Source: Geobacteraceae bacterium
GTDB lineage: Bacteria; Desulfobacterota; Desulfuromonadia; Geobacterales; Geobacteraceae
Length of the DNA stretch: 64,000 nucleotides
Direction of reading: 5' to 3'
Assembly: GCA_024281055.1 (NCBI GenBank)
Contig: JAMXLF010000070.1
Span: forward strand, 1-64,000
This document shows, in pieces, positions 1 through 64,000 of this stretch; the first letter of the stretch is position 1, and every line of letters begins with the position of its first letter. The position numbers were made by a program, and so were the translations under genes. The notes under the pieces were generated by a model, which did not search any database, was not told the DNA's origin, and saw nothing but the letters and a program-made list of their open reading frames with translations.

Positions 1-384
1 GGCAAGACCGACATAGCGGTGTTCCGTCCCTCGGAGGGCAACTGGTATATCATGAACAGCGCCACCGGCACTACCAAGGTCGTCCAGTGGGGTGCCTCGG
101 GTGATATTCCCGCCCCCGGCGATTATGATGGCGACGGCAAGACCGACATAGCCATCTGGCGCCCCTCCAATGGCACCTGGTATATCATGAACAGCGCCAC
201 TAACACTACCAAGGTTGTCCAGTGGGGCGTCTCGGGTGACGTCCCCGTCCCCGGTGAATATGACGGGAGTGCCGACATGGCCGTCTGGCGTCCCTCCAAC
301 GGCAATTGGTACATCACGAACAGCGCCTCTGGCACGCAACGCGTCGTATCGTGGGGGGTGTCGACAGACCAGGCAGTCAAGTAG
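1..384 (+). CDS. C-terminal part of a secreted FG-GAP/VCBS-like repeat protein (5' end outside window)
   Basis: The frame is open from the first base, so the start lies upstream; 127 residues are visible. They form tandem units of about 45-48 residues with the pattern DYDGDGKTDIAIWRPSNGTW followed by a Y-I-M-N-S and a VVQWG segment. The DxDGDGxxD core is the calcium-binding-like loop of FG-GAP/VCBS beta-propeller repeats. The last unit is degenerate (EYDGSADMAVW, with the loop shortened) and the protein ends a few residues later. Such proteins are normally exported and mediate surface binding; the actual partner cannot be told from this fragment. It stops about 115 bases before the riboswitch that precedes the next gene, so the two are probably separate transcription units. 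Confidence 0.75.
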   Translation, partial: GKTDIAVFRPSEGNWYIMNSATGTTKVVQWGASGDIPAPGDYDGDGKTDIAIWRPSNGTWYIMNSATNTTKVVQWGVSGDVPVPGEYDGSADMAVWRPSNGNWYITNSASGTQRVVSWGVSTDQAVK

Positions 385-499
385 ATTGGCACAAACACGA
401 AGGCCGACCAGGAAGAGGTTTGGGCGATTCCGTCCAGGGTTAACCGTATAAAAGTATTCGAACGGGAGGTGAGGCAACACACCAAGCAGAATCGAAGTA

Positions 500-594
500 A
501 AGCCTGACAAAGGTAAACCACCCGAAAGGGTGGGACGCAAAGCCGCTGGTCTAACTCCTGGAAATCCGGGATATGGCAGCAGGGCTGCCGGGCG
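500..594 (+). promoter_or_regulatory. Cyclic di-GMP-I (GEMM-I) riboswitch aptamer
   Basis: The conserved GEMM-I core is directly readable: GGTAAACC at 512-519, a P2 hairpin CCACCC-GAAA-GGGTGG with a GNRA tetraloop, then GGGACGCAAAGCC at 532-544, and a P3 stem closing with GGCAGCAGGGCTGCC. The base that discriminates ligand (position 20 of the Vc2 aptamer) aligns to G512, which is the c-di-GMP type; cGAMP-sensing Geobacter variants carry A there. It lies in the leader of the secreted protein starting at 661. The expression platform is not clear: GCGAA at 592-596 could pair with TTCGC at 622-626 to form an alternative hairpin, but no strong U-tract follows. Whether the ligand turns expression on or off cannot be read. 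Confidence 0.9.
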
Positions 595-660
595 AATGAT
601 GCAGTGCCATCCGGGCTGTGGTTCGCTCAATTTGATAACACAGTCAAGGAGGTACCTACT

Positions 661-2862
661 TTGAACTTGTCTACGATAGTTAACAAAAGCCTGAGCCACC
701 GGTTTCCGCGCGTATTACTGCTCATATGTTCTGTTTTTCTCCTGACGCTACATTTGACCGTTGGTGATTCCCTTGCCGCCCAGGCAAATCTGTCATGGAC
801 GGCTCCGACCACCTATACCGATGGTACGCCACTGACGTCACTGGCCGGTTACAAGGTGTACATGGGGACCTCCTCGGGGAATTACACACAGAATATCGAC
901 GTCGGCAATACCACGAGCTACACCTTGGGAAGCCTCAGCGACGGGACAACCTATTATTTTGCGGTGACAGCCTACGACGCCTCCGGGGATGTGAGCGGGT
1001 ATTCCAACCAGGCGTCCCTCACTACGTCGGCGGCGTCATCGACCCTGTACACCTTGACGGGATCGGCAGGTAGCGGCGGTTCCATCTCCCCGTCAGGGGC
1101 CGTCGTCGTCTCCCAGGGAGCCAGCCAGACATTTGCTATCACTCCTGCCAGCGGATACAAGGTTGCGGGCGTGACGGTGGACGGCTCATCAGCCGGTGCC
1201 GTCTCCTCCTATACCTTCAGCAATGTCGCTGCCAACCACACGATCGCGGCAAGCTTTGCAGTCAATGCCTATACTATTTCTGCCAGCGCCGGGACCGGCG
1301 GAAGTATCTCTCCTTCCGGTACGACGACCGTCAATTCCGGCGCGAGCCAGACCTGCAGCATCACCCCGGCTGCCGGTTACCAGGTCGCGGCTGTGACGGT
1401 CGACGGCGTGTCAGTTGGTGCCGTCTCCTCATATACCTTTAGCAATGTCGCGGCCAGCCACACAATCGCGGCGATATTTGCATCAAGCACGTCGACGTCG
1501 ACCTCGCTTACCAGTTCAGCCGTTTGGCAGAATCAATCGTTTGCCTCGCAAAATGGGGTGTTCACCGCTGGTTTTGACATGGTTCCCAATGCCGCAGGTA
1601 TCGACGCCGTGACAATGCTGTCCGCTGTCGCCGCCCAAGCCTATACCGACGGGGCAGCCATCGTTCGATTCAATACGACTGGCACTATCGATGCCCGCAA
1701 CGGTGGCGCTTACGCAGCAGCCGTGACTGTGCCCTATACGGCCGGCAGCACCTACCACGTCCGCATGGTTGTCAATGTTCCCCAACATGTCTACGACGTC
1801 TACGTGACGCCGCCGGGGGGGAGCGAAATCAAACTGGCCGCTGGTTACGCCTTTAGAACGGAGCAGGCCACCGTATCCGTACTCAATAACCTTGCCGTCT
1901 ATGCAAACCCCGGCAGTCACACAGTGCTGAATTTTGCGCTGGCACCCCAGGCATCATACTCTATTTCAGCATCTGCCGGCACGGGGGGCAGCATCTCTCC
2001 TGCGGGAACAACGACGGTGGCATCGGGTTCGACCCAGACGTATACCATCACTCCCGCCGCCGGTTACCAGGTGTCCGCTGTCACGGTTGACGGCGCCTCG
2101 GTCGGTGCCGTATCCACCTACACCTTCAGCAACGTAGCGGCCAACCACACGATTTCGGCAATCTTTGTCAGCAATGTTGTCACCTATACGATTTCGGCCA
2201 GCGCCGGAGCGGGCGGGAGCATCACCCCTGCGGGCACGACAACCGTCAATTCCGGGTCGAGCCAGATATTTACCATCACTCCCGCTTCGGGTTACCAAAT
2301 TGCCGGCGTGACGGTTGACGGCGCCTCGGTCGGTGCCGTGTCCACCTACACCTTCAGCAACGTAGCGGCCAACCACACGATCTCGGCAAGCTTTGCCAGC
2401 AATGTTGTCACCTATACGATTTCGGCCAGCGCCGGAGCAGGCGGGAGTATCACCCCTGCGGGCACGACAACCGTCAATTCCGGGTCGAGCCAGACTTTTG
2501 CCATCACTCCCGCCTCGGGTTACCAGATTGCCGACGTGACGGTCGATGGGGTATCGGTTGGTGCTGTATCCTCCTATACCATTTCGGGTGTCTCGGCAAA
2601 TCATACGATCAACGCCACCTTTGCACCGACTACGACAGGTTTCACCATAACGGCCTCCGCGGGGACCGGCGGGAAGATCTCTCCGGCGGGAACGGTTTCC
2701 GTAACCGGTGGGGCAAACAAAACTTTCACCATCCAGCCGAGCAAGCGATATACTATTCTCGATGTAAAGGTGGACGGCGTGTCTGTAGGCGCGGTAAGTT
2801 CCTACAGTTTCAGCAACATAACAGCCAATCACACCATACAGGCATCTTTCCAGCACCAGTAG
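661..2862 (+). CDS. Secreted fibronectin-III / bacterial beta-repeat protein under riboswitch control
   Basis: The start is the TTG at 661 because AAGGAGG lies 8-14 bases upstream and the reading from there gives a clean signal peptide (hydrophobic VLLLICSVFLLTL, cleavage near SLAAQA); 733 residues. Residues about 38-120 form a fibronectin type III domain (ANLSWTAP, DGTTYYFAVTAYD). Two InlB-B-like/bacterial repeat units follow. A jelly-roll/laminin-G-like domain spans roughly residues 275-420, and four more repeat units run to the C-terminus. Each repeat is about 70 residues with GGSISPSGTTTV, ITPAAGYQVAAVTVDG and YTFSNVAANHTI. Such proteins are exported adhesins or matrix proteins; no catalytic motif is visible. 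Neighbouring units are nearly identical in DNA, so copy number may vary. The next gene starts 57 bases later and is probably co-transcribed. Confidence 0.8.
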   Translation: MNLSTIVNKSLSHRFPRVLLLICSVFLLTLHLTVGDSLAAQANLSWTAPTTYTDGTPLTSLAGYKVYMGTSSGNYTQNIDVGNTTSYTLGSLSDGTTYYFAVTAYDASGDVSGYSNQASLTTSAASSTLYTLTGSAGSGGSISPSGAVVVSQGASQTFAITPASGYKVAGVTVDGSSAGAVSSYTFSNVAANHTIAASFAVNAYTISASAGTGGSISPSGTTTVNSGASQTCSITPAAGYQVAAVTVDGVSVGAVSSYTFSNVAASHTIAAIFASSTSTSTSLTSSAVWQNQSFASQNGVFTAGFDMVPNAAGIDAVTMLSAVAAQAYTDGAAIVRFNTTGTIDARNGGAYAAAVTVPYTAGSTYHVRMVVNVPQHVYDVYVTPPGGSEIKLAAGYAFRTEQATVSVLNNLAVYANPGSHTVLNFALAPQASYSISASAGTGGSISPAGTTTVASGSTQTYTITPAAGYQVSAVTVDGASVGAVSTYTFSNVAANHTISAIFVSNVVTYTISASAGAGGSITPAGTTTVNSGSSQIFTITPASGYQIAGVTVDGASVGAVSTYTFSNVAANHTISASFASNVVTYTISASAGAGGSITPAGTTTVNSGSSQTFAITPASGYQIADVTVDGVSVGAVSSYTISGVSANHTINATFAPTTTGFTITASAGTGGKISPAGTVSVTGGANKTFTIQPSKRYTILDVKVDGVSVGAVSSYSFSNITANHTIQASFQHQ

Positions 2863-2919
2863 CGTGAGACTTCGAGGTATCGAAGGTTCTAAACGTTAAT
2901 TCGGAAAAGAGGAGTTTAT

Positions 2920-4599
2920 ATGATAATCAAAAAAGCACAAGAAAAGGGAAGCAAGCTCTTAGCCTTTGTGTGTCTGGCCGCTCTGACCGGAACCGCATCG
3001 GTGGCCGGGGCCACCTACAGCCTTCCTGCCGACCGCTCTGTCGTGTGGCAGGGGAATGCCGGGGTTCAGGGGGATATCCCTTCCCGAACAACTATCTACA
3101 CGACGTTGAGCCCGTCGGGCGGGGATGATACTTCAGCTGTCCAGACGGCAATCAATAATTGTCCGTCAGGACAGGTGGTAAAATTGAATGCCGGCACATT
3201 CAAGGTCAGCAGCGCGATCCAGCTGAAATCAGGGGTAACTTTACGTGGGGCCGGCATGGGATCGACTACAATTCAAGGTCAATCCGGTATGAGCAGTGGC
3301 TTTGTATTAGGCGTCGGCACCTCATCAAGTCTGGGTACTTCCATTAACCTCAGCAGCACGGCTTCAAAAGGCAGCACAACGATAACGACTTCAACCCCGC
3401 ATGGATGGAGTGTCGGCACTATTCTCCTTATCGACCAACTGAATAATCCGACGGGGGATCCCCCGGTTACCAATATCGGGGACAATGGCACCTGCACCTG
3501 GTGTGGACGCGGAAATGGCACCCGATCCATGGGTCAAATGGCTAAAGTGATCGCAGTTCCCAATTCTCAGACCGCAACCTTGGACGTGCCACTTTATTGG
3601 ACCTACGACATTAGCTTGACTCCGCAAGCCACAGCCGTAAGCAGCCCCGTTGCCAATGCAGGTGTCGAGGATTTGACCGTTGATAATGAAACAAGCAACC
3701 AGGGTACCAATGTTCAGATGGTCGGCGCCAGCAATTGTTGGCTATTGAGGGTTGAGGTTCTCGGCTCCAATATGTACTCCGTTTATCTCAGATATGCCTA
3801 TCGGAACACGATCAGGGGCTGTAACGTGCACGAGGGTGTTCCCGCATTGCCGGCGACGGGTTCTCAGTATAACACGAGCAAGGCATATGGCATTTCTTTC
3901 CTTACGGGTTCCGCAAACCTCGTGGAAAATAACCAGATCTATCATCTCGATATGGGCGTGATGGCGGGTGGCGGCCCCATGACGGGAAACGTGATAGCCT
4001 ATAATTATGTTGCCGCAATGTACTACGCACCTTCTGCCGGTTGGCAAGTTGATACGTTCAGGGCGCATAGCGCTCATTCTGCCATGAACTTGTTCGAAGG
4101 CAACTGGCTGGTGGGCGATTGTAAAAACGATAATGTATGGGGCTCAAGCAGTCACAACACGTTCTTCCGCAACAGAAATACCTTGGACACGACAAGGGCT
4201 TCATCAGCCTGGGATTATTCGTTGTATGCCAATAACCAATATTACAACATAATTGGCAACGTGATTGGCACGACTGGCTTTGAAACGGCATATTCCGTTG
4301 CTATTGGATCAGGTTCAACAGCGATTTATGCGATTGATACAAGTGTTTCTAACACGTTACGCCATGCAAACTGGGACGTAGTGAATAAGGGGGTGGTGTG
4401 GAACGGTGCCGATGATCATACCTTGCCGGCATCATTCTATCTCGCAAGCAAGCCAAGCTGGTGGGGCTCGACCCAGTGGCCGGCAATCGGTCCGGATGTC
4501 TCTCCCATGTACCCCGCTGTCTCCACCATTGGCACAGGAACGCCGTGGGGCAGTTCCAAGCCTCCCCTGTCGCCTCCGGCTTTGCTCAAGGCTCAGTAA
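2920..4599 (+). CDS. Secreted right-handed beta-helix protein (pectate-lyase-3-like)
   Basis: 559 residues from ATG with AAGAGGAG just upstream. An N-terminal signal peptide (LLAFVCLAALTGTASVAGA) is followed by a region typical of phage tailspike/pectate-lyase-3 beta-helices: GDDTSAVQTAINNC, VVKLNAGTFKVSSAIQLKSG and VTLRGAGMGSTTIQG. The middle has the ladder of N-rich rungs (NLVENNQIYHLDMG, GNVIAYNYVAAMYY, NLFEGNWL, HNTFFRNRNT) expected of parallel beta-helix coils. The C-terminus (WWGSTQWPAIGPDVSPMYP) is shared with the paralogue at 4867. Family members bind or cleave polysaccharide; catalytic residues cannot be assigned here. Given the adjoining exopolysaccharide cluster, a polysaccharide lyase or a matrix-binding role is inferred. 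Confidence 0.8.
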   Translation: MIIKKAQEKGSKLLAFVCLAALTGTASVAGATYSLPADRSVVWQGNAGVQGDIPSRTTIYTTLSPSGGDDTSAVQTAINNCPSGQVVKLNAGTFKVSSAIQLKSGVTLRGAGMGSTTIQGQSGMSSGFVLGVGTSSSLGTSINLSSTASKGSTTITTSTPHGWSVGTILLIDQLNNPTGDPPVTNIGDNGTCTWCGRGNGTRSMGQMAKVIAVPNSQTATLDVPLYWTYDISLTPQATAVSSPVANAGVEDLTVDNETSNQGTNVQMVGASNCWLLRVEVLGSNMYSVYLRYAYRNTIRGCNVHEGVPALPATGSQYNTSKAYGISFLTGSANLVENNQIYHLDMGVMAGGGPMTGNVIAYNYVAAMYYAPSAGWQVDTFRAHSAHSAMNLFEGNWLVGDCKNDNVWGSSSHNTFFRNRNTLDTTRASSAWDYSLYANNQYYNIIGNVIGTTGFETAYSVAIGSGSTAIYAIDTSVSNTLRHANWDVVNKGVVWNGADDHTLPASFYLASKPSWWGSTQWPAIGPDVSPMYPAVSTIGTGTPWGSSKPPLSPPALLKAQ

Positions 4600-4646
4600 C
4601 CTGCTGTCCAGGGACTGACCCTTCGTGGATACCTGATTATCGAATA

Positions 4647-4680
4647 CCGGGACATTGCTGAAAAGTCAGCGATGTCCCGG
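4647..4680 (+). terminator. Strong hairpin after the first beta-helix gene
   Basis: CCGGGACATTGCTGA at 4647-4661 pairs with TCAGCGATGTCCCGG at 4666-4680, giving a 15-bp stem with one G-U wobble and a 4-base loop. It lies 47 bases after the stop at 4599. Only a short TTCCCC follows rather than a long T-tract, so termination may be partial or factor-assisted. Confidence 0.6.
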
Positions 4681-4866
4681 TTCCCCAGCCTCATCTATTC
4701 TCTGACAACAAACGAATGCGACGCACAGGCGCTTTCAGATTCTCCGCACGCATAACGGGTGACATTCCTGCAGGTGCTCCGCCATGGCGAGCCTCGGCGA
4801 AACGGCCGACTTGCATCGAAACCGAAATGCATTACCATTCTATGGAAACAAGCGAGGAGGGAAAAA
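4681..4866 (+). other. Leader of the second beta-helix gene with two adjacent hairpins
   Basis: This stretch holds no convincing ORF ending before the next gene. Two neighbouring hairpins can be drawn: GCTC(c)GC...GCGAGC at 4776-4792 and TCGGC-gaaacg-GCCGA at 4794-4809, about 60 bases before the start codon at 4867. I do not recognise a known riboswitch class. GAGGAGGG just before 4867 is the ribosome-binding site. Confidence 0.35.
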
Positions 4867-6567
4867 ATGAAGCCAGAAAGAATTCAAGATCCAAGGAGCA
4901 GATTTACGCAACGGTCCTTGGCTTTTATGCTTTTGGTCGCCCTGACCGGAGTTGCTTCAGTGGCGGGAGCCACCTATAGTCTCCCTGTCGACCGCTCTGT
5001 CGTATGGCAGGGCAATGTCGGGGTTCAGGGTGATATCCCTGCGCGAACGTCAATTTACACAACACTTTCCCCTTCCGGTGGCAACGATTCTGCGGCCATA
5101 AACGCCGCAATCTCCGCTTGTCCTGCCGGTCAGGTAGTGAAGCTTGGTCCCGGGACGTTCAACATTGATGCCATGATAAACGTCAAATCCGGCATTACCC
5201 TGCGTGGTTCCGGTATGGGAGTCACGACACTTCACGGCAATGCGGGGATAACCGGTTATTATGTTGTCGGTATTGACGGAGGGCCGTCCTTAGGCACGTC
5301 TGTCGCGGTTACCGCCGGTCTGGCCAAAGGGACTACCACCATCACCACGGGATCCACAACCGGATGGAGCGTCGGGGACATCGTTCTCATCGACCAGCTA
5401 AACGACACCGCTGGAACGTATGGCCCCGTTGTATCATCAATCGGAACGAATGGTTCCCCGGGCGAAACGTGGGCGAGTCGGGGGAATGGTGCCCGGGTGG
5501 AAGGACAGGTCAATAAGATAGTCTCAATATCCGGCACGAGCATAACGCTGGAAACTCCTCTTTACTGGGATTTCAATGCCGCGCTGACTCCCCAGATAAC
5601 GAAGATCAACGGGATCAAGACAATGGCCGGTATAGAGGACTTGACCGTAGACAATCAGACATCACAGACCAACGGGATTGAGATTTACGGCACCGTGAAT
5701 TGCTGGCTGAAAGGCGTGGAACTGAACGGCTCCGTACAGAATGGCATCGAGTTTGAAAAGAGTTACCGGGATACCATCAGGTCATGCAAGATTCACGAGG
5801 GCGTTCCCGCTTTACCGGTCACGGGGCCGCAATACTATTCCAGTCGTGCGTATGGCATATTCATGAACATTGTCTCGGCGAGCCTGATAGAGAATAACCA
5901 GTTTTACCATCTCGACATGACCACCTGCATGAGTGGCCCCAATTCGGGTAACGTCATAAGCTACAATTACATCAACGAAATGTACTATTCCGAAGACATG
6001 ACATGGCAGAGCGATTCGTTCAGTCTGCATGGCGGGCATGCGAGGGCAAATCTGTTCGAAGGTAACCTGGGAGTTTCATCGTTTGAAGCTGATGATATAT
6101 GGGGGAGCTCCAGTCACAATGTGCTGTTCAGGAACAGAATTACGTTGGACCAGAAGCGACCTCAACGTGCTTTTGATGTGGCACTTTATTCCATGAGTTC
6201 GTATTTCAGCATCATCGGTAATGTGTTTGGAACGACGGGTTTTGAGACAGCATATACTACGGCTACTTCCAATATCGATACTCATGCCATCTATGGTCTG
6301 GATCCGGCAATATCAGCTTCAACACTGGTCCATGCCAATTGGGACAGCGTTACGAACGGCGTGAAATGGAACGGAACGGATGATCATGTGTTGCCCGGTT
6401 CACTCTATCTGAGCAGCAAACCCGGCTGGTGGGGAAGCATACCGTGGCCGGCAATCGGTCCGGATGTGTCTCCGATGTATCCCGCCGCGCCGGCAGTTGG
6501 AACGGGCACGCCATGGAACGCTTCGACGGTTGTCTTGTCTCCCCCAACTTTGCTGAAGGCTCAGTAA
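4867..6567 (+). CDS. Secreted right-handed beta-helix protein, tandem paralogue
   Basis: The start at ATG 4867 is chosen because GAGGAGGG precedes it and the signal peptide (LAFMLLVALTGVASVAGA) then sits at the N-terminus; reading further upstream adds an unlikely 36-residue extension. 566 residues. It closely parallels the previous gene along its whole length: YSLPVDRSVVWQGN, the pectate-lyase-3 block (DSAAINAAISACPAGQVV, GITLRGSGMGVTT), N-rich beta-helix rungs (ENNQFYHLDM, GNVISYNYINEMYY), and the C-terminal WPAIGPDVSPMYP and LSPPTLLKAQ. It arose by tandem duplication and has its own leader, so the two copies may be expressed differently. A polysaccharide-degrading or -binding role is inferred from fold only. 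It is convergent with the NHL gene ending at 6599. Confidence 0.8.
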   Translation: MKPERIQDPRSRFTQRSLAFMLLVALTGVASVAGATYSLPVDRSVVWQGNVGVQGDIPARTSIYTTLSPSGGNDSAAINAAISACPAGQVVKLGPGTFNIDAMINVKSGITLRGSGMGVTTLHGNAGITGYYVVGIDGGPSLGTSVAVTAGLAKGTTTITTGSTTGWSVGDIVLIDQLNDTAGTYGPVVSSIGTNGSPGETWASRGNGARVEGQVNKIVSISGTSITLETPLYWDFNAALTPQITKINGIKTMAGIEDLTVDNQTSQTNGIEIYGTVNCWLKGVELNGSVQNGIEFEKSYRDTIRSCKIHEGVPALPVTGPQYYSSRAYGIFMNIVSASLIENNQFYHLDMTTCMSGPNSGNVISYNYINEMYYSEDMTWQSDSFSLHGGHARANLFEGNLGVSSFEADDIWGSSSHNVLFRNRITLDQKRPQRAFDVALYSMSSYFSIIGNVFGTTGFETAYTTATSNIDTHAIYGLDPAISASTLVHANWDSVTNGVKWNGTDDHVLPGSLYLSSKPGWWGSIPWPAIGPDVSPMYPAAPAVGTGTPWNASTVVLSPPTLLKAQ

Positions 6568-6598
6568 TTTGCTTTTTTGCCAAAACAAAAGCAGTTCT

Positions 6599-9500
6599 TC
6601 ACCGTATGGAGGGTGAGGTTACTTTCCAGTCATACACCTCATATGAACCATTACTGCCTGGTCCGGTGCCGCATGTTTCCAATCCGGCATGATTGCCGGT
6701 TGGAAGAGCGCTATCAGTAACTGATGCTGCCAGAACATTATTTACATAGATAGTGATATTTGTTCCTACTATTCTTAATTCTACGTTATATGTCGTGTTA
6801 GCTGAAAGACTGGTTTGTCCGTAATGCGGTGCTAACAGAGTTTCATGGCCCAAGCCGTCCATATAGTATATACCCCAACCTAATCCCGAAGTATGCCCTG
6901 CTACATATCTTGCCCTTGTATCAGGATTGGTTCTTCCGCTTATCAAACAATTTGTCCCCGAAGCAGGTATATTCATATGTACCGTTGCTATAATACTATA
7001 GTCATTAACTGGTAGATTATACGTATTATAATAATTGGCATCGGAGGAAGAATACACGGCAGAATTTGGCCCATCTATATAAGCTAAATATACCCCATAT
7101 AAAAGTGTCCACGTTGCTCCGGTATCTCCAGTGTGATTCTGCAATGTAGTACTAGTCCCTGTACCTTGAAAAGTATCGCTTATGTATGTAACCGTATTCG
7201 CGAAGTTGGCCGTGATCGTTTGGCTGGTCGTAACGTTGTTAACGGCGAGAGGGTTGGCCGTCGTGGTCACGAATCCGTTGGTACCGGTCCAATTGACAAA
7301 GACATAGCCGCTGTTGGGCACCGCCGTGACCGCGGTGCTGCTGCCGCCATAGTTGACTGTCTGGGACGACGTCCCGGTGATCGTTCCGTTGGCACCGGGA
7401 ACAAAGTTAAGCGTGAAGGTCTGATCCCCCTCTTCTCGCAGCATGAAGACATCAAACGCATACGCCCTGTATTCACTCCCATAGGCCTGAGCCCGAACCG
7501 TGAAACTTCCATCGGCCCCAGGTTGAATACCCGTCCAGCGTGCCACGTAACCCGTGCTATGGTTATCCCCGGTATTGAACCACACCGAATAGTTGTCGAT
7601 GACGTTTACTCCAGTGGTACTGGCATTGGTGGCAGCATCGACACCCGAAAGGGTATACAACGTATTGCGGCTCGGATAGCTGCTGTTGGCACGCGAGGCC
7701 GATGTCGCGAACGTATAAGTCTTGGCGGGATTCAAACCCGTAAACGTCAGGTCAACCCACCAGCCGGAAGCTCCGTAGTGGATCGTGCCCGTCATGTCAC
7801 AGATACCACCGAAGGTAGTGCGAGCGTCGGTCCCAAGGGCAGTGTCATACCCGCCATACCAGTCGCTGCTCACATCGGACATCCAGACCACGCCACCGTT
7901 CTGTGTCAACGTTACGGTAACCCCTGTGGGGCTACCCGTCGCCTGATCGAGCAGCATACCAGAGGTGGGACCACTGTAATCTGTGCCAATGCCAAACGTC
8001 GTAACATTGGCCGCTTTGTAAGTCACCAGTTGCCCGTTAGGGTCCGTTGCGCTATGGAACGCGGCGGGATCATACACGCAGTCGTTATAGGCCGTCCAAC
8101 CGGAAGAAAGTACGGTTATGGCCGTGAAGTTCTGGGTCTGATTGGAAGTAACGCTGCTGTATGTCTTGGAGGCCGGGGTGAAGGTGTACCCCGCGAGGGT
8201 CGGCGTCACCGTGCCGGACCAGCCGGAGCTGACCGTGCCCGTGTAGACCCCATTCGTATTCGTCGCTGGGTTGCCCGGCAGGCCGTTCATCACCACGTTG
8301 GCAAGGGGCGACCCGTTGGACGTCACGGTCCCTGAGATCGTGAAAGTCTGGGATGACGTTGCCGTGTAATTCTGAGCCTGGTTGGCAGTGATGTTATTGT
8401 ATATGCTGGAGGGTGGTGTAAAAGTGTACCACGTCAGGGTCGGCGTCACCGTGCCGGACCAGCCGTAGCTGACCGTGCCCGTGTAGACCCCGTTCGTATT
8501 CGTCGCGGGGTTGCCGGGCAGGCCGTTCATCACCACGTTGGCAAGTGGTGACCCGTTGAATGTCACCGGCCCCGAGATCGTGAAGGTCTGGACCGACGTT
8601 ACCGTGTAATTCTGCGTCTGAGTGGAGGTGACGTTGCTGTATGTCTTGGAGGCCGGGGTAAAGGCATACCCCGCCAGGGTCGGCGTCACCGTGCCGGACC
8701 AGCCGGAGCTGACGGTGCCCGTGTAGACCCCGCTCGCGTTGGTCAAGGGGCTTCCCGGCAGGCCGCTCATCACCACGTTGGCAAGGGGCGACCCGCCGGA
8801 TGTGACCGTCCCCGATATCGTGAAGGTCTGGGTTGTCGACCCGTATCCAACGAACGCCTGGATGCGGCTGTTGTAATAGTCCACTACATAAACCCTTGCC
8901 CCTCCATCCACTGCCATGCCCGTCGGAAAATTGAACTGTCCGTTACCCGAGCCGTGACTCCCCCATTTTCCAAGAAAGCCCCCTGTATTGGTAAAGACCT
9001 GGACCCTGTCGTTTTCGGAATCGGCCACGTAGATGTTGCCGCTTCCATCGACGGCCACTCCCCTGGGATGTGCAAACTGCCCGTTGCCCGTGCCGGCGCT
9101 CCCGAAGGCCCTCAGGAAGTTTCCGGCGCTGTCGAAAACCTGGACCCTGTTATTCCATGCGTCAGCCACGTAGAGGTTGCCGCTTGCGCCGACCGTTATG
9201 CCGTGTGGCCAGTTGAAATATCCGTTGCCGGAGCCCAGCCTTCCTATGACCTTCAGAAAGGTCCCGCTGTTGTCGAAAACCTGGATCCTATTGTTGGAGG
9301 AATCGCTTACGTAGACAGTGCCATTCCCGTTGACAGCAACCCCGAGGGGAGCATTAAACTGGCCGTTGCCGGTGCCATAGCTTCCCCATTTCCTCAGGAA
9401 GTTTCCGGTGCTGTCGAATACCTCTATCCTGTTGTTGTCGGTATCGACCGCATAGGTGGTGCCGTTGCCGTCGACCGCGATGCCTCGGGGGAATAACAGC

Positions 9501-10612
9501 TGTCCGTTGCCCGAGCCAAAGCTTCCTTCGGTCCGCAGGAAGTTTCCATTGCCGTCGAAGGCCTCGAGCCTGCAGTCATATTTGTCGGCGACGTAGACAT
9601 TGCCGCCCGCATCGACCGCCGCGGTATAGGGATAGTTAAGCAGCCCGTTAGTCGGGGTTGTGCTCCCGACGACTCTCAGGAAGGTCCCGGCGGTGTTGAA
9701 AACTTGCATCCGGTGGTTGTTGTAATCGGCCACGTAGATGTTGCCGCTCACGTCGACCGTTACACCCCACGGATTGACAAACTGCCCGTTGCTCGTGCCG
9801 TAACTCCCGAATTTTCTGACAAAATTTCCAGTGCTACTGAAAACCTGGATCCTGTGATTCCAGATGTCGGCCACGTACAGGTAATTGCTCGCGTCCACCG
9901 CCACGCCTCGCGGATTTGAAAACTGCCCGTTGCCCGACCCGGCACTCCCGAATTTCCTAAGGAAATTCCCGGTGCTGTCGAAAACCTGGATCCTGTTATT
10001 GCTCGTGTCGGCCACGTAGACGTTGCTGCCTGCATCGACCGCCACGCCTTTGGGATTTGCGAACTGCCCGTTGCCCGTGCCGGAGCCCCCGAATTTTCTG
10101 ACGAAGGTTCCGGCGCTGTCGAAAACCTGGATCCTGTTATTGCTCGTGTCGGCCACGTAAATGGTGCCGCCTGCGCTGACCGCCACCCCTTGAGGATATG
10201 CAAACTGCCCGTTACCCGTACCGTAGCTCCCGAATTTTCTGACGAAGTTCCCGGCGCTGTCGAAAACCTGGATCCTGTTATTATTCGTGTCGGCTACATA
10301 GACATTGCCGTTTGCACTGACCGCCACGTCCCAGGGCCCGGTAAGCAGGCCGTTCCCGGTGCCGCGGCCTCCCCAGGTTTTCGTCAGGTTTCCCAGACTG
10401 TCGAATTTCAGGACCCTGTCGCCATCACTATCGGCGGAGTAAACGTTGCCGCTGGCGTCGACCGCCACACCACTGGGTCGCGAGTACGGGTCCTGCGAGC
10501 CCCATTTATAAAGAAAATCACCAGGTGCCCCGTAAGCCAAAGGTAGCGAAAGTAACGGAGCAAGCACGATCAGCGAAAGTGAAATTACTATCTGAAAGAT
10601 ATGTTTTTTCAT
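6599..10612 (-). CDS. Secreted NHL-repeat protein A (12 NHL units plus beta-sandwich modules)
   Basis: 1337 residues; ATG at 10612 with GAAAGAGGTG upstream and a signal peptide ending ...PLAYGA. Residues about 28-595 are twelve consecutive 47-residue NHL units (core NGQFAYPQGVAV, GTIYVADTSNNRIQVFDS), a number that would make two six-bladed beta-propellers. Then come three carboxypeptidase-regulatory/Ig-like repeats (TISGTVTSGGSPLANVVM, YTGTVSSGWSGTVTPTLAGY). A unique domain of about 220 residues containing WWVDLTFTGLNPAKTYTFAT follows, then one InlB-B-like repeat (YVFVNWTGTNGFVTTTANP) and a C-terminal concanavalin/laminin-G-like domain (TYNVELRIVGTNITIYVNN). It is the longest of the three paralogues and the last in transcription order. 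Function is inferred as surface or matrix binding; no PEP-CTERM or LPXTG anchor is seen. Confidence 0.8.
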   Translation of the reverse strand: MKKHIFQIVISLSLIVLAPLLSLPLAYGAPGDFLYKWGSQDPYSRPSGVAVDASGNVYSADSDGDRVLKFDSLGNLTKTWGGRGTGNGLLTGPWDVAVSANGNVYVADTNNNRIQVFDSAGNFVRKFGSYGTGNGQFAYPQGVAVSAGGTIYVADTSNNRIQVFDSAGTFVRKFGGSGTGNGQFANPKGVAVDAGSNVYVADTSNNRIQVFDSTGNFLRKFGSAGSGNGQFSNPRGVAVDASNYLYVADIWNHRIQVFSSTGNFVRKFGSYGTSNGQFVNPWGVTVDVSGNIYVADYNNHRMQVFNTAGTFLRVVGSTTPTNGLLNYPYTAAVDAGGNVYVADKYDCRLEAFDGNGNFLRTEGSFGSGNGQLLFPRGIAVDGNGTTYAVDTDNNRIEVFDSTGNFLRKWGSYGTGNGQFNAPLGVAVNGNGTVYVSDSSNNRIQVFDNSGTFLKVIGRLGSGNGYFNWPHGITVGASGNLYVADAWNNRVQVFDSAGNFLRAFGSAGTGNGQFAHPRGVAVDGSGNIYVADSENDRVQVFTNTGGFLGKWGSHGSGNGQFNFPTGMAVDGGARVYVVDYYNSRIQAFVGYGSTTQTFTISGTVTSGGSPLANVVMSGLPGSPLTNASGVYTGTVSSGWSGTVTPTLAGYAFTPASKTYSNVTSTQTQNYTVTSVQTFTISGPVTFNGSPLANVVMNGLPGNPATNTNGVYTGTVSYGWSGTVTPTLTWYTFTPPSSIYNNITANQAQNYTATSSQTFTISGTVTSNGSPLANVVMNGLPGNPATNTNGVYTGTVSSGWSGTVTPTLAGYTFTPASKTYSSVTSNQTQNFTAITVLSSGWTAYNDCVYDPAAFHSATDPNGQLVTYKAANVTTFGIGTDYSGPTSGMLLDQATGSPTGVTVTLTQNGGVVWMSDVSSDWYGGYDTALGTDARTTFGGICDMTGTIHYGASGWWVDLTFTGLNPAKTYTFATSASRANSSYPSRNTLYTLSGVDAATNASTTGVNVIDNYSVWFNTGDNHSTGYVARWTGIQPGADGSFTVRAQAYGSEYRAYAFDVFMLREEGDQTFTLNFVPGANGTITGTSSQTVNYGGSSTAVTAVPNSGYVFVNWTGTNGFVTTTANPLAVNNVTTSQTITANFANTVTYISDTFQGTGTSTTLQNHTGDTGATWTLLYGVYLAYIDGPNSAVYSSSDANYYNTYNLPVNDYSIIATVHMNIPASGTNCLISGRTNPDTRARYVAGHTSGLGWGIYYMDGLGHETLLAPHYGQTSLSANTTYNVELRIVGTNITIYVNNVLAASVTDSALPTGNHAGLETCGTGPGSNGSYEVYDWKVTSPSIR

Positions 10613-13600
10613 AAAGCACCTCTTTCAAACCGAGTCTGGACGCCGGAAGGCATCTCCATTTTTATCGGCCAAAATTGGCCGTTATCGCCTGACTGTTCGT
10701 TACATTGGTCACGATCAGCGGGTTGGCCGTCGTGGTCACGAACCCGTTGGTACCGGTCCAGTTGATGAAGCGGGAGCCCTTTTTCGGGACAGCCGTCACT
10801 TTGGTGGTGCTGCCTCCGTAGTTCACCGTCTGTGTCTTTGTCCCGGAAATACTTCCAGATGAAGGCGGACTGGGTGTAAACGTTATGGTGTACTGGTTTA
10901 TGGCGAAGTTGGCCGTTATCGTCTGGCTCGCCGTGACGTTGGTTACGGTGAGCGGTTTAGCTGTGGTGGTCACGAAACCGTTGGTGCCTGTCCAGTTGAC
11001 GAAGTGGTAGCCGGTATTGGGCAAAACCTGAACTGCCGTGCTGCTGCCGCCGTAGTTGACCGTCTGGGGCGTCGTGCCGCTGATGGTCCCGCCGGAGCCG
11101 GCGACAAAGGCAAGGGTGAAGGTCCGGACGGTTGCCGTGTAGTTCTGCGCCTGGTTGGACGTGACATTGCTGTATGTGCTGGAGGGGGGGGTGAACGTGT
11201 ACCCCGCCAGGGCAGGCGTCACCGTGCCGGACCAGCCGGAGCTGACGGTGCCGGAGTAGGCCCCGCTCGCGTTGGTAGTGGGGGTGCCCGGCAGCCCGCT
11301 CATAACCACCTTGGCAAGGGGAGACCCGTTGTATGTGACCGTCCCCGAAATGGTTACGCTCTGGCGCGCCGTGTAGTTCTGCGCCTGGTTGGACGTGACA
11401 TTGCTGTATGTGCTGGAGGGGGGGGTGAACGTGTACCCCGCCAGGGCAGGCGTCACCGTGCCGGACCAGCCGGAGCTGACGGTGCCCGTGTAAACCCCGC
11501 TCGCGTTGGTTGTGGGACTTCCCTGCAGCCCGCTCATTACCACGTTGGCAAGTGGCGATCCGCCGGATGTGACCGTCCCCGATATCGTGAAGGTCTGGGG
11601 CGTTGCCCCGTATCCGGCGAACACCTGAACGCGGCTGTTGTAGTAGTCCACCACATACACCCTCGCGCCTGTTTCATCCACAGCTAAGCTGGTCGGAAAA
11701 AAAAACTGACCGTCACCTGAGCCGTGACTTCCCCATTTTCCAAGAAAGCCCCCTGCACTGGTAAAGATCTGGACCCTGTCGTTTTCTGAATCGGCCACGT
11801 AGATGGTGCCGTTCCCGTCGACGGCCACTCCCCTGGGGTGTGTAAACTGCCCGTTGCCCGTGCCGGCGCTCCCGAAGGCCTTCAGGAAGTTTCCGGTGCT
11901 GTCGAAGACCTGTATCCTGTTATTCCATGCGTCAGCCACGTAGAGGTTGCCGCGTGCATCCAGCGCCAGGCCATGGGGCCAGTTAAACTGGCCGTTGCCG
12001 GAGCCCAGGCTTCCTATGACCTTCAGAAAGTTCCCGCTGTTGTCGAAAACCTGGATCCTGTTGTTGGAGGAATCGCTTACGTAAACCTTGCCGTTCCCGT
12101 CCACAACGCCCAGCGGTTCCGAAAACTGACCGGTGCTTGTGCCGTAGCTTCCCCATTTCCTCAGGAAGTTTCTGCCGCTGTCGAAAACCTGTATCCTGTT
12201 GTTCTCAGTATCGGCCACGTAGAAATTACCGTTCAAATCGACAGCCAGGCCTCGGGGACGCAAGAACTGTCCATCGCTCGAGCCGAAGCTTCCTTTGGTC
12301 CACAGGAAGGCTCCATCGGGGTCGAAGGTCTCGATCCTGCAGTCGTATTTGTCGGCGACGTAGACATTGCCGCTTGCATAGACCACCGCGCCATAGGGAT
12401 AGTTAAACAGACCGTCAGTCGGGGTGGTGTTCCCGACAATTCTGAGGAAGGTGCCAGCGGTGTTGAAGACCTGTATCCGGTGGTTGTTGTAATCGGCCAC
12501 GTAGATGGTGCCGTTCACGTCGACCGTAACACCCCAGGGATTGACAAACTGCCCGTTGCCCGTGCCATAGCTCCCGAATGTTCTGACGAAGTTTCCAAGG
12601 CTGTCGAATACCTGGATCCTGTGATTCCAGATGTCGGCCACGTACAGGTAATTGCTTGCGTCCACCGTCAGGCCCCGGGGATTTGAAAACTGCCCGTTGC
12701 CCGACCCGGCACTCCCGAATTTCCTAAGGAAGTTTCCGGTGCTGTCGAAAACCTGGATCCTGTTATTGCTCGTATCGGCCACGTAAATGTTGCCGCCTGC
12801 GTCGACCGCCACACCTTTGGGATTTGCGAACTGCCCATTACCTGTGCCGGAGCCCCCGAATGTTCTGACGAAGTTCCCGGTGCTGTCGAAAACCTGGATT
12901 CTGTTATTGTTAGTATCGGCCACGTAAATGGTGCCGCCTGGGTCGACCGCCACGCCTTGGGGATACGCAAACTGCCCGCTGCCCGTGCCGTAGCTTCCGA
13001 TGGCTCTCAGTAAGTTTCCGGCACTGTCGAATACCTGAATCCTGTTATTATTCGTGTCGGTCACGTAGACGTTGCCGCTTGCGCCGACCGCCACGTCCCA
13101 GGGCCCGGTAAACAGGCCGTTCGCGGTACCGCGGCCTCCCATGGTCTTCGTCAGGTTTCCCGTGCTGTCGAACTTCAGAATCCTGTCGCCATCACTATCG
13201 GCGGAGTATACGTTGCCGCTTGCATCGACCGCCACACCACTAGGTCGCGAGTACGGGTCCTGCGAGCCCCATTTAAAAAGAAAATCACCGGGGGCTCCAT
13301 GGGCCGAACAAATGTTAAAAAGAGGAGTTATCGTTACCAGAAAAAGTGATAAAGCTAGATGGAAGATATCTTTTCTCATTGAATACCTCCTCTGAGAAAC
13401 ATTTTTCCGTCAGAGCTACAAGGGGTCAAAGCTTACGACAATTGTGTGACTGGCGGTAACATTGCTAAAGGTATAGGTGGTTACATGAGGGGTCGATACA
13501 TCGTCAATTACAACGGCGGCCACGTAATAGCCGGCTGCCGGAGTGATGGTATACGTGAGACTTCCTCCGGCAGGCACGGTCGTCGTGCCGGAAGGAGAGA

Positions 13601-16600
13601 TGCTGCCGTTGGCATAGGCGGTGGCAGTAATGGCGTAAGAAGCCGAGACAGTACTGAAGCTCGCGGTGATGGTGTGATTGGCGCTTATGTTGCTGAAAGT
13701 ATAACTTGTCACGGCTCCCACGGATACGCCGTCGACCGTCACGGCGGCCACCTGGTAGCCGGCCGCGGGAGTGATGGTATACGTCTGGCCTCCTCCGGCA
13801 GGTACGGTACTCGTGCCGGAAGGAGAGATGCCGCCATTGGCACCGGCCGCGGCCGTAATGGTGTAAGAAGTCGATTGGTACGGATCGAAGCTTACGACGA
13901 TGGTGTGGTTGGCGTTGACATCGCTGAAGGTATAGCTGGTCACATGAGCTATCGATACGCCGTCGACCACGACGGCGGCCACGAAATAGCCGGCCGCGGG
14001 GGTGATGGTATACGTGAGACTTCCTCCGGCGGGCACGGTCGTGGTGCCGGAGGGAGAGATGCTGCCGTGGGCATAGGCGGTGGCCGTAATGGTGTAAGAG
14101 GCCGTCGAGCCTGTAGTGAAGCTCGCGCTGATGGTGTGATTGGCGGTGACGTTGCTGAAAGTATAACTTGTCACGGCTCCCACGGATACGCCGTCGACCG
14201 TCACGGCGGCCACCTGGTAGCCGGCCGCGGGGGTGATGGTATAGGTGTGGCTTCCCCCGGCAGCCACGGTCGTCGTGCCGGAAGGAGAGATGCTGCCATT
14301 GGTGCCGGCCGCGGCCGCAATGGTGTAAGAAGCCGACAAGTCCGGATCGAAGCTTACGACGATGGTGTGGTCGGCGTTGACATCGCTGAAGGTATAGCTG
14401 GTCACATGAGCGGTCGAAGCGCCGTCGACCACGACGGCGGCCACATAATAGCCGGCAGCGGGAGTGATGGCATAGGTGAGGCTTCCTCCGGCAGGCACGG
14501 TCGTCGCGCCGGAAGGAGAGATGCTGCCGTGGGCATAGGCGGTGGCCGTAATGGTGTAAGAGGCCGTTGAGGCTGTTTTGAAGTTTGCGGTGATGGTGTG
14601 ATTGGCCGTGGCGTTGCTGACCGTGAGAGGGTTGGCGTTTGTGGTGACAAAACCGTTGTCGCCGGTCCAGTTGACAAAGACATAGCCGCTGTCAGGCACA
14701 GCCGTAACGGCCGTGCTGCTGCCGCCGTAGCCGACGGTCTGCGGCGTCGTGCCGCTGATGGTTCCGCCGGAGCCGGCGACGAAAGTGAGGGTAAGCTCGT
14801 TGGGAGCAAAGTTGGCAGTGATCGTCTGGTTCGCCGTGACGTTGGTCACGGTGAGCGGGTTGGTCGTGGTGGTCGCAAACCCGTTGGTCCCCGTCCAGTT
14901 GACAAAGATATGGCCGCTGTTGGGCACCGCGGTTGCGGCCGTGCTGCTTTCGCCGTAGCTGATCGTCTGCGGCGTCGTGCCACTGATGGTCCCGCCGCTG
15001 CCGGCGATGAAGGCGAGGGTAAAGGGACCCGAAGAGGAGCCGTATCCGGCGAACGCCTGAATGCGGCTGTTGTAATAGTCCACTACATACACCTTGGCGC
15101 CTGCTTCATCCACGGCTATCTCGGTCGGTAAATTGAACTGACCGTTACCTGAGCCTGAGCTTCCCCATTTCCCAAGAAAGCCACCTGTATTGGTAAAAAC
15201 CTGGACCCTGTCGTTTTCCGAATCGGCCACATAGATGTTGCCGCTCCCGTCGACCGCCACTCCTCGGGGATGTGAAAACTGCCCGTTGCCCGCGCCGTAA
15301 CTCCCGAAGGCCCTCAGGAAGTTTCCGGCGTTGTCGAAGACCTGAATCCTGTTATTCCATGCGTCAGCCACGTAGAGGTTGCCGCTCGCGTCGACCGTTA
15401 TGCCGTGTGGCCAGTCGAAATATCCGTTGCCCGAGCCCAGGCCTCCTATGACCTTCAGAAAGGTCCCGCTGTTGTCGAAGACCTGGATCCTGTTGTTGGA
15501 GGAATCGCTTACGTAGACGGTGCCGTTCCCGCTGACAGCGACCCCCAGGGGAGCATTAAACTGCCCGGTGCCGGTGCCGTAGCTTCCCCATTTCCTCAGG
15601 AAGTTTCCGGCGCTGTCGAATACCTCTATCCTGTTGTTGTCGGTATCGACCGCATAGGTGGTGCCGCTGCCGTCGACCGCGATGCCTCGGGGAAACAACA
15701 GCTGTCCGTCGCCCGAGCCAAAGCTTCCTGCGGTCCGCAGGAAGTTTCCATTGCCGTCGAAGGCCTCGAGCCTGCAGTCATATTTGTCGGCGATGTAGAC
15801 ATTGCCGCTCGCATCGACCGCTGCGTCATAGGGATAATTGAACAGCCCGTTTGTCGGGGTGGTGCTGCCAATGACTCTCAGGAATGTGCCGGAGTTGTTG
15901 AAGACCTGTATCCGGTGGTTGTTGTAATCGGCCACATAGATGGTGCCGCTCCCGTCGACCGTAACACCCCAGGGATTGACAAACTGCCCGTTGCCCGTGC
16001 CGTAGCTTCCGAATGTTCTGACGAAGTTTCCGGCGCTGTCAAATACCTGGATCCTGTGATTCCAGATGTCGGCCACGTAGAGGTAGTTGCTTGCATCGAC
16101 CGCCAGACCCCGGGGATACGAAAACTGACCGTTGCGCCAGCCGAAACTCCCGAATTTCCTGACGAAGTTCCCGGCGCTGTCGAAAACCTGGATCCTATTG
16201 TTGCCCGTGTCGGCAACGTAAATGTTGCCTCCTGCGTCGACCGCAACACCCTTTGGATCTGCAAACTGCCCATCGCCCGTGCCGGAGCCTCCGAATGTCC
16301 CTACGAAGTTTCCCGTGCTATCGAAAACCTGGATCCTGTTATTGTTCGTATCGGCTACGTAGATGGTGCCGCCTGCGTCAACCGCAATCCCTTGAGGATA
16401 TGCAAACTGCCCGTCGCCCGTGCCGTAACTCCCGAATGTTCTAAGGAAGCTTCCATCGCTGTCGAATACCTGGACCCTTTGATTAATTGTGTCGGCCACG
16501 TAGACGTTGCCACTTGCATCGACCACCACGTCCCAAGGCCCGGCAAACAGGCCATTCCCGGGACCACGGCCTCCCAGGGTCTTCGTCAGGTTTCCCAGAC

Positions 16601-16735
16601 TGTCGAATTTCAGGACCCTGTCGCCATCACTATCGGCTGAGTAAACGCTGCCGCTGGCGTCAACCGCCACGCCACTGGGTCGCGAGTACGTGTCCTGCGA
16701 GCCCCATTTAAAAAGAAAATCACCAGGTGCTCCAT
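8828..16735 (-). repeat. Three blocks of twelve near-identical NHL coding repeats
   Basis: Roughly 141-base units encoding 47 residues recur twelve times in each of the three paralogues (approximately 8.8-10.5 kb, 11.6-13.3 kb and 15.0-16.7 kb). Corresponding units in different genes are more alike than neighbouring units within a gene. This indicates duplication of whole genes after the twelve-unit array formed. Long identical stretches make the region prone to recombination and misassembly. Confidence 0.75.
10662..13379 (-). CDS. Secreted NHL-repeat protein B
   Basis: 905 residues; ATG at 13379 behind GAGGAGG; signal peptide ending ICSAHGA. Twelve NHL units match those of its neighbours almost residue for residue (unit 9 has lost one residue: EPLGVVDGNGKV). 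They are followed by two carboxypeptidase-regulatory-like repeats (GYTFTPPSSTYSNVTSNQAQ occurs twice) and two InlB-B-like repeats with the INWTGTNGFVTTTANPL signature, ending NFGR. It lies between paralogues A and C with gaps of 36-49 bases, so all three are likely co-transcribed. It is the shortest of the three, differing only in its C-terminal module set. A periplasmic or extracellular scaffold role is inferred from family knowledge of NHL propellers as binding platforms. Confidence 0.8.
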   Translation of the reverse strand: MRKDIFHLALSLFLVTITPLFNICSAHGAPGDFLFKWGSQDPYSRPSGVAVDASGNVYSADSDGDRILKFDSTGNLTKTMGGRGTANGLFTGPWDVAVGASGNVYVTDTNNNRIQVFDSAGNLLRAIGSYGTGSGQFAYPQGVAVDPGGTIYVADTNNNRIQVFDSTGNFVRTFGGSGTGNGQFANPKGVAVDAGGNIYVADTSNNRIQVFDSTGNFLRKFGSAGSGNGQFSNPRGLTVDASNYLYVADIWNHRIQVFDSLGNFVRTFGSYGTGNGQFVNPWGVTVDVNGTIYVADYNNHRIQVFNTAGTFLRIVGNTTPTDGLFNYPYGAVVYASGNVYVADKYDCRIETFDPDGAFLWTKGSFGSSDGQFLRPRGLAVDLNGNFYVADTENNRIQVFDSGRNFLRKWGSYGTSTGQFSEPLGVVDGNGKVYVSDSSNNRIQVFDNSGNFLKVIGSLGSGNGQFNWPHGLALDARGNLYVADAWNNRIQVFDSTGNFLKAFGSAGTGNGQFTHPRGVAVDGNGTIYVADSENDRVQIFTSAGGFLGKWGSHGSGDGQFFFPTSLAVDETGARVYVVDYYNSRVQVFAGYGATPQTFTISGTVTSGGSPLANVVMSGLQGSPTTNASGVYTGTVSSGWSGTVTPALAGYTFTPPSSTYSNVTSNQAQNYTARQSVTISGTVTYNGSPLAKVVMSGLPGTPTTNASGAYSGTVSSGWSGTVTPALAGYTFTPPSSTYSNVTSNQAQNYTATVRTFTLAFVAGSGGTISGTTPQTVNYGGSSTAVQVLPNTGYHFVNWTGTNGFVTTTAKPLTVTNVTASQTITANFAINQYTITFTPSPPSSGSISGTKTQTVNYGGSTTKVTAVPKKGSRFINWTGTNGFVTTTANPLIVTNVTNSQAITANFGR

Positions 16736-16814
16736 GGGCCGCAGACATGTTAAAAAGCGGGGGTAGCACTAGCAGAAAAAGTGCAAAGGCTATCTGGAAG
16801 ACGTCTTTTCTCAT
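13416..16814 (-). CDS. Secreted NHL-repeat protein C
   Basis: 1132 residues; ATG at 16814 behind CAAGGAGG; signal peptide ending MSAAHGA. Twelve NHL units occupy residues about 28-595. Two InlB-B-like repeats follow (NWTGTNGFATTTTNPLTV type). Five copies of a 75-residue repeat then run to the C-terminus (ITATAYAHGSISPSG, YTITPAAGYYVAAVVVDG, YTFSDVNADHTIVVSF). That last repeat is the same family as in the riboswitch-controlled protein at 661-2862, so the two loci share modules. It is the first of the three paralogues downstream of asnB, 85 bases after the asnB stop; whether it has its own promoter in that gap is not visible. Confidence 0.8.
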   Translation of the reverse strand: MRKDVFQIAFALFLLVLPPLFNMSAAHGAPGDFLFKWGSQDTYSRPSGVAVDASGSVYSADSDGDRVLKFDSLGNLTKTLGGRGPGNGLFAGPWDVVVDASGNVYVADTINQRVQVFDSDGSFLRTFGSYGTGDGQFAYPQGIAVDAGGTIYVADTNNNRIQVFDSTGNFVGTFGGSGTGDGQFADPKGVAVDAGGNIYVADTGNNRIQVFDSAGNFVRKFGSFGWRNGQFSYPRGLAVDASNYLYVADIWNHRIQVFDSAGNFVRTFGSYGTGNGQFVNPWGVTVDGSGTIYVADYNNHRIQVFNNSGTFLRVIGSTTPTNGLFNYPYDAAVDASGNVYIADKYDCRLEAFDGNGNFLRTAGSFGSGDGQLLFPRGIAVDGSGTTYAVDTDNNRIEVFDSAGNFLRKWGSYGTGTGQFNAPLGVAVSGNGTVYVSDSSNNRIQVFDNSGTFLKVIGGLGSGNGYFDWPHGITVDASGNLYVADAWNNRIQVFDNAGNFLRAFGSYGAGNGQFSHPRGVAVDGSGNIYVADSENDRVQVFTNTGGFLGKWGSSGSGNGQFNLPTEIAVDEAGAKVYVVDYYNSRIQAFAGYGSSSGPFTLAFIAGSGGTISGTTPQTISYGESSTAATAVPNSGHIFVNWTGTNGFATTTTNPLTVTNVTANQTITANFAPNELTLTFVAGSGGTISGTTPQTVGYGGSSTAVTAVPDSGYVFVNWTGDNGFVTTNANPLTVSNATANHTITANFKTASTASYTITATAYAHGSISPSGATTVPAGGSLTYAITPAAGYYVAAVVVDGASTAHVTSYTFSDVNADHTIVVSFDPDLSASYTIAAAAGTNGSISPSGTTTVAAGGSHTYTITPAAGYQVAAVTVDGVSVGAVTSYTFSNVTANHTISASFTTGSTASYTITATAYAHGSISPSGTTTVPAGGSLTYTITPAAGYFVAAVVVDGVSIAHVTSYTFSDVNANHTIVVSFDPYQSTSYTITAAAGANGGISPSGTSTVPAGGGQTYTITPAAGYQVAAVTVDGVSVGAVTSYTFSNISANHTITASFSTVSASYAITATAYANGSISPSGTTTVPAGGSLTYTITPAAGYYVAAVVIDDVSTPHVTTYTFSNVTASHTIVVSFDPL

Positions 16815-16898
16815 CGGAAACCTCCTTGTAACGGTTTAAAGACGTTGTAAGAAGCCCATAGCCGGGCGGCGTTAACACCGAACCTGCGCGGAACGGGG

Positions 16899-18803
16899 CT
16901 ATATAGTTACGCCAAATTTCTGCACCCACTTTTCAAGCATCAGGAGCGCAAAGAGCTGTCTTTGGAAGTTCTCCCTTCCCAATCGGTGTTTCGTTATCAT
17001 TTCCTCCACGAACGCAACATTGAACAGCTGTCGAGCCACCTTACCGCCCAGTAGTTGATCTCTGACGTATCCTTCCAGTCTGTTCCTGAACCATTTGTCG
17101 ATCGGGGTCGGGAACCCTTTTTTCGGCCGTTTTATGACAAATGACGGCAACCATTTCGTGCAGGCCATTTTATGAACATGTTTGCCCTGCAGCCTCCAGG
17201 ACAACTTATATTTGGACGGCATGCTTTCGATGAAATACACCAGCTCTTTGTCCAGAATGGGGACCCTGGCTTCAATGGCATTCACCATGGTCGCCTTGTC
17301 ACCATATGTCAGCAGGTCATCCGGCAGCCACGACCTTGTGTCCATGTAAAGCATGCGGCCGAGGCTGTCATCAGCGGAATACTGATCGAACAATTTGCCC
17401 AGAAGGAGGTCATCGTCGGAGGGCAAAGACTCCTTCAGGAGAGCTTTTTTCTGCCCGGGATTAAAGAGGTGGTAAACGCTCATGAAACGGCTGTACGTGT
17501 CATCTTCGCAGAAACTCCGAAAGGCCCTCTTCCACTGCTCCCGCCGCGGCAACTTGTCAACCAGGGGTCGCAGGAACCCGAGGCGGCTGAATCCCATCTG
17601 ATAAAGGCGCTCTCCCAGATACCTCGGATACCCGGCAAGGGGCTCGTCAGCCCCTTGTCCCGTGAGAACAACCTTCACATCCTTTTGGATCTCCTTTGTG
17701 AGATAGTACAGGGGAATGGTGGAGGACGTGGCTGTCGGCTCGTCCATGAACCAGGCGACTTCATCCAGGACCTCGATGAAATCGCAATCATCGATGACGA
17801 CGTTTCTATGAATGGTCCCCAGGTATTTCGCATATTCGGCAGCCAGGTCAAGCTCGTTCCCCTCCGGAAAATCCTTGAACCCGACGGTATACGTGCGCAT
17901 CGGGCGTCCAAGGGCACCGGCGGCAACGGCACAAACAGCGGACGAATCCACCCCTCCGCTGAGTAAAGCCCCCACTTCGACGTCACTGAGCAGTTGCCTC
18001 TTTACGGCCCGCTCAAAGTGTTCCTGATATTCCTCAATCCATTGGCTGAAACTCTTGCCCCGATCAATAGAGACATTATTCGAAGCATAATTGCCGATTC
18101 TCAGAAGTTGATTTTTTTCATAGTCAAATTCGAGGTAGCCACCGGCTTCCAGCTTGTAGACATCACTGAAAGTCGTCCGCGGAGACGGCACATATCGCAA
18201 GGAAAGATAATTGTTTAGCGCTTGCAGGTCCAGGTTCCTGGATACGTCATCGCAGGCCAGAATTCCCTTTATTTCCGAAGAAAATATGAAGCGACCCTTG
18301 CGGAAATAATGATAAACGGGTTTAACTCCGAAATGGTCCCTGGCAAGAACCAGTTTATGCTTCTTCAAATCAAGAATGCCGAACGCAAATATGCCGTTGA
18401 AGCGATCAAATCCATCTGTTCCCCATTCTTCGTATGCGTGTACGATCGTCTCCGTATCCGAATGGTCGGTCCTGAAAATGTGCCCCAGGGATATGAGCTC
18501 GCGTCTCAACTCCATGTGGTTGTATATCTCGCCGTTGAATGTTATCCAGACTGTGCCGTCTTCGTTGCCGAGGGGTTGGACGCCCCCCGCCAGGTCGATA
18601 ATGGACAATCGTCTGTGCCCGAGAGCAGAGGTCAGGCGCAATCCGGGATGCGCAAATGCCTTGCATGTCGTTACATTCCCCTGCTCCACAAAAAGAAAAC
18701 CCTCGGCGTCCGGCCCTCTGTGCGCGATGGCATCGGTCATCCTCTTGATTTCCCGAGGTTCAACACCCTTGACTGTATCGATAATCCCTGCAATTCCACA
18801 CAT
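16899..18803 (-). CDS. asnB: Asparagine synthase (glutamine-hydrolysing)-type amidotransferase
   Basis: 634 residues, full length for AsnB. The protein begins MCGIAGIID, giving the N-terminal nucleophile Cys2 of a class II glutaminase after Met removal; further N-terminal-domain residues are ALGHRRLSIIDL and TFNGEIYNH. The synthetase domain carries the PP-loop LLSGGVDSSAV and the GQGADEPLAGYPRY block. It transfers glutamine-derived ammonia to a carboxylate activated as acyl-AMP. In XrtA/PEP-CTERM-type exopolysaccharide loci an AsnB homologue is a regular member, probably amidating a sugar acid or an amino-acid substituent rather than making free asparagine. Here uronic-acid genes (wbpB/D/E type) and amino-acyl transferase-like genes in the same cluster fit that. 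It follows the flippase gene with a 48-base gap. Confidence 0.9.
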   Translation of the reverse strand: MCGIAGIIDTVKGVEPREIKRMTDAIAHRGPDAEGFLFVEQGNVTTCKAFAHPGLRLTSALGHRRLSIIDLAGGVQPLGNEDGTVWITFNGEIYNHMELRRELISLGHIFRTDHSDTETIVHAYEEWGTDGFDRFNGIFAFGILDLKKHKLVLARDHFGVKPVYHYFRKGRFIFSSEIKGILACDDVSRNLDLQALNNYLSLRYVPSPRTTFSDVYKLEAGGYLEFDYEKNQLLRIGNYASNNVSIDRGKSFSQWIEEYQEHFERAVKRQLLSDVEVGALLSGGVDSSAVCAVAAGALGRPMRTYTVGFKDFPEGNELDLAAEYAKYLGTIHRNVVIDDCDFIEVLDEVAWFMDEPTATSSTIPLYYLTKEIQKDVKVVLTGQGADEPLAGYPRYLGERLYQMGFSRLGFLRPLVDKLPRREQWKRAFRSFCEDDTYSRFMSVYHLFNPGQKKALLKESLPSDDDLLLGKLFDQYSADDSLGRMLYMDTRSWLPDDLLTYGDKATMVNAIEARVPILDKELVYFIESMPSKYKLSWRLQGKHVHKMACTKWLPSFVIKRPKKGFPTPIDKWFRNRLEGYVRDQLLGGKVARQLFNVAFVEEMITKHRLGRENFQRQLFALLMLEKWVQKFGVTI

Positions 18804-18851
18804 ACTGCCCCCATTAAGGCCACCAGGCAGCTCGGAGCGACGTCGCCGGTT

Positions 18852-20360
18852 TTAATTCCCCCCCAGCCCAAAACGCGCCTTCATTCTAAACAAAAAACCC
18901 GGCATCATATCCATGCTCGTTTTGCGCCACACCATCGTGGCCGAATATACCGCGGCGAGGAGAGCGATACCCCCGCTAACCACCAGCTGTACCTCTTTGG
19001 CCAAAAAAAACGGCAACAGGAAGACCATCCCGGTCGCAAGGACAGAGATAATGAACACCTGAAGCGTAGCGCCCGAGAAGGTAAAGCGGTAATTTTTCCT
19101 GACAATCAAGTAAATGAGGAACAAATAGAATAAATCCCTCGCAAAGAAGGAGATGCCGATGCCGAGCAATCCGAACAATGCAATGCCAAACCAGGCGAGT
19201 CCCAACTGCAGACCGCCCGCACACAGTTCAGTCCAGAAAACGAGTTTTCCGTTTCCTTGTGCCCGAATCATGTACCCCAAGGGCCAGGTGACTGCCTGAA
19301 GTACTCCGCCCAGCATCATCCATCTCAATAGGTCTGCTGCGGCCGTGAATTTGGACGAATAAAAGATGACAATAATGACTGGAGCAAAGGCCATTATTGC
19401 CAGAACGCCCGGTACCACGAACAGAAGTCCGACCTCCGCCTGCTTGTTGATGAGAGACCGGCATTCGGCATGGTCTTGCGCCGCTGAAGAAAGGCGAGGA
19501 TAGAAATCGGTCAGCATCGCATTCAATATCAATCCAACATACAAAATTGATAAAGTGTACGCGGCGTGATAGATGCCGGCAGCGCTCAACCCTTCATAGC
19601 GAATCACGAGCACCCTTGCCAAATATTGCACACCGAGGCTGATCAGCGATCCGAGCATGAGCGCCAAACCCAGTCTGACCAGAGGCCCGGCTTCGGAAAC
19701 AGACTCGCTCAAACTCAGCCTCACAGGGGAGACTTCCACTTTTTTGCAGTACCACCACGATGTGGCGATTGCCGTTGCCGATACGGTAAAGATAATGTAA
19801 ACGATACCCCGCTCGCCGAAGTAGTAAACGATCGGAATGCTCAGAACGGTTCCAAAGATGGCAGCCAGTATATCTGCTTTTGCCAAATCGCCGATCCTTC
19901 GCACCCCTTGAATAAGAGCTCTCTGGCCCCGGGATACCGTCCCGAAGAAGATTGTGGCTGAGAGAATAGCGATGTCCCGCACGTGGTCCGACGTTCCGAA
20001 CGTGAGCCGGCTGATGCCGCTGCTAAAAAACAGGAGTACGCAAAGGCCGACCACTCCCAACAGCAACGACACCCTTCGTATGGTCAGGACCGTTCGCGCG
20101 ATCGTTTCATTATTACCTGTACCGGCAGCCCATGCAATCTGCCTGACCCCGCTGTCGCCGACCCCCATTCCGGAAAAGATGGTCACCAGGTTGTTTATAT
20201 TCAAGAAAATGCCTGCCAATCCAACGCCGGTCGTTCCAAGAACTAAAGCGATGAATTTGGTGCGCACTATTCCCAGAATCGTGACGATGACCGAAGACGA
20301 CCCCATCACGAACGTGGACTTCATTATCTGCTTATAGGGTTTGCTGGCGCCTGTTTCCAT
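18852..20360 (-). CDS. wzx: Wzx-type polysaccharide flippase (WzxE/O-antigen translocase-like)
   Basis: 502 residues with about twelve hydrophobic segments. The N-terminal SSVIVTILGIVRTKFIALVLGTTGVGL and IFSGMGVGDSGVRQIAW resemble WzxE/RfbX-like MATE-superfamily flippases, which move undecaprenyl-linked oligosaccharide across the inner membrane. The start at 20360 has GGAGG upstream and overlaps the end of the polymerase gene by 37 bases; an internal ATG at 20324 has no ribosome-binding site. It is the flippase of the minus-strand cluster; a second flippase at 47067 serves the plus-strand cluster. Confidence 0.85.
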   Translation of the reverse strand: METGASKPYKQIMKSTFVMGSSSVIVTILGIVRTKFIALVLGTTGVGLAGIFLNINNLVTIFSGMGVGDSGVRQIAWAAGTGNNETIARTVLTIRRVSLLLGVVGLCVLLFFSSGISRLTFGTSDHVRDIAILSATIFFGTVSRGQRALIQGVRRIGDLAKADILAAIFGTVLSIPIVYYFGERGIVYIIFTVSATAIATSWWYCKKVEVSPVRLSLSESVSEAGPLVRLGLALMLGSLISLGVQYLARVLVIRYEGLSAAGIYHAAYTLSILYVGLILNAMLTDFYPRLSSAAQDHAECRSLINKQAEVGLLFVVPGVLAIMAFAPVIIVIFYSSKFTAAADLLRWMMLGGVLQAVTWPLGYMIRAQGNGKLVFWTELCAGGLQLGLAWFGIALFGLLGIGISFFARDLFYLFLIYLIVRKNYRFTFSGATLQVFIISVLATGMVFLLPFFLAKEVQLVVSGGIALLAAVYSATMVWRKTSMDMMPGFLFRMKARFGLGGN

Positions 20361-21724
20361 GCTTTTCCCCGGCCTCCGCCCGCATCTGCGAAAACTGTTC
20401 CTTCCGCCTCCTGCTCGCTTTCAGAGGAAAGTGGCTGCGCGCTGCCCAAGGCAGCGATTAAAAAAACAAACCATGTGAGATTAAGTCTGTTGAAAACGGA
20501 TTCCGTCAGATTATAAAATACCGTAACGACGAGGAATGAGAAGAGAAGGGCCGAAAAACTTCTTTCACGCATCAGTGCGTGCTTGATCTTGTTGCCTACC
20601 GAAACAAGCGCGGCTATGAGCAGGGATAAACCGATCAAGCCGCCATTCAGGTATGTTTCCAGGTATCCGTTATGAGCCTCATTAACATCTCCGTATTGCT
20701 CAATCACACCCGGCTGGAGCCAGAAACTCTGGAATCCGGTACCGAGAATGGGATTGACCCCCTCCTGCAGCAATCCTGCCCAGATGTCGGTTCGTCCTGT
20801 GACCGTTGCATCCCTTCGCACCAGCTGAAAAAACGAGTTAATGATTTCCGGAAAACTAGTCAGGATAAACACTACAAAACCGGCGAGCAGACTGTACACA
20901 CCAAGGTGCCGGACGAGGCGTTCACGGGCCGGAAGCCGCATGACGATGATAACAGCTATTCCAAGGATCATGCACACCAGCGGCGTCATGCTATCCGCCA
21001 TTATCCACAGCCAGACCATCATTGCCACGAGCACGGTACTAACCAACAGATCAATCTTCGATTTCTTTGTCACCTGCCCGGTTGCTAAGTCCCAGGTCAT
21101 AAACAAGCCGCAAATGGCCAAAATGTGGCCGAACTCATTCTTGTTTGTGGCAACGCCGCAGTAAGTTAGCGTACCGGTCCCTTTCTCATAGTGAGTGCTG
21201 ATCTCCGGGAAGAATAGTATCAAAAGAGCGGAAAGCGTGATCGCAAAGTAGATATAGCGGATAAATAGTGCCTTAATTGCAAGCGCAGGCTTCGACTCTG
21301 TAAATATGATCAGAATCATCATGATATTGCCCAGATCTTTGATCCATTTCTTGAAGCTGGGAAAAGGATAATCTGACCAGATTGCGCTCAATCCACAATA
21401 CAGTAGAAAGACAAAGAGCCAGAAGTTCAAGGCGAAGGTCTGCCCCAAGTCCAATCGGCGTCTCCATAATATGATCGCTGCGCCAACCACGAGAAGGATG
21501 AATACAGTTCCGTCAATGGGGCTCCCCTCTACAGACGAAGCATATATCTGCTCAGAGTTAATATCAAAGTTGAGCCAATACGTCACAGTCCTCGATCCGA
21601 CGAGCATCACCCAAAGAAGTGGAATCCATAAAGCTAACGACGGCATGGGGTGTAACTTTCGTTCTCTGGCAAACAGCCCCATGACAATCAATATCCAGAC
21701 GACCAGAGCTATGTACTGAGGCAT
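20324..21724 (-). CDS. wzy: O-antigen ligase/polymerase family membrane protein (Wzy_C type)
   Basis: The start is placed at ATG 21724 (MPQYIALVV) because GGGAGG lies six bases upstream; a TTG 15 bases earlier is possible. 466 residues. Many membrane spans are visible, with the large periplasmic loop carrying VTGRTDIWAGLLQEGVNPILGTGF and EAHNGYLETYLNGGLIG, the two sequence blocks typical of the O-antigen ligase/polymerase family (R and H residues). It polymerises lipid-linked repeat units or ligates polymer; family membership alone cannot separate these. It sits between the GT4 and flippase genes as in Wzx/Wzy-dependent loci. Confidence 0.85.
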   Translation of the reverse strand: MPQYIALVVWILIVMGLFARERKLHPMPSLALWIPLLWVMLVGSRTVTYWLNFDINSEQIYASSVEGSPIDGTVFILLVVGAAIILWRRRLDLGQTFALNFWLFVFLLYCGLSAIWSDYPFPSFKKWIKDLGNIMMILIIFTESKPALAIKALFIRYIYFAITLSALLILFFPEISTHYEKGTGTLTYCGVATNKNEFGHILAICGLFMTWDLATGQVTKKSKIDLLVSTVLVAMMVWLWIMADSMTPLVCMILGIAVIIVMRLPARERLVRHLGVYSLLAGFVVFILTSFPEIINSFFQLVRRDATVTGRTDIWAGLLQEGVNPILGTGFQSFWLQPGVIEQYGDVNEAHNGYLETYLNGGLIGLSLLIAALVSVGNKIKHALMRERSFSALLFSFLVVTVFYNLTESVFNRLNLTWFVFLIAALGSAQPLSSESEQEAEGTVFADAGGGRGKAWKQAPANPISR

Positions 21725-21790
21725 GGCAACCTCCCGCAATGCTGATTTCCAGCCATCACCAGCATGAAATGCTTTCTTTTCGGCACATTG

Positions 21791-23005
21791 TCATGTGAGT
21801 TTTCTCTCGGGTTGAAAACCAGAAAGTCGGTTTTTTCGCGCCAGCACATCATCATAAACTCCGCGAATTGTCGAGCCGATACCCTCCCAGGAGTACACAT
21901 CATTTCCATATTTTTTTATGTTTTCCATGCTTTCGCTCAGGTTTCTGAACAGGTCGCTCTTGAAATAATCCCGGATCTTGCCAGCCAGATCGGCAGGATC
22001 CTCTTTGCGGCAGATCATTCCCGTCTTTCCTTCAACGATAACTTCTCTCAACGAGCCGACATCCGCCGCAATCAACGGCAGGCCGAAACTGTAGGACAAG
22101 AAAGGCACACCGCTCTGAAAAATGAATGTATACGGGAGGACAAGAACGTCCGAAGCTTTGAAAATGACTTCTACTTCATCGTCCGGAATATGTTTAATCT
22201 TTTTGATAACATGCTTTCCGAGATCATGTTTTGCTATGAGGCGTTCGATTTCCTCCCAGTACGCCGGACAATCTTTTATTTCTCCCGCAATTACCAACCG
22301 GTACGAATCATCGTCGACCTTCAGGTAGTTCATGGCATGAATCAGGTATTCCAATCCCTTATAGGGGGCGATATAGCCGAAAAACAAAAGAACCTTCTCC
22401 TGGATGTTCAATTGCAAGCCGCTTCTCGCTTCCACTTTTTTCAATCCAGTGTCGGGGATGGTATTGAGTATGCCGTGGGGGATAATGGTAATCTTGCTTT
22501 CGGTCACCTTAAATTCTTCAACCAGTTGAGTCTTCATCTTTTCAGTATGGACAAATATATGATCCATGAGTCGGTAGGAAACCCTTAAAGATAATCTGTT
22601 CAGGGCATGGTTGCGCCCGTCTCTCTGTCGTGCATCAATATTATGAGCGGTAAACACCAATTTCTTGCCGAGCAGCTTGTAATAGATGTTCAAGAGAGTT
22701 CTGTCGAATAGCATGAATTTATTATGTGTCTGCATGTGAAATAACGGTGAGTCGGTCTTGGCCGCGTATCTGAGAAGCCGGAAATAAAATCGCAGTACGC
22801 GGATTACTTTTTTCATCTTCGACGCATCCTGGCTCTGGTCCCCCCGCAAGTTAAGATAATTGACTTTTTCATCGGTCATGATTTTGGCGGTGCTCAGCTC
22901 ATCATTGCCGATCACGTCAATGCGGATATCCTTGTCGACCAAAGCCTGCAGCATGCTCAGCGAATATGACCTGAAATCGGAGCTGTTCATAAGCGTAATC
23001 TTCAT
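21791..23005 (-). CDS. Glycosyltransferase family 4
   Basis: 404 residues. N-terminal GT-B domain begins MKITLMNSSDFRSYSL with KLVFTAHNIDARQRDG; the C-terminal nucleotide-binding domain carries LLFFGYIAPYKGLEYLIHA, a P-D-D-E loop, VLVLPYTFIFQSGVPFLSYSFGLPLIA and VGSLREVIVEGKTG, the usual GT4 retaining pattern with the acidic residue before the glycine-rich strand replaced by Q-S-G-V-P. It adds a sugar to the growing lipid-linked repeat unit in the cytoplasm. Its ATG overlaps the stop of the FkbM gene by four bases (ATGA), showing translational coupling. Confidence 0.85.
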   Translation of the reverse strand: MKITLMNSSDFRSYSLSMLQALVDKDIRIDVIGNDELSTAKIMTDEKVNYLNLRGDQSQDASKMKKVIRVLRFYFRLLRYAAKTDSPLFHMQTHNKFMLFDRTLLNIYYKLLGKKLVFTAHNIDARQRDGRNHALNRLSLRVSYRLMDHIFVHTEKMKTQLVEEFKVTESKITIIPHGILNTIPDTGLKKVEARSGLQLNIQEKVLLFFGYIAPYKGLEYLIHAMNYLKVDDDSYRLVIAGEIKDCPAYWEEIERLIAKHDLGKHVIKKIKHIPDDEVEVIFKASDVLVLPYTFIFQSGVPFLSYSFGLPLIAADVGSLREVIVEGKTGMICRKEDPADLAGKIRDYFKSDLFRNLSESMENIKKYGNDVYSWEGIGSTIRGVYDDVLARKNRLSGFQPERKLT

Positions 23006-23919
23006 CTTATGTCTCCACGAGCGGTCTTGACTTTCGGTGCGTTTGATGCCACGGCCTTCTCCGACTCCAAAAAAATGATCGCTTTTGACACGAAATCATT
23101 TTCGTTCGATTCAGGAACAAAGAAGAAGTTGTTCAAATACCGGAGAAACTGTCGTCTTCTGAGATACTCCTGATTTTGATCCCTGTCGGCATCGAACTGC
23201 TCTGTTCTGAGTAGTTCGAAATGCTCCGGGCTTATGTAATAGCCTTTATAACCAATGGCTTCAACTCTGGAAAAGATATCTGCAATAGGACATCGATGGT
23301 GGCGTGCCTCAATCTCGACAAGAAGCAAAGGCTTGAATCGGGATATCGTTTCGACCCCGCCATTGATCACTTCCAACTCATGTCCTTCCACATCAATTTT
23401 AACGAAACCGATAGATTTCAGTTGAAGCTTTCTGACAATGTGATCTAAAGGGATGAGCCGCACGTCAACTTCTTCAAAGCCTGTTTGATTCGGTTCGACA
23501 TGCCTGTTTAAACTTGCGCGAGTATCATATCGCTCACCATCTATGAAGGGCACCCGAATGCGCCCTGTTTCTTCCCTTTCGGACAGCGCAACATCGAATA
23601 CATGGGCCTTTTTAAAGCGGGTCCTCAGATATCGGCTCAGTTCCGGAAGAGGTTCGAAAACATACAAATTATCTGAACCGACTATGTCTTCCATAATTGC
23701 ACTGTAGAAACCGGTGTTCGCCCCAATGTCAAGCATCACTGAAGGCATCATGCCGATGGATCTGAGCAATTTCGCTTCTACATCGAATGGATACTCTTCC
23801 GTAACAGGCAAGGCCGATACTTTTTCTCGTAACGCGTTCTTTTCCCTCTCAGCCAACAAGGCCCCGAAGCATCTAGTGTACATCGGCCTGAGGATTTGCT
23901 TAATGCTTGCGGGAATCAT
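23002..23919 (-). CDS. FkbM-family SAM-dependent methyltransferase
   Basis: The start is ATG 23919 (MIPASIKQILRP), which overlaps the upstream glycosyltransferase stop as ATGA and follows CGAGGAG; the frame stays open much further upstream but only over the neighbouring gene. 305 residues. Motif I is MLDIGANTGFYSAI; FVKIDVEGHELEVINGG and LLLVEIEARHH are the family-defining post-motif blocks. FkbM proteins O-methylate sugars or polyketide hydroxyls. A sugar O-methylation of the polysaccharide is inferred from its place between two glycosyltransferases. Confidence 0.85.
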   Translation of the reverse strand: MIPASIKQILRPMYTRCFGALLAEREKNALREKVSALPVTEEYPFDVEAKLLRSIGMMPSVMLDIGANTGFYSAIMEDIVGSDNLYVFEPLPELSRYLRTRFKKAHVFDVALSEREETGRIRVPFIDGERYDTRASLNRHVEPNQTGFEEVDVRLIPLDHIVRKLQLKSIGFVKIDVEGHELEVINGGVETISRFKPLLLVEIEARHHRCPIADIFSRVEAIGYKGYYISPEHFELLRTEQFDADRDQNQEYLRRRQFLRYLNNFFFVPESNENDFVSKAIIFLESEKAVASNAPKVKTARGDIR

Positions 23920-24854
23920 GATTTGAACACTCCTCGTTGGAAGAACATCATCCTTAGCCTCTCCATCTGTTCTTTTCTCCGGAAAGCAACAAGCTCGGCC
24001 GGCACGGGATATTTCTCCTGCTTTAGAAATTCCCAGAAATATCCCGCTAATCGAAACACCGACTGCAAAACGTAGGGCTTGTATTTCAAAAGGTTGAGAC
24101 ACCTGGCAATTTCCCATAACGGATGCGCCCCCAGGTAATAGGCCTTTTTCCCATCCCTGAAAAATGATTTGAGGAGGCCGGCCCCGCCCGTGCCCGACCT
24201 GCGCAGGTGGACATACGTTTTCTCCGGGAAGGTCCGGGATTTCCACCCCTTCATTCGGGCCAGATATACGGGAATCACATCGATGCCGCCATTCTTGATC
24301 GGAACATAGCCGCCCACTTCCTCGAAACATTGTCGCCTGAACAGCTGACACTGACCTTCGACGTTTTCGAGGTTGAAAAGGCTGTAATCATATTTCAGGG
24401 ATGGACCTTCGAAATATGCCGTACCGGCCACCCCCAGCAGGGGATCCTCGGCAAATTTGGCGAGAAGAAATTCCAGATGATTCTCGTCAAAAGAAATATC
24501 CGAGTCGATGTTGCCGATAATGTCGTATTCAAGGTCCTTGATTTTGGCGTACCCCGCATTGAACGCGAGGACTTTGCCCGCAAAATGCCGCTGCGTGCGA
24601 TCAGGCATACGCATGAGCTCTATCCATTCATGCTCGGCGGCGTATTTCCTGACGATTTCGTCGGTACCGTCCGTCGAGCCGTCACTTACAATTATCCACC
24701 TGAGCGGCAGGACGGTCTGAGCGATCATTGATTTCAGAGTCTCTTCTATGTATGCCGCCTCGTTTCTTGTGGGTGTGATGAGAACACACGTAGGCAGGGC
24801 TGTCTTTCCACTCTCCGTATCCACCGGCGCCTGGCTCCCCCGATCCGTATCCAT
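23916..24854 (-). CDS. Glycosyltransferase family 2
   Basis: Start ATG 24854 (MDTDRGSQ) follows AGGAGGAAAGA; an upstream start in the same frame adds 27 unlikely residues. 312 residues. GT-A core: VLITPTRNEAAYIEETLKSM, WIIVSDGSTDGTDEIV and NIDSDISFD (DxD-type). A cysteine- and phenylalanine-rich acceptor region follows (FRRQCFEEVGGYVP). Inverting transferases of this kind add hexoses to lipid-linked intermediates. No C-terminal membrane helices are seen, so it is not a synthase-type GT2. It couples to FkbM by a 4-base overlap. Confidence 0.85.
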   Translation of the reverse strand: MDTDRGSQAPVDTESGKTALPTCVLITPTRNEAAYIEETLKSMIAQTVLPLRWIIVSDGSTDGTDEIVRKYAAEHEWIELMRMPDRTQRHFAGKVLAFNAGYAKIKDLEYDIIGNIDSDISFDENHLEFLLAKFAEDPLLGVAGTAYFEGPSLKYDYSLFNLENVEGQCQLFRRQCFEEVGGYVPIKNGGIDVIPVYLARMKGWKSRTFPEKTYVHLRRSGTGGAGLLKSFFRDGKKAYYLGAHPLWEIARCLNLLKYKPYVLQSVFRLAGYFWEFLKQEKYPVPAELVAFRRKEQMERLRMMFFQRGVFKS

Positions 24855-24913
24855 TCTTTCCTCCTGTGACTCGCGAAATCGCCCCCTGCATTGGTCGGCC
24901 AGCGATTTTGGTT

Positions 24914-25837
24914 TTATGCCGGATTCACCATGCAAGCACGTTTTGATACAATCTTCTTTCTTGCTCCGACAAGCAATGCCGCGAGTTTCGCGGGCACCAT
25001 TCCGCGCAGACCGTGATGGAGCCGCAGCTTGATGGCGATGGTCCCTTTGAAATTCAGCGGCACATAGTACCGCGGAAGATCTATTTTTTCGAAACGGTTG
25101 CGTCGTTTAAACTCGCCGAGGGACCCCGATGACCAGTTGAGATAAACAAGATACGACAATTTTTTCCTCTCGCAGAGTTCCACTGCCGCTGCGATCAAAG
25201 CGTTTGTCGGCGCTTTCTCCTTATGTTCCATCTTTGAAATAATCTGAGTCGTGATGGCATAGTCTCCGGCATGAGCAAGCATGATGAACCCGATCAACTC
25301 TTCGCCACAATAGGCCCCGATGATGTCTTCCCTGAAAAGATTTCGTGAAAACTCCCGTTTGACCGTGGCGAAATCTTTTCCGTAATGCCAAAAATGCTTG
25401 CCTTGCCTGACCGGGGTTTCGTTGAATATGGCCACCATGCCTCTTACGAAATCATCATCGAAGGCAGCTTCTCGTACGATCACGCCTTTTTTCTTCGCTT
25501 TCCTCACATTGCGTCTTGTTTCTTCAGGCAGGCTGGCCCACCATTTATCGTAATTGGTTGTGTCAACCGCGGCTACGCTCTCCCACTCCTGATAATAATC
25601 GTATCTTGGCGCAGTATCGGGAAGCCTTTGCCAAAAAGTAAAGATATCCGCAAGCCGGTTACGCTTCATTTCTTCAATTGCCGCGGGAGGATTTCCCATA
25701 TCTTCGAACCACTCGTCTTTGAGTTGGGCTTTCCTGAAAAATTTTCCGGTGATGACGATCTCCTGATTCCCGGATCTTGTCGCTGCAACTTTATGCTGTC
25801 GACCTTCCGAAGCCATTTCGCCTGCATAAAGGTCCAT
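24914..25837 (-). CDS. FemAB/GNAT-like acyl- or aminoacyl-transferase
   Basis: 307 residues; ATG 25837 after GGGGGTG. The RRNVRKAKKKGVIVREA segment, followed by a GNAT-like core (GAYCGEELIGFIMLAHAGDYAITTQIIS) and ALIAAAVELCERKKLSYLVYLNW, matches the peptidoglycan-bridge FemAB/GNAT fold. This is one of three such proteins in the cluster (others at 27936 and 29058), though the three are strongly diverged from each other. FemAB enzymes transfer an amino acid from aminoacyl-tRNA; in exopolysaccharide loci the substrate is unknown. Transfer of an amino-acid or acyl group to a sugar is inferred. Confidence 0.6.
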   Translation of the reverse strand: MDLYAGEMASEGRQHKVAATRSGNQEIVITGKFFRKAQLKDEWFEDMGNPPAAIEEMKRNRLADIFTFWQRLPDTAPRYDYYQEWESVAAVDTTNYDKWWASLPEETRRNVRKAKKKGVIVREAAFDDDFVRGMVAIFNETPVRQGKHFWHYGKDFATVKREFSRNLFREDIIGAYCGEELIGFIMLAHAGDYAITTQIISKMEHKEKAPTNALIAAAVELCERKKLSYLVYLNWSSGSLGEFKRRNRFEKIDLPRYYVPLNFKGTIAIKLRLHHGLRGMVPAKLAALLVGARKKIVSKRACMVNPA

Positions 25838-25892
25838 TGTTCACCCCCGCCACGATGGCTATTTTCACCTGTTTCTCCCCTCCTGAAGATCG

Positions 25893-26945
25893 TTACCGGT
25901 TTCCCAGTATCTCCAGGAGCTTTCCCACTATCACGGGCAGCGCCCGGCTATTCAGGTTTTCGGGCGTGACCGGCCTCTGCCACTTTTGCAGGACTACCCT
26001 GGAGGCCAGGTCCTCCGGCTTTTCCAGCAAAACCAGTCTTCCATTGTCCGCAAGGTATCTGTCCACCGCGCCGATTTCACCCCGGAAGATGCTGTATACC
26101 GGCGCCCCCAGCGCCGCCGCCTCCCTGTTCATGGTGCCGCCGCCACTGATGACCAGGTCCGAATGCCAGATGAGGTTGAGTCCGTCCAGTACCCTGTCCG
26201 GGATGACGATCTTTCCCTCGCTGGTTAATCCGGGCCACTTCTTTCTGATGAAATCCCCCTGCCGCTCGTTTCGCGGCAGCAGTACCATGCGCAGCCCCTC
26301 GATGCCTGCCAGCCATTCGACGGCGATGGCAAAAAGCACGTCGCTCTCCGGATTATGGTAGTGGGCATCGCTGGCCGGCGGTCTGATGGTCACCACCAGA
26401 TCCTTTTCACAAATCCCCAGCTCGCCCAGGATGCCCGGCTCCGGTTTGAAGGATGGGACATAGACGTCCTCCTTGATGCCGGGATATTTGAAGATACGGG
26501 CGCCGCGGCACCAGGTGATGGCACTATCGGGGATCACTTCGGGCATGATTATCCAGTCCAGCTGCACCAGCGGCATCCTCCTGGCATGCTCGTAATCGCC
26601 TATGGCCACCAACGGAAGCCCGAGGATGTTCGACGCCACCGCCTGCGAACGGGAGCCGTGGGACAGCGCCAGCAGCGGTTTTTCCCTTCTCGCGATGTTT
26701 ATCATCTGGGTCCCCCTGATCACCAGACCCAGCAGTTTCAGGACCCTGTTTTTTCCATAATGGCGGCCTATCCTGGTATAAGAAAGATTGTGCCGGTCGG
26801 CGAGGCCGCAGGTCTGGGAACAGTCGCGGGCGGTCAGCAGGACCGGATACCCCCTTTCCTCCAAGGCCCCGATGATCGGCTTGAAAAAAGGGACGTGGGG
26901 GGAATTTTCCAGGTCTATCCAGACCTTTTTCTTTTCCTCGTGCAT
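25893..26945 (-). CDS. DUF354 protein (GT-B-like, UDP-GlcNAc 2-epimerase/glycosyltransferase fold)
   Basis: 350 residues; ATG 26945 after GAGGTAAAG. Begins VWIDLENSPHVPFFKPIIGALEERG, the DUF354 signature, with ISGGGTMNREAAALGAPVYSIF in the C-terminal nucleotide-binding half, the same layout as MurG/UDP-GlcNAc 2-epimerase-type GT-B proteins. Members are found in archaeal and bacterial surface-polysaccharide loci, usually near GNAT/FemAB-like proteins, as here. The biochemical reaction is not established for the family; a glycosyl transfer or nucleotide-sugar epimerisation is likely. Confidence 0.8.
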   Translation of the reverse strand: MHEEKKKVWIDLENSPHVPFFKPIIGALEERGYPVLLTARDCSQTCGLADRHNLSYTRIGRHYGKNRVLKLLGLVIRGTQMINIARREKPLLALSHGSRSQAVASNILGLPLVAIGDYEHARRMPLVQLDWIIMPEVIPDSAITWCRGARIFKYPGIKEDVYVPSFKPEPGILGELGICEKDLVVTIRPPASDAHYHNPESDVLFAIAVEWLAGIEGLRMVLLPRNERQGDFIRKKWPGLTSEGKIVIPDRVLDGLNLIWHSDLVISGGGTMNREAAALGAPVYSIFRGEIGAVDRYLADNGRLVLLEKPEDLASRVVLQKWQRPVTPENLNSRALPVIVGKLLEILGNR

Positions 26946-26962
26946 TTCTTTACCTCATTTCC

Positions 26963-27928
26963 TCAAAATGAGACTGAAGGGATAGATTCCCCCCACACTC
27001 CCCGTTCGACGTTATCTTTCCAGAGAGAGGCGATACTCCTGGGGACACATTGCAGATAGCGACCCTCGTATTTCCTCTTCGCATACTCCAGGAACTCTTC
27101 GTAGTACGCCGCCGGATATTCTTCATTTCCGCAACCGCGCCCCTCAAAGATCATATAATCCGGATGTGTGTTCAGGAGCGCCATTCCGCCCTTCGCCGCG
27201 ATCCAGTCGAGCTTCCGCTTCCAGATATCGATCGTTTTCTCCTTCATGAGGACGAACAGGGTAAAGTCCTGGGGAAGGGTGTAGGGCAGCTCTATATAGG
27301 TTCTCTTCGCTCCCTTCCCCTCCACCTGGAAAGGGAAGATCGTCCCTACGCCGTCCGGCTGCGGCTCGAAGGGGTCGGTGTCGAACGTGGAGGCGTCGTA
27401 CTCGATGTCGAGGTCGAGAATCCATTCCAGGTTGTGGAGCATGGAGGGGGAGCGGAAGCCGACGGCCTCCCACTCCCGCAGATAGCCGTTTATGAGGGTG
27501 GCCCGCTGGCGGAACGTCTCCCTCGATTCATAATATTTCCCGTCGTGATACAGGCCGTGGACACCCACCTCGTAACCCGCTTCGACCAGGCAGCGGCGCA
27601 ACCCGGCCGAGACCTCATATCTCCTGGGGACGAAATTGAAGGAAGAGCTGAACCCCAGGTTTCTTTCCATTTCCAGAAGCTGCACGCACCTGTCCTGCCC
27701 CGTTGCCGTATCCACGTCATGGGTGAGCACAAGGGCGAACTGTTTGCCGTCGGGCCATCCCTGCCAGTTTTCCGGTCTTCTCCCTGCCGCTTCAAAGATC
27801 GGCCAGGTATCGGCATGCCGTCTCCTCTTCAGCGCCACCATCCCCCTGCGGATCGTTATCTGCAGTTGCCTGGGAATAAACGGCTTGGCGCGGTAATACA
27901 TTTTCGATAAGAATTCCGTGCGCGACAT
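26963..27928 (-). CDS. Polysaccharide deacetylase (NodB-like) family protein
   Basis: Start ATG 27928 (MSRTEFLSK) lies just after the preceding stop at 27936 and has GGGG upstream; earlier in-frame codons overlap the previous gene. 321 residues. The NodB-type metal/catalytic motif appears as LTHDVDT, followed by GYEVGVHGLYHDGKY (H-x3-H metal motif) and VGFRSPSMLHN. The family removes N-acetyl groups from amino sugars. Similar proteins are constant members of XrtA-type exopolysaccharide loci. No signal peptide is obvious, so it may act on lipid-linked intermediates or be exported otherwise. Confidence 0.8.
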   Translation of the reverse strand: MSRTEFLSKMYYRAKPFIPRQLQITIRRGMVALKRRRHADTWPIFEAAGRRPENWQGWPDGKQFALVLTHDVDTATGQDRCVQLLEMERNLGFSSSFNFVPRRYEVSAGLRRCLVEAGYEVGVHGLYHDGKYYESRETFRQRATLINGYLREWEAVGFRSPSMLHNLEWILDLDIEYDASTFDTDPFEPQPDGVGTIFPFQVEGKGAKRTYIELPYTLPQDFTLFVLMKEKTIDIWKRKLDWIAAKGGMALLNTHPDYMIFEGRGCGNEEYPAAYYEEFLEYAKRKYEGRYLQCVPRSIASLWKDNVERGVWGESIPSVSF

Positions 27929-27935
27929 TTTCGTT

Positions 27936-28970
27936 TCACCCCACATGTCTGTACAACAATTTACCTGCCACTTTAAGCAGCGGGAGCGGCATCCCGTTGA
28001 AAACCACACAGAGCCGTTTGCTCATCGGAGAAGAGGGGCCGGCGTAGCTTCCGCTCTTCGGATCGTACCTGAAATACCTTATTACATGCTCCTTGGCCCC
28101 CCATGCGGTCTTGAACCATCTCAGGCCGGTTGCGTCCTGGTCTGTTCTTCCCATGCAGAGGGTCTTGTATCCACTCTTCGCATAGTGCCTGATCGCCTCC
28201 CAGATGATGAGATTGACGGGTCTCATCTCCTGAAAACGCATATCCAACGCGGTGTATTTATGAATGGCGCTCTCTCCGAACTGGAAAAAGACCCCCCCGG
28301 CGACATATCTGTCGCCGTAGGAGGCGAGGATTACCATTCCGAGTCCTTTCTCTATCATGTGTTCATGGATCTTTCCGAAGAAGTGGAACGGTTGCGGGGG
28401 GAGACCGTGCCTCTTCCGGGTCACGCAGTGAAGCCGGTAAAACTCTCCGAGCGACTCGAGCGAAGTCGATATTTCGGCCTTGGCCCCCATTCTCAACGCC
28501 TTCCCGATATTTTTCCTCATGCAACTGCGCATGCCGGAGAGGAGCTCATCCTCATCGGCGCAAAGGTCCAGGGTATGGCCGACATAAGAATTGAAGCACG
28601 TCATGTCATCGGCAATATAATCATTCCCCCTGAACTCGATATATCTCCAGCCGCGCCGCTTTCCATACTCCTTCACGAACTCCATGGAGAGTTTCCTGTA
28701 TCCGTCATCAAGAAATATCGGCTCGCAATAATCCGTAAACGGAAGCGATACGCCGCGCCGCCCGGTCAGTATGCTCCTGATACCCATGACCGGAATCATG
28801 GCGGACAATCTGCCCCTTTCCACGATGCTGAAGTAAATCGGTTCATACCCATAGGACTCGGCAAGGACCCTTGCCCAGTTCGCTGAGTTGAAGAAAGCCC
28901 CCCGGTGCCCTTCCAGGATCAGGTCGTTCCATTTGCGGTACGATATCGGATTAATAATTTCCATCGGCAT
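27936..28970 (-). CDS. FemAB-family protein of XrtA/PEP-CTERM-associated type
   Basis: 344 residues; ATG 28970 or the ATG two codons later (MEIINPISY). FNSANWARVLAESYGYEPIYFSI, the LPFTDYCEPIF block, RKNIGKALRMGAKAEIS and ALDMRFQEMRPVNLIIWEAIRHYAKSGY (shown here in parts) match FemAB proteins of exopolysaccharide loci. The C-terminal GNAT half ends with LRWFKTAWGAKEHVIRYF. By family these attach an amino acid, but substrates in polysaccharide loci are undetermined. A short sequence starting with the same MEII-P-WNDL pattern lies at 34860-34943 and may be a remnant of a fourth copy. Confidence 0.75.
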   Translation of the reverse strand: MPMEIINPISYRKWNDLILEGHRGAFFNSANWARVLAESYGYEPIYFSIVERGRLSAMIPVMGIRSILTGRRGVSLPFTDYCEPIFLDDGYRKLSMEFVKEYGKRRGWRYIEFRGNDYIADDMTCFNSYVGHTLDLCADEDELLSGMRSCMRKNIGKALRMGAKAEISTSLESLGEFYRLHCVTRKRHGLPPQPFHFFGKIHEHMIEKGLGMVILASYGDRYVAGGVFFQFGESAIHKYTALDMRFQEMRPVNLIIWEAIRHYAKSGYKTLCMGRTDQDATGLRWFKTAWGAKEHVIRYFRYDPKSGSYAGPSSPMSKRLCVVFNGMPLPLLKVAGKLLYRHVG

Positions 28971-29057
28971 TTATCTTTACGGCCACCCCTGAAGCAGCCG
29001 GCAATGGTCATTGCCGGTCATGGGCTCGCCATTATTGGATAATTTTTCTTTCTCCCG

Positions 29058-30167
29058 CTATATCACAGGGGGGTGCATCCCTGCTTCTTCCCCGTACCCC
29101 TTTTGTGCCGTCACGCATCCTTCCAACCGGTAAGGCACTTCAGCTTCACGCCCGGGAAGGCTCAAGAACCTTCGCAAGAGCTGGTAGCCGATCTCACTCA
29201 ATTTCAATAGTGCCGGGGCATGGACAAAGGTGTTTCTGCCGAAATTGACCAGCTCGCCGCCGAATTTCGCCTTGTAATCACGGACCCGGTATTCCTGCGT
29301 CGGTTTTCCGGCGCCGCCGAAGTCGTACTGCCGATAACCGTTATTGGCGCCCCATTCGAGGACATGCCACTGCAACAGCTCATTGGGCGTATATTCGCCA
29401 AGAGAACGGTCCACCCCCCCATACCAACCGTACATCACCTCTTTGTACAGAAGATCTATGGATGCCGCCGCCGGACGGCCATCGACCCTGGCCAGCGTGA
29501 ACCTGATCATCCCCTTGGGCTGCAGCAACGCGAAGGCCTCTTCAAACAGAGCGGGGCTGGCGAGAGGAACACGGGCCCCGGCATACGATTGGCGCAAGAG
29601 GCTATAGCATGCGGCCACCCCTTCAAGGTTTTTCACCTCTTCCACAACTACTCTGGCGGTTCGCAGCCCGCGCCTTATGGCCTTGCGGGTGCGAGGGCCG
29701 ATGTTCATAAGAATATCTTCCGGAGAGCGTCCCAGGTCGACCAGATAATTGAGATGGTCCTCGCGCATAAAACCGTTCTTACTGAGAACCGGCTGGTAGT
29801 CGTCCAGGTTTGCCAGATTCCGCAATTCGGTGAAAAGCGGCGGACCGCTCACGTCCCGCACATAAGCCCGGAGCAACAGGTCGAGCGCCTCCATGCCCTC
29901 CGGTTCCTCGCTGCAGAGGATGCTGCCAAAACCAACGGACCGCGTACATATCCTCAGGAACAGCTTCCCGAGCACCGTAATCCGCACAGGGAGCAAGAGC
30001 GCCAGTATCCTTCCATCGGCGGCGACGACGGCCCACAGATCAGGACAATACCCTTCTGCCTGTGCAAACACCCTGAACATTTCGGGAGTATGAAAGATGC
30101 TCCCGCCAGGGTGGTTGGCCACGAATTCTCCCCAGAGTTTTTCATCCAGCTCTCTGACGACTTTCAT
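29058..30167 (-). CDS. FemAB/GNAT-like transferase
   Basis: 369 residues; ATG 30167 overlaps the ATP-grasp stop as ATGA. N-terminal half: FVANHPGGSIFHTPEMFRVF; centre RTRKAIRRGLRTARVVVEEV; C-terminal half LARVDGRPAAASIDLLYKEVMYGWYGG and YDFGGAGKPTQEYRVRDYKAKFGG, which is the FemAB/BioF2-like acetyltransferase signature (FKxxFGG). Translational coupling to an ATP-grasp ligase suggests the two act in sequence: the ligase makes or activates an amide/peptide and the transferase places it. This link is inference. Confidence 0.7.
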   Translation of the reverse strand: MKVVRELDEKLWGEFVANHPGGSIFHTPEMFRVFAQAEGYCPDLWAVVAADGRILALLLPVRITVLGKLFLRICTRSVGFGSILCSEEPEGMEALDLLLRAYVRDVSGPPLFTELRNLANLDDYQPVLSKNGFMREDHLNYLVDLGRSPEDILMNIGPRTRKAIRRGLRTARVVVEEVKNLEGVAACYSLLRQSYAGARVPLASPALFEEAFALLQPKGMIRFTLARVDGRPAAASIDLLYKEVMYGWYGGVDRSLGEYTPNELLQWHVLEWGANNGYRQYDFGGAGKPTQEYRVRDYKAKFGGELVNFGRNTFVHAPALLKLSEIGYQLLRRFLSLPGREAEVPYRLEGCVTAQKGYGEEAGMHPPVI

Positions 30168-31390
30168 AACGGCTCCACTCTGCTGTAATCTCTCTTGCGT
30201 CTCTCTGCCGGGATCAGATAGAGACGGAGCGCCCTGGTCAGGTCCCCGATGAACGGGCCTGGATCATCCCAGGCAAACAGGGCGTCCACCTTGCGGCCGC
30301 ACACCGAACGCCACCAATCGCCCACGGTAAGCTCTCCGCGGCGCCAGTGATGCAGGGCGGACTGAAGGTCGCGCCGCAGATAGATCCACTTGGCGTCGCC
30401 ATAGTGCTGCTCGAGACACGGCGGCAGCGGCAGACCCACGGCGTCGCAATACATCGTGTAAACCAGCTCCACGCCACCAGCCTCGGCAATGGGGGAACGT
30501 CCGGTCGGCCGCCCCACATTGGGCTCAATGATGTAATGCCTTCCGTTGCGGCAGTCCTGTTTCATCTCCAGATAGCCAAGCCCGTGATAACCCACGTTCC
30601 GGAAGAGGCGGAGGGTTTCCTCCAGCACCTGATCATTTCGGCACTCTTCCCCCAGGCAACTTTCCCCTGTTTCCGGAGGCCACTGCCGCAGCTTGCGGGC
30701 GACAAAAGTCGCGACAGGCTCCGCAGCGGCATTGAAGTAACAGTTGCACGAATAGAGGCTGCTCACCGGACCCGCCACCCACTCCTGGGCAATCAGGACC
30801 TCGGACAGATGCTGATAGCGCCGGTAAACCGCGAGGAACTCCGCCGGGTCCGAAAGGAGATAGGCCTTGAGCCTGCTCTTTTTCTCCCACTCGGGAGTGC
30901 CGCTCAAAGGAGGTTTCAGCATGCATGGGAAATTCAGCTCGCGCGCGGCTTGTTCGGCATCATCCCTGCTCCGCAGGAAAAGGGTGCGCGGAATGGGGTA
31001 TCCGTTTTCAATGGCAAAGGTGTAAAAGCGGATTTTGTCCATTAGCATCTCCACCGTTTCCGGCGCGGGGAGAGTAATGTGGTACCAGGGCTCCAGCCTC
31101 CGGCGGTGGCGCGAGACCAGCAAGACATGCGGATCGGTACAGGGGAAGAGGACGGCCTTGGCGCCGAGCGACGGCCCCAGTTCCGCCAGGGAATCGATGA
31201 GCGCTTCGCTGGTCGTGTCGGTGAAGAGTATCCGCTCACAGAGCCGGGTTCGGCAGCAGTAATGGCGAGGATCCTTTGCTACGCCGATGACGGGGACCTG
31301 CCGGCGCGCCAGAATGCGGGCCGTCTGGATGCCATTCACATGGTCGAGCCCGATGACGATGGCGTACGGTGCAGTGGTGGCTCTTTTCAT
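30164..31390 (-). CDS. ATP-grasp superfamily carboxylate-amine ligase
   Basis: Start ATG 31390 (MKRATTAPYAIVIG) after CCGGAG; an earlier in-frame start adds 18 residues of poor quality. 408 residues. N-terminal pre-ATP-grasp domain (AIVIGLDHVNGIQTARIL), ATP-binding lysine in FPCMLKPPLSGTP, and the metal-binding end of the grasp fold in GLGYLEMKQD...YIIEPNVGRPTGRSP. It joins a carboxylate to an amine with ATP. Substrate unknown; the FemAB-like partner and the amino-sugar genes point to amide decoration of a sugar. It partly overlaps the end of the kinase-like gene at 31441 only if the upstream start is used. Confidence 0.75.
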   Translation of the reverse strand: MKRATTAPYAIVIGLDHVNGIQTARILARRQVPVIGVAKDPRHYCCRTRLCERILFTDTTSEALIDSLAELGPSLGAKAVLFPCTDPHVLLVSRHRRRLEPWYHITLPAPETVEMLMDKIRFYTFAIENGYPIPRTLFLRSRDDAEQAARELNFPCMLKPPLSGTPEWEKKSRLKAYLLSDPAEFLAVYRRYQHLSEVLIAQEWVAGPVSSLYSCNCYFNAAAEPVATFVARKLRQWPPETGESCLGEECRNDQVLEETLRLFRNVGYHGLGYLEMKQDCRNGRHYIIEPNVGRPTGRSPIAEAGGVELVYTMYCDAVGLPLPPCLEQHYGDAKWIYLRRDLQSALHHWRRGELTVGDWWRSVCGRKVDALFAWDDPGPFIGDLTRALRLYLIPAERRKRDYSRVEPL

Positions 31391-31440
31391 GGCGTTTCTC
31401 CGGTTGTCACAGGTTTCCGATTGCTGTATCCATTCCCTTC

Positions 31441-32142
31441 TCACCCGGTGTTCCGGGAGAGAGAACCGTTTGCGCCCATGGTCGCATGGAAAGCGATGAT
31501 CTTTTCCCTTACTTCTTCAAGAACCTTTTCCAGGGGCCGCCCGGCATCGATTACCACAAAGTTGCGCACCATCTTCCGGTTCCCGAGAATGGCCTCCCGC
31601 TGCTCCTCCAGGAGTTCTCCCGTCGCATCCCCCTTGCGGCCGGTAAGGACTTCCGGCGGGGCATCCAGAAAAATGACCAGGTCGGGCCGCGGATAGAACC
31701 ATTCAAATATCCGACGCTCCAGATGCTCGAAAAAGCGGCTCACCCTCGAGTTGTTCCGGTCCTCGCACTGGAAGAGGAAATGGCGGTCGAAAATGACGAT
31801 ATTCCCCTGCGCCCGGTAAATGATGGAGAGCAACTGGCGCCACCACGCCTCCGCCATACGATTCAGGAAGCGCGCCGCAACCCAGAGAATGCCCCGCTTC
31901 TTCTCTCCGTAATGAAGATGATCCGTCAAAGGCCCCTGGGTGTCTGCGGGCGCTCCGCCTCTTCCCCTGAAACGGAGTTTCAGGGCGCGGACCAGTCTCG
32001 ACGTGGGAAGCGCGACATCGCTGGAAATAACGCTTGTCCCCATGTAGAGGTATCTTCCCGGCCAGGGAAGGGATTTTTCCAGGAGCCTGGCGATGCTCGT
32101 TTTGCCGCTCCCGTCCCCCCCAACCAGCGCAACCGTGGTCAT
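31441..32142 (-). CDS. Thymidylate kinase-like P-loop protein
   Basis: 233 residues; ATG 32142 after GAGGTGAGACC. Walker A GGDGSGKTS at residues 8-16, an IVIFDRHFLFQCEDR block (DRx motif of dTMP kinases), and LVIFLDAPPEVLTGRKGD corresponding to the LID region. It resembles thymidylate kinases but has a long central insertion (WVAARFLNRMAEAWWRQLL) and lies in a polysaccharide cluster, so a small-molecule or sugar-nucleotide phosphorylation is as likely as dTMP phosphorylation. Substrate is not determinable. Confidence 0.65.
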   Translation of the reverse strand: MTTVALVGGDGSGKTSIARLLEKSLPWPGRYLYMGTSVISSDVALPTSRLVRALKLRFRGRGGAPADTQGPLTDHLHYGEKKRGILWVAARFLNRMAEAWWRQLLSIIYRAQGNIVIFDRHFLFQCEDRNNSRVSRFFEHLERRIFEWFYPRPDLVIFLDAPPEVLTGRKGDATGELLEEQREAILGNRKMVRNFVVIDAGRPLEKVLEEVREKIIAFHATMGANGSLSRNTG

Positions 32143-32154
32143 GGTCTCACCTCA

Positions 32155-32907
32155 TCATCCGGTCAGCGGTCTGGTGCAGAAGAAGATATTCTCGTCAGCC
32201 CGCAGACCATATTTCTCCCTGGTCTCAAGCGGGACATCCTGCGCCAGGTCCACCTTCACCCTGAAGCCGCACTCCTCCAGTCTGTCAACAAGGTCATGAC
32301 CATAGATCCTCACATGGGCGGCCTCGCCGAAGGCCCGTTCACGCTCCACGGCATCAGTGATCGCCGGGTCTTCATAGGTCTTCCGGTCCATCCGTGTCGG
32401 CACGGTTATCAACGCCCATCCTCCCGGCTTGAGAACCCGGTAGAGCTCACCCATCGCCCTGCGGTCGTCAACGATCTCCTCAAGCACATGCACGCACAGG
32501 GCTGCGTCAAAGCTGGAGGACCTTATGGTCATGGCCGTCACGTCCATTATGGCCGACACGTGGGGGCGGCGGATCAGGTCCACAGCGAAGTACCCAAGAT
32601 TCGGCATTGCCGTGAAGCGCCGCGAAAAACTGTACTTGGGCGCTACTTCCAACAGGCGGAGCGGCTCCGCAAAGAGGTTGGTCTTCTTTTGCAGAAAGAG
32701 CCATATCCGCCGATGTCTTGCCTTTGAATTGCAGCGTGGGCAATAGCTCAGGCTCCGTTCCCTGAACATGGTGCCAGCATCGGCAAATGCCCGCACGTGC
32801 CAGCCGCAGCAGGGGCAGGTATACTTCCTGCCGAGAAAAAACACCGCACGCAGCACCAGCAACATCTCCAGCAGCGGGAGCGGTAAAGTGAAACCATGTG
32901 CTTGCAT
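32155..32907 (-). CDS. Zinc-ribbon-containing SAM-dependent methyltransferase
   Basis: ATG 32907 (MQAHGFTLPL) is preferred since it follows the PEP-mutase stop at 32921; the frame is open 81 bases further up inside that gene. 250 residues. An N-terminal zinc ribbon (CPCC at 31-34 and CPRC at 56-59) precedes a class I methyltransferase core, with FDAALCVHVLEEIVDD and YRVLKPGGWALITVP as motifs II-III. The first SAM-binding motif is weak (LLEVAPKYSF). It sits directly after the PEP mutase, so it could methylate a phosphonate, a sugar or a hydroxyl group; which one is not visible. Confidence 0.75.
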   Translation of the reverse strand: MQAHGFTLPLPLLEMLLVLRAVFFLGRKYTCPCCGWHVRAFADAGTMFRERSLSYCPRCNSKARHRRIWLFLQKKTNLFAEPLRLLEVAPKYSFSRRFTAMPNLGYFAVDLIRRPHVSAIMDVTAMTIRSSSFDAALCVHVLEEIVDDRRAMGELYRVLKPGGWALITVPTRMDRKTYEDPAITDAVERERAFGEAAHVRIYGHDLVDRLEECGFRVKVDLAQDVPLETREKYGLRADENIFFCTRPLTG

Positions 32908-32920
32908 GGAGTTCTTCAAT

Positions 32921-33817
32921 TTAGCTACCTTGCGCGGTGTTTCCACCCGGCAGGTACCGGGTTTCCGCTTCATCCAGTTCCCCTGCATTCTGCAGGCGGA
33001 AGATCTCCTTTACCGTGGCGATCTCGTGCTCAACGGGCTCCAGTGAGCGCTCCCGGTTTATCAGGGTCGCTGCCTGCTGCATCGCGGTGATGCTCGCCCG
33101 CATCAGGTGGTTCGCCCAAATGATCACACTGACGCCTGCCTCGGAAAATACGCTGGTGGGGGTGGTGTAATAGGTCGTCGGAACGATCACCACCGGCGAG
33201 TTCCCCCGCCACTCCTTCATGAAAGCCAATATCTCATCGGGGCTGGACTTCTTGCTGTGGATCAGGATAGCGTCAGCACCAGCCCGGCGATAAGCCGTGG
33301 CCCGGCGGAGCGCCTCCGCCAGCCCTTGGCCGGTTATCAGCGCCTCGACCCGCGCTACGACGCAAAAATCGGCGTCGTGCTGGGTGTCTTTCGCCGCCTT
33401 GATCTTGCCGCAAAACTCGTCCACGTCAGCCAGCGGCTGCTGTTCACCCTTGATGAACGAGTTGGTCTTGGGAAACAGCTTGTCCTCGATGCACATGGCG
33501 GCTACGCCACGCTGTTCCAGTTTCCGCACCAGTCTGCGGACGTTGTTGAAATTCCCGTAACCGGTATCGGCATCCAACAGGATGGGGATACCGGAAGCGT
33601 CACTCATGAACTCCAGAACATCCAGGACCTGCGTCCAGCTCGCTTCATTGTTGTCCCGTACCCCCATGGCGGCGGAAATGCAAAGGCCACTTCCCCATAT
33701 TCCCTTGAAGCCGGCCTCTTCGACGATCCTGGCGCTAATGCCGTCATGCGCCTCCATCAGGAACTCTGTTTGGTCAGAGTTCAGCAACGTTTTGAACTGT
33801 GTCGTCTTCTTGCTCAT
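32921..33817 (-). CDS. pepM: Phosphoenolpyruvate mutase
   Basis: 298 residues, the normal length for PEP mutase; ATG 33817 after [21 protein letters not shown] at residues 81-89 supplies the metal-binding aspartates, and [10 protein letters not shown] at 111-120 is the EDKxxxKxNS signature separating PEP mutase from isocitrate lyase and methylisocitrate lyase relatives. [19 protein letters not shown] is the conserved N-terminal strand. The enzyme forms the C-P bond, PEP to phosphonopyruvate. That equilibrium is unfavourable and needs a pulling step, usually a decarboxylase, which is not in this window; the adjacent 2-hydroxyacid dehydrogenase is a candidate. A phosphonate group on the polysaccharide is inferred. 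Confidence 0.9.
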
Positions 33818-33843
33818 CGGTCACCTCCCTAGGCGTTTGTGTA

Positions 33844-34818
33844 TCACCCCGGAAAAGCCTGGACTCCATATCCCGAAATTGTCTTGTAGCTGGTATCGGC
33901 CGGGAATGAACTGACGGCCTCCACAACGCGGCGGCCGATCTCCCGTTGGGTATCTACGGCCATCGCGCCGATGTGCGGCGTAAGGATCACATTCGGCAGT
34001 CTCGCCAGGGGCGAAACTCTCCCCTCCCATTCCTGCTCGTGGACGTCCAGGGCAGCTCCTCGCAGCTGACCTCTTTCGGTCAAGGCCTCATACAAGGCCT
34101 TTTCGTCGATAACACCGCCACGCGCTAGATTGATCAGGTACGAACCGGGTTTCATGCGGGCAAACTCGGCAGAACCGATCAGCGTGCGCGTGCTTTCCTT
34201 GAGAGGAACATTAACGCTCAAATAATCGGCCTCCGTGAGTACTTGGTCAAACTCCACTATCTGGACACCTTTTTCATGGAACATCTGTACGCGTTCCGGA
34301 GAGGAGTGCTCGACGCATCCAATAACATTCATCCCCCAGGCAATTCCCATGTCAGCCAAGCAGCTGCCGATATTACCAACGCCGACTATCCCGAGCGTTT
34401 TGCCCAACAGAAGATGTCCATCCAGTTCATGCTTTGCCCAGCGGCTCTCGCGCATGGACCGGTCGGCCTCGAGCAGCCTGCGACTGAGCGCCAGCATGAA
34501 GGCGAACGCCATCTCCATCACCGCCCTTGCTCCAGGTTGCGGAATACGCACAAGTTTCAGCCCGCGCTGCTGCACGTAGTCGAAGTCTAAGTTGTCCAAC
34601 CCTGATCCTGCGCGGACAAGTAGCTTCAGGTCGGGCGCACATTCCATGAGCTGAGCGCTGATTTCCACGCCGCTGCGAAACACCAGAACCTCGCAGTCGC
34701 GGATGAGGGTCCTGAGCATTTCTTCCGTAACATCACGGAACGCGCAGACCACTTCATGATGTTCCTTGAGCACTTCAATGGCATCTTTGTCGATGGAACT
34801 TGCAATCATGATTTTCAT
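33844..34818 (-). CDS. D-2-hydroxyacid dehydrogenase next to PEP mutase
   Basis: 324 residues; ATG 34818 with AAAGGAG upstream. RAGSGLDNLD and the Rossmann motif GIVGVGNIG (residues 143-151) are typical of the phosphoglycerate dehydrogenase group. LINLARGGVIDEKAL carries the catalytic Arg and ILTPHIGA the catalytic His. It interconverts a 2-oxoacid and a D-2-hydroxyacid with NAD(H). Only 26 bases separate it from the PEP mutase downstream, so reduction of phosphonopyruvate to phosphonolactate is a reasonable inference; a 3-phosphoglycerate-dehydrogenase-like function is the main alternative. A second, diverged member is encoded at 50021. Confidence 0.85.
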   Translation of the reverse strand: MKIMIASSIDKDAIEVLKEHHEVVCAFRDVTEEMLRTLIRDCEVLVFRSGVEISAQLMECAPDLKLLVRAGSGLDNLDFDYVQQRGLKLVRIPQPGARAVMEMAFAFMLALSRRLLEADRSMRESRWAKHELDGHLLLGKTLGIVGVGNIGSCLADMGIAWGMNVIGCVEHSSPERVQMFHEKGVQIVEFDQVLTEADYLSVNVPLKESTRTLIGSAEFARMKPGSYLINLARGGVIDEKALYEALTERGQLRGAALDVHEQEWEGRVSPLARLPNVILTPHIGAMAVDTQREIGRRVVEAVSSFPADTSYKTISGYGVQAFPG

Positions 34819-34859
34819 GACCGGGTCATCTCCTTTGCGGGTAGTTTAGTCAGGCTCGT

Positions 34860-34943
34860 TCATGCGCGACATGACGAGCACCACTGCAACCTTTCCAAAA
34901 GGTCGTTCCAGTTTGACCCTTCTGCTGGATGTATTATTTCCAT
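34860..34943 (-). pseudogene. Possible N-terminal remnant of a FemAB-like gene
   Basis: In the 211-base gap between the aminotransferase and the dehydrogenase, a 27-codon reading frame starts MEIIHPAEGSNWNDLLE. The neighbouring FemAB protein starts MEIINPISYRKWNDLILE: the MEII, P and WNDL positions match at identical spacing, and TGGAACGACCT is shared in DNA. The similarity ends after about 18 residues and a stop follows. It may be the scar of a deleted FemAB copy; chance resemblance cannot be excluded. No other feature is seen in this gap. Confidence 0.3.
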
Positions 34944-35029
34944 CCCTATGGCGACATCATCATCGTACTTTGCTGCAATCTTCCGTCATGCATTCACCAC
35001 GTTCGCATAGCTTCCCCGGTGGAGTCAGT

Positions 35030-36208
35030 TTAACGGATGGCCAACGCTGCGCCCTGATTTGCCCGCCCCATCTTTGCCGCGGCATCGCCTTGCCGGAATG
35101 CGCAGTGACGGAAGTACCTGATTATGACATCGGCGACAAGCTCTATCTGTTCCTGACTCAATTCGGGGAACATAGGCAGGGAAACCGTTTCGTCGGCACA
35201 CTGTTCCGCCACCGGGAAGCTTCCCTTTGGCATGCCCATGAACGCGTACGCTTCCTGGAGATGAACCGGCACAGGATAGTGGATGCCGCAGCCGATGTCC
35301 TGCTGCGTCAGTTCATTCATGAAGGCATCGCGATTCGGGACGCGGACGGCGAAGATGTGATAGATATGCTTCGCGTAGTCCATCTCCTGAGGGAGAATCA
35401 GCCCGTCGACCCCGTTCAGATACGTGCGGTAAAGCTCCGCATTGCGTCTGCGGGCCTCGTTCCAGTCCGGCAGGTGTCGCAGCTTCACACCGAGGACTGC
35501 CCCCTGGAGGCCGTCCATCCGGCTGTTCACTCCGATCATTTCGTGGAAATACTTGCGGGACTGGCCATGGTCCCGCAGCTTTCGGATACGCTGTTCCAAC
35601 TCGGGCTGATTCGTTACCACTCCACCCGCCTCCCCGTAGGCGCCGAGATTCTTACCCGGGTAAAAGCTGAAGCATCCCGCGTCCCCGATCGACCCGGCCG
35701 GCCTCCCTCTGTATTCCGCCCCGTGGGCCTGGCAGGCGTCTTCGATGACAAGGAGTCCGTGTCTCTTGGCAATATCCATGATGGGGTCCATGTCGGCCAT
35801 CTGCCCGTAGAGGTGCACCGGGATGACGGCTTTCGTCCTCGGGGTGATCGCGGCCTCCAGCAGGTGCGGGTTCATGGTGTAGCTCTGCTCATCCACGTCC
35901 ACGAACACGGGGGTGGCGCCGCAGAGGCTGATCGCCTCCACCGTGGCGATGAAGGTGTTCGGCACGGTGATGACTTCGTCGCCCTGTCCGATGCCGGACG
36001 CCAGGAGCGCAAGCCAGAGGGCCTCGGTCCCGCTGCCTACACCTATGGCGTATTTGCACCGGCAGAACGCGGCGAACTGCTCCTCGAACCGCGTCACGAA
36101 CGGGCCGCCGGAAAAGGCGGTCGCGCCGATAACCTGGTGCAGGGCGACGTCGACTTCTTCAGAGATTGAGTGATACTGGGCTTTCAGGTCGAGAAACGGA
36201 ACTTTCAT
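35030..36208 (-). CDS. wbpE: DegT/DnrJ/EryC1/StrS-family PLP aminotransferase (WbpE-like)
   Basis: Start ATG 36208 (MKVPFLDL) after AAGGAGGAGG; the frame opens further up only within the acetyltransferase gene. 392 residues. GSGTEALWLAL binds PLP phosphate, VIEDACQAHGAEY supplies the PLP-stacking Asp, and SFYPGKNLGA carries the Schiff-base Lys186. The family transaminates nucleotide-linked keto sugars. With the oxidoreductase and hexapeptide acetyltransferase immediately upstream this fits WbpE of the UDP-2,3-diacetamido-2,3-dideoxyglucuronate pathway (3-keto to 3-amino). The gene assignment rests on this context. The 49-base overlap with the acetyltransferase suggests coupled translation. 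Confidence 0.85.
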   Translation of the reverse strand: MKVPFLDLKAQYHSISEEVDVALHQVIGATAFSGGPFVTRFEEQFAAFCRCKYAIGVGSGTEALWLALLASGIGQGDEVITVPNTFIATVEAISLCGATPVFVDVDEQSYTMNPHLLEAAITPRTKAVIPVHLYGQMADMDPIMDIAKRHGLLVIEDACQAHGAEYRGRPAGSIGDAGCFSFYPGKNLGAYGEAGGVVTNQPELEQRIRKLRDHGQSRKYFHEMIGVNSRMDGLQGAVLGVKLRHLPDWNEARRRNAELYRTYLNGVDGLILPQEMDYAKHIYHIFAVRVPNRDAFMNELTQQDIGCGIHYPVPVHLQEAYAFMGMPKGSFPVAEQCADETVSLPMFPELSQEQIELVADVIIRYFRHCAFRQGDAAAKMGRANQGAALAIR

Positions 36209-36698
36209 TGGCAGCCTCCTCCTTTGCCAGTTTTCGCATGAACCGGGCAGGATTTCCCGCCACGACGGTATCGGGCGGGACATCTTTCGTCACGACGCTG
36301 CCGGCTCCCACGATGGCGTTTTCCCCTATGGTGATGCCGCACAGCAGGGTCGAACTCGAACCGATCGAGGCGCCCTTCTTGATCAGGGTGGTGCCGACTG
36401 ACCAGTCGTCTTCCGTTTGCAGGGCGCCCCCGGCATTGGTCGCGCGGGGGTAGAGGTCGTTGATGAAGGTCACGTTGTGGCCGACAAAAACGTCGTCTTC
36501 GATGATGACTCCTTCGCAAATGAAGGTGTGGCTGGAAATCTTGCAATTCCTGCCGATCCTGGCGTTTTTCTGGATCTCGACGAAGGCGCCGATCTTCGAG
36601 TTGTCGCCGATCTCGCACCCGTAGAGATTGATGAACTTCGTCAGCTTGACGTTGCTCCCCAGTTTCACATCGTCAGCTACGCACAAATACTCGCCCAT
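36159..36698 (-). CDS. wbpD: Left-handed beta-helix N-acetyltransferase (WbpD-like)
   Basis: 179 residues; ATG 36698 after GAGGAGG. Hexapeptide repeats start early (VKLGSNVKLTKFINLYGCEIG) and continue to IGENAIVGAGSVVTKDVPPDTVVAGNPARF, the usual end of LbH acetyltransferases. VGHNVTFINDLYPRATNAGG contains the catalytic-region His and Asn seen in WbpD/WlbB 3-N-acetyltransferases. It would acetylate the 3-amino group of UDP-2-acetamido-3-amino-2,3-dideoxyglucuronate with acetyl-CoA. Its tail overlaps the aminotransferase start. Confidence 0.8.
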   Translation of the reverse strand: MGEYLCVADDVKLGSNVKLTKFINLYGCEIGDNSKIGAFVEIQKNARIGRNCKISSHTFICEGVIIEDDVFVGHNVTFINDLYPRATNAGGALQTEDDWSVGTTLIKKGASIGSSSTLLCGITIGENAIVGAGSVVTKDVPPDTVVAGNPARFMRKLAKEEAANESSVSRPESPVSLNL

Positions 36699-36735
36699 GA
36701 CATCCTCCTCGGTTCACTGTTATTCGTTCTGTTCG

Positions 36736-37746
36736 TTAGAGATAGATGACCGGGCCGCCCATCTTCAACGACTTCACCGCCGCCTCGAGCATCGTTACCA
36801 CCTCCAGGCCGGCAGCGCCGTCATTGATCGGCTTCTTGCCCTTGTCCACGCATTCCACGAAGTACTCGGCCTCGCACTTGAGCGCCTCCATATCATCGAC
36901 CCGGGGGCACCACATATCGCCGGTACGGTAGTTCTTCCGGATGTTGTGCATTTTCTCGCGGGTGATGCCGTGCCCGTCGATCCCCCGGTCGTACACCCGG
37001 ATTTTCTCGTCCGCAACGAGGTCGTTCCAGACCACCATCTTCTTGTCGCCGCCGATGAGTGTGGTCCGAATCTTGACCGGTGAGAGCCAGCTTATGTTGA
37101 AGTGGGCGATGAGGTTCCCGGAGAAATACAGGGTGATGTAGGCAACGTTTTCGATGTCGTCGTTGAAGTGGGAGATCCCGGTTGCCGCCACGGCCACCGG
37201 TTTCTTGCCGATCAGGTAGTTCATGATCGAGAGGTCGTGGGGGGCGAGGTCCCAGATAACGTTGACATCCTTCTGGAAGAGGCCGAGGTTGATCCTGATG
37301 GAGTCGAAGTAATAGAGCTCGCCGAGGACATCTTCCTCGATGAGCTGCTTGATCTTGCGCACCGCGCCGGTGAAAAGGAAGGTGTGGTCCACCATGATGG
37401 TCAGATTCTTTTTCTCGGCAATCTCGATCAGCTCCTCGCCCTGTTCCGAGCTGGCGGTGAACGGTTTTTCGATGAAGACGTGTTTGCCGTTGAGGAGCGC
37501 CTTTTTGGCGATGTCGTAGTGGGTCGAAACCGGCGTCACCACCGCCACCGCGTCGATTTCCGTCGAATTGAGGATTTCGTCGCAGTCGCGGGTGACACTC
37601 ACCCCCGTGTAGTTCTTCCTGACCTGGTACAGGGCCGCCTGTTCCACGTCGCAGACCGTGGCCACAGATGCCCCCGGTATGCTGCTGAAGTTCCTGACCA
37701 CTTTCGGTCCCCAGTATCCATAGCCGATAACTCCGATTGTCAACAT
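36736..37746 (-). CDS. wbpB: Gfo/Idh/MocA oxidoreductase (WbpB-like)
   Basis: 336 residues; ATG 37746 after GAGAGAGGT. Rossmann start IGVIGYGYWGPKVVRNF, then AVAVVTPVSTHYDIAKKAL and HVFIEKPFTASSEQG (conserved EKP). NVIWDLAPHDLSIMNYLIG supplies the catalytic D-x3-H. It closely fits WbpB-type UDP-GlcNAcA 3-dehydrogenases, which make the 3-keto intermediate for WbpE. The neighbouring WbpD- and WbpE-like genes give three consecutive steps. The UDP-GlcNAc 6-dehydrogenase (WbpA) that must precede them is not in the window. Confidence 0.8.
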   Translation of the reverse strand: MLTIGVIGYGYWGPKVVRNFSSIPGASVATVCDVEQAALYQVRKNYTGVSVTRDCDEILNSTEIDAVAVVTPVSTHYDIAKKALLNGKHVFIEKPFTASSEQGEELIEIAEKKNLTIMVDHTFLFTGAVRKIKQLIEEDVLGELYYFDSIRINLGLFQKDVNVIWDLAPHDLSIMNYLIGKKPVAVAATGISHFNDDIENVAYITLYFSGNLIAHFNISWLSPVKIRTTLIGGDKKMVVWNDLVADEKIRVYDRGIDGHGITREKMHNIRKNYRTGDMWCPRVDDMEALKCEAEYFVECVDKGKKPINDGAAGLEVVTMLEAAVKSLKMGGPVIYL

Positions 37747-37792
37747 AGTCAGACCTCTCTCGTCACAAAGTGGTTTCCTGCACCCGTCTATG

Positions 37793-38968
37793 TCAATACG
37801 CCCCTTTTCCCCGCACCACCGCCATGGGTGTCTGCAGCAGAAGCTTTATATCGAGCCACACGGACCACTCCCTGATGTACTGCAGGTCAAGGCGCACCAT
37901 GGAGTCGAAGGTGGTCGTGCTCCTCCCCTTGACCTGCCAGAGCCCGGTTATCCCCGGTTTTTTCCCGAGGAGGCGGTGCCGGTGCCAGACGTCGTAATTT
38001 TCCAGCTCGTAGGGAATCGGCGGCCGGGGCCCGACCAGGGACATCTCCCCTTTCAGGACATTGATGAACTGGGGGAGCTCGTCGAGACTGGTCTTGCGCA
38101 GGATGCGTCCCAGCGGGGTGATGCGCGGGTCGTTGGTGATCTTGTAGACGACTCCTGCGTCCTTGGTACCGCCAGGTTTAGCCGATTCCCCCATCTCGGT
38201 GATCAGCTTCCTGACGAACGCCCGGTGGATAGAGTCATTGTTGTTGACGAACATGGATCTGAACTTCAGGAAGACGAACTTCCGGCCATACTGGCCGTAT
38301 CTCTCCTGCCTGAACAGGACCGGCCCTTTCGAGGTGGCCTTGATCAGGAGCGCGATGGCCAGGAAGAGGGGGGAGAAAAGAACCAGACCGATGAGGCTGC
38401 CGGTGATATCCATCGCCCGCTTCAGGAGGTCCCCCCCCTTGTGGGTCGCATTCTGCTTCAGGATGTCGGGATAGAAGAGCAGGTTGAACGGTTCGTCGCG
38501 GGAGGTTTTGTCGTATTTTTCCGGGAAAACCCGGTAGGTGATGGTGATGCAGTCGAACACGGCAGGGGGAAGATGGTGGTCGAAGTTTTCCCGCACTTTG
38601 GAGTCGATGTTCTTCAGGGCGGAATCGACATGATCTTCGGCCAGGTCGGTGAATATGACCCCGATCGCGGCCTTGCGGGTGATCCAGCCGATGACGTCCG
38701 TTTCCCTGGTGGCCTGCGCCAGCACGTCGATGACTTTTTGCATTACTGCTACTGGGTCGCTGCCGGGAAACGGCTTGCCGAAGTCCAACCGCATCAGGAC
38801 GAACGGCTTCCCCGACCGCTCGGAGCGTTTCCTTTCGAGGCAGAGGATCTCCTGGAAATACTCCTCGATGTGAATCCCGTATTCGGGATCTACGATGCCG
38901 CAGTCGAGCCTGGCATGATTATGGTGATGCGCGTTAATTTTTAGGACGTTCTTGTTATTCGTTGCCAT
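37793..38968 (-). CDS. Polyprenyl glycosylphosphotransferase with degenerate GGDEF-like N-terminus
   Basis: 391 residues; ATG 38968 after AAAAGGAGGG. The C-terminal half (from about residue 180) is a bacterial sugar transferase: a membrane hairpin [20 protein letters not shown], then [35 protein letters not shown] and [14 protein letters not shown], the complete active-site set of the PglC/WbaP family. It starts each repeat unit by moving a sugar phosphate onto undecaprenyl phosphate. The N-terminal 160 residues lack the usual four membrane helices. They look like a degenerate GGDEF/nucleotide-cyclase fold: [19 protein letters not shown], then [19 protein letters not shown] where GGDEF would stand. 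The fold assignment is by pattern only. Confidence 0.85.
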
Positions 38969-38998
38969 AACGCCCTCCTTTTCCGAGGAAATGCGCTG

Positions 38999-39757
38999 TT
39001 ACAACCGGGAGTAGATGCTGTCCGGGATATAGAATCGCCGCTTGTTGAAGATGACCCCCAGGATATTGCCGCCGTTCTTGACTATCCGGTTCCTTACACT
39101 CTCCACCACCTGCCGGCGGGTTTTTTCCGCTTCGACCACCAGGACGACTCCGTCGGCGAAGCGGGTCATGGCCACGCTGTCGGGAGACGTCGTGGCAGGT
39201 GACGAATCGATGATGATCAGGTCGAAAACCTGCTTTAATTCAGTGAAGAGCCGGCATGCCGCGGCGTGATCGTGGATGTACGGTGTCAGACAAGGTGTCG
39301 ATGTGATCGGGGAGAGAAACAGGTTGTCGTCTCCAGCCTGGTAGCAGGCCTTGCAGAAGGGGTCGCCCGAACCGAGTGCATCCGGCCAGCCAAAATTCCC
39401 CCTGATATTGAAGTGGAGATGCTGGGTCGGATTTTGATGGGCCGCGTCCATAATCAGCACTCTCTTGTCGAACCTGGAGGCGGCCGCCCGGGCGAACTCC
39501 CGGACGATGGTCGACACCCCCTCGCCCTCCCGGGAGCCGATGAACTGGATCGTCTTTCCGGGGGCGTCGGGAAGGAGACCGGAGATATTCTGGTACAGGC
39601 CGAACAACTCGGCATCCATGACGAAGCAGGTCTTCATGCCGCTCCGCACTGCCGGAGGGTTTACGTGAGGGGCATTTTCTTCCGGCAGATTTATCATGGG
39701 TGCTTCGACCTTCTTTTCCTGCTGGGCCTGTTTCAGGGCTTCATAAATATTGCTCAT
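38999..39757 (-). CDS. BY-kinase-like (CpsD/CapB) ATPase with altered Walker A
   Basis: 252 residues; ATG 39757 after GGGAGAG. It starts MSNIYEALKQAQ, the usual opening of exopolysaccharide BY-kinase-type proteins. The Walker A region reads GSREGEGVST (residues 74-83) with Val81 in place of the nucleotide-binding Lys; Walker A' is VLIMDAAHQNP (100-110) and Walker B LIIIDSSP. The C-terminus has only two tyrosines (RRFYIPDSIYSRL), not a tyrosine cluster. It is therefore probably a weak or non-kinase regulator of chain length working with the Wzc-like protein at 41203, which lacks its own kinase domain. A kinase with unusual ATP binding remains possible. Confidence 0.8.
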   Translation of the reverse strand: MSNIYEALKQAQQEKKVEAPMINLPEENAPHVNPPAVRSGMKTCFVMDAELFGLYQNISGLLPDAPGKTIQFIGSREGEGVSTIVREFARAAASRFDKRVLIMDAAHQNPTQHLHFNIRGNFGWPDALGSGDPFCKACYQAGDDNLFLSPITSTPCLTPYIHDHAAACRLFTELKQVFDLIIIDSSPATTSPDSVAMTRFADGVVLVVEAEKTRRQVVESVRNRIVKNGGNILGVIFNKRRFYIPDSIYSRL

Positions 39758-39809
39758 GGCACTCTCCCGTGGTGTTGAACGCGCTCCGAGGGTAAACGTT
39801 CGCCGGCGA

Positions 39810-41198
39810 TCAGTCGTTGTTCATCGGTAAATAAATGTATTCCCCCTCGACGAGGATGTCTTCATTCACGATGTTCGGGTTGTACCGCTTGACCATCTCG
39901 ACAAGTTGTCTGTCGCTGGAACCGTATGTTTCCAGGATGAGGTTCGCAAGGGTATCCCCCTTTTTGATCACTTTTCGGACTGAATACCCTTCCGGGAAGG
40001 TTTCATGCAGCCCGTTCTCCTTGGCAAGTGTATCCCCCGGTTTGACCACTTTTCGGTCTGCCTTTTTACCCACTTTTCTATTGGGCTTCTTGACCGCTTT
40101 TCGTTCTGGCTTTTTGACCACTTCTCGGTCGGGCTTCTTGACTGCTTCTCGGTCGGGTACGTCTGCGGTGGTCCGGGGCATGTCGTTCGGGACGGCAACC
40201 TGGCTGACAGTGGCCTGAACTGTCCGGAGTTCCTGAGGCGGCGCGGGCTGGCTCGCCGTTGGCCCCGGAACGTTGGGGGAGAGGCGAGGAGCTGCCTCAT
40301 GGGAAGCGTTGTTCAGGGACGCCAGAAGGGTGACCGCCGCGAGAACGGCGGCCGTTGCGACGGCAATTCCCCAGCGGAAGGCGACGGGCCTTGCCCCATC
40401 GAGATCGGCGATAATTTCCCGGGCGACATTTGTGCCCACTATTTTTTGTTGCCTGCCAAAGGAAGTAATCAGGCAGTTGTCGCACAGGATGTTGATGATG
40501 CGGGGGATGCCCCCGGCTTTCTTGACGATCTGCCGCAATGCCCCGTTGCTGAAGATGTCGGTGTCCTTTAGCGCACTTTTGGCGAGGCGGAATTTGATAT
40601 ATGCAAGGCTTTCCGCCCGTGTAAGGGAAGCTATCTTCACCCTGATGACGATGCGCTGCCTGAGTTGGCGCAGGCTGGTGGCGTTGAGTTTGTCTTCGAA
40701 TTCCGGCTGGCCGCTGAACACGACCTGAATGAGCTTGTCTGTCGTGGTTTCCAGGTTCGAGAGCATGCGGAGATTTTCCAGGGTTTCCACGGGCATGTTC
40801 TGGGCTTCATCGATTACCAGTACGACGTTGTTACCTTCCTTGTACTCCTCGATCAGCAGGTGATGGAGCTGGTCGACCATCTCGAAGACATCGTCGGTTG
40901 TGGCGGTATGTCCAAGACTCTGGTAGATTGTTCGCAGGAGAGCCTTGAAAGAGAGGTTGGCATTGAAAAGATAAATGGTTTTGAGCTTCTGCTTGTTGAC
41001 CTTGTCGAGGAAGGAACGGATGATTGTGGTTTTCCCGACTCCGACCTCGCCGAGGATGGCGATGAACCCCTTTCGTTGCTTGACGCCGTAAACGACCGCG
41101 GCCAGCGCCTCCCTGTGACTCGGGCTCAGGAAGAGAAGTTCCGGGTCGGGAGTGATGTTGAAGGGCTCTTTTTTCAGGTTGTAGAAGTTGAGGTACAT
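39810..41198 (-). CDS. ExeA-like AAA ATPase with transmembrane helix and C-terminal LysM domain
   Basis: 462 residues. MYLNFYNLKKEPFNITPDP is the start shared by ExeA/GspA and XrtA-locus ATPases. Walker A GEVGVGKTT (50-58), Walker B VVLVIDEAQNM, and the GGIPRIINILCDN sensor region complete the AAA module. A single membrane helix lies near residues 275-297. After it come a proline/alanine linker, five 8-residue basic repeats of the type DREVVKKP (about 347-385), and a LysM motif (VIKKGDTLANLILETYG) ending EGEYIYLP. This predicts a cytoplasmic ATPase anchored to peptidoglycan. ExeA helps assemble secretin in the wall; here it may place the polysaccharide exporter. Confidence 0.85.
   Translation of the reverse strand: MYLNFYNLKKEPFNITPDPELLFLSPSHREALAAVVYGVKQRKGFIAILGEVGVGKTTIIRSFLDKVNKQKLKTIYLFNANLSFKALLRTIYQSLGHTATTDDVFEMVDQLHHLLIEEYKEGNNVVLVIDEAQNMPVETLENLRMLSNLETTTDKLIQVVFSGQPEFEDKLNATSLRQLRQRIVIRVKIASLTRAESLAYIKFRLAKSALKDTDIFSNGALRQIVKKAGGIPRIINILCDNCLITSFGRQQKIVGTNVAREIIADLDGARPVAFRWGIAVATAAVLAAVTLLASLNNASHEAAPRLSPNVPGPTASQPAPPQELRTVQATVSQVAVPNDMPRTTADVPDREAVKKPDREVVKKPERKAVKKPNRKVGKKADRKVVKPGDTLAKENGLHETFPEGYSVRKVIKKGDTLANLILETYGSSDRQLVEMVKRYNPNIVNEDILVEGEYIYLPMNND
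40042..40158 (-). repeat. 24-base tandem repeat encoding a basic octapeptide
   Basis: About five degenerate 24-base units inside the ExeA-like gene encode DREAVKKP, DREVVKKP, ERKAVKKP, NRKVGKKA and DRKVV. The block lies between the membrane helix and LysM, so it is predicted in the periplasm, possibly as a spacer or a peptidoglycan/polyanion-binding strip. Confidence 0.7.
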
Positions 41199-41202
41199 GA
41201 AC

Positions 41203-42663
41203 CTATCCCTCTCTGTAGGGAATGGCTGCGAGCACTTGCAACCCCAGGCGCTTTTCCACGCTCTCCGGAGTGGAGAAGTTCTGCGCCGTTTGCTCTAACA
41301 AAAAGGCAAGGCCAACCCCGGAAATCGCCCCGAAAATGAGACCCAATAATATATTCAACTTTTTCCTCGGGCTGACAGGTTTAACCGGTACGGAGGCTTC
41401 TTCGATGACGCTTATATTGGCGAACTTCAGGCGGTTCATGTCGTCGGTGATCCGTGCTTCTTCCGCCATGTCCGCATAGGTGTGATAATTCTTCTCATTG
41501 ATTGTTTGTTCGCGCTGCAACTGTTGCAAACCTTTTTCCCTGAAGTCTAGGGACTGAATTTCTCCATCGACTTGCAGCAGTTGCTTGCTTAAGGATGCTG
41601 CCTTGGCCTTCTGGGAATTCATGTCTGCTTCTGCTCTGATCAGTTCGATTTCCACATTCTGAAACACAGGATTGGCAGATTTGACTTTACTGTTGATTTC
41701 TTCTTCCTGTTCTTTCATGAAATTGGAAACCATTTGAATTTCCTTGCGGATATTGATGACGAGGCGGTTGTTCTCCGTATATTTTTTCAGCAGTTCCTGC
41801 TCCTCGAGTTGAAGGGAGAGAAGCCGCGCCCTTGCATCGACGATAATCTTGTCTCTTTCGGTCTGGGTGTAGCTGATTTTGTTGTCGGAAATTCTCTTCA
41901 TCTGTCCCTTCAGCGAGGAAGTTTTCTTTTGCAGTTCGGATATCGAATTCTCAGCTATTTTCAGAGAGGTATCCAGGTTAGTTCGTTGGTCGAGCAGAAG
42001 ACGCCTCTGATCATCGAGGGAAAATACCTTGTTTTTTTGTTTGAAGGCTTGAAGACTGCTCTCCGATTCCTCCAATTTTTGTTTATAAGCCATGAACTGA
42101 TTTTCCAGGAAAGAGGATTTGGGATCACTGAAGACCTGGAGATGTTTCTCTTTGTAAAATTCGACCAGCTGGTTAACCGCCTGAGCGGCAATCCGAGGGT
42201 CCGAATGCTGGAAGGAAACCTGGATGACATTTGATTTTCTGATTCCTGTTACCTTCAGGCTTTTCCCAAATTTGGATATAGCAGCGTCAAGTGGCTTGAT
42301 TTTGTTTGAGGAATCTTTTTGAATTTCAGGATAAATATTCTCGATTTTTAATGACATGATGACCTTCTTGACGAGATCCCGATTGGTAAGGATCTGGATT
42401 TCGGAGTTGGTCATTTCTTCCTGATTCGGCATTACCAATTTATCGCCGACCTCTGAAGGATTCATATATTCTCTGCCGATCTTTACGAGGATATTCGATC
42501 TTGCCTCATAGGTCCGCGGCATGAGGAAAGTGACAAGAGTTACCGTCATGACAACAGTCAGAAATACGGTTATGATCTTGATCTTGTGCTTGAAAATGAC
42601 GGTTAGATAGTCCCTCAAGCCACGTTCTTGAATTTCTCCGGGAATTAAATATCGATTTTCCAT
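41203..42663 (-). CDS. Wzc/GumC-like chain-length determinant, no kinase domain
   Basis: 486 residues; ATG 42663 after AAAGGACAAGG. Helix 1 (IKIITVFLTVVMTVTLVTFL) at about 33-52, then the Wzz domain (TYEARSNILVKIGREY). A long coiled-coil middle (LEESESSLQAFKQKN, LLKKYTENNRLVINI) leads to the proline-rich PVKPVSPRKKLNIL motif before helix 2 (LGLIFGAISGVGLAFLLEQ). It ends IPYREG without a P-loop kinase domain, so it is the GumC-type periplasmic polymerisation/export adaptor. It bridges the Wzy polymerase and the Wza-like outer-membrane protein. Only four bases separate it from the ATPase. Confidence 0.9.
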   Translation of the reverse strand: MENRYLIPGEIQERGLRDYLTVIFKHKIKIITVFLTVVMTVTLVTFLMPRTYEARSNILVKIGREYMNPSEVGDKLVMPNQEEMTNSEIQILTNRDLVKKVIMSLKIENIYPEIQKDSSNKIKPLDAAISKFGKSLKVTGIRKSNVIQVSFQHSDPRIAAQAVNQLVEFYKEKHLQVFSDPKSSFLENQFMAYKQKLEESESSLQAFKQKNKVFSLDDQRRLLLDQRTNLDTSLKIAENSISELQKKTSSLKGQMKRISDNKISYTQTERDKIIVDARARLLSLQLEEQELLKKYTENNRLVINIRKEIQMVSNFMKEQEEEINSKVKSANPVFQNVEIELIRAEADMNSQKAKAASLSKQLLQVDGEIQSLDFREKGLQQLQREQTINEKNYHTYADMAEEARITDDMNRLKFANISVIEEASVPVKPVSPRKKLNILLGLIFGAISGVGLAFLLEQTAQNFSTPESVEKRLGLQVLAAIPYREG

Positions 42664-42685
42664 GGCCTTGTCCTTTGGGTGCTTA

Positions 42686-43381
42686 TCAGTAGATAGTATA
42701 GAAGCCGCCGAAACTTAACGAAGCAGGAATTAACTTCCGTATATATTGGTCCACCCACAAATCCACGTTGGTAATGGTAGTCCGTGGCACGAAGACAATG
42801 TCATACGGCATGAGAGTCAAATCCTGAGTCTGGTCGGTACCGTCCAGGGCTTTCCCCAGATTTAGCGTCATTGTGATCTTGCCGCTCTGGGAAGTCTTCC
42901 TGATCAGGATTACTTCCTCCAATTTTGCCGTATCCAGCTTAGCTCCGCCTGCTTGGGAAATGGCCTGCAGAACCGTCATCGGCTCGGCAAGGGCAACCAG
43001 CCCCGCCTTGTTCACTTCGCCGTCCACATAGACTTTCTGGGTGCTGAATGAACGGATGAGCACCGTGATCTCCGGGTTTTTGATCTGGGGTGCGTATTTC
43101 CCAGTAAGGATGTCGGTCAATTGGGCGGGCGTTTTTCCGACCGCGTCGATTTCCTTGATCAGTTGCAAGGCAATACGGCCGTCGGGGCGAACGGTGACCT
43201 GTTCGTTAAGTTCCGGGTTGTAGAAGAACTTGATGTCGAGAAGGTCGCCGGTCTGGATCCGGTACTCCTGGGCAGTGACTGGCGCCGTCGCTTGGGGAAG
43301 CGGCGTCGGATTTTTCACCGTGGCACAGGACGTAAGGAGAAGAACGGGTAGGAGCATTTTCATGAGTCGTGACATGTTCAT
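42686..43381 (-). CDS. wza: Wza-like polysaccharide export lipoprotein
   Basis: Start ATG 43381 (MNMSRLMKM) after GGGAGAA gives a lipoprotein signal with lipobox LTSC (Cys19); the frame is open another 123 bases upstream without support. 231 residues, short compared with E. coli Wza. The polysaccharide-export domain starts YRIQTGDLLDIKFFYNPELN, with VTVRPDGRIALQLI. One SLBB/beta-grasp domain follows (KVYVDGEVNKAGLVAL, AISQAGGAKLDTAK), and the protein ends QYIRKLIPASLSFGGFY, an amphipathic helix that may form the outer-membrane pore. First gene of the export block. Confidence 0.9.
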   Translation of the reverse strand: MNMSRLMKMLLPVLLLTSCATVKNPTPLPQATAPVTAQEYRIQTGDLLDIKFFYNPELNEQVTVRPDGRIALQLIKEIDAVGKTPAQLTDILTGKYAPQIKNPEITVLIRSFSTQKVYVDGEVNKAGLVALAEPMTVLQAISQAGGAKLDTAKLEEVILIRKTSQSGKITMTLNLGKALDGTDQTQDLTLMPYDIVFVPRTTITNVDLWVDQYIRKLIPASLSFGGFYTIY

Positions 43382-43788
43382 GGCGATTCTCCCATAGAGT
43401 GAAGTGGTTAGCGTTGCCGCGCCAAAATGCTTGCCTGAGATATAGAAGAGATGTAATAAATTGTATTTAATTTTTAATAAAATTTTACGCGATAGACAGG
43501 GCAATCAAACTGAACAAAGCGGTTTTTTTGAGGAAACAAAAGTATATTTTTATCAAGTACAAAAGACTTAATGCGAATAGTGTACTTTGTAGGGCTAGAC
43601 CGGCGTATAAGCCTGCCCATTGGCCTTAAGGACGGGGAAAAGGAGAGGATGAGGCTGAAAGGGAAACAAGGAGCAAAGACGGCTGAAACATTGCCGATCC
43701 AAGCTGGTAAAGGCCTCGGGGAACAAAGAGCCCCCAGATGTCGAAATCTGGGCGACGGCCCGCTCATGGATGAGGAAAGACGCTTTTT
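43382..43788. other. 407-base non-coding stretch upstream of the Wza-like gene
   Basis: No supported gene is seen. It should hold the promoter and leader of the long minus-strand operon. A compact structured element lies at 43712-43760. Hairpins GGGG/CCCC (43718-43721 with 43731-43734) and CAGAT/ATCTG (43735-43739 with 43746-43750) can be enclosed by GGCC/GGCC (43712-43715 with 43757-43760). The second hairpin, CCCAGAT-gtcgaa-ATCTGGG, could alternatively terminate the regulator gene that ends at 43789. I do not recognise a known RNA family. The stretch 43480-43600 is AT-rich. Confidence 0.4.
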
Positions 43789-44412
43789 CTAATTAATTTG
43801 CAGGGAGTACGAGAGGGTATCGTCGTGGTTTTTCATGAGAAGGGAGATAAGTTGAGAGCGGGTTGAAACATTGAATTTTCTGAATATCCGGCTGACATGG
43901 GCTTTTATGGTCTGTTCACTGAGAAACAGCTGGGCGGCGATCTCTTTATTCTTAAAGCCTCTTTTAATCAGGTCGAGGATTTGCTGTTCCCGCTTGCTGA
44001 CCGAATTTATCCTGCCTTTCTTGGAGATGGCGCCGGCGCGCGAGAGAAGGGCTTTAAGGTTATTGTTGTCGATCCAGATCTGGCCATCATGGACGAGGTT
44101 CAAGGCCTTTTTAAGCAGGGATGCATCTGCATTGGTTGAAAGGACACCGTCGAGGTTGTACGAAAGAAGGAGGTTAATCACGTCTTCCTGTTCCAGGCCG
44201 GTATCTATAAGAAGTACCTTCGTGGTCGGCAGTCGGGTAAGCAGTTTCTGATTCAGATTGTGGTTATCGATCAGGATGATATCGGGTTGACAGCCGACAT
44301 TGTCGATTTCACCTTCAGCGACGAAGATGCGGTCGTCGCTGGCTTCCCGTTTGAGAAGGTCGTAGAGTGCCTCGCTGATGACGCGGCTTTTCAGGCAGAT
44401 TAGAATGTTCAC
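43789..44412 (-). CDS. LuxR/NarL-family DNA-binding regulator with atypical receiver
   Basis: 207 residues; GTG start at 44412 behind GGGAGG. The C-terminal HTH (about 135-195: SVSKREQQILDLIKRG, NKEIAAQLFLSEQTIKAHVSRIF) is a standard NarL/FixJ domain. The N-terminal half has receiver topology and an Asp at the phosphorylation position (ILIDNHN, Asp49). However, the acidic pair that binds magnesium is missing (ILICLKSR in place of ILIVDDH), so ordinary phosphorylation is doubtful. No histidine kinase is nearby. It is the gene closest to the divergent regulatory region and is likely to control one or both polysaccharide clusters; this is inferred from position. Confidence 0.85.
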   Translation of the reverse strand: MNILICLKSRVISEALYDLLKREASDDRIFVAEGEIDNVGCQPDIILIDNHNLNQKLLTRLPTTKVLLIDTGLEQEDVINLLLSYNLDGVLSTNADASLLKKALNLVHDGQIWIDNNNLKALLSRAGAISKKGRINSVSKREQQILDLIKRGFKNKEIAAQLFLSEQTIKAHVSRIFRKFNVSTRSQLISLLMKNHDDTLSYSLQIN

Positions 44413-44595
44413 CGGTGCCTCCCGTGGCCTGGATTTGCGAAGTATCGCCCGCGTGGGAAGTACTGAAGCATTGACCGATCAGGCAGTCGAGCGATACATA
44501 TGGATTCATGAGTTTTTATTATGTCGGTTACATTTTAGCATCTAAACACTTCGTGTCAATTTCGGTAGAAATGCTTCTGGGATATCGTCAATTGT

Positions 44596-44618
44596 GGTAT
44601 GCAGGTGCCGTGCATACC
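44596..44618. promoter_or_regulatory. Perfect 8-bp inverted repeat, candidate operator
   Basis: GGTATGCA (44596-44603) and TGCATACC (44611-44618) are perfect inverted arms around a 7-base spacer, and an overlapping GCAGGT/ACCTGC pair extends it. It lies in the 398-base divergent region between the LuxR-type regulator and the secreted protein gene, upstream of the predicted promoter at 44720. Binding by the adjacent regulator is a guess. The rest of the region (44413-44810) is AT-rich with no supported gene. Confidence 0.4.
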
Positions 44619-44719
44619 TGCGCCTCCATTCGGACATCATTTGCCAGAAAAAAGCAAAAAAACAAATCAAAAGGGACAAAAAAATAAATTGAAATTTATG
44701 TCGAAATGTGCTTAAGTTG

Positions 44720-44748
44720 TTGCCAAATATTTGAATGAGCGATAAATA
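44720..44748 (+). promoter_or_regulatory. Sigma-70-type promoter for the gene at 44811
   Basis: TTGCCA at 44720-44725 and TAAATA at 44743-44748 are separated by exactly 17 bases. They lie about 60 bases before the start codon, in an AT-rich context. Confidence 0.5.
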
Positions 44749-44810
44749 CGAATGCATACTTTTGTTGGTAATTTCACAAAGCAGGAAATTAATTTGAAGG
44801 GGGAATTGTT

Positions 44811-45527
44811 ATGAGCAAGAAGCAAAGAGCGTCTAAAATTTCGTTGGCAGTAGCGCTGGCTCTCGTAGTCCTCGTCCCGCTCAGTGCACAGGCGGCGAAC
44901 AAGCTGATCGTGATGGATTCGACCGGTACGGTTAACAAGTTCGTGGTAACGGATACGGGGTATGTCGGGGTCGGCACGGCTGCTCCGGCTGCTGCCGTCC
45001 ATGTCGAAGGCGCCGCTACCACCGACACGCTCATCATCTCTCATTTTACAGGAACTACACAAGGTGGCGGCGGTAATATCAACCTGTTCCACAACAACGC
45101 TTCTACAACAAATGGCGGTCTTCCTCAGCAATACGACCGACTTGGCAATATCCTTTTCGGTAGTTATATGACAGCAACTACCAGACAGGCGTCGGCCGGT
45201 GTTTCAGCGTATGCCGACGGATTATGGTCAAGCACTTCTGCCCCTACCTACCTCTCGTTCCAGACTACTCCCGTCGGTTCTTTGACCCGGGTTGAAAATC
45301 TTAAAATAGCTAGCAATGGAAACGTGGGGATCGGCACGGGGAGCCCTGGACAAAAGCTGGAAGTTAACGGCGGTATCAAGCTCAATACTGCAACGGCGCA
45401 GCCAACATGCAGCACCAGCACGCGCGGTACGCTTTGGTTTGCACGCAGCGGGACAGGCGTTGCCGATACTGTGCAAGTTTGTGCAAAAGATGCATCCGAA
45501 AATTATGCGTGGCACGCCCTCTATTAA
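44811..45527 (+). CDS. Small secreted tail-fibre-like protein
   Basis: 238 residues; ATG 44811 after GAAGGGGGAA. Signal peptide ISLAVALALVVLVPLSAQA. The mature protein has two copies of the VGIGT-sP-x-KLEVnG motif family (YVGVGTAAPAAAVHVEG near the start and NVGIGTGSPGQKLEVNGG near the end), as in phage tail-fibre and bacterial surface proteins made of trimeric beta-structures. A C-terminal CSTSTRGTLWFARSG...VQVCAKDASENYAWHAL segment has two cysteines that may pair. It is flanked by its own promoter and a strong terminator, so it is an independent unit between the two polysaccharide clusters. Function unknown; a surface or matrix structural protein is inferred. Confidence 0.75.
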   Translation: MSKKQRASKISLAVALALVVLVPLSAQAANKLIVMDSTGTVNKFVVTDTGYVGVGTAAPAAAVHVEGAATTDTLIISHFTGTTQGGGGNINLFHNNASTTNGGLPQQYDRLGNILFGSYMTATTRQASAGVSAYADGLWSSTSAPTYLSFQTTPVGSLTRVENLKIASNGNVGIGTGSPGQKLEVNGGIKLNTATAQPTCSTSTRGTLWFARSGTGVADTVQVCAKDASENYAWHALY

Positions 45528-45563
45528 ATAACTGCATTACTTGAAATTAGAGATACGTCAAAT

Positions 45564-45607
45564 AAAGGGAGGCCCAAACCACGAGGGGGTTTGGGTCTTT
45601 CCCTTTT
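45564..45607 (+). terminator. Rho-independent terminator after the tail-fibre-like gene
   Basis: AAAGGGA-GGCCCAAACC pairs with GGTTTGGGTC-TTTCCCTTT around a short ACGAGGG loop, followed by TTTT. It lies 37 bases after the stop at 45527 and only 20 bases before the next gene, separating the secreted protein from the chain-length gene. Confidence 0.8.
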
Positions 45608-45626
45608 ATGAGCCAGTGGAGTATTC

Positions 45627-46865
45627 ATGAGTCACCCTTCAGATATCCCCACCACCCCGTCGACAAAGCCTCATCAGCAAGATTCGGAGCTTGGCCTGCT
45701 TGATTATCTGGAACTTTTTGCGAAGCACAGACGGACAGTCCTACGGATAACGTTTGCCGGATGCGTGTTGTGTGTCATTGTCAGCCTGATTCTGCCCAAT
45801 AAGTACGCAAGTACGGCTCAAATCCTTCCTCCTCAACAGGACTCCGGCCTTCTCGGTGTCTTAATGATGGGATCCAACTCCGGCATGGGACTGGGCAGCA
45901 TGGCTGCCGACCTTTTGGGGAAGGCTAACCCGGTGGACAGGTATGAAAGCATTCTCAATAGCGAGGCAATCAAAGATGCGATAATAGATCGATTTCGTTT
46001 GATGGATGTTTATAAACAAAAGTACCGGCTTTACACGTATAAACAGGTGGACAAGCATGTAAAAATAAAAGCCGGAAAGAAGGACGGAATCATAACGATC
46101 ACAGTTGAAGATAAAAATCCGCAGCGCGCAGCGGACATGGCCAATGCTTTTGTGGAAGAACTGGACAAATTACTTACTCGCATCAATATTGGTGATGCAA
46201 GCCAGGACAAAGCGTACGTCGAGCAGCAGCTGACAAAAGCAAAGTCGGATCTTGCCAGGGCAGAAGATAACCTGAAGACGTTCCAGGCAAAGAACAAGAC
46301 GCCTGATGTCGTCGAACAGGCAAAGGGTACGATTAAAGGAGTCGGTGACCTCGAGGGACAGCTTGCCATCGAGGAAGTAAAGCTGGAAGGTATGCGGCGC
46401 TCGTTTACCGATAGCAATGAAGCTGTCAAAAACCAGCAGGCGATAGTTGCCAGCATGAAGGCACACATTGCAAAATTCGAAGGAAGCAGACATGCTGCGG
46501 CCGTACCAGGTGTCGGGTCCGTTCCTGAACTTGCACAACAATATCTTCGCTTAATACGTGAAGTCAAAATTCAAGAAGCTATCGTTGAGCTTTTGACAAA
46601 ACAGAGCGAGATATCAAAGCTGACTGCGGAAAAAGATTACGCATCGATTCAGTTCATACAGAAGGCGCGTGTTGCAGATACTAAAAGTAAACCAATACGC
46701 TGGCTGATTGTCTTGGTCGGAACAATTGCATCTGGAATTATAGGAATGTTATATGCGACTTTCATTGAATCTACTGCTAAAATGACAGAGGAACAGAAAG
46801 AACGTTGGCGTAGGTTGAAAATGATGTTGCCCACCATGCCTCGGTGGCGATTGCGTATGCAATAA
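45627..46865 (+). CDS. wzz: Wzz-type chain-length determinant, second cluster
   Basis: 412 residues; ATG 45627 with AGTGGAG upstream. Helix 1 (VLRITFAGCVLCVIVSLIL) near 35-53 is followed by PNKYASTAQILPPQQDSG, typical of Wzz. A long helical middle (EQQLTKAKSDLARAEDNLKT) leads to helix 2 (WLIVLVGTIASGIIGMLYATF) near the C-terminus. No kinase domain. It sets polymer length for the plus-strand cluster, together with the flippase at 47067 and the polymerase at 58178. It differs strongly from the GumC-like protein at 41203, so it is not a recent duplicate. Confidence 0.88.
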   Translation: MSHPSDIPTTPSTKPHQQDSELGLLDYLELFAKHRRTVLRITFAGCVLCVIVSLILPNKYASTAQILPPQQDSGLLGVLMMGSNSGMGLGSMAADLLGKANPVDRYESILNSEAIKDAIIDRFRLMDVYKQKYRLYTYKQVDKHVKIKAGKKDGIITITVEDKNPQRAADMANAFVEELDKLLTRINIGDASQDKAYVEQQLTKAKSDLARAEDNLKTFQAKNKTPDVVEQAKGTIKGVGDLEGQLAIEEVKLEGMRRSFTDSNEAVKNQQAIVASMKAHIAKFEGSRHAAAVPGVGSVPELAQQYLRLIREVKIQEAIVELLTKQSEISKLTAEKDYASIQFIQKARVADTKSKPIRWLIVLVGTIASGIIGMLYATFIESTAKMTEEQKERWRRLKMMLPTMPRWRLRMQ

Positions 46866-47066
46866 TCATGGTGTGCACTGACCTTGGCTGCCAGAGATTA
46901 AGCTAAGAGAAAATGCGAGGCCTTTCTCAACACCCGTTCCAGTTTACCTGTAAAAGAACTTTTGTCACCCTATTTCTATTGACGCCCGTTGCGAGTTGGT
47001 GAAGTTTCGGAAATGGTTAGGAAGATGAGGGAGAAAACCCCGTCTTATATGGGAACTTAAAGCCTG

Positions 47067-48560
47067 ATGTTAAATTTTCGACTCAAGTCTCTCCATAGCA
47101 AGTGCTGGAATTCTCCGACGCTCATGACTTGGGCGAGCTTTCTTTGCCGTTCGCTCAGTATGATCGTTGTCTTACCCCTGTTGTTGACGAGACTCGAAAC
47201 GGCTGAAATTACAATCTGGTATCTCTTTATGACCCTGATTGGGTTGCAAGCAGTTGTGGATGCCGGTTTCAGCCCGACATTCACCCGTGCCGTAGCCTAT
47301 GGAATGGGCGGGGTAAGTTTACAAGAACTGAACGTTTCCCGGCACGCTGTTAATGATATCAATAATTCGCAGACCCTAGGCCCCATAATTGCCACTATGA
47401 AGCGAGTCTACCTGCTGCTCGGGATTGTCTGGACCCTCTTGCTGGTCGTTTTGGGTACCCTTGTGTTAGCAAAACCCATGTCTGCAGTTAGGGACGTCCA
47501 GAATGCATGGGTTGCCTGGGCAGTCATCGTAATTGTCTCGTGGTGTTCTCTCCAAGGCACAATGTACGGGGCCTATCTCCAAGGAATAAACCAGATTGCC
47601 CTCCTTCGCCGATGGGAAACCGTAACTGTCTTGGGAAGCATTGCAACAAGCGCTTTAGTGCTTCTTTCTGGGGGTGGGTTGCTTGGCCTTGTAATTGCGA
47701 ACCAAAGTTGGCAGATAGTCTTCGCATTACGAAACTGGTGGCTGGCGCAAAAAGCTGAACACGGTTTGCTTCGTCGATGCAGGGGTAATTTTTCCCGGGA
47801 AGTGTTTCGTGCCATGTGGCCGAGCACTTGGCGTAGTGGGTTGGGCATTCTGATGAGCTACGGCTTGATTCAAGCAAGCGGGATCATCTATGCCCAAGTT
47901 GGCAAGACCGAGGATATTGCGGCTTACCTCTTAGGGCTGCGGCTGGTCCAGATGGTAAGTCAATTCTCACAGGCGCCATTTTATAGCAAAATCCCCATAC
48001 TTTCACGTTATTATGCAGAAGGGCGACATCAAGAACTCATTGAAACTGCCAAAAGGGGGATGTTATTATCACATTTCTCATTTGTTTTGGGGATCGTTTC
48101 TCTGGGGCTTGCGGGAGAACCGCTACTTACCCTGATGAGGAGCCATGCGTCTTTCCCCGAAAGCGGGCTCTGGGCGTTTATGGGGATGGCCTTTTTTGTC
48201 GAACGCTACGGAGCTATGCATATCCAGCTGTACAGTACGACTAATCATATCATTTGGCATACGGCCAATGGCATCTCCGGAGCCATATACATTATCGTCA
48301 GTCTTTTGTTGTTCCAGGCAATCGGTGTTTTTGCCTTTCCTGCAGGCATTTTTATCGGTTATGCAGGATTTTACTCGTGGTATGCAGCTGTTCACGCATA
48401 TCGGTACTTCAAGATGAATTTTCTTTCTTTTGAGCGAGGAGCAGCATTGGTCCCCTTTGTAATTATCGTTTTTTACTTTGGGGCATGCATTTTTGCATCA
48501 ACTTATGATTTTAGTTACATAAAATTACAAAAAATGCATGCGCACAAGGTCCCTGCATGA
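47067..48560 (+). CDS. wzx: Wzx-type oligosaccharide flippase, second cluster
   Basis: 497 residues with about twelve membrane spans (LSMIVVLPLLLTRL, ITIWYLFMTLIGLQAVVDAG at the start; FVIIVFYFGACIFAS at the end). LQAVVDAGFSPTFTRAVAYGMGG matches the Wzx/MATE pattern at helix 2-3. It moves lipid-linked oligosaccharide to the periplasmic face. The 201 bases between it and the chain-length gene hold nothing I recognise. The stop overlaps the next start (ATGA at 48557), coupling it to the cytidylyltransferase. Confidence 0.8.
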   Translation: MLNFRLKSLHSKCWNSPTLMTWASFLCRSLSMIVVLPLLLTRLETAEITIWYLFMTLIGLQAVVDAGFSPTFTRAVAYGMGGVSLQELNVSRHAVNDINNSQTLGPIIATMKRVYLLLGIVWTLLLVVLGTLVLAKPMSAVRDVQNAWVAWAVIVIVSWCSLQGTMYGAYLQGINQIALLRRWETVTVLGSIATSALVLLSGGGLLGLVIANQSWQIVFALRNWWLAQKAEHGLLRRCRGNFSREVFRAMWPSTWRSGLGILMSYGLIQASGIIYAQVGKTEDIAAYLLGLRLVQMVSQFSQAPFYSKIPILSRYYAEGRHQELIETAKRGMLLSHFSFVLGIVSLGLAGEPLLTLMRSHASFPESGLWAFMGMAFFVERYGAMHIQLYSTTNHIIWHTANGISGAIYIIVSLLLFQAIGVFAFPAGIFIGYAGFYSWYAAVHAYRYFKMNFLSFERGAALVPFVIIVFYFGACIFASTYDFSYIKLQKMHAHKVPA

Positions 48561-49240
48561 AAATAACGGCTCTGCTTCCCATGAAAGGACATTCCGAGCG
48601 CGTCCCCAATAAAAATATGCGTCCTTTTAACGGGCGTCCCCTCTACCATTGCGTTGCCGAAGTGCTGGAACGCTCGCGGTACATCTCTTCTTTTGTTATC
48701 AATACCGACAGTGAAGTCATTGCGATGGATGCGACCAGGCGTTTCTCAAAGGTTTCGATCGTCGATCGGCCCGAGGAACTGCGTGGTGATTTTGTGCCGA
48801 TGAACGACATAATCGGTTATGATCTGTCAGTCTGCGACGATGAACATTTTCTCCAGACCCACAGCACAAACCCTCTGCTGACGGTTGAAACCCTCGACAG
48901 AGCTGTCGAGGTCTATTTCAGATCGCTAAGTGAATTCGACAGCCTTTTGTCCGTCACGCGGCTGCAAACCAGACTCTACTGGCAATCGGGACTGCCGGTG
49001 AACCATGACCCGAAGGAACTGCTTCGTACCCAGGACCTGCCGCCGATCTTCGAGGAAAATTCCAATTTTTATCTTTTTTCTAAATCTTCGTTTTTCTCTG
49101 CCGGAAACAAAAGAATTGGCCTGAAGCCAAAGATGTTCGAAATGAACAAACTTGAGGCTGTGGACATAGACGAGGAAGAAGATTTCCGTTTGGCTGAGCT
49201 CCTTTACGGGATGCGGAAGGGATATGGTGACCAGGCGTGA
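48557..49240 (+). CDS. CMP-acylneuraminate synthetase-like cytidylyltransferase
   Basis: 227 residues. The N-terminal ALLPMKGHSERVPNKNMRPFNGRPL is the CTP-binding P-loop of NeuA/KdsB-type enzymes, and INTDSEVIAMDA and THSTNPLLTVETLDRAV give the metal and sugar-binding blocks. It couples CMP to an acidic sugar or related acid. No NeuB, NeuC, KdsA or pseudaminic/legionaminic genes are near; instead a pyruvate aldolase and a 2-hydroxyacid dehydrogenase follow with overlapping ends (GTGA at 49237). The substrate is therefore probably not standard sialic acid or Kdo. Related enzymes also make CMP-phosphonates, which matters given the PEP mutase in the other cluster. Confidence 0.85.
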   Translation: MKITALLPMKGHSERVPNKNMRPFNGRPLYHCVAEVLERSRYISSFVINTDSEVIAMDATRRFSKVSIVDRPEELRGDFVPMNDIIGYDLSVCDDEHFLQTHSTNPLLTVETLDRAVEVYFRSLSEFDSLLSVTRLQTRLYWQSGLPVNHDPKELLRTQDLPPIFEENSNFYLFSKSSFFSAGNKRIGLKPKMFEMNKLEAVDIDEEEDFRLAELLYGMRKGYGDQA

Positions 49241-50019
49241 AACTCAAGCAGCTATTGAAGAGCAACCAACCTGTGGTGGGTTCGTGGATTAATACATCCA
49301 GCACAGTTGTGGCTGAAATGATGGCATCTGTCGGCTTTGATTTCTTGACGGTGGATGTTGAGCACTCTGCTGTGGATCTGGTCCAGACCCAGACACTGTT
49401 CCAGGCAATGAAATCGGGTAACCCTGAATGTGCGCCGTTGGTCCGTCTTGCCGGCAACAGTTATGCGGAAACGAAACGGTACTTGGATGCCGGGGCTTCC
49501 GGCGTAATCGCGCCTTTTATCAACTCGGCTGAAGAGGCGCGCGAGCTGGTCAGATCGGTCAAATATCCGCCGGCAGGGATGAGGGGCGTCGGTTTCTGCC
49601 GTGCCAACGGATACGGAATGCACTTGGAGGACGCGGTGGCGGTTGCCAATGCAGAAACCTTTGTCTGTGTGCAAATCGAACACGAACAAGCCGTACGAAA
49701 TATTGACGGAATTCTAGATGTCGAGGGGATCGACGCCATTATTGTCGGTCCTTACGATTTGTCCGCATCTTTGGGTGTGACAGCGCAGTTCGAGCACCCC
49801 AAGATGCTTGCCGCCATGGATGCAATCGGGGCAGCCTGCCAGCGGCACGGCATTGCTGCCGGCATCCATGTAGTGCAACCTGATGTGGCCGATGTGCTCC
49901 GCAGATACCGGCAAGGCTATCGTTTTATCGCCTACAGTCTGGACATCACCATGCTGATGAACGCCTGTATGTCAGGCCTGGCTGAAATACGCAGACTAAT
50001 TGCTGCTGAGGAAGGGTAG
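49237..50019 (+). CDS. HpcH/HpaI-family class II aldolase
   Basis: 260 residues; GTG start overlapping the previous stop. TVDVEHSAVDL holds the catalytic His of the D-x-E-H motif. APLVRLAGNSY has the pyruvate-binding Arg, QIEHEQAVRNI the metal-binding Glu and IIVGPYDLSASLG the metal-binding Asp. These are all the active-site elements of HpaI/RhmA/GarL-type pyruvate aldolases. Such enzymes join or split pyruvate and an aldehyde to form a 4-hydroxy-2-oxo acid. Next to a CMP transferase it could build a non-canonical ulosonic-type acid; a catabolic role seems unlikely in this setting. The precise aldehyde cannot be told. Confidence 0.88.
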   Translation: MKLKQLLKSNQPVVGSWINTSSTVVAEMMASVGFDFLTVDVEHSAVDLVQTQTLFQAMKSGNPECAPLVRLAGNSYAETKRYLDAGASGVIAPFINSAEEARELVRSVKYPPAGMRGVGFCRANGYGMHLEDAVAVANAETFVCVQIEHEQAVRNIDGILDVEGIDAIIVGPYDLSASLGVTAQFEHPKMLAAMDAIGAACQRHGIAAGIHVVQPDVADVLRRYRQGYRFIAYSLDITMLMNACMSGLAEIRRLIAAEEG

Positions 50020-50020
50020 C

Positions 50021-50944
50021 ATGAGAACCATCCTGATCACAACATCAACGTTCGGTGAGCAGTCTCCTGAACTTATTGCTTCACTTGAAGCAGCCGACTT
50101 CAAGGTGGTACTCAATCCCCATCGGAGGAAACTGACAGAATCTGAAGTTGGTGCCCTGATTCAGGAGTACCGTCCAGTGGGAATGATTGCAGGCGTTGAG
50201 CCGCTCACGCGGGCCGTCATGACATCGGCCCCATTTCTGAAGGTTATTTCCCGGTGTGGGATAGGCATGGATTCGGTCGATCTGACGGCCGCGGAAGAGC
50301 TGGGCATTCTTGTTATGAATACCCCCGACGCCCCCACTATACCGGTTGCCGAGCTGACCATCGGCTTGATTCTGGCACTGCTGCGCGGCCTTCACCGTTC
50401 CGATGCATCCATTCGGCAGCACGGATGGGAACGGCCGATGGGGGCACTGCTGCATGGAAAGACGCTCGGAATAATTGGCTGTGGACGCATCGGGTCATGT
50501 GTGGCAAAAATTGCCACCGCCTTCGGCTGTAAGGTGATCGGCAACGATCCCTACCGGTCCGACCATCACTGTCTTGAGCTGATCTCCCTTGAAAGTCTGC
50601 TGCAGATATCCGACGTGATTTCGCTTCACCTTCCCTATACGGAACAGACCCACCATATTGTGGATGAAGAGCGGATAAAGCTGATGAAACAGGGGGCCGT
50701 CCTCGTCAACGCGTCCCGCGGAGGCCTTGTCGACGAGGAAGCTCTTGCCGAGGCACTGAGAGATGGCAGGCTCTCCGGCGCAGCACTTGATTGCTTTGAA
50801 CATGAACCGTATACGGGCCCGCTGGTTTCTGTGGAAAATACCCTTCTAACAGGCCATATCGGTTCGTATGCCTGCGAAGGACGTATGATCATGGAGCGGC
50901 AGGCAGCGGAAAATCTGCTGAATGGTCTGCGCGATTTGAAATAA
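50021..50944 (+). CDS. D-2-hydroxyacid dehydrogenase (phosphoglycerate dehydrogenase-like)
   Basis: ATG 50021 (MRTILITTSTFG) after GAGGAAGGG; an upstream start in frame adds seven residues. 307 residues. RCGIGMDSVDL, GIIGCGRIGS and VNASRGGLVDEEAL (catalytic Arg) with LLTGHIGSY (catalytic His) are complete. It follows the aldolase by one base after its stop, so it likely reduces a 2-oxoacid made there or supplies a 2-oxoacid. Similar in fold to the dehydrogenase next to PEP mutase at 33844 but clearly diverged. Both clusters thus pair an isocitrate-lyase-superfamily-like barrel with a 2-hydroxyacid dehydrogenase. Confidence 0.88.
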   Translation: MRTILITTSTFGEQSPELIASLEAADFKVVLNPHRRKLTESEVGALIQEYRPVGMIAGVEPLTRAVMTSAPFLKVISRCGIGMDSVDLTAAEELGILVMNTPDAPTIPVAELTIGLILALLRGLHRSDASIRQHGWERPMGALLHGKTLGIIGCGRIGSCVAKIATAFGCKVIGNDPYRSDHHCLELISLESLLQISDVISLHLPYTEQTHHIVDEERIKLMKQGAVLVNASRGGLVDEEALAEALRDGRLSGAALDCFEHEPYTGPLVSVENTLLTGHIGSYACEGRMIMERQAAENLLNGLRDLK

Positions 50945-50981
50945 GAACCGGCTACAGGATTGCTCAAGCGGAGATACCAAG

Positions 50982-51935
50982 ATGAAGATTCTGGTTACGG
51001 GGGGCTCTGGTTTTCTCGGCAGCCATGTCGCTGATGCTCTGACCGAGGCAGGGCACGATGTTTCCGTATATGATGTGCAGCCTTCTCCCTACTTGAGGGC
51101 CGGGCAGCGTATGATCATCGGAGATATTCTCGACCAGCCGTCGCTGGAGCATGCGGTGGCCGGTTCCGATGCAATTTACCACTTTGCCGGCATTGCCGAT
51201 ATAGACGAGTGTACCAACAGACCTGTAGATACCGTCAAATACAATATTCTCGGCACGGTCAATTTGCTTGAGGCCGCGCGGAAGGCAAATATTAAACGGT
51301 TTGTGTTCGGCAGTTCGGCATACGTTTACAGCGATTCGGGCTATTTTTACCGTTCCAGCAAGCAAGCCTGCGAATCCTTTATAGAGAATTACAGCGAGCT
51401 TTTCGAACTGAAATATACCTGCCTGCGCTACGGGTCCCTGTACGGTACTCGCACCGATGAGCGTAACAGTATTTACAGACTCCTCCAGCAGGCACTTAGG
51501 GATGGCAGGATTACCTATCATGGGACCGGCGACGAATTGCGCGAATTCATCCACGTGCGCGATGCTGCTGAAATCAGCGTTAAAATTCTGGAGCCGGAGT
51601 TCGAAAACCAGTATATAACGCTGACCGGCAATGAAAAGATGCGCTATTGCGATCTCCTGGACATGCTCAAGGAAATGGTCGGCCCGCAGGTCTTGATAGA
51701 AATTCTGCCCTCTCAAAGAAAAGCCCATTACAAAATTACACCCTATAATTTCAGCCCGAAATTGGGCCGAAAACTGGTCAATAACCCACACATTGACATG
51801 GGACAGGGACTGTTGCAATGCATGGCTGAAATTTATGAAGAAATCCACCAGGAGAAGACAGAAGAGGGTGGATTGCTGGTCGACAGGATGCTCGAACGTG
51901 AAGAAGATATACCTTTCCCATTTTCTGAATCCTGA
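50982..51935 (+). CDS. NAD-dependent epimerase/dehydratase (extended SDR)
   Basis: 317 residues. ILVTGGSGFLGSHVADAL (GxxGxxG), IGDILDQ, IYHFAGIADIDEC, VFGSSAYVYSDSGYFYRSSKQACE (SSA and YxxxK catalytic set) and CLRYGSLYGTRTDERN define an extended SDR acting on a nucleotide sugar. The end contains a less typical glutamate-rich tail (EEIHQEKTEEGG), and its last 38 bases overlap the next gene. Epimerisation or dehydration of the nucleotide-linked acid made by its neighbours is inferred. Confidence 0.85.
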   Translation: MKILVTGGSGFLGSHVADALTEAGHDVSVYDVQPSPYLRAGQRMIIGDILDQPSLEHAVAGSDAIYHFAGIADIDECTNRPVDTVKYNILGTVNLLEAARKANIKRFVFGSSAYVYSDSGYFYRSSKQACESFIENYSELFELKYTCLRYGSLYGTRTDERNSIYRLLQQALRDGRITYHGTGDELREFIHVRDAAEISVKILEPEFENQYITLTGNEKMRYCDLLDMLKEMVGPQVLIEILPSQRKAHYKITPYNFSPKLGRKLVNNPHIDMGQGLLQCMAEIYEEIHQEKTEEGGLLVDRMLEREEDIPFPFSES

Positions 51936-52566
51936 TACCCCCTTTTATGGCGGTGACGGGACGTTTCAGTTCGAAATGCTGCGTTCGATGGAAAGTGGCG
52001 ACTCTTGCAACGCCGCCTTATGGTCGTTTCCCAATCATGCCGGAACTCACATCGACTTTCCTTGGCATTTTTGCCACAATGGTAGGAAACTTCACGACTA
52101 TTCGGCCGACTTCTGGAATTTCTGTACCGTGGCACTCGTAGACCTCTCCGAAGGAAAGAAATTGTCTGAGATCGGGCCGCAACAAATGGAAGATTGTAGA
52201 TTGCCCTCTTCCATTGAGTTGTTGTTAATCAAAACGGGGCACGGGTTCCTGAGGGCAGAACTTTCCTTTTGGCAGGATGGGCCCATTTTCCGACCCGAAC
52301 TTGCGGATTATCTTCGGGAATCCTGCCCGAAATTAAGAGCAATAGGTATGGACACCATCTCCATATCATCTTGGCGTGATCGTACCACAGGACGGGAAGC
52401 GCATAGGGCATTTCTTTGTGGAACGCCTCCTATCCTGCTGATAGAAGATATGGATCTGACAGGACTGAATCGTGACTCACTACTCACTACCGTTACGATC
52501 ACCCCCTTGTTGGTTTACAATGCCGATGCCTCACCATGCACAGTAATAGCGGAGATATACAAATGA
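51898..52566 (+). CDS. Metal-dependent cyclase-family hydrolase (kynurenine formamidase-like)
   Basis: The GTG at 51898 is chosen because it places KKIYLSHFLNPDTPFYGGDG at the N-terminus, as in the family; AGGA lies about 10 bases upstream. 222 residues. NHAGTHIDFPWHF is the metal-binding H-x-G-T-H-x-D-x-P-x-H-F motif, and IGMDTISIS and REAHRAFL give the remaining conserved blocks. Family members hydrolyse formyl/amide bonds or open and close lactones and lactams. In this module it might lactonise or hydrolyse an acid intermediate. Its stop overlaps the phosphatase start (ATGA). Confidence 0.8.
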   Translation: MKKIYLSHFLNPDTPFYGGDGTFQFEMLRSMESGDSCNAALWSFPNHAGTHIDFPWHFCHNGRKLHDYSADFWNFCTVALVDLSEGKKLSEIGPQQMEDCRLPSSIELLLIKTGHGFLRAELSFWQDGPIFRPELADYLRESCPKLRAIGMDTISISSWRDRTTGREAHRAFLCGTPPILLIEDMDLTGLNRDSLLTTVTITPLLVYNADASPCTVIAEIYK

Positions 52567-53201
52567 AGTGGCAAGCGGTTTTTTTTGATTTTGACGGCGT
52601 AATCCTCGATTCCGTGCATGCAAAGACTGAGGCGTTTGCCCAGATGTTCCGCCCTTTCGGAACCGATATTGAACAAGCGGTGGTTACTTACCATCTGGCG
52701 CATGGCGGAATCTCACGCTTCGAGAAGTTCAGGCACTACTATACCCATTTCCTCAACATTCCTGTTTCCGAAGACAGATTGCAGGAACTGGGCGAGGAAT
52801 TCTCCGAGCTCGTTCTTACGAAAATCCTGCAATCTCCGTTCATTGCCGGTGCAGAGGCTACTCTGGTAATGCTTAACGTTGAAAAGATCCCTGCCTATGT
52901 CGTTTCGGGTACTCCATCTGGTGAACTGGAATTCATTGTCGAGCGGAGGGGCTTAACGAAATTTTTCCGGGAAGTGCACGGTTCCCCTCGTTTTAAAGAG
53001 GAAATTCTCCTGGATGTTATCGGGCGGAACGGATTCGAGCCTGCCCGCTGCATCTTCCTTGGCGATGCCATGTCCGACTATAAAGCAGCTCACATCGTAG
53101 GCTTGAAATTCCTGGGAATCGTCTCGGAACAGACGCCGTTTCCATTTCCACCCGGCACCCCTGTTTCTAGTGTTGTTCAATGCAATTTTGAAGATTTTTA
53201 A
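52563..53201 (+). CDS. HAD-superfamily phosphatase
   Basis: ATG 52563 overlaps the cyclase stop. 212 residues. Motif I FFDFDGVILDSV with DxDG, motif II YVVSGTPSGELE, and motif IV ARCIFLGDAMSDYKAAH. The helical cap at residues about 15-85 places it with beta-phosphoglucomutase/phosphoglycolate phosphatase-like enzymes. It may dephosphorylate the sugar or acid intermediate before CMP activation, as KdsC does for Kdo-8-P. Last gene of the coupled 48.5-53.2 kb module; a 121-base gap follows. Confidence 0.85.
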   Translation: MKWQAVFFDFDGVILDSVHAKTEAFAQMFRPFGTDIEQAVVTYHLAHGGISRFEKFRHYYTHFLNIPVSEDRLQELGEEFSELVLTKILQSPFIAGAEATLVMLNVEKIPAYVVSGTPSGELEFIVERRGLTKFFREVHGSPRFKEEILLDVIGRNGFEPARCIFLGDAMSDYKAAHIVGLKFLGIVSEQTPFPFPPGTPVSSVVQCNFEDF

Positions 53202-53322
53202 AGAAGGGATGGCAGAACCTTGATATTTTCGCAAATTCTAGTTTTCGTTAATTAGGAAATTGATTTTAGCTGTTTACAGAGACAAAGCAATTAAACTATA
53301 GCCCTTTAGAAATGAGATAACG

Positions 53323-54267
53323 ATGCTGAAATATGAACTGATTGATCCAGAAGAGATGATGCGTTCAGAAGATTTTGCGATTATTGAATCTTTTCTGGAA
53401 GCCAGTAACCAGACTCAGATAGGCTGGCACTATGTAATGGATTTGGTATGGATTTATTCTAAAGCGAAAAGCTGGCCGCGGAATATGAAAGTGCTGGACG
53501 CGGGTGGTGGACGTGGTCCTGGCCAATTGTTGCTTGCGGAAATGGGGTTTGAAGTTACCAATATTGATCTGTGGCATGTATCTCCATCTCCTGCCTGGAA
53601 GGACAGGTACAAAATTAAAATCAAAACATTGGATAGCTATGTGTCAACGACTTATAGAGATCATCTTATAAATGAAAGCTCAGAAAGTTCGGGGGGGGTG
53701 AAGGCATCATTAAAAACGTTGATGTCTGTTGCCTGTCCAGAAATTTTAGAAAAATGGCAAAGCTTGAAAGCAAGAACATACCATAAGCCATTAGACCATT
53801 GGCGCTCTTACTGGCACCAGGATAGATATCCCGTGGGCCGCATAGAATGGATCACTGGCAATTTGTGCCATCTTCCTGAAATCCCAAAAGGAAATTTTGA
53901 TGCCGTTATTTCACTTTCTTCACTGGAGCACATTCCGATAGAGACACTTGAGCAAGGGCTGAAAGAAATTTGCAGGGTCTTAAAAGACAACGCCCACTGG
54001 GCAGTAACGACCTCGGGTACTGAAAAGTCTGAAACATGGTTTCACGAACCGTCAAAGGGTTTATGCTTTTCTGCTTCTGATTTGAATAAGTATTTTAATG
54101 CGATAGAAATGAGGGCTACGGAACCTGAGTTAATCCTCGAGAAGTACCGCCATAGTGAATATCTCGAAAAAAATATTGCCGAAAGTTACAAGAAATCTGG
54201 GAACAACGGTATGCCGTGGGGCGTATGGAACCCCCAATATTTTCCTGTCGGCATTTGTCAGGGTTAA
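53323..54267 (+). CDS. SAM-dependent methyltransferase
   Basis: 314 residues. Motif I is VLDAGGGRGPGQLLLAEMG and later AVISLSSLEHIPIETL and GLKEICRVLKDNAHWAVTT give the class I methyltransferase layout. About 80 residues (HLINESSESSGGVKASLKTL and onward) are inserted between the first beta strand and the acidic motif. Substrate is not identifiable. From here on the DNA appears noticeably more AT-rich than the minus-strand cluster. A sugar methylation role is inferred from context. Confidence 0.8.
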   Translation: MLKYELIDPEEMMRSEDFAIIESFLEASNQTQIGWHYVMDLVWIYSKAKSWPRNMKVLDAGGGRGPGQLLLAEMGFEVTNIDLWHVSPSPAWKDRYKIKIKTLDSYVSTTYRDHLINESSESSGGVKASLKTLMSVACPEILEKWQSLKARTYHKPLDHWRSYWHQDRYPVGRIEWITGNLCHLPEIPKGNFDAVISLSSLEHIPIETLEQGLKEICRVLKDNAHWAVTTSGTEKSETWFHEPSKGLCFSASDLNKYFNAIEMRATEPELILEKYRHSEYLEKNIAESYKKSGNNGMPWGVWNPQYFPVGICQG

Positions 54268-54310
54268 AACTCAATGTGTAATTCTATCTTGTGAATGGGT
54301 GTGCGATAAT

Positions 54311-55129
54311 ATGAACACTTTCATGGGTCGTTTGATCTTGCGCGGGAAGAGGGAGCGTGAAGCCTTCATCAGGAGGATGCGGGAGGTCAAGTGGTCGTTG
54401 AGTTCAGAAGGCAAGGAGAACCGACGTAAGCTGGTCAGCTTGAAAGGAAAGTTCTCAGGCCGCCGTTGCTTTATTATGGGTAACGGCCCTAGTCTTCTGA
54501 AATGCGATCTTACCCTGCTCAGGAATGAAATCACAATTTGCAGCAATGCCAATTATCTCATCTGGGACAAAATCGGATTTGTCCCGACGTTTCTCACCGT
54601 AGAAGATTGTCTCGTAGCGGAGGATAGATCTTCTGAATTGAACAGTATTCATCAGACTATGAAGGTATTTCCCTTTGATCTAAGAAAGTTTTTATCCTAT
54701 TCCAATGATACTGTTTATGTTAACTTTATTCGTGACTACAAAGGGTTTCCGAAGTTCTCTGCCAAATTCGAGGACATAGTGTATTGGGGCGGAACTGTAA
54801 GCATGTTGAATCTTCAACTGGCATACTATCTTGGATGCACTAAAATCTATTTAATTGGTTTTGACCATCACTACGCCGTTCCGGATAAGATAGTAAATCA
54901 TGTTATTACTTCGGAGACTGATGACGTTAATCACATCCACCCGAACTACTTCGGCAAAGGTTATCGCTGGCATGATCCCGATGTTGAAAGAATGGAACGT
55001 GGATATGCCAAAGCTCGGAGTTTCATGGACTCTCGCGGAATAGAGGTCAGGAATGCGACGGTGGGGGGGGAACTTGAAGTCTTTGGGCGTACAGATTATC
55101 TTTCCTTATTTGATTCTATAAAGGAGTAA
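54311..55129 (+). CDS. DUF115/MAF-like protein (6-hydroxymethylpterin diphosphokinase MptE-like fold)
   Basis: ATG 54311 (MNTFMGRL) is the first start after the methyltransferase stop; the frame continues upstream inside that gene. No strong ribosome-binding site is seen. 272 residues. The DUF115 domain has FIMGNGPSLLKCDLTLL near the start, ICSNANYLIWDKIGFVPTFL and YYLGCTKIYLIGFDHHYA. In bacteria this domain occurs in motility-accessory (Maf) glycosyltransferases and in surface-glycan loci. Here it lacks the extra Maf domains, so a glycan-related transferase is likely but the reaction is unknown. Confidence 0.75.
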   Translation: MNTFMGRLILRGKREREAFIRRMREVKWSLSSEGKENRRKLVSLKGKFSGRRCFIMGNGPSLLKCDLTLLRNEITICSNANYLIWDKIGFVPTFLTVEDCLVAEDRSSELNSIHQTMKVFPFDLRKFLSYSNDTVYVNFIRDYKGFPKFSAKFEDIVYWGGTVSMLNLQLAYYLGCTKIYLIGFDHHYAVPDKIVNHVITSETDDVNHIHPNYFGKGYRWHDPDVERMERGYAKARSFMDSRGIEVRNATVGGELEVFGRTDYLSLFDSIKE

Positions 55130-55130
55130 A

Positions 55131-56102
55131 TTGGACGTGCATGACAAACTGAAATTAGGAATCATCGGCTGCGGGGCAGTGGTCCAGAAAAATTATCTTC
55201 AGGCATTGTCTTTCTATCACGATGTGATTCTTGCCTATGTTAATGATCTTAATCTATCTGCGGCCCAACGAGTAGCTGAAAAGACTTCATCAAAAGTTGC
55301 ATCTTTGTCGACTATCAAGGACGAATGTGACATAGTGGTAATTGCTACACCTCCTGCCTCTCATGCTCCTCTAATAGAGGATTTGATAACAAACGTCCAC
55401 ACCGTCATATGCGAGAAGCCTTTTGTCGGCACGAAGGCTGATGCCGAACGACTTTCACAGCTGGCATTGGAACATGGCAACCGGTTGTTCGTGGCACATT
55501 TCAGACGTTGTTTCCCTTCCGTCCGTCTAGCCCGGTCATTGGTGGAAAGCGGTATCCTTGGTCAGGTAGTCCATGTGAGCGCCTTTGAAGGAGGGAGGTT
55601 TTCATGGGAGGCCGAATCAGGGTATGTTTATAAGGATCCTTATGGTGGCGTCCTTTTTGATACGGGATCCCACACCATAGATATGTTGCTTTACTCGGCA
55701 TGTCTTGATACTGGGATGTTGGAAGTTTCAGCCACTGTCGAGAGGGATCAGCCGGAACCTTCACATGATGTGGAGGCGAAGCTTAAGCTATATCGAGAAG
55801 GTAGAGAGATAAGTGGAGATATAAAACTCAGCCGATCGACAGCAACCGCAAACAAGATTCGCGTAGATTGCGAGAACGGCTTCGTCGAATTACCCGTCGG
55901 GATGGTCAATTATGTCAGAATCGGCAAGCAGGATGGCAAATCTGTCATCGTTCGTGCTCGGGAATCCTTCGATAACGTCATGGACTGCTTTGCCATACAA
56001 TTCCGGAAAATGTTCTATCCCGACGAAGAACGAACCTTCGCAGCAGAAAAATTTGTCAACCTCACTGCTTTGCTCGAAGCGGTAAGCAAGGCCCGATCTT
56101 AG
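55131..56102 (+). CDS. Gfo/Idh/MocA-family oxidoreductase
   Basis: 323 residues. AAAGGAG sits four bases before TTG 55131; GTG 55137 is an alternative with better spacing. Rossmann start LGIIGCGAVVQKNYLQAL, then IVVIATPPASHAPLIEDLI and TVICEKPFVGTKADAERL (EKP). GVLFDTGSHTIDMLLY supplies the D-x3-H catalytic element. It oxidises or reduces a hydroxyl of a sugar or nucleotide sugar, probably to prepare an epimerised or amino-substituted residue with the SDR encoded downstream. Confidence 0.85.
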   Translation: MDVHDKLKLGIIGCGAVVQKNYLQALSFYHDVILAYVNDLNLSAAQRVAEKTSSKVASLSTIKDECDIVVIATPPASHAPLIEDLITNVHTVICEKPFVGTKADAERLSQLALEHGNRLFVAHFRRCFPSVRLARSLVESGILGQVVHVSAFEGGRFSWEAESGYVYKDPYGGVLFDTGSHTIDMLLYSACLDTGMLEVSATVERDQPEPSHDVEAKLKLYREGREISGDIKLSRSTATANKIRVDCENGFVELPVGMVNYVRIGKQDGKSVIVRARESFDNVMDCFAIQFRKMFYPDEERTFAAEKFVNLTALLEAVSKARS

Positions 56103-56111
56103 GAGGGCGGA

Positions 56112-57185
56112 ATGAAACGAATCGCCATTATCGGCGCAGCCGGCTATGTCGGCCTGGAACTTGCCCGCCAGTTGAGAGGCTGCAACTATGAGGTGAACGC
56201 TATCGTCCGGGAGAACGGCATGTTTCTCCTCCGCGATTCAGGCTTTAATCTGGTGGCTCCTTCGAATATGAGCTCATTGGGGAAAGTTGATGTAGTACTG
56301 AATCTTGCGTATCCTACGTCCGGCTTAGTGCAATTTTACCCTTTGAAAAACAAGGAGATTTTAGAAACCATAAAGTCATTGATGACGTCTCATAGCCGCC
56401 TGATTCATGTGAGTACCCAAGCGGTCTTCGGTTTTGGGATGGAAAGGCCGGTCATTGTAGGGAGGGTTCCTGATGTTCGCGACTATCCATACATCGAAGC
56501 AAAGATTGAGCTTGAAAACCTGATATTGCATAATTTCAAAAACCAGGCTGTTCAAATCGTCAGATTGGGCAATGTGTGGGGACCGGGTTCCGGCTGGACG
56601 GTTCCCTTTGTAAACAAAATCCTGTTCAAGGAAGCGGTTGGCGTTCAAGGCATCGATGGCTACTGTAATGCGACTGACGTCGCGAATGTTTCATCATTTC
56701 TTGCATATCTGGTTGGGCATGATAATGCTTCCGGAACTGAATTTTATCACCTGGCTGAATTCAGCGAGTACCGTTGGAGTGCATGGATTCGACGAATAGA
56801 ATCACTATTGGGGGAGGCAGCTGTATATGAGCCTAATTTGCCTCTTTACCCTGCAAGCCTTTCGCAGGAGATTCAGAAGGCTGTTTCGCCGATCATGCCG
56901 GGGCCCTTATACAGAACTCTCGTATGCGGGAGGTTTTGTGCGTCCTGGCTCAGGTCTCTTTTGAGAGTCCTGGGTGAACAGAGGTATGCAAGAATCAAGA
57001 AGATATCACCTAAGGCATTGCCTGCAGGATATGCTCTTGATCCGTCTGAAGCGCTGTTCTTGACCATTCTTAGCTCTCAGACGAGATTTGAGACTTCGGT
57101 CCCGAAAGAATGGGTGCCACCTCTGAACTTCGAAGAATCTTGGGCTCGCGTGGAGAACTGGGTTAAGTCAGCCGGGTATTTGTAA
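56112..57185 (+). CDS. NAD-dependent epimerase/dehydratase family protein
   Basis: 357 residues; ATG 56112 after TTAGGAGG, 9 bases after the oxidoreductase. IAIIGAAGYVGLELARQL, DVVLNLAYPTSG, IHVSTQAVFG and the YIEAKIELENLI (YxxxK) set define an extended SDR. The C-terminal third (WSAWIRRIESLLGEAAVYEPN and on) is longer than usual and includes a basic stretch (LRSLLRVLGEQRYARIKK) that could be membrane-associated. Probably acts on a lipid- or nucleotide-linked sugar. Confidence 0.8.
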   Translation: MKRIAIIGAAGYVGLELARQLRGCNYEVNAIVRENGMFLLRDSGFNLVAPSNMSSLGKVDVVLNLAYPTSGLVQFYPLKNKEILETIKSLMTSHSRLIHVSTQAVFGFGMERPVIVGRVPDVRDYPYIEAKIELENLILHNFKNQAVQIVRLGNVWGPGSGWTVPFVNKILFKEAVGVQGIDGYCNATDVANVSSFLAYLVGHDNASGTEFYHLAEFSEYRWSAWIRRIESLLGEAAVYEPNLPLYPASLSQEIQKAVSPIMPGPLYRTLVCGRFCASWLRSLLRVLGEQRYARIKKISPKALPAGYALDPSEALFLTILSSQTRFETSVPKEWVPPLNFEESWARVENWVKSAGYL

Positions 57186-57202
57186 GTCGACAGGAAAACT
57201 CA

Positions 57203-58105
57203 ATGCGTATTTCCGTGGTAATTTGTACATACAATCCGAGCGAGAAAAATATTGCCAGAGCTCTGGATGCGGTTCTTTGTCAAGACCTGAACCGTGAGGA
57301 ATGGGAATTACTGGTTGTCGACAACAATAGTACTACCCCCGTGAAGGATATGGCCGTGGTGAAAAACCGGAAGGTCCGGGTAGTGTTTGAAGCCAAACAG
57401 GGGCTCTCTGCTGCAAGGGAGTGCGGAATCAGGCATTCGAGCGGCGATATTCTTGTTTTTGTTGACGACGATAATGTTTTGGCCTCGGACTATCTGACAA
57501 ACGTCAAGACGATTTTTGAGAATTCGTATATTGGGATTGTGAGTGGAGCGATTGCTCCGGAATATGAAGAAGAGCCACCGGCGTGGTTGTACAAATTCGA
57601 GATCATGTTAGCCATCAGAAAGCCCCACGGTGAAAAGACCTATCTGACGAATATCCCTGTATGTAACCAGTACTTTCCAATCGGAGCGGGAGCGGCAGTC
57701 AGACGCAAGTTGATCGAAGCCTACTATGAAGCCATTGCAGAGGGAAGCACCTATATTTCAGGTCGGGTTGGGAAAGAGCTTTCTTCTGCCGAAGATATCG
57801 ACCTGGACTTTTTTGCGATAAGCCGAGGATTCCTTGTCGGCATGGCAGGCGCTCTGAAAATGAAGCACATTATTCCAGCCAGCCGCATGACATCTGAGTA
57901 TTTGTGCCGGCTGGCAGTTGGTACAACAAAAAGTGCTGCTGAAGTAAATCGGAAGTGGAAATCTGAATTTGGCCATGACGTTTATGATGCTTTGAGCATG
58001 TCGAAAATAAAAATCACCTTAAACCTCCTAATATGCGTATGTCTGTATTGGATGCCTAAGTTCAGAATACGGTATCATTTTTATAAGACTCAGTTAGCAA
58101 ACTGA
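57203..58105 (+). CDS. Glycosyltransferase family 2
   Basis: 300 residues. ISVVICTYNPSEKNIARAL, WELLVVDNNSTTPV and ILVFVDDDNVLASDYL (DDD metal motif) form the GT-A core. SAEDIDLDFFAISRGF carries the acidic acceptor-side motif (ED-D). Adds one sugar in assembly of the plus-strand cluster repeat unit. A basic, hydrophobic C-terminus (ITLNLLICVCLYWMPKF) suggests peripheral membrane contact. Confidence 0.85.
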   Translation: MRISVVICTYNPSEKNIARALDAVLCQDLNREEWELLVVDNNSTTPVKDMAVVKNRKVRVVFEAKQGLSAARECGIRHSSGDILVFVDDDNVLASDYLTNVKTIFENSYIGIVSGAIAPEYEEEPPAWLYKFEIMLAIRKPHGEKTYLTNIPVCNQYFPIGAGAAVRRKLIEAYYEAIAEGSTYISGRVGKELSSAEDIDLDFFAISRGFLVGMAGALKMKHIIPASRMTSEYLCRLAVGTTKSAAEVNRKWKSEFGHDVYDALSMSKIKITLNLLICVCLYWMPKFRIRYHFYKTQLAN

Positions 58106-58177
58106 CAGCACAAAGTACATAGTAATCATACTAAGGCGCACCGTCAATTGACGTGCTGAACATCGGTAGAAAACAAC

Positions 58178-59548
58178 ATGAGTCTTCTTCGCCTGTTTTT
58201 TGGTTTTATCGTGTTTTTTGGATGGAGAACTGTTCGTTCTTCCATCGGAGACAAGCGAGCTGTTATTACGTTTATATTCCTCGCTTCCCTTTTCCTGAAT
58301 GCCTTTCTGCCTGATCAGAAATTGATAGATACATTTGTATCCTTGCTGAAGATAAGTGCGTTTGCATTGATTTTTGCCGAGATTATAGTATGGAAAAGCA
58401 TCGGGGGTGGAAATGCAGATGATTCACCTCAGGAACAGAGGCGACGGGGAATCAGGGTTATTTTATTCTCCGGTGGTTTGATGGCTTTGGTAGGGGTGCA
58501 TAATCTCTTGAATATTTCATTTCTGCTCGATTCATCCAACCAGGGAACTGTGACAGCGTTGAATCCATGGGGACTTTTTTTTACTGCATTCGTACTATTT
58601 GGCGCTTTCTTTTTTTCCATCAAACAACATGATAATGGTGACATCGTAGACTCTTCCTTATTCCGCAAATGTATATTCGTGTCTGCTATAGTGGCTTGCG
58701 GGATATTGGTCTTGGTTTACCGGCAGTATCTTCCTGGAAATGCTGCCAAGCTTGCGGATGGCACCGGTGGCGTGGGATTAGGAAGTATCTCAACAAATGA
58801 AACTGCTTTGTTGGGGTGTTGCTTGCTAATGTGGATATTGAAAATCCAACATTCACGAGGCGTTTCCTTTCCGACTCTGGCAGGTTCCGGGTGTGCAATT
58901 TGCATTGTCTTCTTAACGCAAAGCCGGCTTGGACTTGCATCCTTATTTATAATCTTGATGCTATATTTCATTGGCACAATCAAGTTCAGGGCTAAGCAAA
59001 TTCTTCTTGCCGTCATCATAATTGCAGCGCTCTCAGGGCCTGCTCTTTATGTAATAAATCAGCGCATGACAGCTGATACCGGCTTTATTTCCAAGGTGGA
59101 AGGGGCTGATATGGTCGGGTCAGGCAGGGCGTTCATTTGGCTAAGCTATTTGGATGCTTTCGGTGATGTTGCTCAAGAAAGACCGCTGGCGTGGATTCTA
59201 GGCGTAGGTCCTGCCGGTGTTGTTAACCTTTATGACAATACCGTTTTGCGGACTTTTTCGGTAGATGTAGCACAAGGTACCTTTTTCCCGTTACATAGCG
59301 ATTTAGTATTTACTTTCCTCGCTATTGGATCTTTGGGATTGTTTATATGGATTGGGTTGGTACATACCATTTATTGCCAGATAAGGAAAAATAGATTCAA
59401 TTTTTGTGCTATGTCAGCGCTCCTGATTTTTATTTTATATTCCGTTTTCGACATGTTGATTTATTTTCCCCTTGGAGTGTGGCTGCTTGCTCAAGCAATG
59501 TTAAGCTTAACAGACAAGCATGGAGATGAGTTGCCGAATTTATCTTAA
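58178..59548 (+). CDS. wzy: O-antigen polymerase/ligase family membrane protein, second cluster
   Basis: 456 residues with about eleven predicted spans. The periplasmic loop has MVGSGRAFIWLSYLDAFGDVAQERPLAWILGVGPAGVVNL (read in parts) and FPLHSDLVFTFLAIGSLGLFIW, the R and H elements of the O-antigen ligase family. It polymerises lipid-linked repeat units delivered by the second flippase. It shares only fold-level similarity with the enzyme at 20324, which implies the two clusters make different polymers. Confidence 0.8.
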   Translation: MSLLRLFFGFIVFFGWRTVRSSIGDKRAVITFIFLASLFLNAFLPDQKLIDTFVSLLKISAFALIFAEIIVWKSIGGGNADDSPQEQRRRGIRVILFSGGLMALVGVHNLLNISFLLDSSNQGTVTALNPWGLFFTAFVLFGAFFFSIKQHDNGDIVDSSLFRKCIFVSAIVACGILVLVYRQYLPGNAAKLADGTGGVGLGSISTNETALLGCCLLMWILKIQHSRGVSFPTLAGSGCAICIVFLTQSRLGLASLFIILMLYFIGTIKFRAKQILLAVIIIAALSGPALYVINQRMTADTGFISKVEGADMVGSGRAFIWLSYLDAFGDVAQERPLAWILGVGPAGVVNLYDNTVLRTFSVDVAQGTFFPLHSDLVFTFLAIGSLGLFIWIGLVHTIYCQIRKNRFNFCAMSALLIFILYSVFDMLIYFPLGVWLLAQAMLSLTDKHGDELPNLS

Positions 59549-59562
59549 AGAAAGGATGAATT

Positions 59563-61602
59563 ATGCAAAAACTACTACTGGTGTTCGCTGCAAGTCTCAT
59601 CTACGTTTCTAATGCCTACGCTGCTGAATCTGTTAATACCATAACTTCTCCTCGGGCTATTGACGGTAGTTTGCGCATACCGCAGTCCCAGACATTGGAG
59701 ATTGATAATGCCGGGAGCGTAGTAATCGGGGCAGGTGCTGCAACCAAGGAAACAAATCCAGCAGTCGCTCCCTCGAACGCATCAGCGCTATCGTCCAAGT
59801 ATTACTCGTTGCCGGGCGAACGCCGGGTCTATTATCGTCCGCTCTACGACAAATCGGGTAACCTAGCCGTGAATTCAGATTTTTCCTCGGGAACATTTGG
59901 ATGGATGCTTCCGAATTTATCGGATAAAGGGGGAAAGCCACTGTATTCTGTCGTACGTCATGGCGGAAAGTCATGGCTGAGGATTAATCAGGAACTCCAG
60001 ACAGACACCGGGAAACAGGGCCTGGTTGCGCAAACGATAGACATTCCGGAATCTCTTCGCAATGGCGTCATTGAAGTTTCTTTTCTGGTTTCTGGTTTTT
60101 TTACCGGATTCAGAATCCCGGGAGATGGCACGGATTTCGTTTTTAATACAAGAATCGATCCTCGATACCCGGAGCGTATTTACTATTACTATCATCCCAA
60201 CGGAGCCTCCACATTTACCCTCATGTTCCTGAAAGGATGGCCGGGAATGAGTGTCCCGGGCGAATCCTTTGAAGTTACAGAGATCGCTGTCCGGGAAGCG
60301 GCATGGCGTTACGAAAGCATCGGAAAAGGGCTACCGGCCTCTGGTGGAACTCTTCATTTTGCGCGTTGGATATCGGCGTGGGATGAGAACGCCCAGAAAA
60401 AACAACTTGCCAACATCAGGAAAATGGGGGGAATGGTACGTGTCTGGCTTAGTAGTGAGCTGTTAGGTACATATGTAAATAAGGCAAATCCTGTCAAACG
60501 GAAATCGCCACACCTGACCCCCCAATACACGAGTGCGACCACTGCCAAGGTATTTACCGGCCTTGACCCTGCTAAGCTTCAACGCCTCGATTGGTTCTTC
60601 GAAGCAGCCCGCCAACAGGGCTTGAAGGTTGTTATCACTCTCTTTGGAGGCTATACAGACAGTGCCGGGAATCCGCACGCTAAAATGAGCCTTCCGCTAT
60701 CGCTGGAATTTCTGGATACTGACCCAGACGTCAGGGCTGGATTCAATACTCTGGCTTCAGCAATCGTTACCCGGTATGCCAAATATGAGAATATTGTTGG
60801 CTGGGAACTCGTAAACGAAGGGTGGGGGACATGGAGAGGCAATTACTCCGGCTACGCTCCTGCGGCTGATTTTAACAACGACCGGCCCTTGTCCTTTGCA
60901 GGTTACCGGGCTTGGGAGAGATCAGCGTACGCAGCGGTGAAAGCTGCTGACCCCAAGCGACCAGTCATTCTGAACTCGGGCGACAGCGATACGCTTTACC
61001 TTTTGGGTACAGACAGCGTTTGCGACTGGAGCGCAGTTTCTGAATACCTGGGTGCAATCAGGATTGCCAATTTCTCAGGGACTCCAACAAGATTTTACGT
61101 TTTTTCCAAAAAGACGAACTCGTTGGCAAACGGAACACCTTTAAAAGTGCATACTACGGGATCATTCCCATCCGGAATAGATGGAACGACGGTGTATTAC
61201 GTCGTCAACGTCTCACAGGATAGCTTCGAGCTTGCCAAAACTCCGGGAGGAGCCGGCTTAGACACAAACGGAGGATCGGGCAGGCTTTACTTTTACAGCA
61301 CAGATGGTACCAGCTTGGCTGCATTTGATAACGTCTTCCAGCGCTGGGCCGATTTCCCGAAAATGGAGATGTTTGCCGAAATGGGGGCTCCGGTCGAAGT
61401 CGGTCGGCTGCTGTATCGCGACGATACCTACGAAGCTGTTTATTTGCGGGAGGGGTTTAATCGTTTGGGACGTTTCGGATTTACCTCGGGCATAGTTTAC
61501 GATGAGTTTCCAGCGTTTAAAATATTGTGGGACGCCAACTACAATTTGAACCAGTCAGGAAAGGTTACAGCTACCTTCGGGGCTACGGGTAAGACAAATT
61601 GA
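59563..61602 (+). CDS. Secreted GH5-like glycoside hydrolase with inserted phage-tail-like module
   Basis: 679 residues; ATG 59563 after AAAGGATG. Signal peptide LLLVFAASLIYVSNAYA. Residues about 85-250 form a carbohydrate-binding-like beta-sandwich (NSDFSSGTFGWMLPN). A TIM-barrel follows: GGMVRVWLSSELLG, FFEAARQQGLKVVITLFGG, VGWELVNEGW with the acid/base Glu419, and MEMFAEMGAP with probable nucleophile Glu606. Between the last barrel strands, about 505-578, a small module (NGTPLKVHTTGSFPSG, TVYYVVNVSQDSFELAKTPGG) resembles a domain common in phage tail proteins. The enzyme probably trims or degrades the polymer made by the cluster, as many EPS loci encode a matching hydrolase. Confidence 0.8.
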   Translation: MQKLLLVFAASLIYVSNAYAAESVNTITSPRAIDGSLRIPQSQTLEIDNAGSVVIGAGAATKETNPAVAPSNASALSSKYYSLPGERRVYYRPLYDKSGNLAVNSDFSSGTFGWMLPNLSDKGGKPLYSVVRHGGKSWLRINQELQTDTGKQGLVAQTIDIPESLRNGVIEVSFLVSGFFTGFRIPGDGTDFVFNTRIDPRYPERIYYYYHPNGASTFTLMFLKGWPGMSVPGESFEVTEIAVREAAWRYESIGKGLPASGGTLHFARWISAWDENAQKKQLANIRKMGGMVRVWLSSELLGTYVNKANPVKRKSPHLTPQYTSATTAKVFTGLDPAKLQRLDWFFEAARQQGLKVVITLFGGYTDSAGNPHAKMSLPLSLEFLDTDPDVRAGFNTLASAIVTRYAKYENIVGWELVNEGWGTWRGNYSGYAPAADFNNDRPLSFAGYRAWERSAYAAVKAADPKRPVILNSGDSDTLYLLGTDSVCDWSAVSEYLGAIRIANFSGTPTRFYVFSKKTNSLANGTPLKVHTTGSFPSGIDGTTVYYVVNVSQDSFELAKTPGGAGLDTNGGSGRLYFYSTDGTSLAAFDNVFQRWADFPKMEMFAEMGAPVEVGRLLYRDDTYEAVYLREGFNRLGRFGFTSGIVYDEFPAFKILWDANYNLNQSGKVTATFGATGKTN

Positions 61603-61671
61603 CAGCCGATTAAGAAAAAAAACGTTTCCTTGTATATAACACTCGCTTGCAACTAAAGGAAATACCAAGTA

Positions 61672-62904
61672 ATGAAGATTGTTGTTTTGTCGCCAGTTGT
61701 ATATGGAAATACTTGTGGGCATGGTGGCGGCATACTTTCTTTTGGTCAGCTCAAGCGGCTTGTACGCAAGCATGAAGTTCATTTTATTTCTTTCTACAAG
61801 GGAAATGACACTGGATTGCATGATCCAGTGTGCTTGAGAGACCTGCAAAGCATTTGCGCATCAGTGACGTTGGTCCCATTACAGGTGGGGGTTTTGCGAC
61901 GAGTTTGCTCGAAACTGGCACCGTTTTTTCGTTTCATGCCGAACGACGCAGCCTTCATATCTTCAAGAAACATGAAATCTCGGGTTCTGGAGGTTGTACA
62001 CGAAATAACACCCGATGTAGTTCTGATTCAGTTCCCCCCAATGGCGCAATATGTGACTTTTAATAGACAGACTCCAGTAGTTTTGGATGTTCACGACGTT
62101 TTTTCGGTGTCCTTTTTTCGAAAGTTCCGGGTCGAAACATCATTGATGAGCCGCATCTATCGCCTGATTGATTGGTTGACATGGGTGCGTTATGAGTCAT
62201 TTTTTTATTCTCAATTCGATGCAATTTACACTCTTACTGAGCAAGACAGGTCTGGACTCCGCATATTCTCGCCTGAACTTGATGTCGATGTCATACCGGC
62301 AGCTGTAGATGTGCCAGAAAAAATGCCCCCGCTTCGCCCATTGGCAAAGAAACAGGTCCTGTTCGTCGGTTCGTTTTATCATTCTCCAAATATCGACGCA
62401 GTAAAGTATTTTCTGTCAGAAATATTTCCCCTCGTATTGCAGCAGGTGCCGGATACAGAATTTATCGTGGCTGGCAAAGGAGCAGAAACATATTTCAAGC
62501 AACACGAGTACAGGCAGGTCCGGTTTCTCGGTTTTGTTGAAAACATCGATGAGCTCTATGGCTCGTCTGCTGCTGTTGTTATCCCGATCCGTTTCGGTGG
62601 CGGGGTGAAAATCAAAGCTATCGAGGCCATGGCGAACTGCTGCCCTATCGTTTCGACCAGTATAGGAATGGAAGAGACTGGAGCTATACATCGGCGGCAT
62701 GTCTCAATTGCCGATACTCCAGAGAACTTTGCTGCGGAAATTGTCGCGCTGCTGCTTGACGATAATTTGAGATGCTTTCTGGTAAAGAATGCTTGGGAGC
62801 TCGCTAGAGAACGTTTTTCCTGGGAATCACGGACCGAACTACTTGAAACGCTTCTCGAACGGGTCGTTACCGGGAAAACCAGAAATGGTACACGGAAACT
62901 GTAG
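61672..62904 (+). CDS. Glycosyltransferase family 4 (GT-B)
   Basis: 410 residues; start ATG 61672. VVLSPVVYGNTCGHGGGILSF and VVLDVHDVFSVSF in the acceptor half; KKQVLFVGSFYHSPNIDAV, VRFLGFVENIDELYGSSAAVVIPIRFGGGVKIKAIEAMA (read in parts) in the donor half. The GGGVKIKAIEAMA loop is the typical retaining-GT4 donor site. Adds a sugar to the second polymer's repeat unit. The stop shares a base with the next GTG start. Confidence 0.85.
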   Translation: MKIVVLSPVVYGNTCGHGGGILSFGQLKRLVRKHEVHFISFYKGNDTGLHDPVCLRDLQSICASVTLVPLQVGVLRRVCSKLAPFFRFMPNDAAFISSRNMKSRVLEVVHEITPDVVLIQFPPMAQYVTFNRQTPVVLDVHDVFSVSFFRKFRVETSLMSRIYRLIDWLTWVRYESFFYSQFDAIYTLTEQDRSGLRIFSPELDVDVIPAAVDVPEKMPPLRPLAKKQVLFVGSFYHSPNIDAVKYFLSEIFPLVLQQVPDTEFIVAGKGAETYFKQHEYRQVRFLGFVENIDELYGSSAAVVIPIRFGGGVKIKAIEAMANCCPIVSTSIGMEETGAIHRRHVSIADTPENFAAEIVALLLDDNLRCFLVKNAWELARERFSWESRTELLETLLERVVTGKTRNGTRKL

Positions 62905-63836
62905 TGAACAATCCACTCGTAACGCTCATAATCGTTAACTGGAATACCTGGGATTTGGTCAAGCAATGTCTTGAATCGGTGAGGCAGGATTCGATCGATT
63001 GCAGCCTTCGAACCATAGTTGTCGATAACGGCTCTACAGATGGAAGCGCAGAAAACATCGAAAAATTCTTTCCCGATGTGGAGCTGATGCGTAACGCGGA
63101 AAATCTAGGTTTTGCGAAGGCTAACAATCAGGCGTTGCAAATGGTTAGTACACCGTTTGTATGTCTCTTGAACTCTGATACTATTGTTCCTGAAGGACTG
63201 TTCAAGGGCCTGGTTCAATTTTTACAGGGAAATCCCGAAGCTGTTGCTTGCGCCCCTGCACTCAGGCTGCCCAGCGGGAAACTGCAGGTCGGCGGGGCTG
63301 GCTTTCGGTTGACATTGACGACGGCCTTTAATCATTTTTTCTTCCTTTCCCGGGTTTCGCCAAGGTTCAAGGGCATGTACATATACCAGGACTACTTTGT
63401 ACGCCTAGGCGTTCCGGTCCAAGTGGACTGGCTGGTTGGTGCTTGCTTTCTCGTCAGAGCATCCGCGATAGACCGGGTCGGCCCTCTGACAGAAGATTAT
63501 CATATGTATGCCGAGGATGTTGAATGGTGTCAGCGGCTCTCAACAGTAGGAAATCTGTATTACATTCCCTCTTATGAAGTAATCCATTTTGTAGGTGCCA
63601 GTTCAGCACTCAATAAGACACCATCAGTTACTTGGCTTGATTCAACATTTTCACTTTTTGAAAAAAATAATTCGAACATGAAATTAAAATTTTTCCAGTT
63701 GATTTTTTTAGCTGGTTTCGGAACACGATTGATCATCTATGCCATAGCGTCATTGTTTAATAAGAACTATGCAAAGAATGCAAGGGAAATGTTGGCATAT
63801 TCTCTTTACTCTGCAAAAAATATGATCGGATTTTGA
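62904..63836 (+). CDS. Glycosyltransferase family 2, rhamnosyltransferase-like
   Basis: 310 residues; GTG start at 62904 overlapping the previous stop by one base. VTLIIVNWNTWDLVKQCLES, TIVVDNGSTDGSAENI, LGFAKANNQAL, VCLLNSDTIVPEG (the D-x-D-like site) and VGACFLVRASAIDRVG with YAEDVEWCQRL are the standard layout of WbbL/RfbF-type rhamnosyl- or related transferases. A C-terminal hydrophobic helix (LIFLAGFGTRLIIYAIASLF) probably anchors it to the membrane. Donor sugar not provable. Confidence 0.88.
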   Translation: MNNPLVTLIIVNWNTWDLVKQCLESVRQDSIDCSLRTIVVDNGSTDGSAENIEKFFPDVELMRNAENLGFAKANNQALQMVSTPFVCLLNSDTIVPEGLFKGLVQFLQGNPEAVACAPALRLPSGKLQVGGAGFRLTLTTAFNHFFFLSRVSPRFKGMYIYQDYFVRLGVPVQVDWLVGACFLVRASAIDRVGPLTEDYHMYAEDVEWCQRLSTVGNLYYIPSYEVIHFVGASSALNKTPSVTWLDSTFSLFEKNNSNMKLKFFQLIFLAGFGTRLIIYAIASLFNKNYAKNAREMLAYSLYSAKNMIGF

Positions 63837-63879
63837 ATATGTACCTTACAAAATCAGCTGCATTCATGGTGGGTGCGTT

Positions 63880-64000
63880 ATGTTGTTAAAATACATAGCA
63901 TTGCAGAAAAGATCCGATTATATAATCCCATACTTTTTTATGGTTGCTTATCCGTTTATTCTACTAATTCTGTTGAACTGCCTGACGCTTGCGGCCTGCT
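63880..64000 (+). CDS. Start of a membrane protein (3' end outside window)
   Basis: An ATG at 63880 preceded by GGTGGG opens a frame that runs to the window edge: MLLKYIALQKRSDYIIPYFF, then a strongly hydrophobic stretch (VAYPFILLILLNCLTLAA). It has the same direction as the cluster. Too short to name; probably another inner-membrane protein of the polysaccharide cluster. Confidence 0.5.
   Translation, partial: MLLKYIALQKRSDYIIPYFFMVAYPFILLILLNCLTLAAC

Follow-up and report, generated by a model that had tools for sequence, protein, structure and literature searches.

NeuB/NeuA, PseI/PseF and KdsA/KdsB are pathways to CMP-ulosonic acids. To our knowledge, every CMP-ulosonic acid of known synthesis (Kdo, sialic, pseudaminic and legionaminic acids) comes from a PEP-dependent synthase, and genome surveys for ulosonic sugars screen for NeuB. 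We analysed a 64,000-nucleotide stretch of a Geobacteraceae genome (contig JAMXLF010000070.1; the window), in which a CMP-ulosonate synthetase-like gene opens a tight run of six genes. A Pfam search of the open reading frames of this cassette revealed neither NeuB nor KdsA, which raises the question of where the sugar acid comes from. Its enzymes probably synthesize and activate an acidic sugar of unusual kind for the cell surface, with no NeuB- or KdsA-type synthase involved. We tentatively favour, as a possibility still short of an even chance, sugar oxidation and not PEP condensation as the source of a 2-ulosonic acid that is CMP-activated and destined for a surface glycan.

Results

Organization of the cassette

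The six open reading frames of the original prediction were all confirmed on the forward strand with the family assignments it had given (Table 1), and the overlaps it had noted are real. They join the stop of the flippase-like gene to the CMPT start (48557), the CMPT stop to the GTG start of ALD (49237) and the CYC stop to the ATG start of HAD (52563). HADH starts one base past the ALD stop, and CYC most likely starts at a GTG within the 3′ end of SDR.

Table 1. Genes of the cassette and its surroundings in the window
Gene	Assignment	Coordinates	Strand	Basis or remark
	Flippase-like membrane protein (by-eye call)	47067..48560	+	ORF, no Pfam match
CMPT	CMP-ulosonate synthetase-like cytidylyltransferase	48557..49240	+	PF02348, 85.2 bits
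ALD	HpcH/HpaI class II 2-keto-acid aldolase	49237..50019	+	PF03328, 123.7 bits
HADH	D-2-hydroxyacid dehydrogenase	50021..50944	+	PF02826, 199 bits
SDR	Extended short-chain dehydrogenase	50982..51935	+	PF01370, 161 bits
CYC	PF04199 metal hydrolase	51898..52566	+	PF04199, 58 bits
HAD	HAD phosphatase	52563..53201	+	PF13419 (HAD_2), 57 bits
	Methyltransferase-like protein	53323..54267	+	PF08241; between cassette and glycosyltransferase
MPTE	Maf/sialyltransferase-fold glycosyltransferase	54311..55129	+	PF01973, 58 bits (longer ORF)

The genes are kept together in other genomes

We surveyed the neighbourhoods of the best 80 of at least 503 candidate CMPT relatives, a sample in which related loci are not independent. 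All six genes lie within 7 kb on one strand at 20 of the 80 loci, in eight phyla and in rearranged order, and at least five of the six occur together at 32. For comparison we took 59 loci of other PF02348 enzymes (KdsB- and PseF-like genes; 58 distinct, since two are the same place, and five shortened), and found none of the five partner genes within 1.5 kb at any of them; in equal 1.5-kb flanks, ALD is present at 37 of the 80 family loci versus 0 of the 59 controls. The six genes are a conserved cassette, found together more than expected by chance, and the survey that the original prediction had called for bears out its coherent module. Among 89 loci sorted into cassette types, which were chosen post hoc, after the data had been seen, CMPT and ALD are common to types A and C, whose cassettes otherwise differ, and a sister cassette (type B, 33 loci) has a short SDR and, by definition, no ALD. 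Type B retains CMPT and HADH, with CYC in 11 of the 33.

CMPT and the likely user of its product

CMPT scores far above the PF02348 gathering cut-off (22.6 bits), and among PDB structures it is closest to CMP-sialate synthetases (E 8e-14); D203 and D205 are invariant across 39 sequences. It stays below the equivalog cut-offs of PseF (78.5 of 205.7 bits) and KdsB (19.3 of 155.2 bits). Two genes downstream of the cassette, MPTE is, on the evidence of its model, the likely user of the CMP donor: the model (pLDDT 93.8) matches the Maf structure 5mu5 with Z 14.5 (rmsd 3.7, 194 aligned) and CstII (1ro8) with Z 12.5. This fold of Maf and CstII sialyltransferases makes a CMP-activated ulosonic acid likely. 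MPTE thus has the fold of Maf/DUF115 flagellin glycosyltransferases, but, unlike them, is short and single-domain and lies in a polysaccharide locus. An MptE-like relative is present at 18 of 37 type A loci.

The original prediction had offered an alternative in which CMPT activates a phosphonate, and a PEP mutase with an EDKxxxxxNS motif is indeed encoded in the window (32921-33817), about 15 kb from CMPT. Its gene, however, is on the opposite strand and in a separate gene run, and PEP mutase relatives turn up at just 2 of 89 loci, each time joined to a cytidylyltransferase-like domain of their own. Furthermore, PF02348 is the sole match of CMPT at E 0.001, with none to PF12804, PF00483 or PF01129, which are given as the PntC families (PMC6697681). 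CMPT being outside these families and the PEP mutase so rarely nearby, we consider a phosphonate product very improbable.

The acid is probably not supplied by a PEP-dependent synthase

A search of the 89 loci with a NeuB profile and a KdsA query found NeuB relatives at six and KdsA at one, which supports the predicted synthesis of a CMP-activated ulosonic-type acid without such an enzyme. Alternatively, one operon might serve two products, with CMPT drawing its ulosonic acid from outside the cassette (Kdo or the product of a NeuB-like protein), and ALD, HADH, SDR, CYC and HAD producing a different part of the glycan, for example a hydroxy-acid substituent. The host genome does carry KdsB (contig C26) and three stretches matching the NeuB family PF03102, two of them weakly (46 and 35 bits). 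The third, on contig C99, belongs to a NeuB-like protein carrying a cupin tail, and its contig is without a PF02348 partner. This protein, however, is below the NeuB and PseI cut-offs and lies inside a CDP-glucose cluster, with RfbH, CDP-glucose 4,6-dehydratase and glucose-1-phosphate cytidylyltransferase as neighbours, each above cut-off; given its cupin domain and this gene setting, we saw no link that would make it the supplier. The scarcity of NeuB and KdsA near CMPT, which anchors cassettes across many phyla, Methanosarcina and Chloroflexota included, also argues against two products, and we regard this explanation as improbable.

At some loci a 6-phosphogluconolactonase-like gene replaces CYC

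H47, H51, H57, D152, H169 and E183 of CYC are invariant or nearly so in 30 sequences and fit the PF04199 metal hydrolase motif, which we take to be HxGTHxDxPxH plus D, H and E; the protein scores below the cut-off for kynurenine formamidase KynB (TIGR03035; 56.8 of 223.05 bits). At six of the 89 loci (L034, L053, L057, L061, L062 and L064, some of the Bacteroidota-type loci), a gene resembling 6-phosphogluconolactonase (PGL) adjoins SDR in the place of CYC, and the same is true of L177, found later. Among the 32 loci with SDR, ALD and HAD, 19 have CYC only, 5 PGL only, none both and 8 neither (one-sided Fisher p 0.006), or 20, 5, 0 and 7 if a 24%-identical CYC of L107 is counted (p 0.004). Replacement by PGL points to a sugar lactone and an aldonate, and on these sequence grounds we propose that CYC is a sugar lactonase, instead of the modifying enzyme originally predicted.

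Glucose-6-phosphate (G6P) dehydrogenase (PF02781) was found in none of six PGL-type genomes (L034, L053, L057, L062, L064 and L177; completeness not given), and the best PGL match in all six was the cassette's own (four above cut-off, two below). PF02781 was present in 9 of 14 control genomes, and the Geobacteraceae host has an ordinary zwf-pgl pair on contig C24. Seven Bacteroidota genomes of the CYC type (L029, L032, L048, L054, L056, L060 and L063; completeness not given) yielded neither PGL nor PF02781. In the order of L064, SDR was found at E 1e-70 in 2 of 395 genomes, the query's own and that of L177, which is of the PGL type. Six genomes of loci with neither lactonase were also searched: four (L036, L040, L047 and L050) have a PGL elsewhere, and two have none above cut-off. 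The L050 genome has its PGL outside the cassette and no PF02781, so that a PGL lacking G6P dehydrogenase as its partner also occurs apart from PGL-type cassettes. Inspection by eye of the ORF lists of L036, L019 and L031, loci free of both CYC and PGL, recognised no other lactonase.

A possible oxidative route

PGL in place of CYC, a near-constant HADH and a sister cassette without ALD together suggest oxidation of an aldose via a lactone and an aldonate. SDR, which we propose to be an aldose-phosphate 1-dehydrogenase, would act on an aldose phosphate, oxidizing its C1 to give a phospho-lactone for CYC to open to a phospho-aldonate. HAD would remove the phosphate before or after oxidation of C2 by HADH, which would give a 2-ketoaldonate and hence an acid of the ulosonic class. 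As a metal enzyme that forms or cleaves 2-keto acids at the C3-C4 bond, ALD may reset or extend the carbon skeleton; this role is the least certain part of the route. CMPT would then join the anomeric hydroxyl to CMP, and MPTE would transfer the activated sugar acid. Gene content, its conservation, the conserved active-site residues, the folds and the patterns of exchange are observations; all the substrates and the order of the steps we infer.

R235, E264 and H281 of HADH (alignment numbering) are invariant across eight sequences, and the gene is on the same strand at 75 of the 89 loci. Its family takes in 2-ketogluconate reductase and 4-phosphoerythronate dehydrogenase. The best equivalog is 3-phosphoglycerate dehydrogenase (TIGR01327), at 249.9 of the 454 bits required; this activity is less likely, both because the score is far under the cut-off and because the alignment has AGVEPL before a conserved T, where the phosphoglycerate enzyme presumably has an Arg-Ser pair. 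In SDR, S111, Y123 and K127 are invariant across 33 sequences. The fold is of the GalE type (Z 34), and the structure search was uninformative on function because its matches were extended SDRs throughout (Z 30-34), with NDP-sugar epimerases the closest.

Several observations weigh against the oxidative route. Purely oxidative chemistry needs no ALD, yet ALD is present at 46 of 89 loci; 8 of 32 loci are without either lactonase, and 13 of 89 without HADH within 7 kb; and the nearest relatives of SDR and HADH are the epimerases and, below cut-off, phosphoglycerate dehydrogenase. The PGL of L050 outside its cassette, the loci where HAD and the extended SDR part company, and the presence of MptE-like relatives at about half of the type A loci also count on this side.

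Aldolase and the pyruvate alternative

ALD is well above the PF03328 cut-off (25 bits), matches HpaI structures at E 1e-45 and falls below the equivalog cut-offs of HpaI (177.4 of 368.8 bits), GarL (166.9 of 406.75) and RhmA (138.9 of 441). H43, R70, E148 and D174, which we take to be catalytic in HpcH/HpaI aldolases, are invariant across 32 sequences. The HADH tree divides by ALD presence with one change, and this split, together with the frequency of ALD, indicates that ALD is no accessory.

This agrees with the main proposal of the original prediction, an aldol addition of pyruvate followed by dephosphorylation by HAD. Spelled out, the acceptor for ALD would be an aldehyde, free or phosphorylated, and the donor either pyruvate or hydroxypyruvate from HADH; after loss of phosphate, CMPT would activate a 3-deoxy (or 3-hydroxy) ulosonate, with SDR and CYC preparing or tailoring the acceptor. 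The conserved active site, the pairing of CMPT with ALD in both type A and type C and the way HADH sequence follows ALD presence all speak for it, as does L073, where CMPT and ALD occur with a transketolase pair and without HADH. Pyruvate addition, however, leaves unexplained why PGL should substitute for CYC, and why a sister cassette should do without ALD, with NeuB relatives so rare. We regard this route as the main rival of the oxidative one, though as rather unlikely.

Two possibly exchangeable arms

The oxidative route would also account for the distribution of SDR and HAD. With identity thresholds set after the data had been seen, an extended SDR (at least 36% identity) occurs at 35 of the 89 loci and a short SDR (at least 28%) at 40, never both; HAD accompanies 32 of the 35 and none of the 40. 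The exceptions are two loci with HAD and no extended SDR, and three with the reverse. The tie of HAD to the extended SDR alone fits phosphorylated and free-sugar versions of the cassette. The dephosphorylation step predicted for HAD is supported; in this protein K145, D168 and D172 are invariant, and D9 and D11 nearly so (21 sequences). Among the models listed, those for aldose and glucose dehydrogenases have cut-offs that the short SDR does not reach.

A broader and still more tentative proposal is that a PEP-independent oxidative route exists across bacteria and archaea, in which a phosphorylated arm (extended SDR, PF04199 or PGL, HAD) and a free-sugar arm (short SDR, PF04199) are exchangeable. 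Both would feed HADH and the same CMPT family, and the products, 2-ketoaldonic acids or aldolase-edited forms of them, would be used by Maf-fold glycosyltransferases. If so, these products would be a class of activated sugar acid undescribed among the open-licence PMC papers searched; among the matches listed there, we found no paper on this gene set.

Relation to known pathways

The cassette resembles the NeuB/NeuA, PseI/PseF and KdsA/KdsB systems in having a PF02348 CMP-transferase, a phosphatase and a sialyltransferase-fold enzyme nearby, but differs in its HpcH/HpaI aldolase, HADH, SDR and PF04199 hydrolase and in having no PEP-dependent synthase. Oxidative sugar metabolism employs G6P dehydrogenase and 6-phosphogluconolactonase, GhrB/TkrA for gluconate and 2-ketogluconate, and PdxB. 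The cassette shares its logic of dehydrogenase, lactonase and 2-hydroxyacid dehydrogenase, with PGL itself in some cassettes; in contrast, it is tied to CMP activation and surface-glycan genes, and the six PGL-type genomes searched showed no PF02781. If the NeuB-free cassette is a real route, a family of acidic surface sugars has been overlooked in many phyla. It would also give a candidate function to this branch of PF04199 and to PGLs in genomes without G6P dehydrogenase, and it supplies named enzymes open to direct testing.

A YhcH/NanQ-like gene lies within 7 kb of CMPT at 8 of the 89 loci, which speaks for the oxidative route, although its protein is below the sialate-anomerase cut-off; relatives of the methyltransferase-like protein are near 4, and those of the flippase-like protein occur at 7, the one at L035 with 53% identity.

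Conservation of the cassette

The window, which opens contig C70 and is 64 kb long, belongs to a genome of 4.44 Mb in 103 contigs. By Pfam, the six tightly packed genes of its cassette encode a cytidylyltransferase of family PF02348 (CMPT), an aldolase of PF03328 (ALD), a D-2-hydroxyacid dehydrogenase (HADH), an SDR of the extended kind, a 'cyclase' of PF04199 (CYC) and a hydrolase of the HAD type (HAD), and the originally predicted overlaps were confirmed on the ORFs. Downstream (3′) lie methyltransferase-like, MptE-like (PF01973), Gfo/Idh oxidoreductase, further epimerase-like and GT2 genes.

The original prediction treated the six genes as one module, and they are indeed conserved together in other genomes. 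In a one-per-species genome scan that returned at least 503 CMPT relatives, the best 80 were kept; all six genes occur together in 20 of these 80 loci and at least five in 32. The 20 complete loci come from Deferribacterota, Bacteroidota, Bacillota, Campylobacterota, Thermodesulfobacteriota, Chloroflexota, Spirochaetota and Bdellovibrionota. The window and the Campylobacterota of this group share the order ALD-HADH-SDR-CYC-HAD, whereas six of its seven Bacteroidota have ALD-SDR-CYC-HAD-HADH. Nine further loci brought the set to 89, a non-random sample of the nearest relatives of CMPT, with mechanical gene calls outside the window and some neighbourhoods shortened by locus ends. Counted on the CMPT strand up to 7 kb away, these contain HADH in 75, ALD in 46, CYC in 37, HAD in 33, SDR-like genes in 41 (some weak), a short SDR in 40 and MptE-like genes in 35. 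In the loci L043 and L107, CYC is just 24-25% identical and lies upstream. Within the window's class, CMPT relatives (E 1e-25 or better) occur in 10 of 277 genomes, the window's own included; in the neighbourhoods of six others, 48-55% identical, HADH adjoins CMPT and ALD is absent.

As a control we took 59 loci (58 distinct, five truncated) of other PF02348 enzymes from the window's class, 29 from a PF02348 search and 30 from a PseF search. None had relatives of ALD, HADH, SDR, CYC or HAD within 1.5 kb, whereas flanks of equal length in the 80 family loci held ALD in 37, HADH in 34, CYC in 11, SDR in 9 and HAD in 2.

Three cassette types

By gene content we distinguish three types, whose counts, like those of co-occurrence, are not independent of descent. 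Type A, the window's own, comprises CMPT, ALD, HADH, extended SDR, CYC or a 6-phosphogluconolactonase-like gene (PGL), and HAD (37 of 89 loci, loosely counting any locus that has both ALD and a relative of SDR). Type B comprises CMPT, HADH and a short SDR without ALD (33 loci), often with GT2 and MptE-like genes and in 11 cases with CYC; it occurs in Methanosarcina and Chloroflexota, among others, and also within the class to which the window belongs. Type C has CMPT next to a phospholyase related to AroB, a SIS isomerase or both (nine loci); ALD, HADH, a Gfo/Idh enzyme and a short SDR are usually present as well, and sometimes a YhcH/NanQ-like gene. No locus combines the extended SDR (36% identity or more; 35 loci) with the short SDR (28% or more; 40 loci), and HAD accompanies the former in 32 of 35 loci and the latter in 0 of 40. 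On a quick CMPT tree the types are largely separate (17 changes versus a shuffled mean of 42), and on a similarly quick HADH tree of 77 rows a single change splits ALD-bearing from ALD-less loci.

In the type C loci L070, L099, L102, L082, L044 and L058, CMPT stands with the phospholyase and a GmhA-like isomerase, with ALD and HADH in most and a NanQ-like gene in some; the L070 phospholyase scores 456 bits for TIGR04425 (cut-off 400). At L073, an epimerase/dehydratase and a transketolase split in two come after CMPT and ALD, and there is neither HADH nor a lactonase.

Coordinates of the cassette and of other features
Location	Coordinates	Strand	Feature
Window	48557-53201	+	Six-gene cassette
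Window	54311-55129		MptE-like protein
Window	31441-34818	-	PEP mutase region
Window	24914-30167	-	FemAB/GNAT and DUF354 genes
Window	6599-16814	-	Three large tandem proteins
Window	13416-16814	-	NHL-repeat protein, one of the three
Contig C99, same genome (L108)	4174-11476	-	NeuB-like protein and neighbours
L043	7857-12260		Type A cassette and PEP mutase
L107	14056-18463		Type A cassette and PEP mutase
L073	10001-14762		CMPT, ALD and transketolase

Product and its likely user

Comparison with known structures shows that CMPT resembles CMP-sialate synthetases; D203 and D205, which we take to be the metal site, are invariant in 39 sequences. Eight of the 89 loci carry, within 7 kb of CMPT, a gene of the YhcH family, to which the sialate anomerase NanQ is related; the single one scanned falls short of the NanQ cut-off. 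NeuB relatives occur in six loci and KdsA in one. The predicted structure of the MptE-like protein (pLDDT 93.8) best matches Maf (Z 14.5) and, at Z 11.6-12.5, CstII structures, some of them with CMP bound. Relatives lie anywhere in the locus in 53 of 89, if a second, weaker group under the Pfam threshold is included. Maf enzymes are described as attaching nonulosonic acids to flagellin, one of them accepting Neu5Ac and Kdo (PMC11339370). We infer that the product is a CMP-activated ulosonic acid, as originally predicted. Phosphonate activation, supply by a NeuB from elsewhere and a PGDH function of HADH were rejected or found weak.

Putative lactonase exchange and proposed mechanism

Six of the 89 loci (L034, L053, L057, L061, L062 and L064) lack CYC and have PGL next to SDR; where HAD is present, which is so in five of them, PGL lies between it and SDR. 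A seventh such locus, L177, lies outside the 89. Pfam detects PF01182 in all three PGL genes scanned (L034, L053 and L061), and that of L053 scores 166.6 bits as 6-phosphogluconolactonase (cut-off 124.45). In each of the six PGL-type genomes searched (L034, L053, L057, L062, L064 and L177) the best PGL match falls at the cassette coordinates. It passes the cut-off in L034, L053, L062 and L064, but not in L177 or in L057, where the match is partial. The C-terminal domain of G6P dehydrogenase was found in none of these six genomes versus 9 of 14 control genomes, and seven Bacteroidota genomes with CYC-type cassettes gave neither a PGL match nor G6P dehydrogenase, although completeness values are not given for genomes reached through loci, where absences are not proof. 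The lack of G6P dehydrogenase, together with the contrast to the CYC-type genomes, argues that PGL in these lineages is tied to the cassette and not to the pentose phosphate pathway. A lactone for it would most naturally come from the adjoining SDR. The metal ligands of CYC are kept in 30 of 30 aligned sequences, and D53 in at least 90%, as would be expected of a hydrolase. Besides CYC, the genome of the window carries a conventional zwf-pgl pair on contig C24.

Among six genomes searched whose cassettes have neither lactonase, PGL lies elsewhere in four (L036, L040, L047 and L050), and those of L031 and L035 gave none over the cut-off. G6P dehydrogenase is present in the L047 genome and absent from that of L050, where an orphan PGL over the cut-off (L179), away from the type A cassette, may serve it.

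These gene contents could plausibly reflect an oxidative route, which we favour tentatively: SDR, CYC and HADH would convert an aldose phosphate to a 2-ketoaldonate, HAD would remove the phosphate, and ALD would alter the skeleton or stereochemistry. Aldolases of the HpcH/HpaI type handle 2-keto acids through metal-bound enolates. Type B would be a free-sugar version with no need of the aldolase. The oxidative route explains the PGL exchange, the SDR arms and type B. The main rival, somewhat less likely, is an aldol addition in which ALD would join pyruvate, as originally predicted, or hydroxypyruvate to an aldehyde. It accounts for the constant pairing of ALD with CMPT across types A and C and for HADH sequence tracking the presence of ALD. 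The genome checks strengthen the lactone step but are silent on ALD, so they leave the balance between the two models as it was; a hybrid of both is possible.

Other neighbourhoods

In L043 and L107 the type A cassette gives way to genes for LicD, a PEP mutase with a fused CTP_transf_like domain, a TPP enzyme and Fe-ADH, a putative phosphonate tailoring set adjoining the ulosonate cassette. The window's PEP mutase, which has the EDKxxxxxNS motif, adjoins a second D-2-hydroxyacid dehydrogenase, a methyltransferase and a thymidylate-kinase-like protein, possibly a phosphonate cluster without a recognised cytidylyltransferase. On contig C99, a NeuB-like protein with a C-terminal cupin, under the NeuB and PseI cut-offs, neighbours an acetolactate-synthase-like TPP enzyme, HAD, RfbH and CDP-glucose genes; no PF02348 partner was found on that contig, and the genes may belong to a pathway that employs a relative of NeuB. 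A DUF354 protein and three proteins whose FemAB/GNAT matches range from weak to clear form one run, adjoining polysaccharide genes. The three tandem proteins have near-identical starts, and the single one scanned is the NHL-repeat protein.
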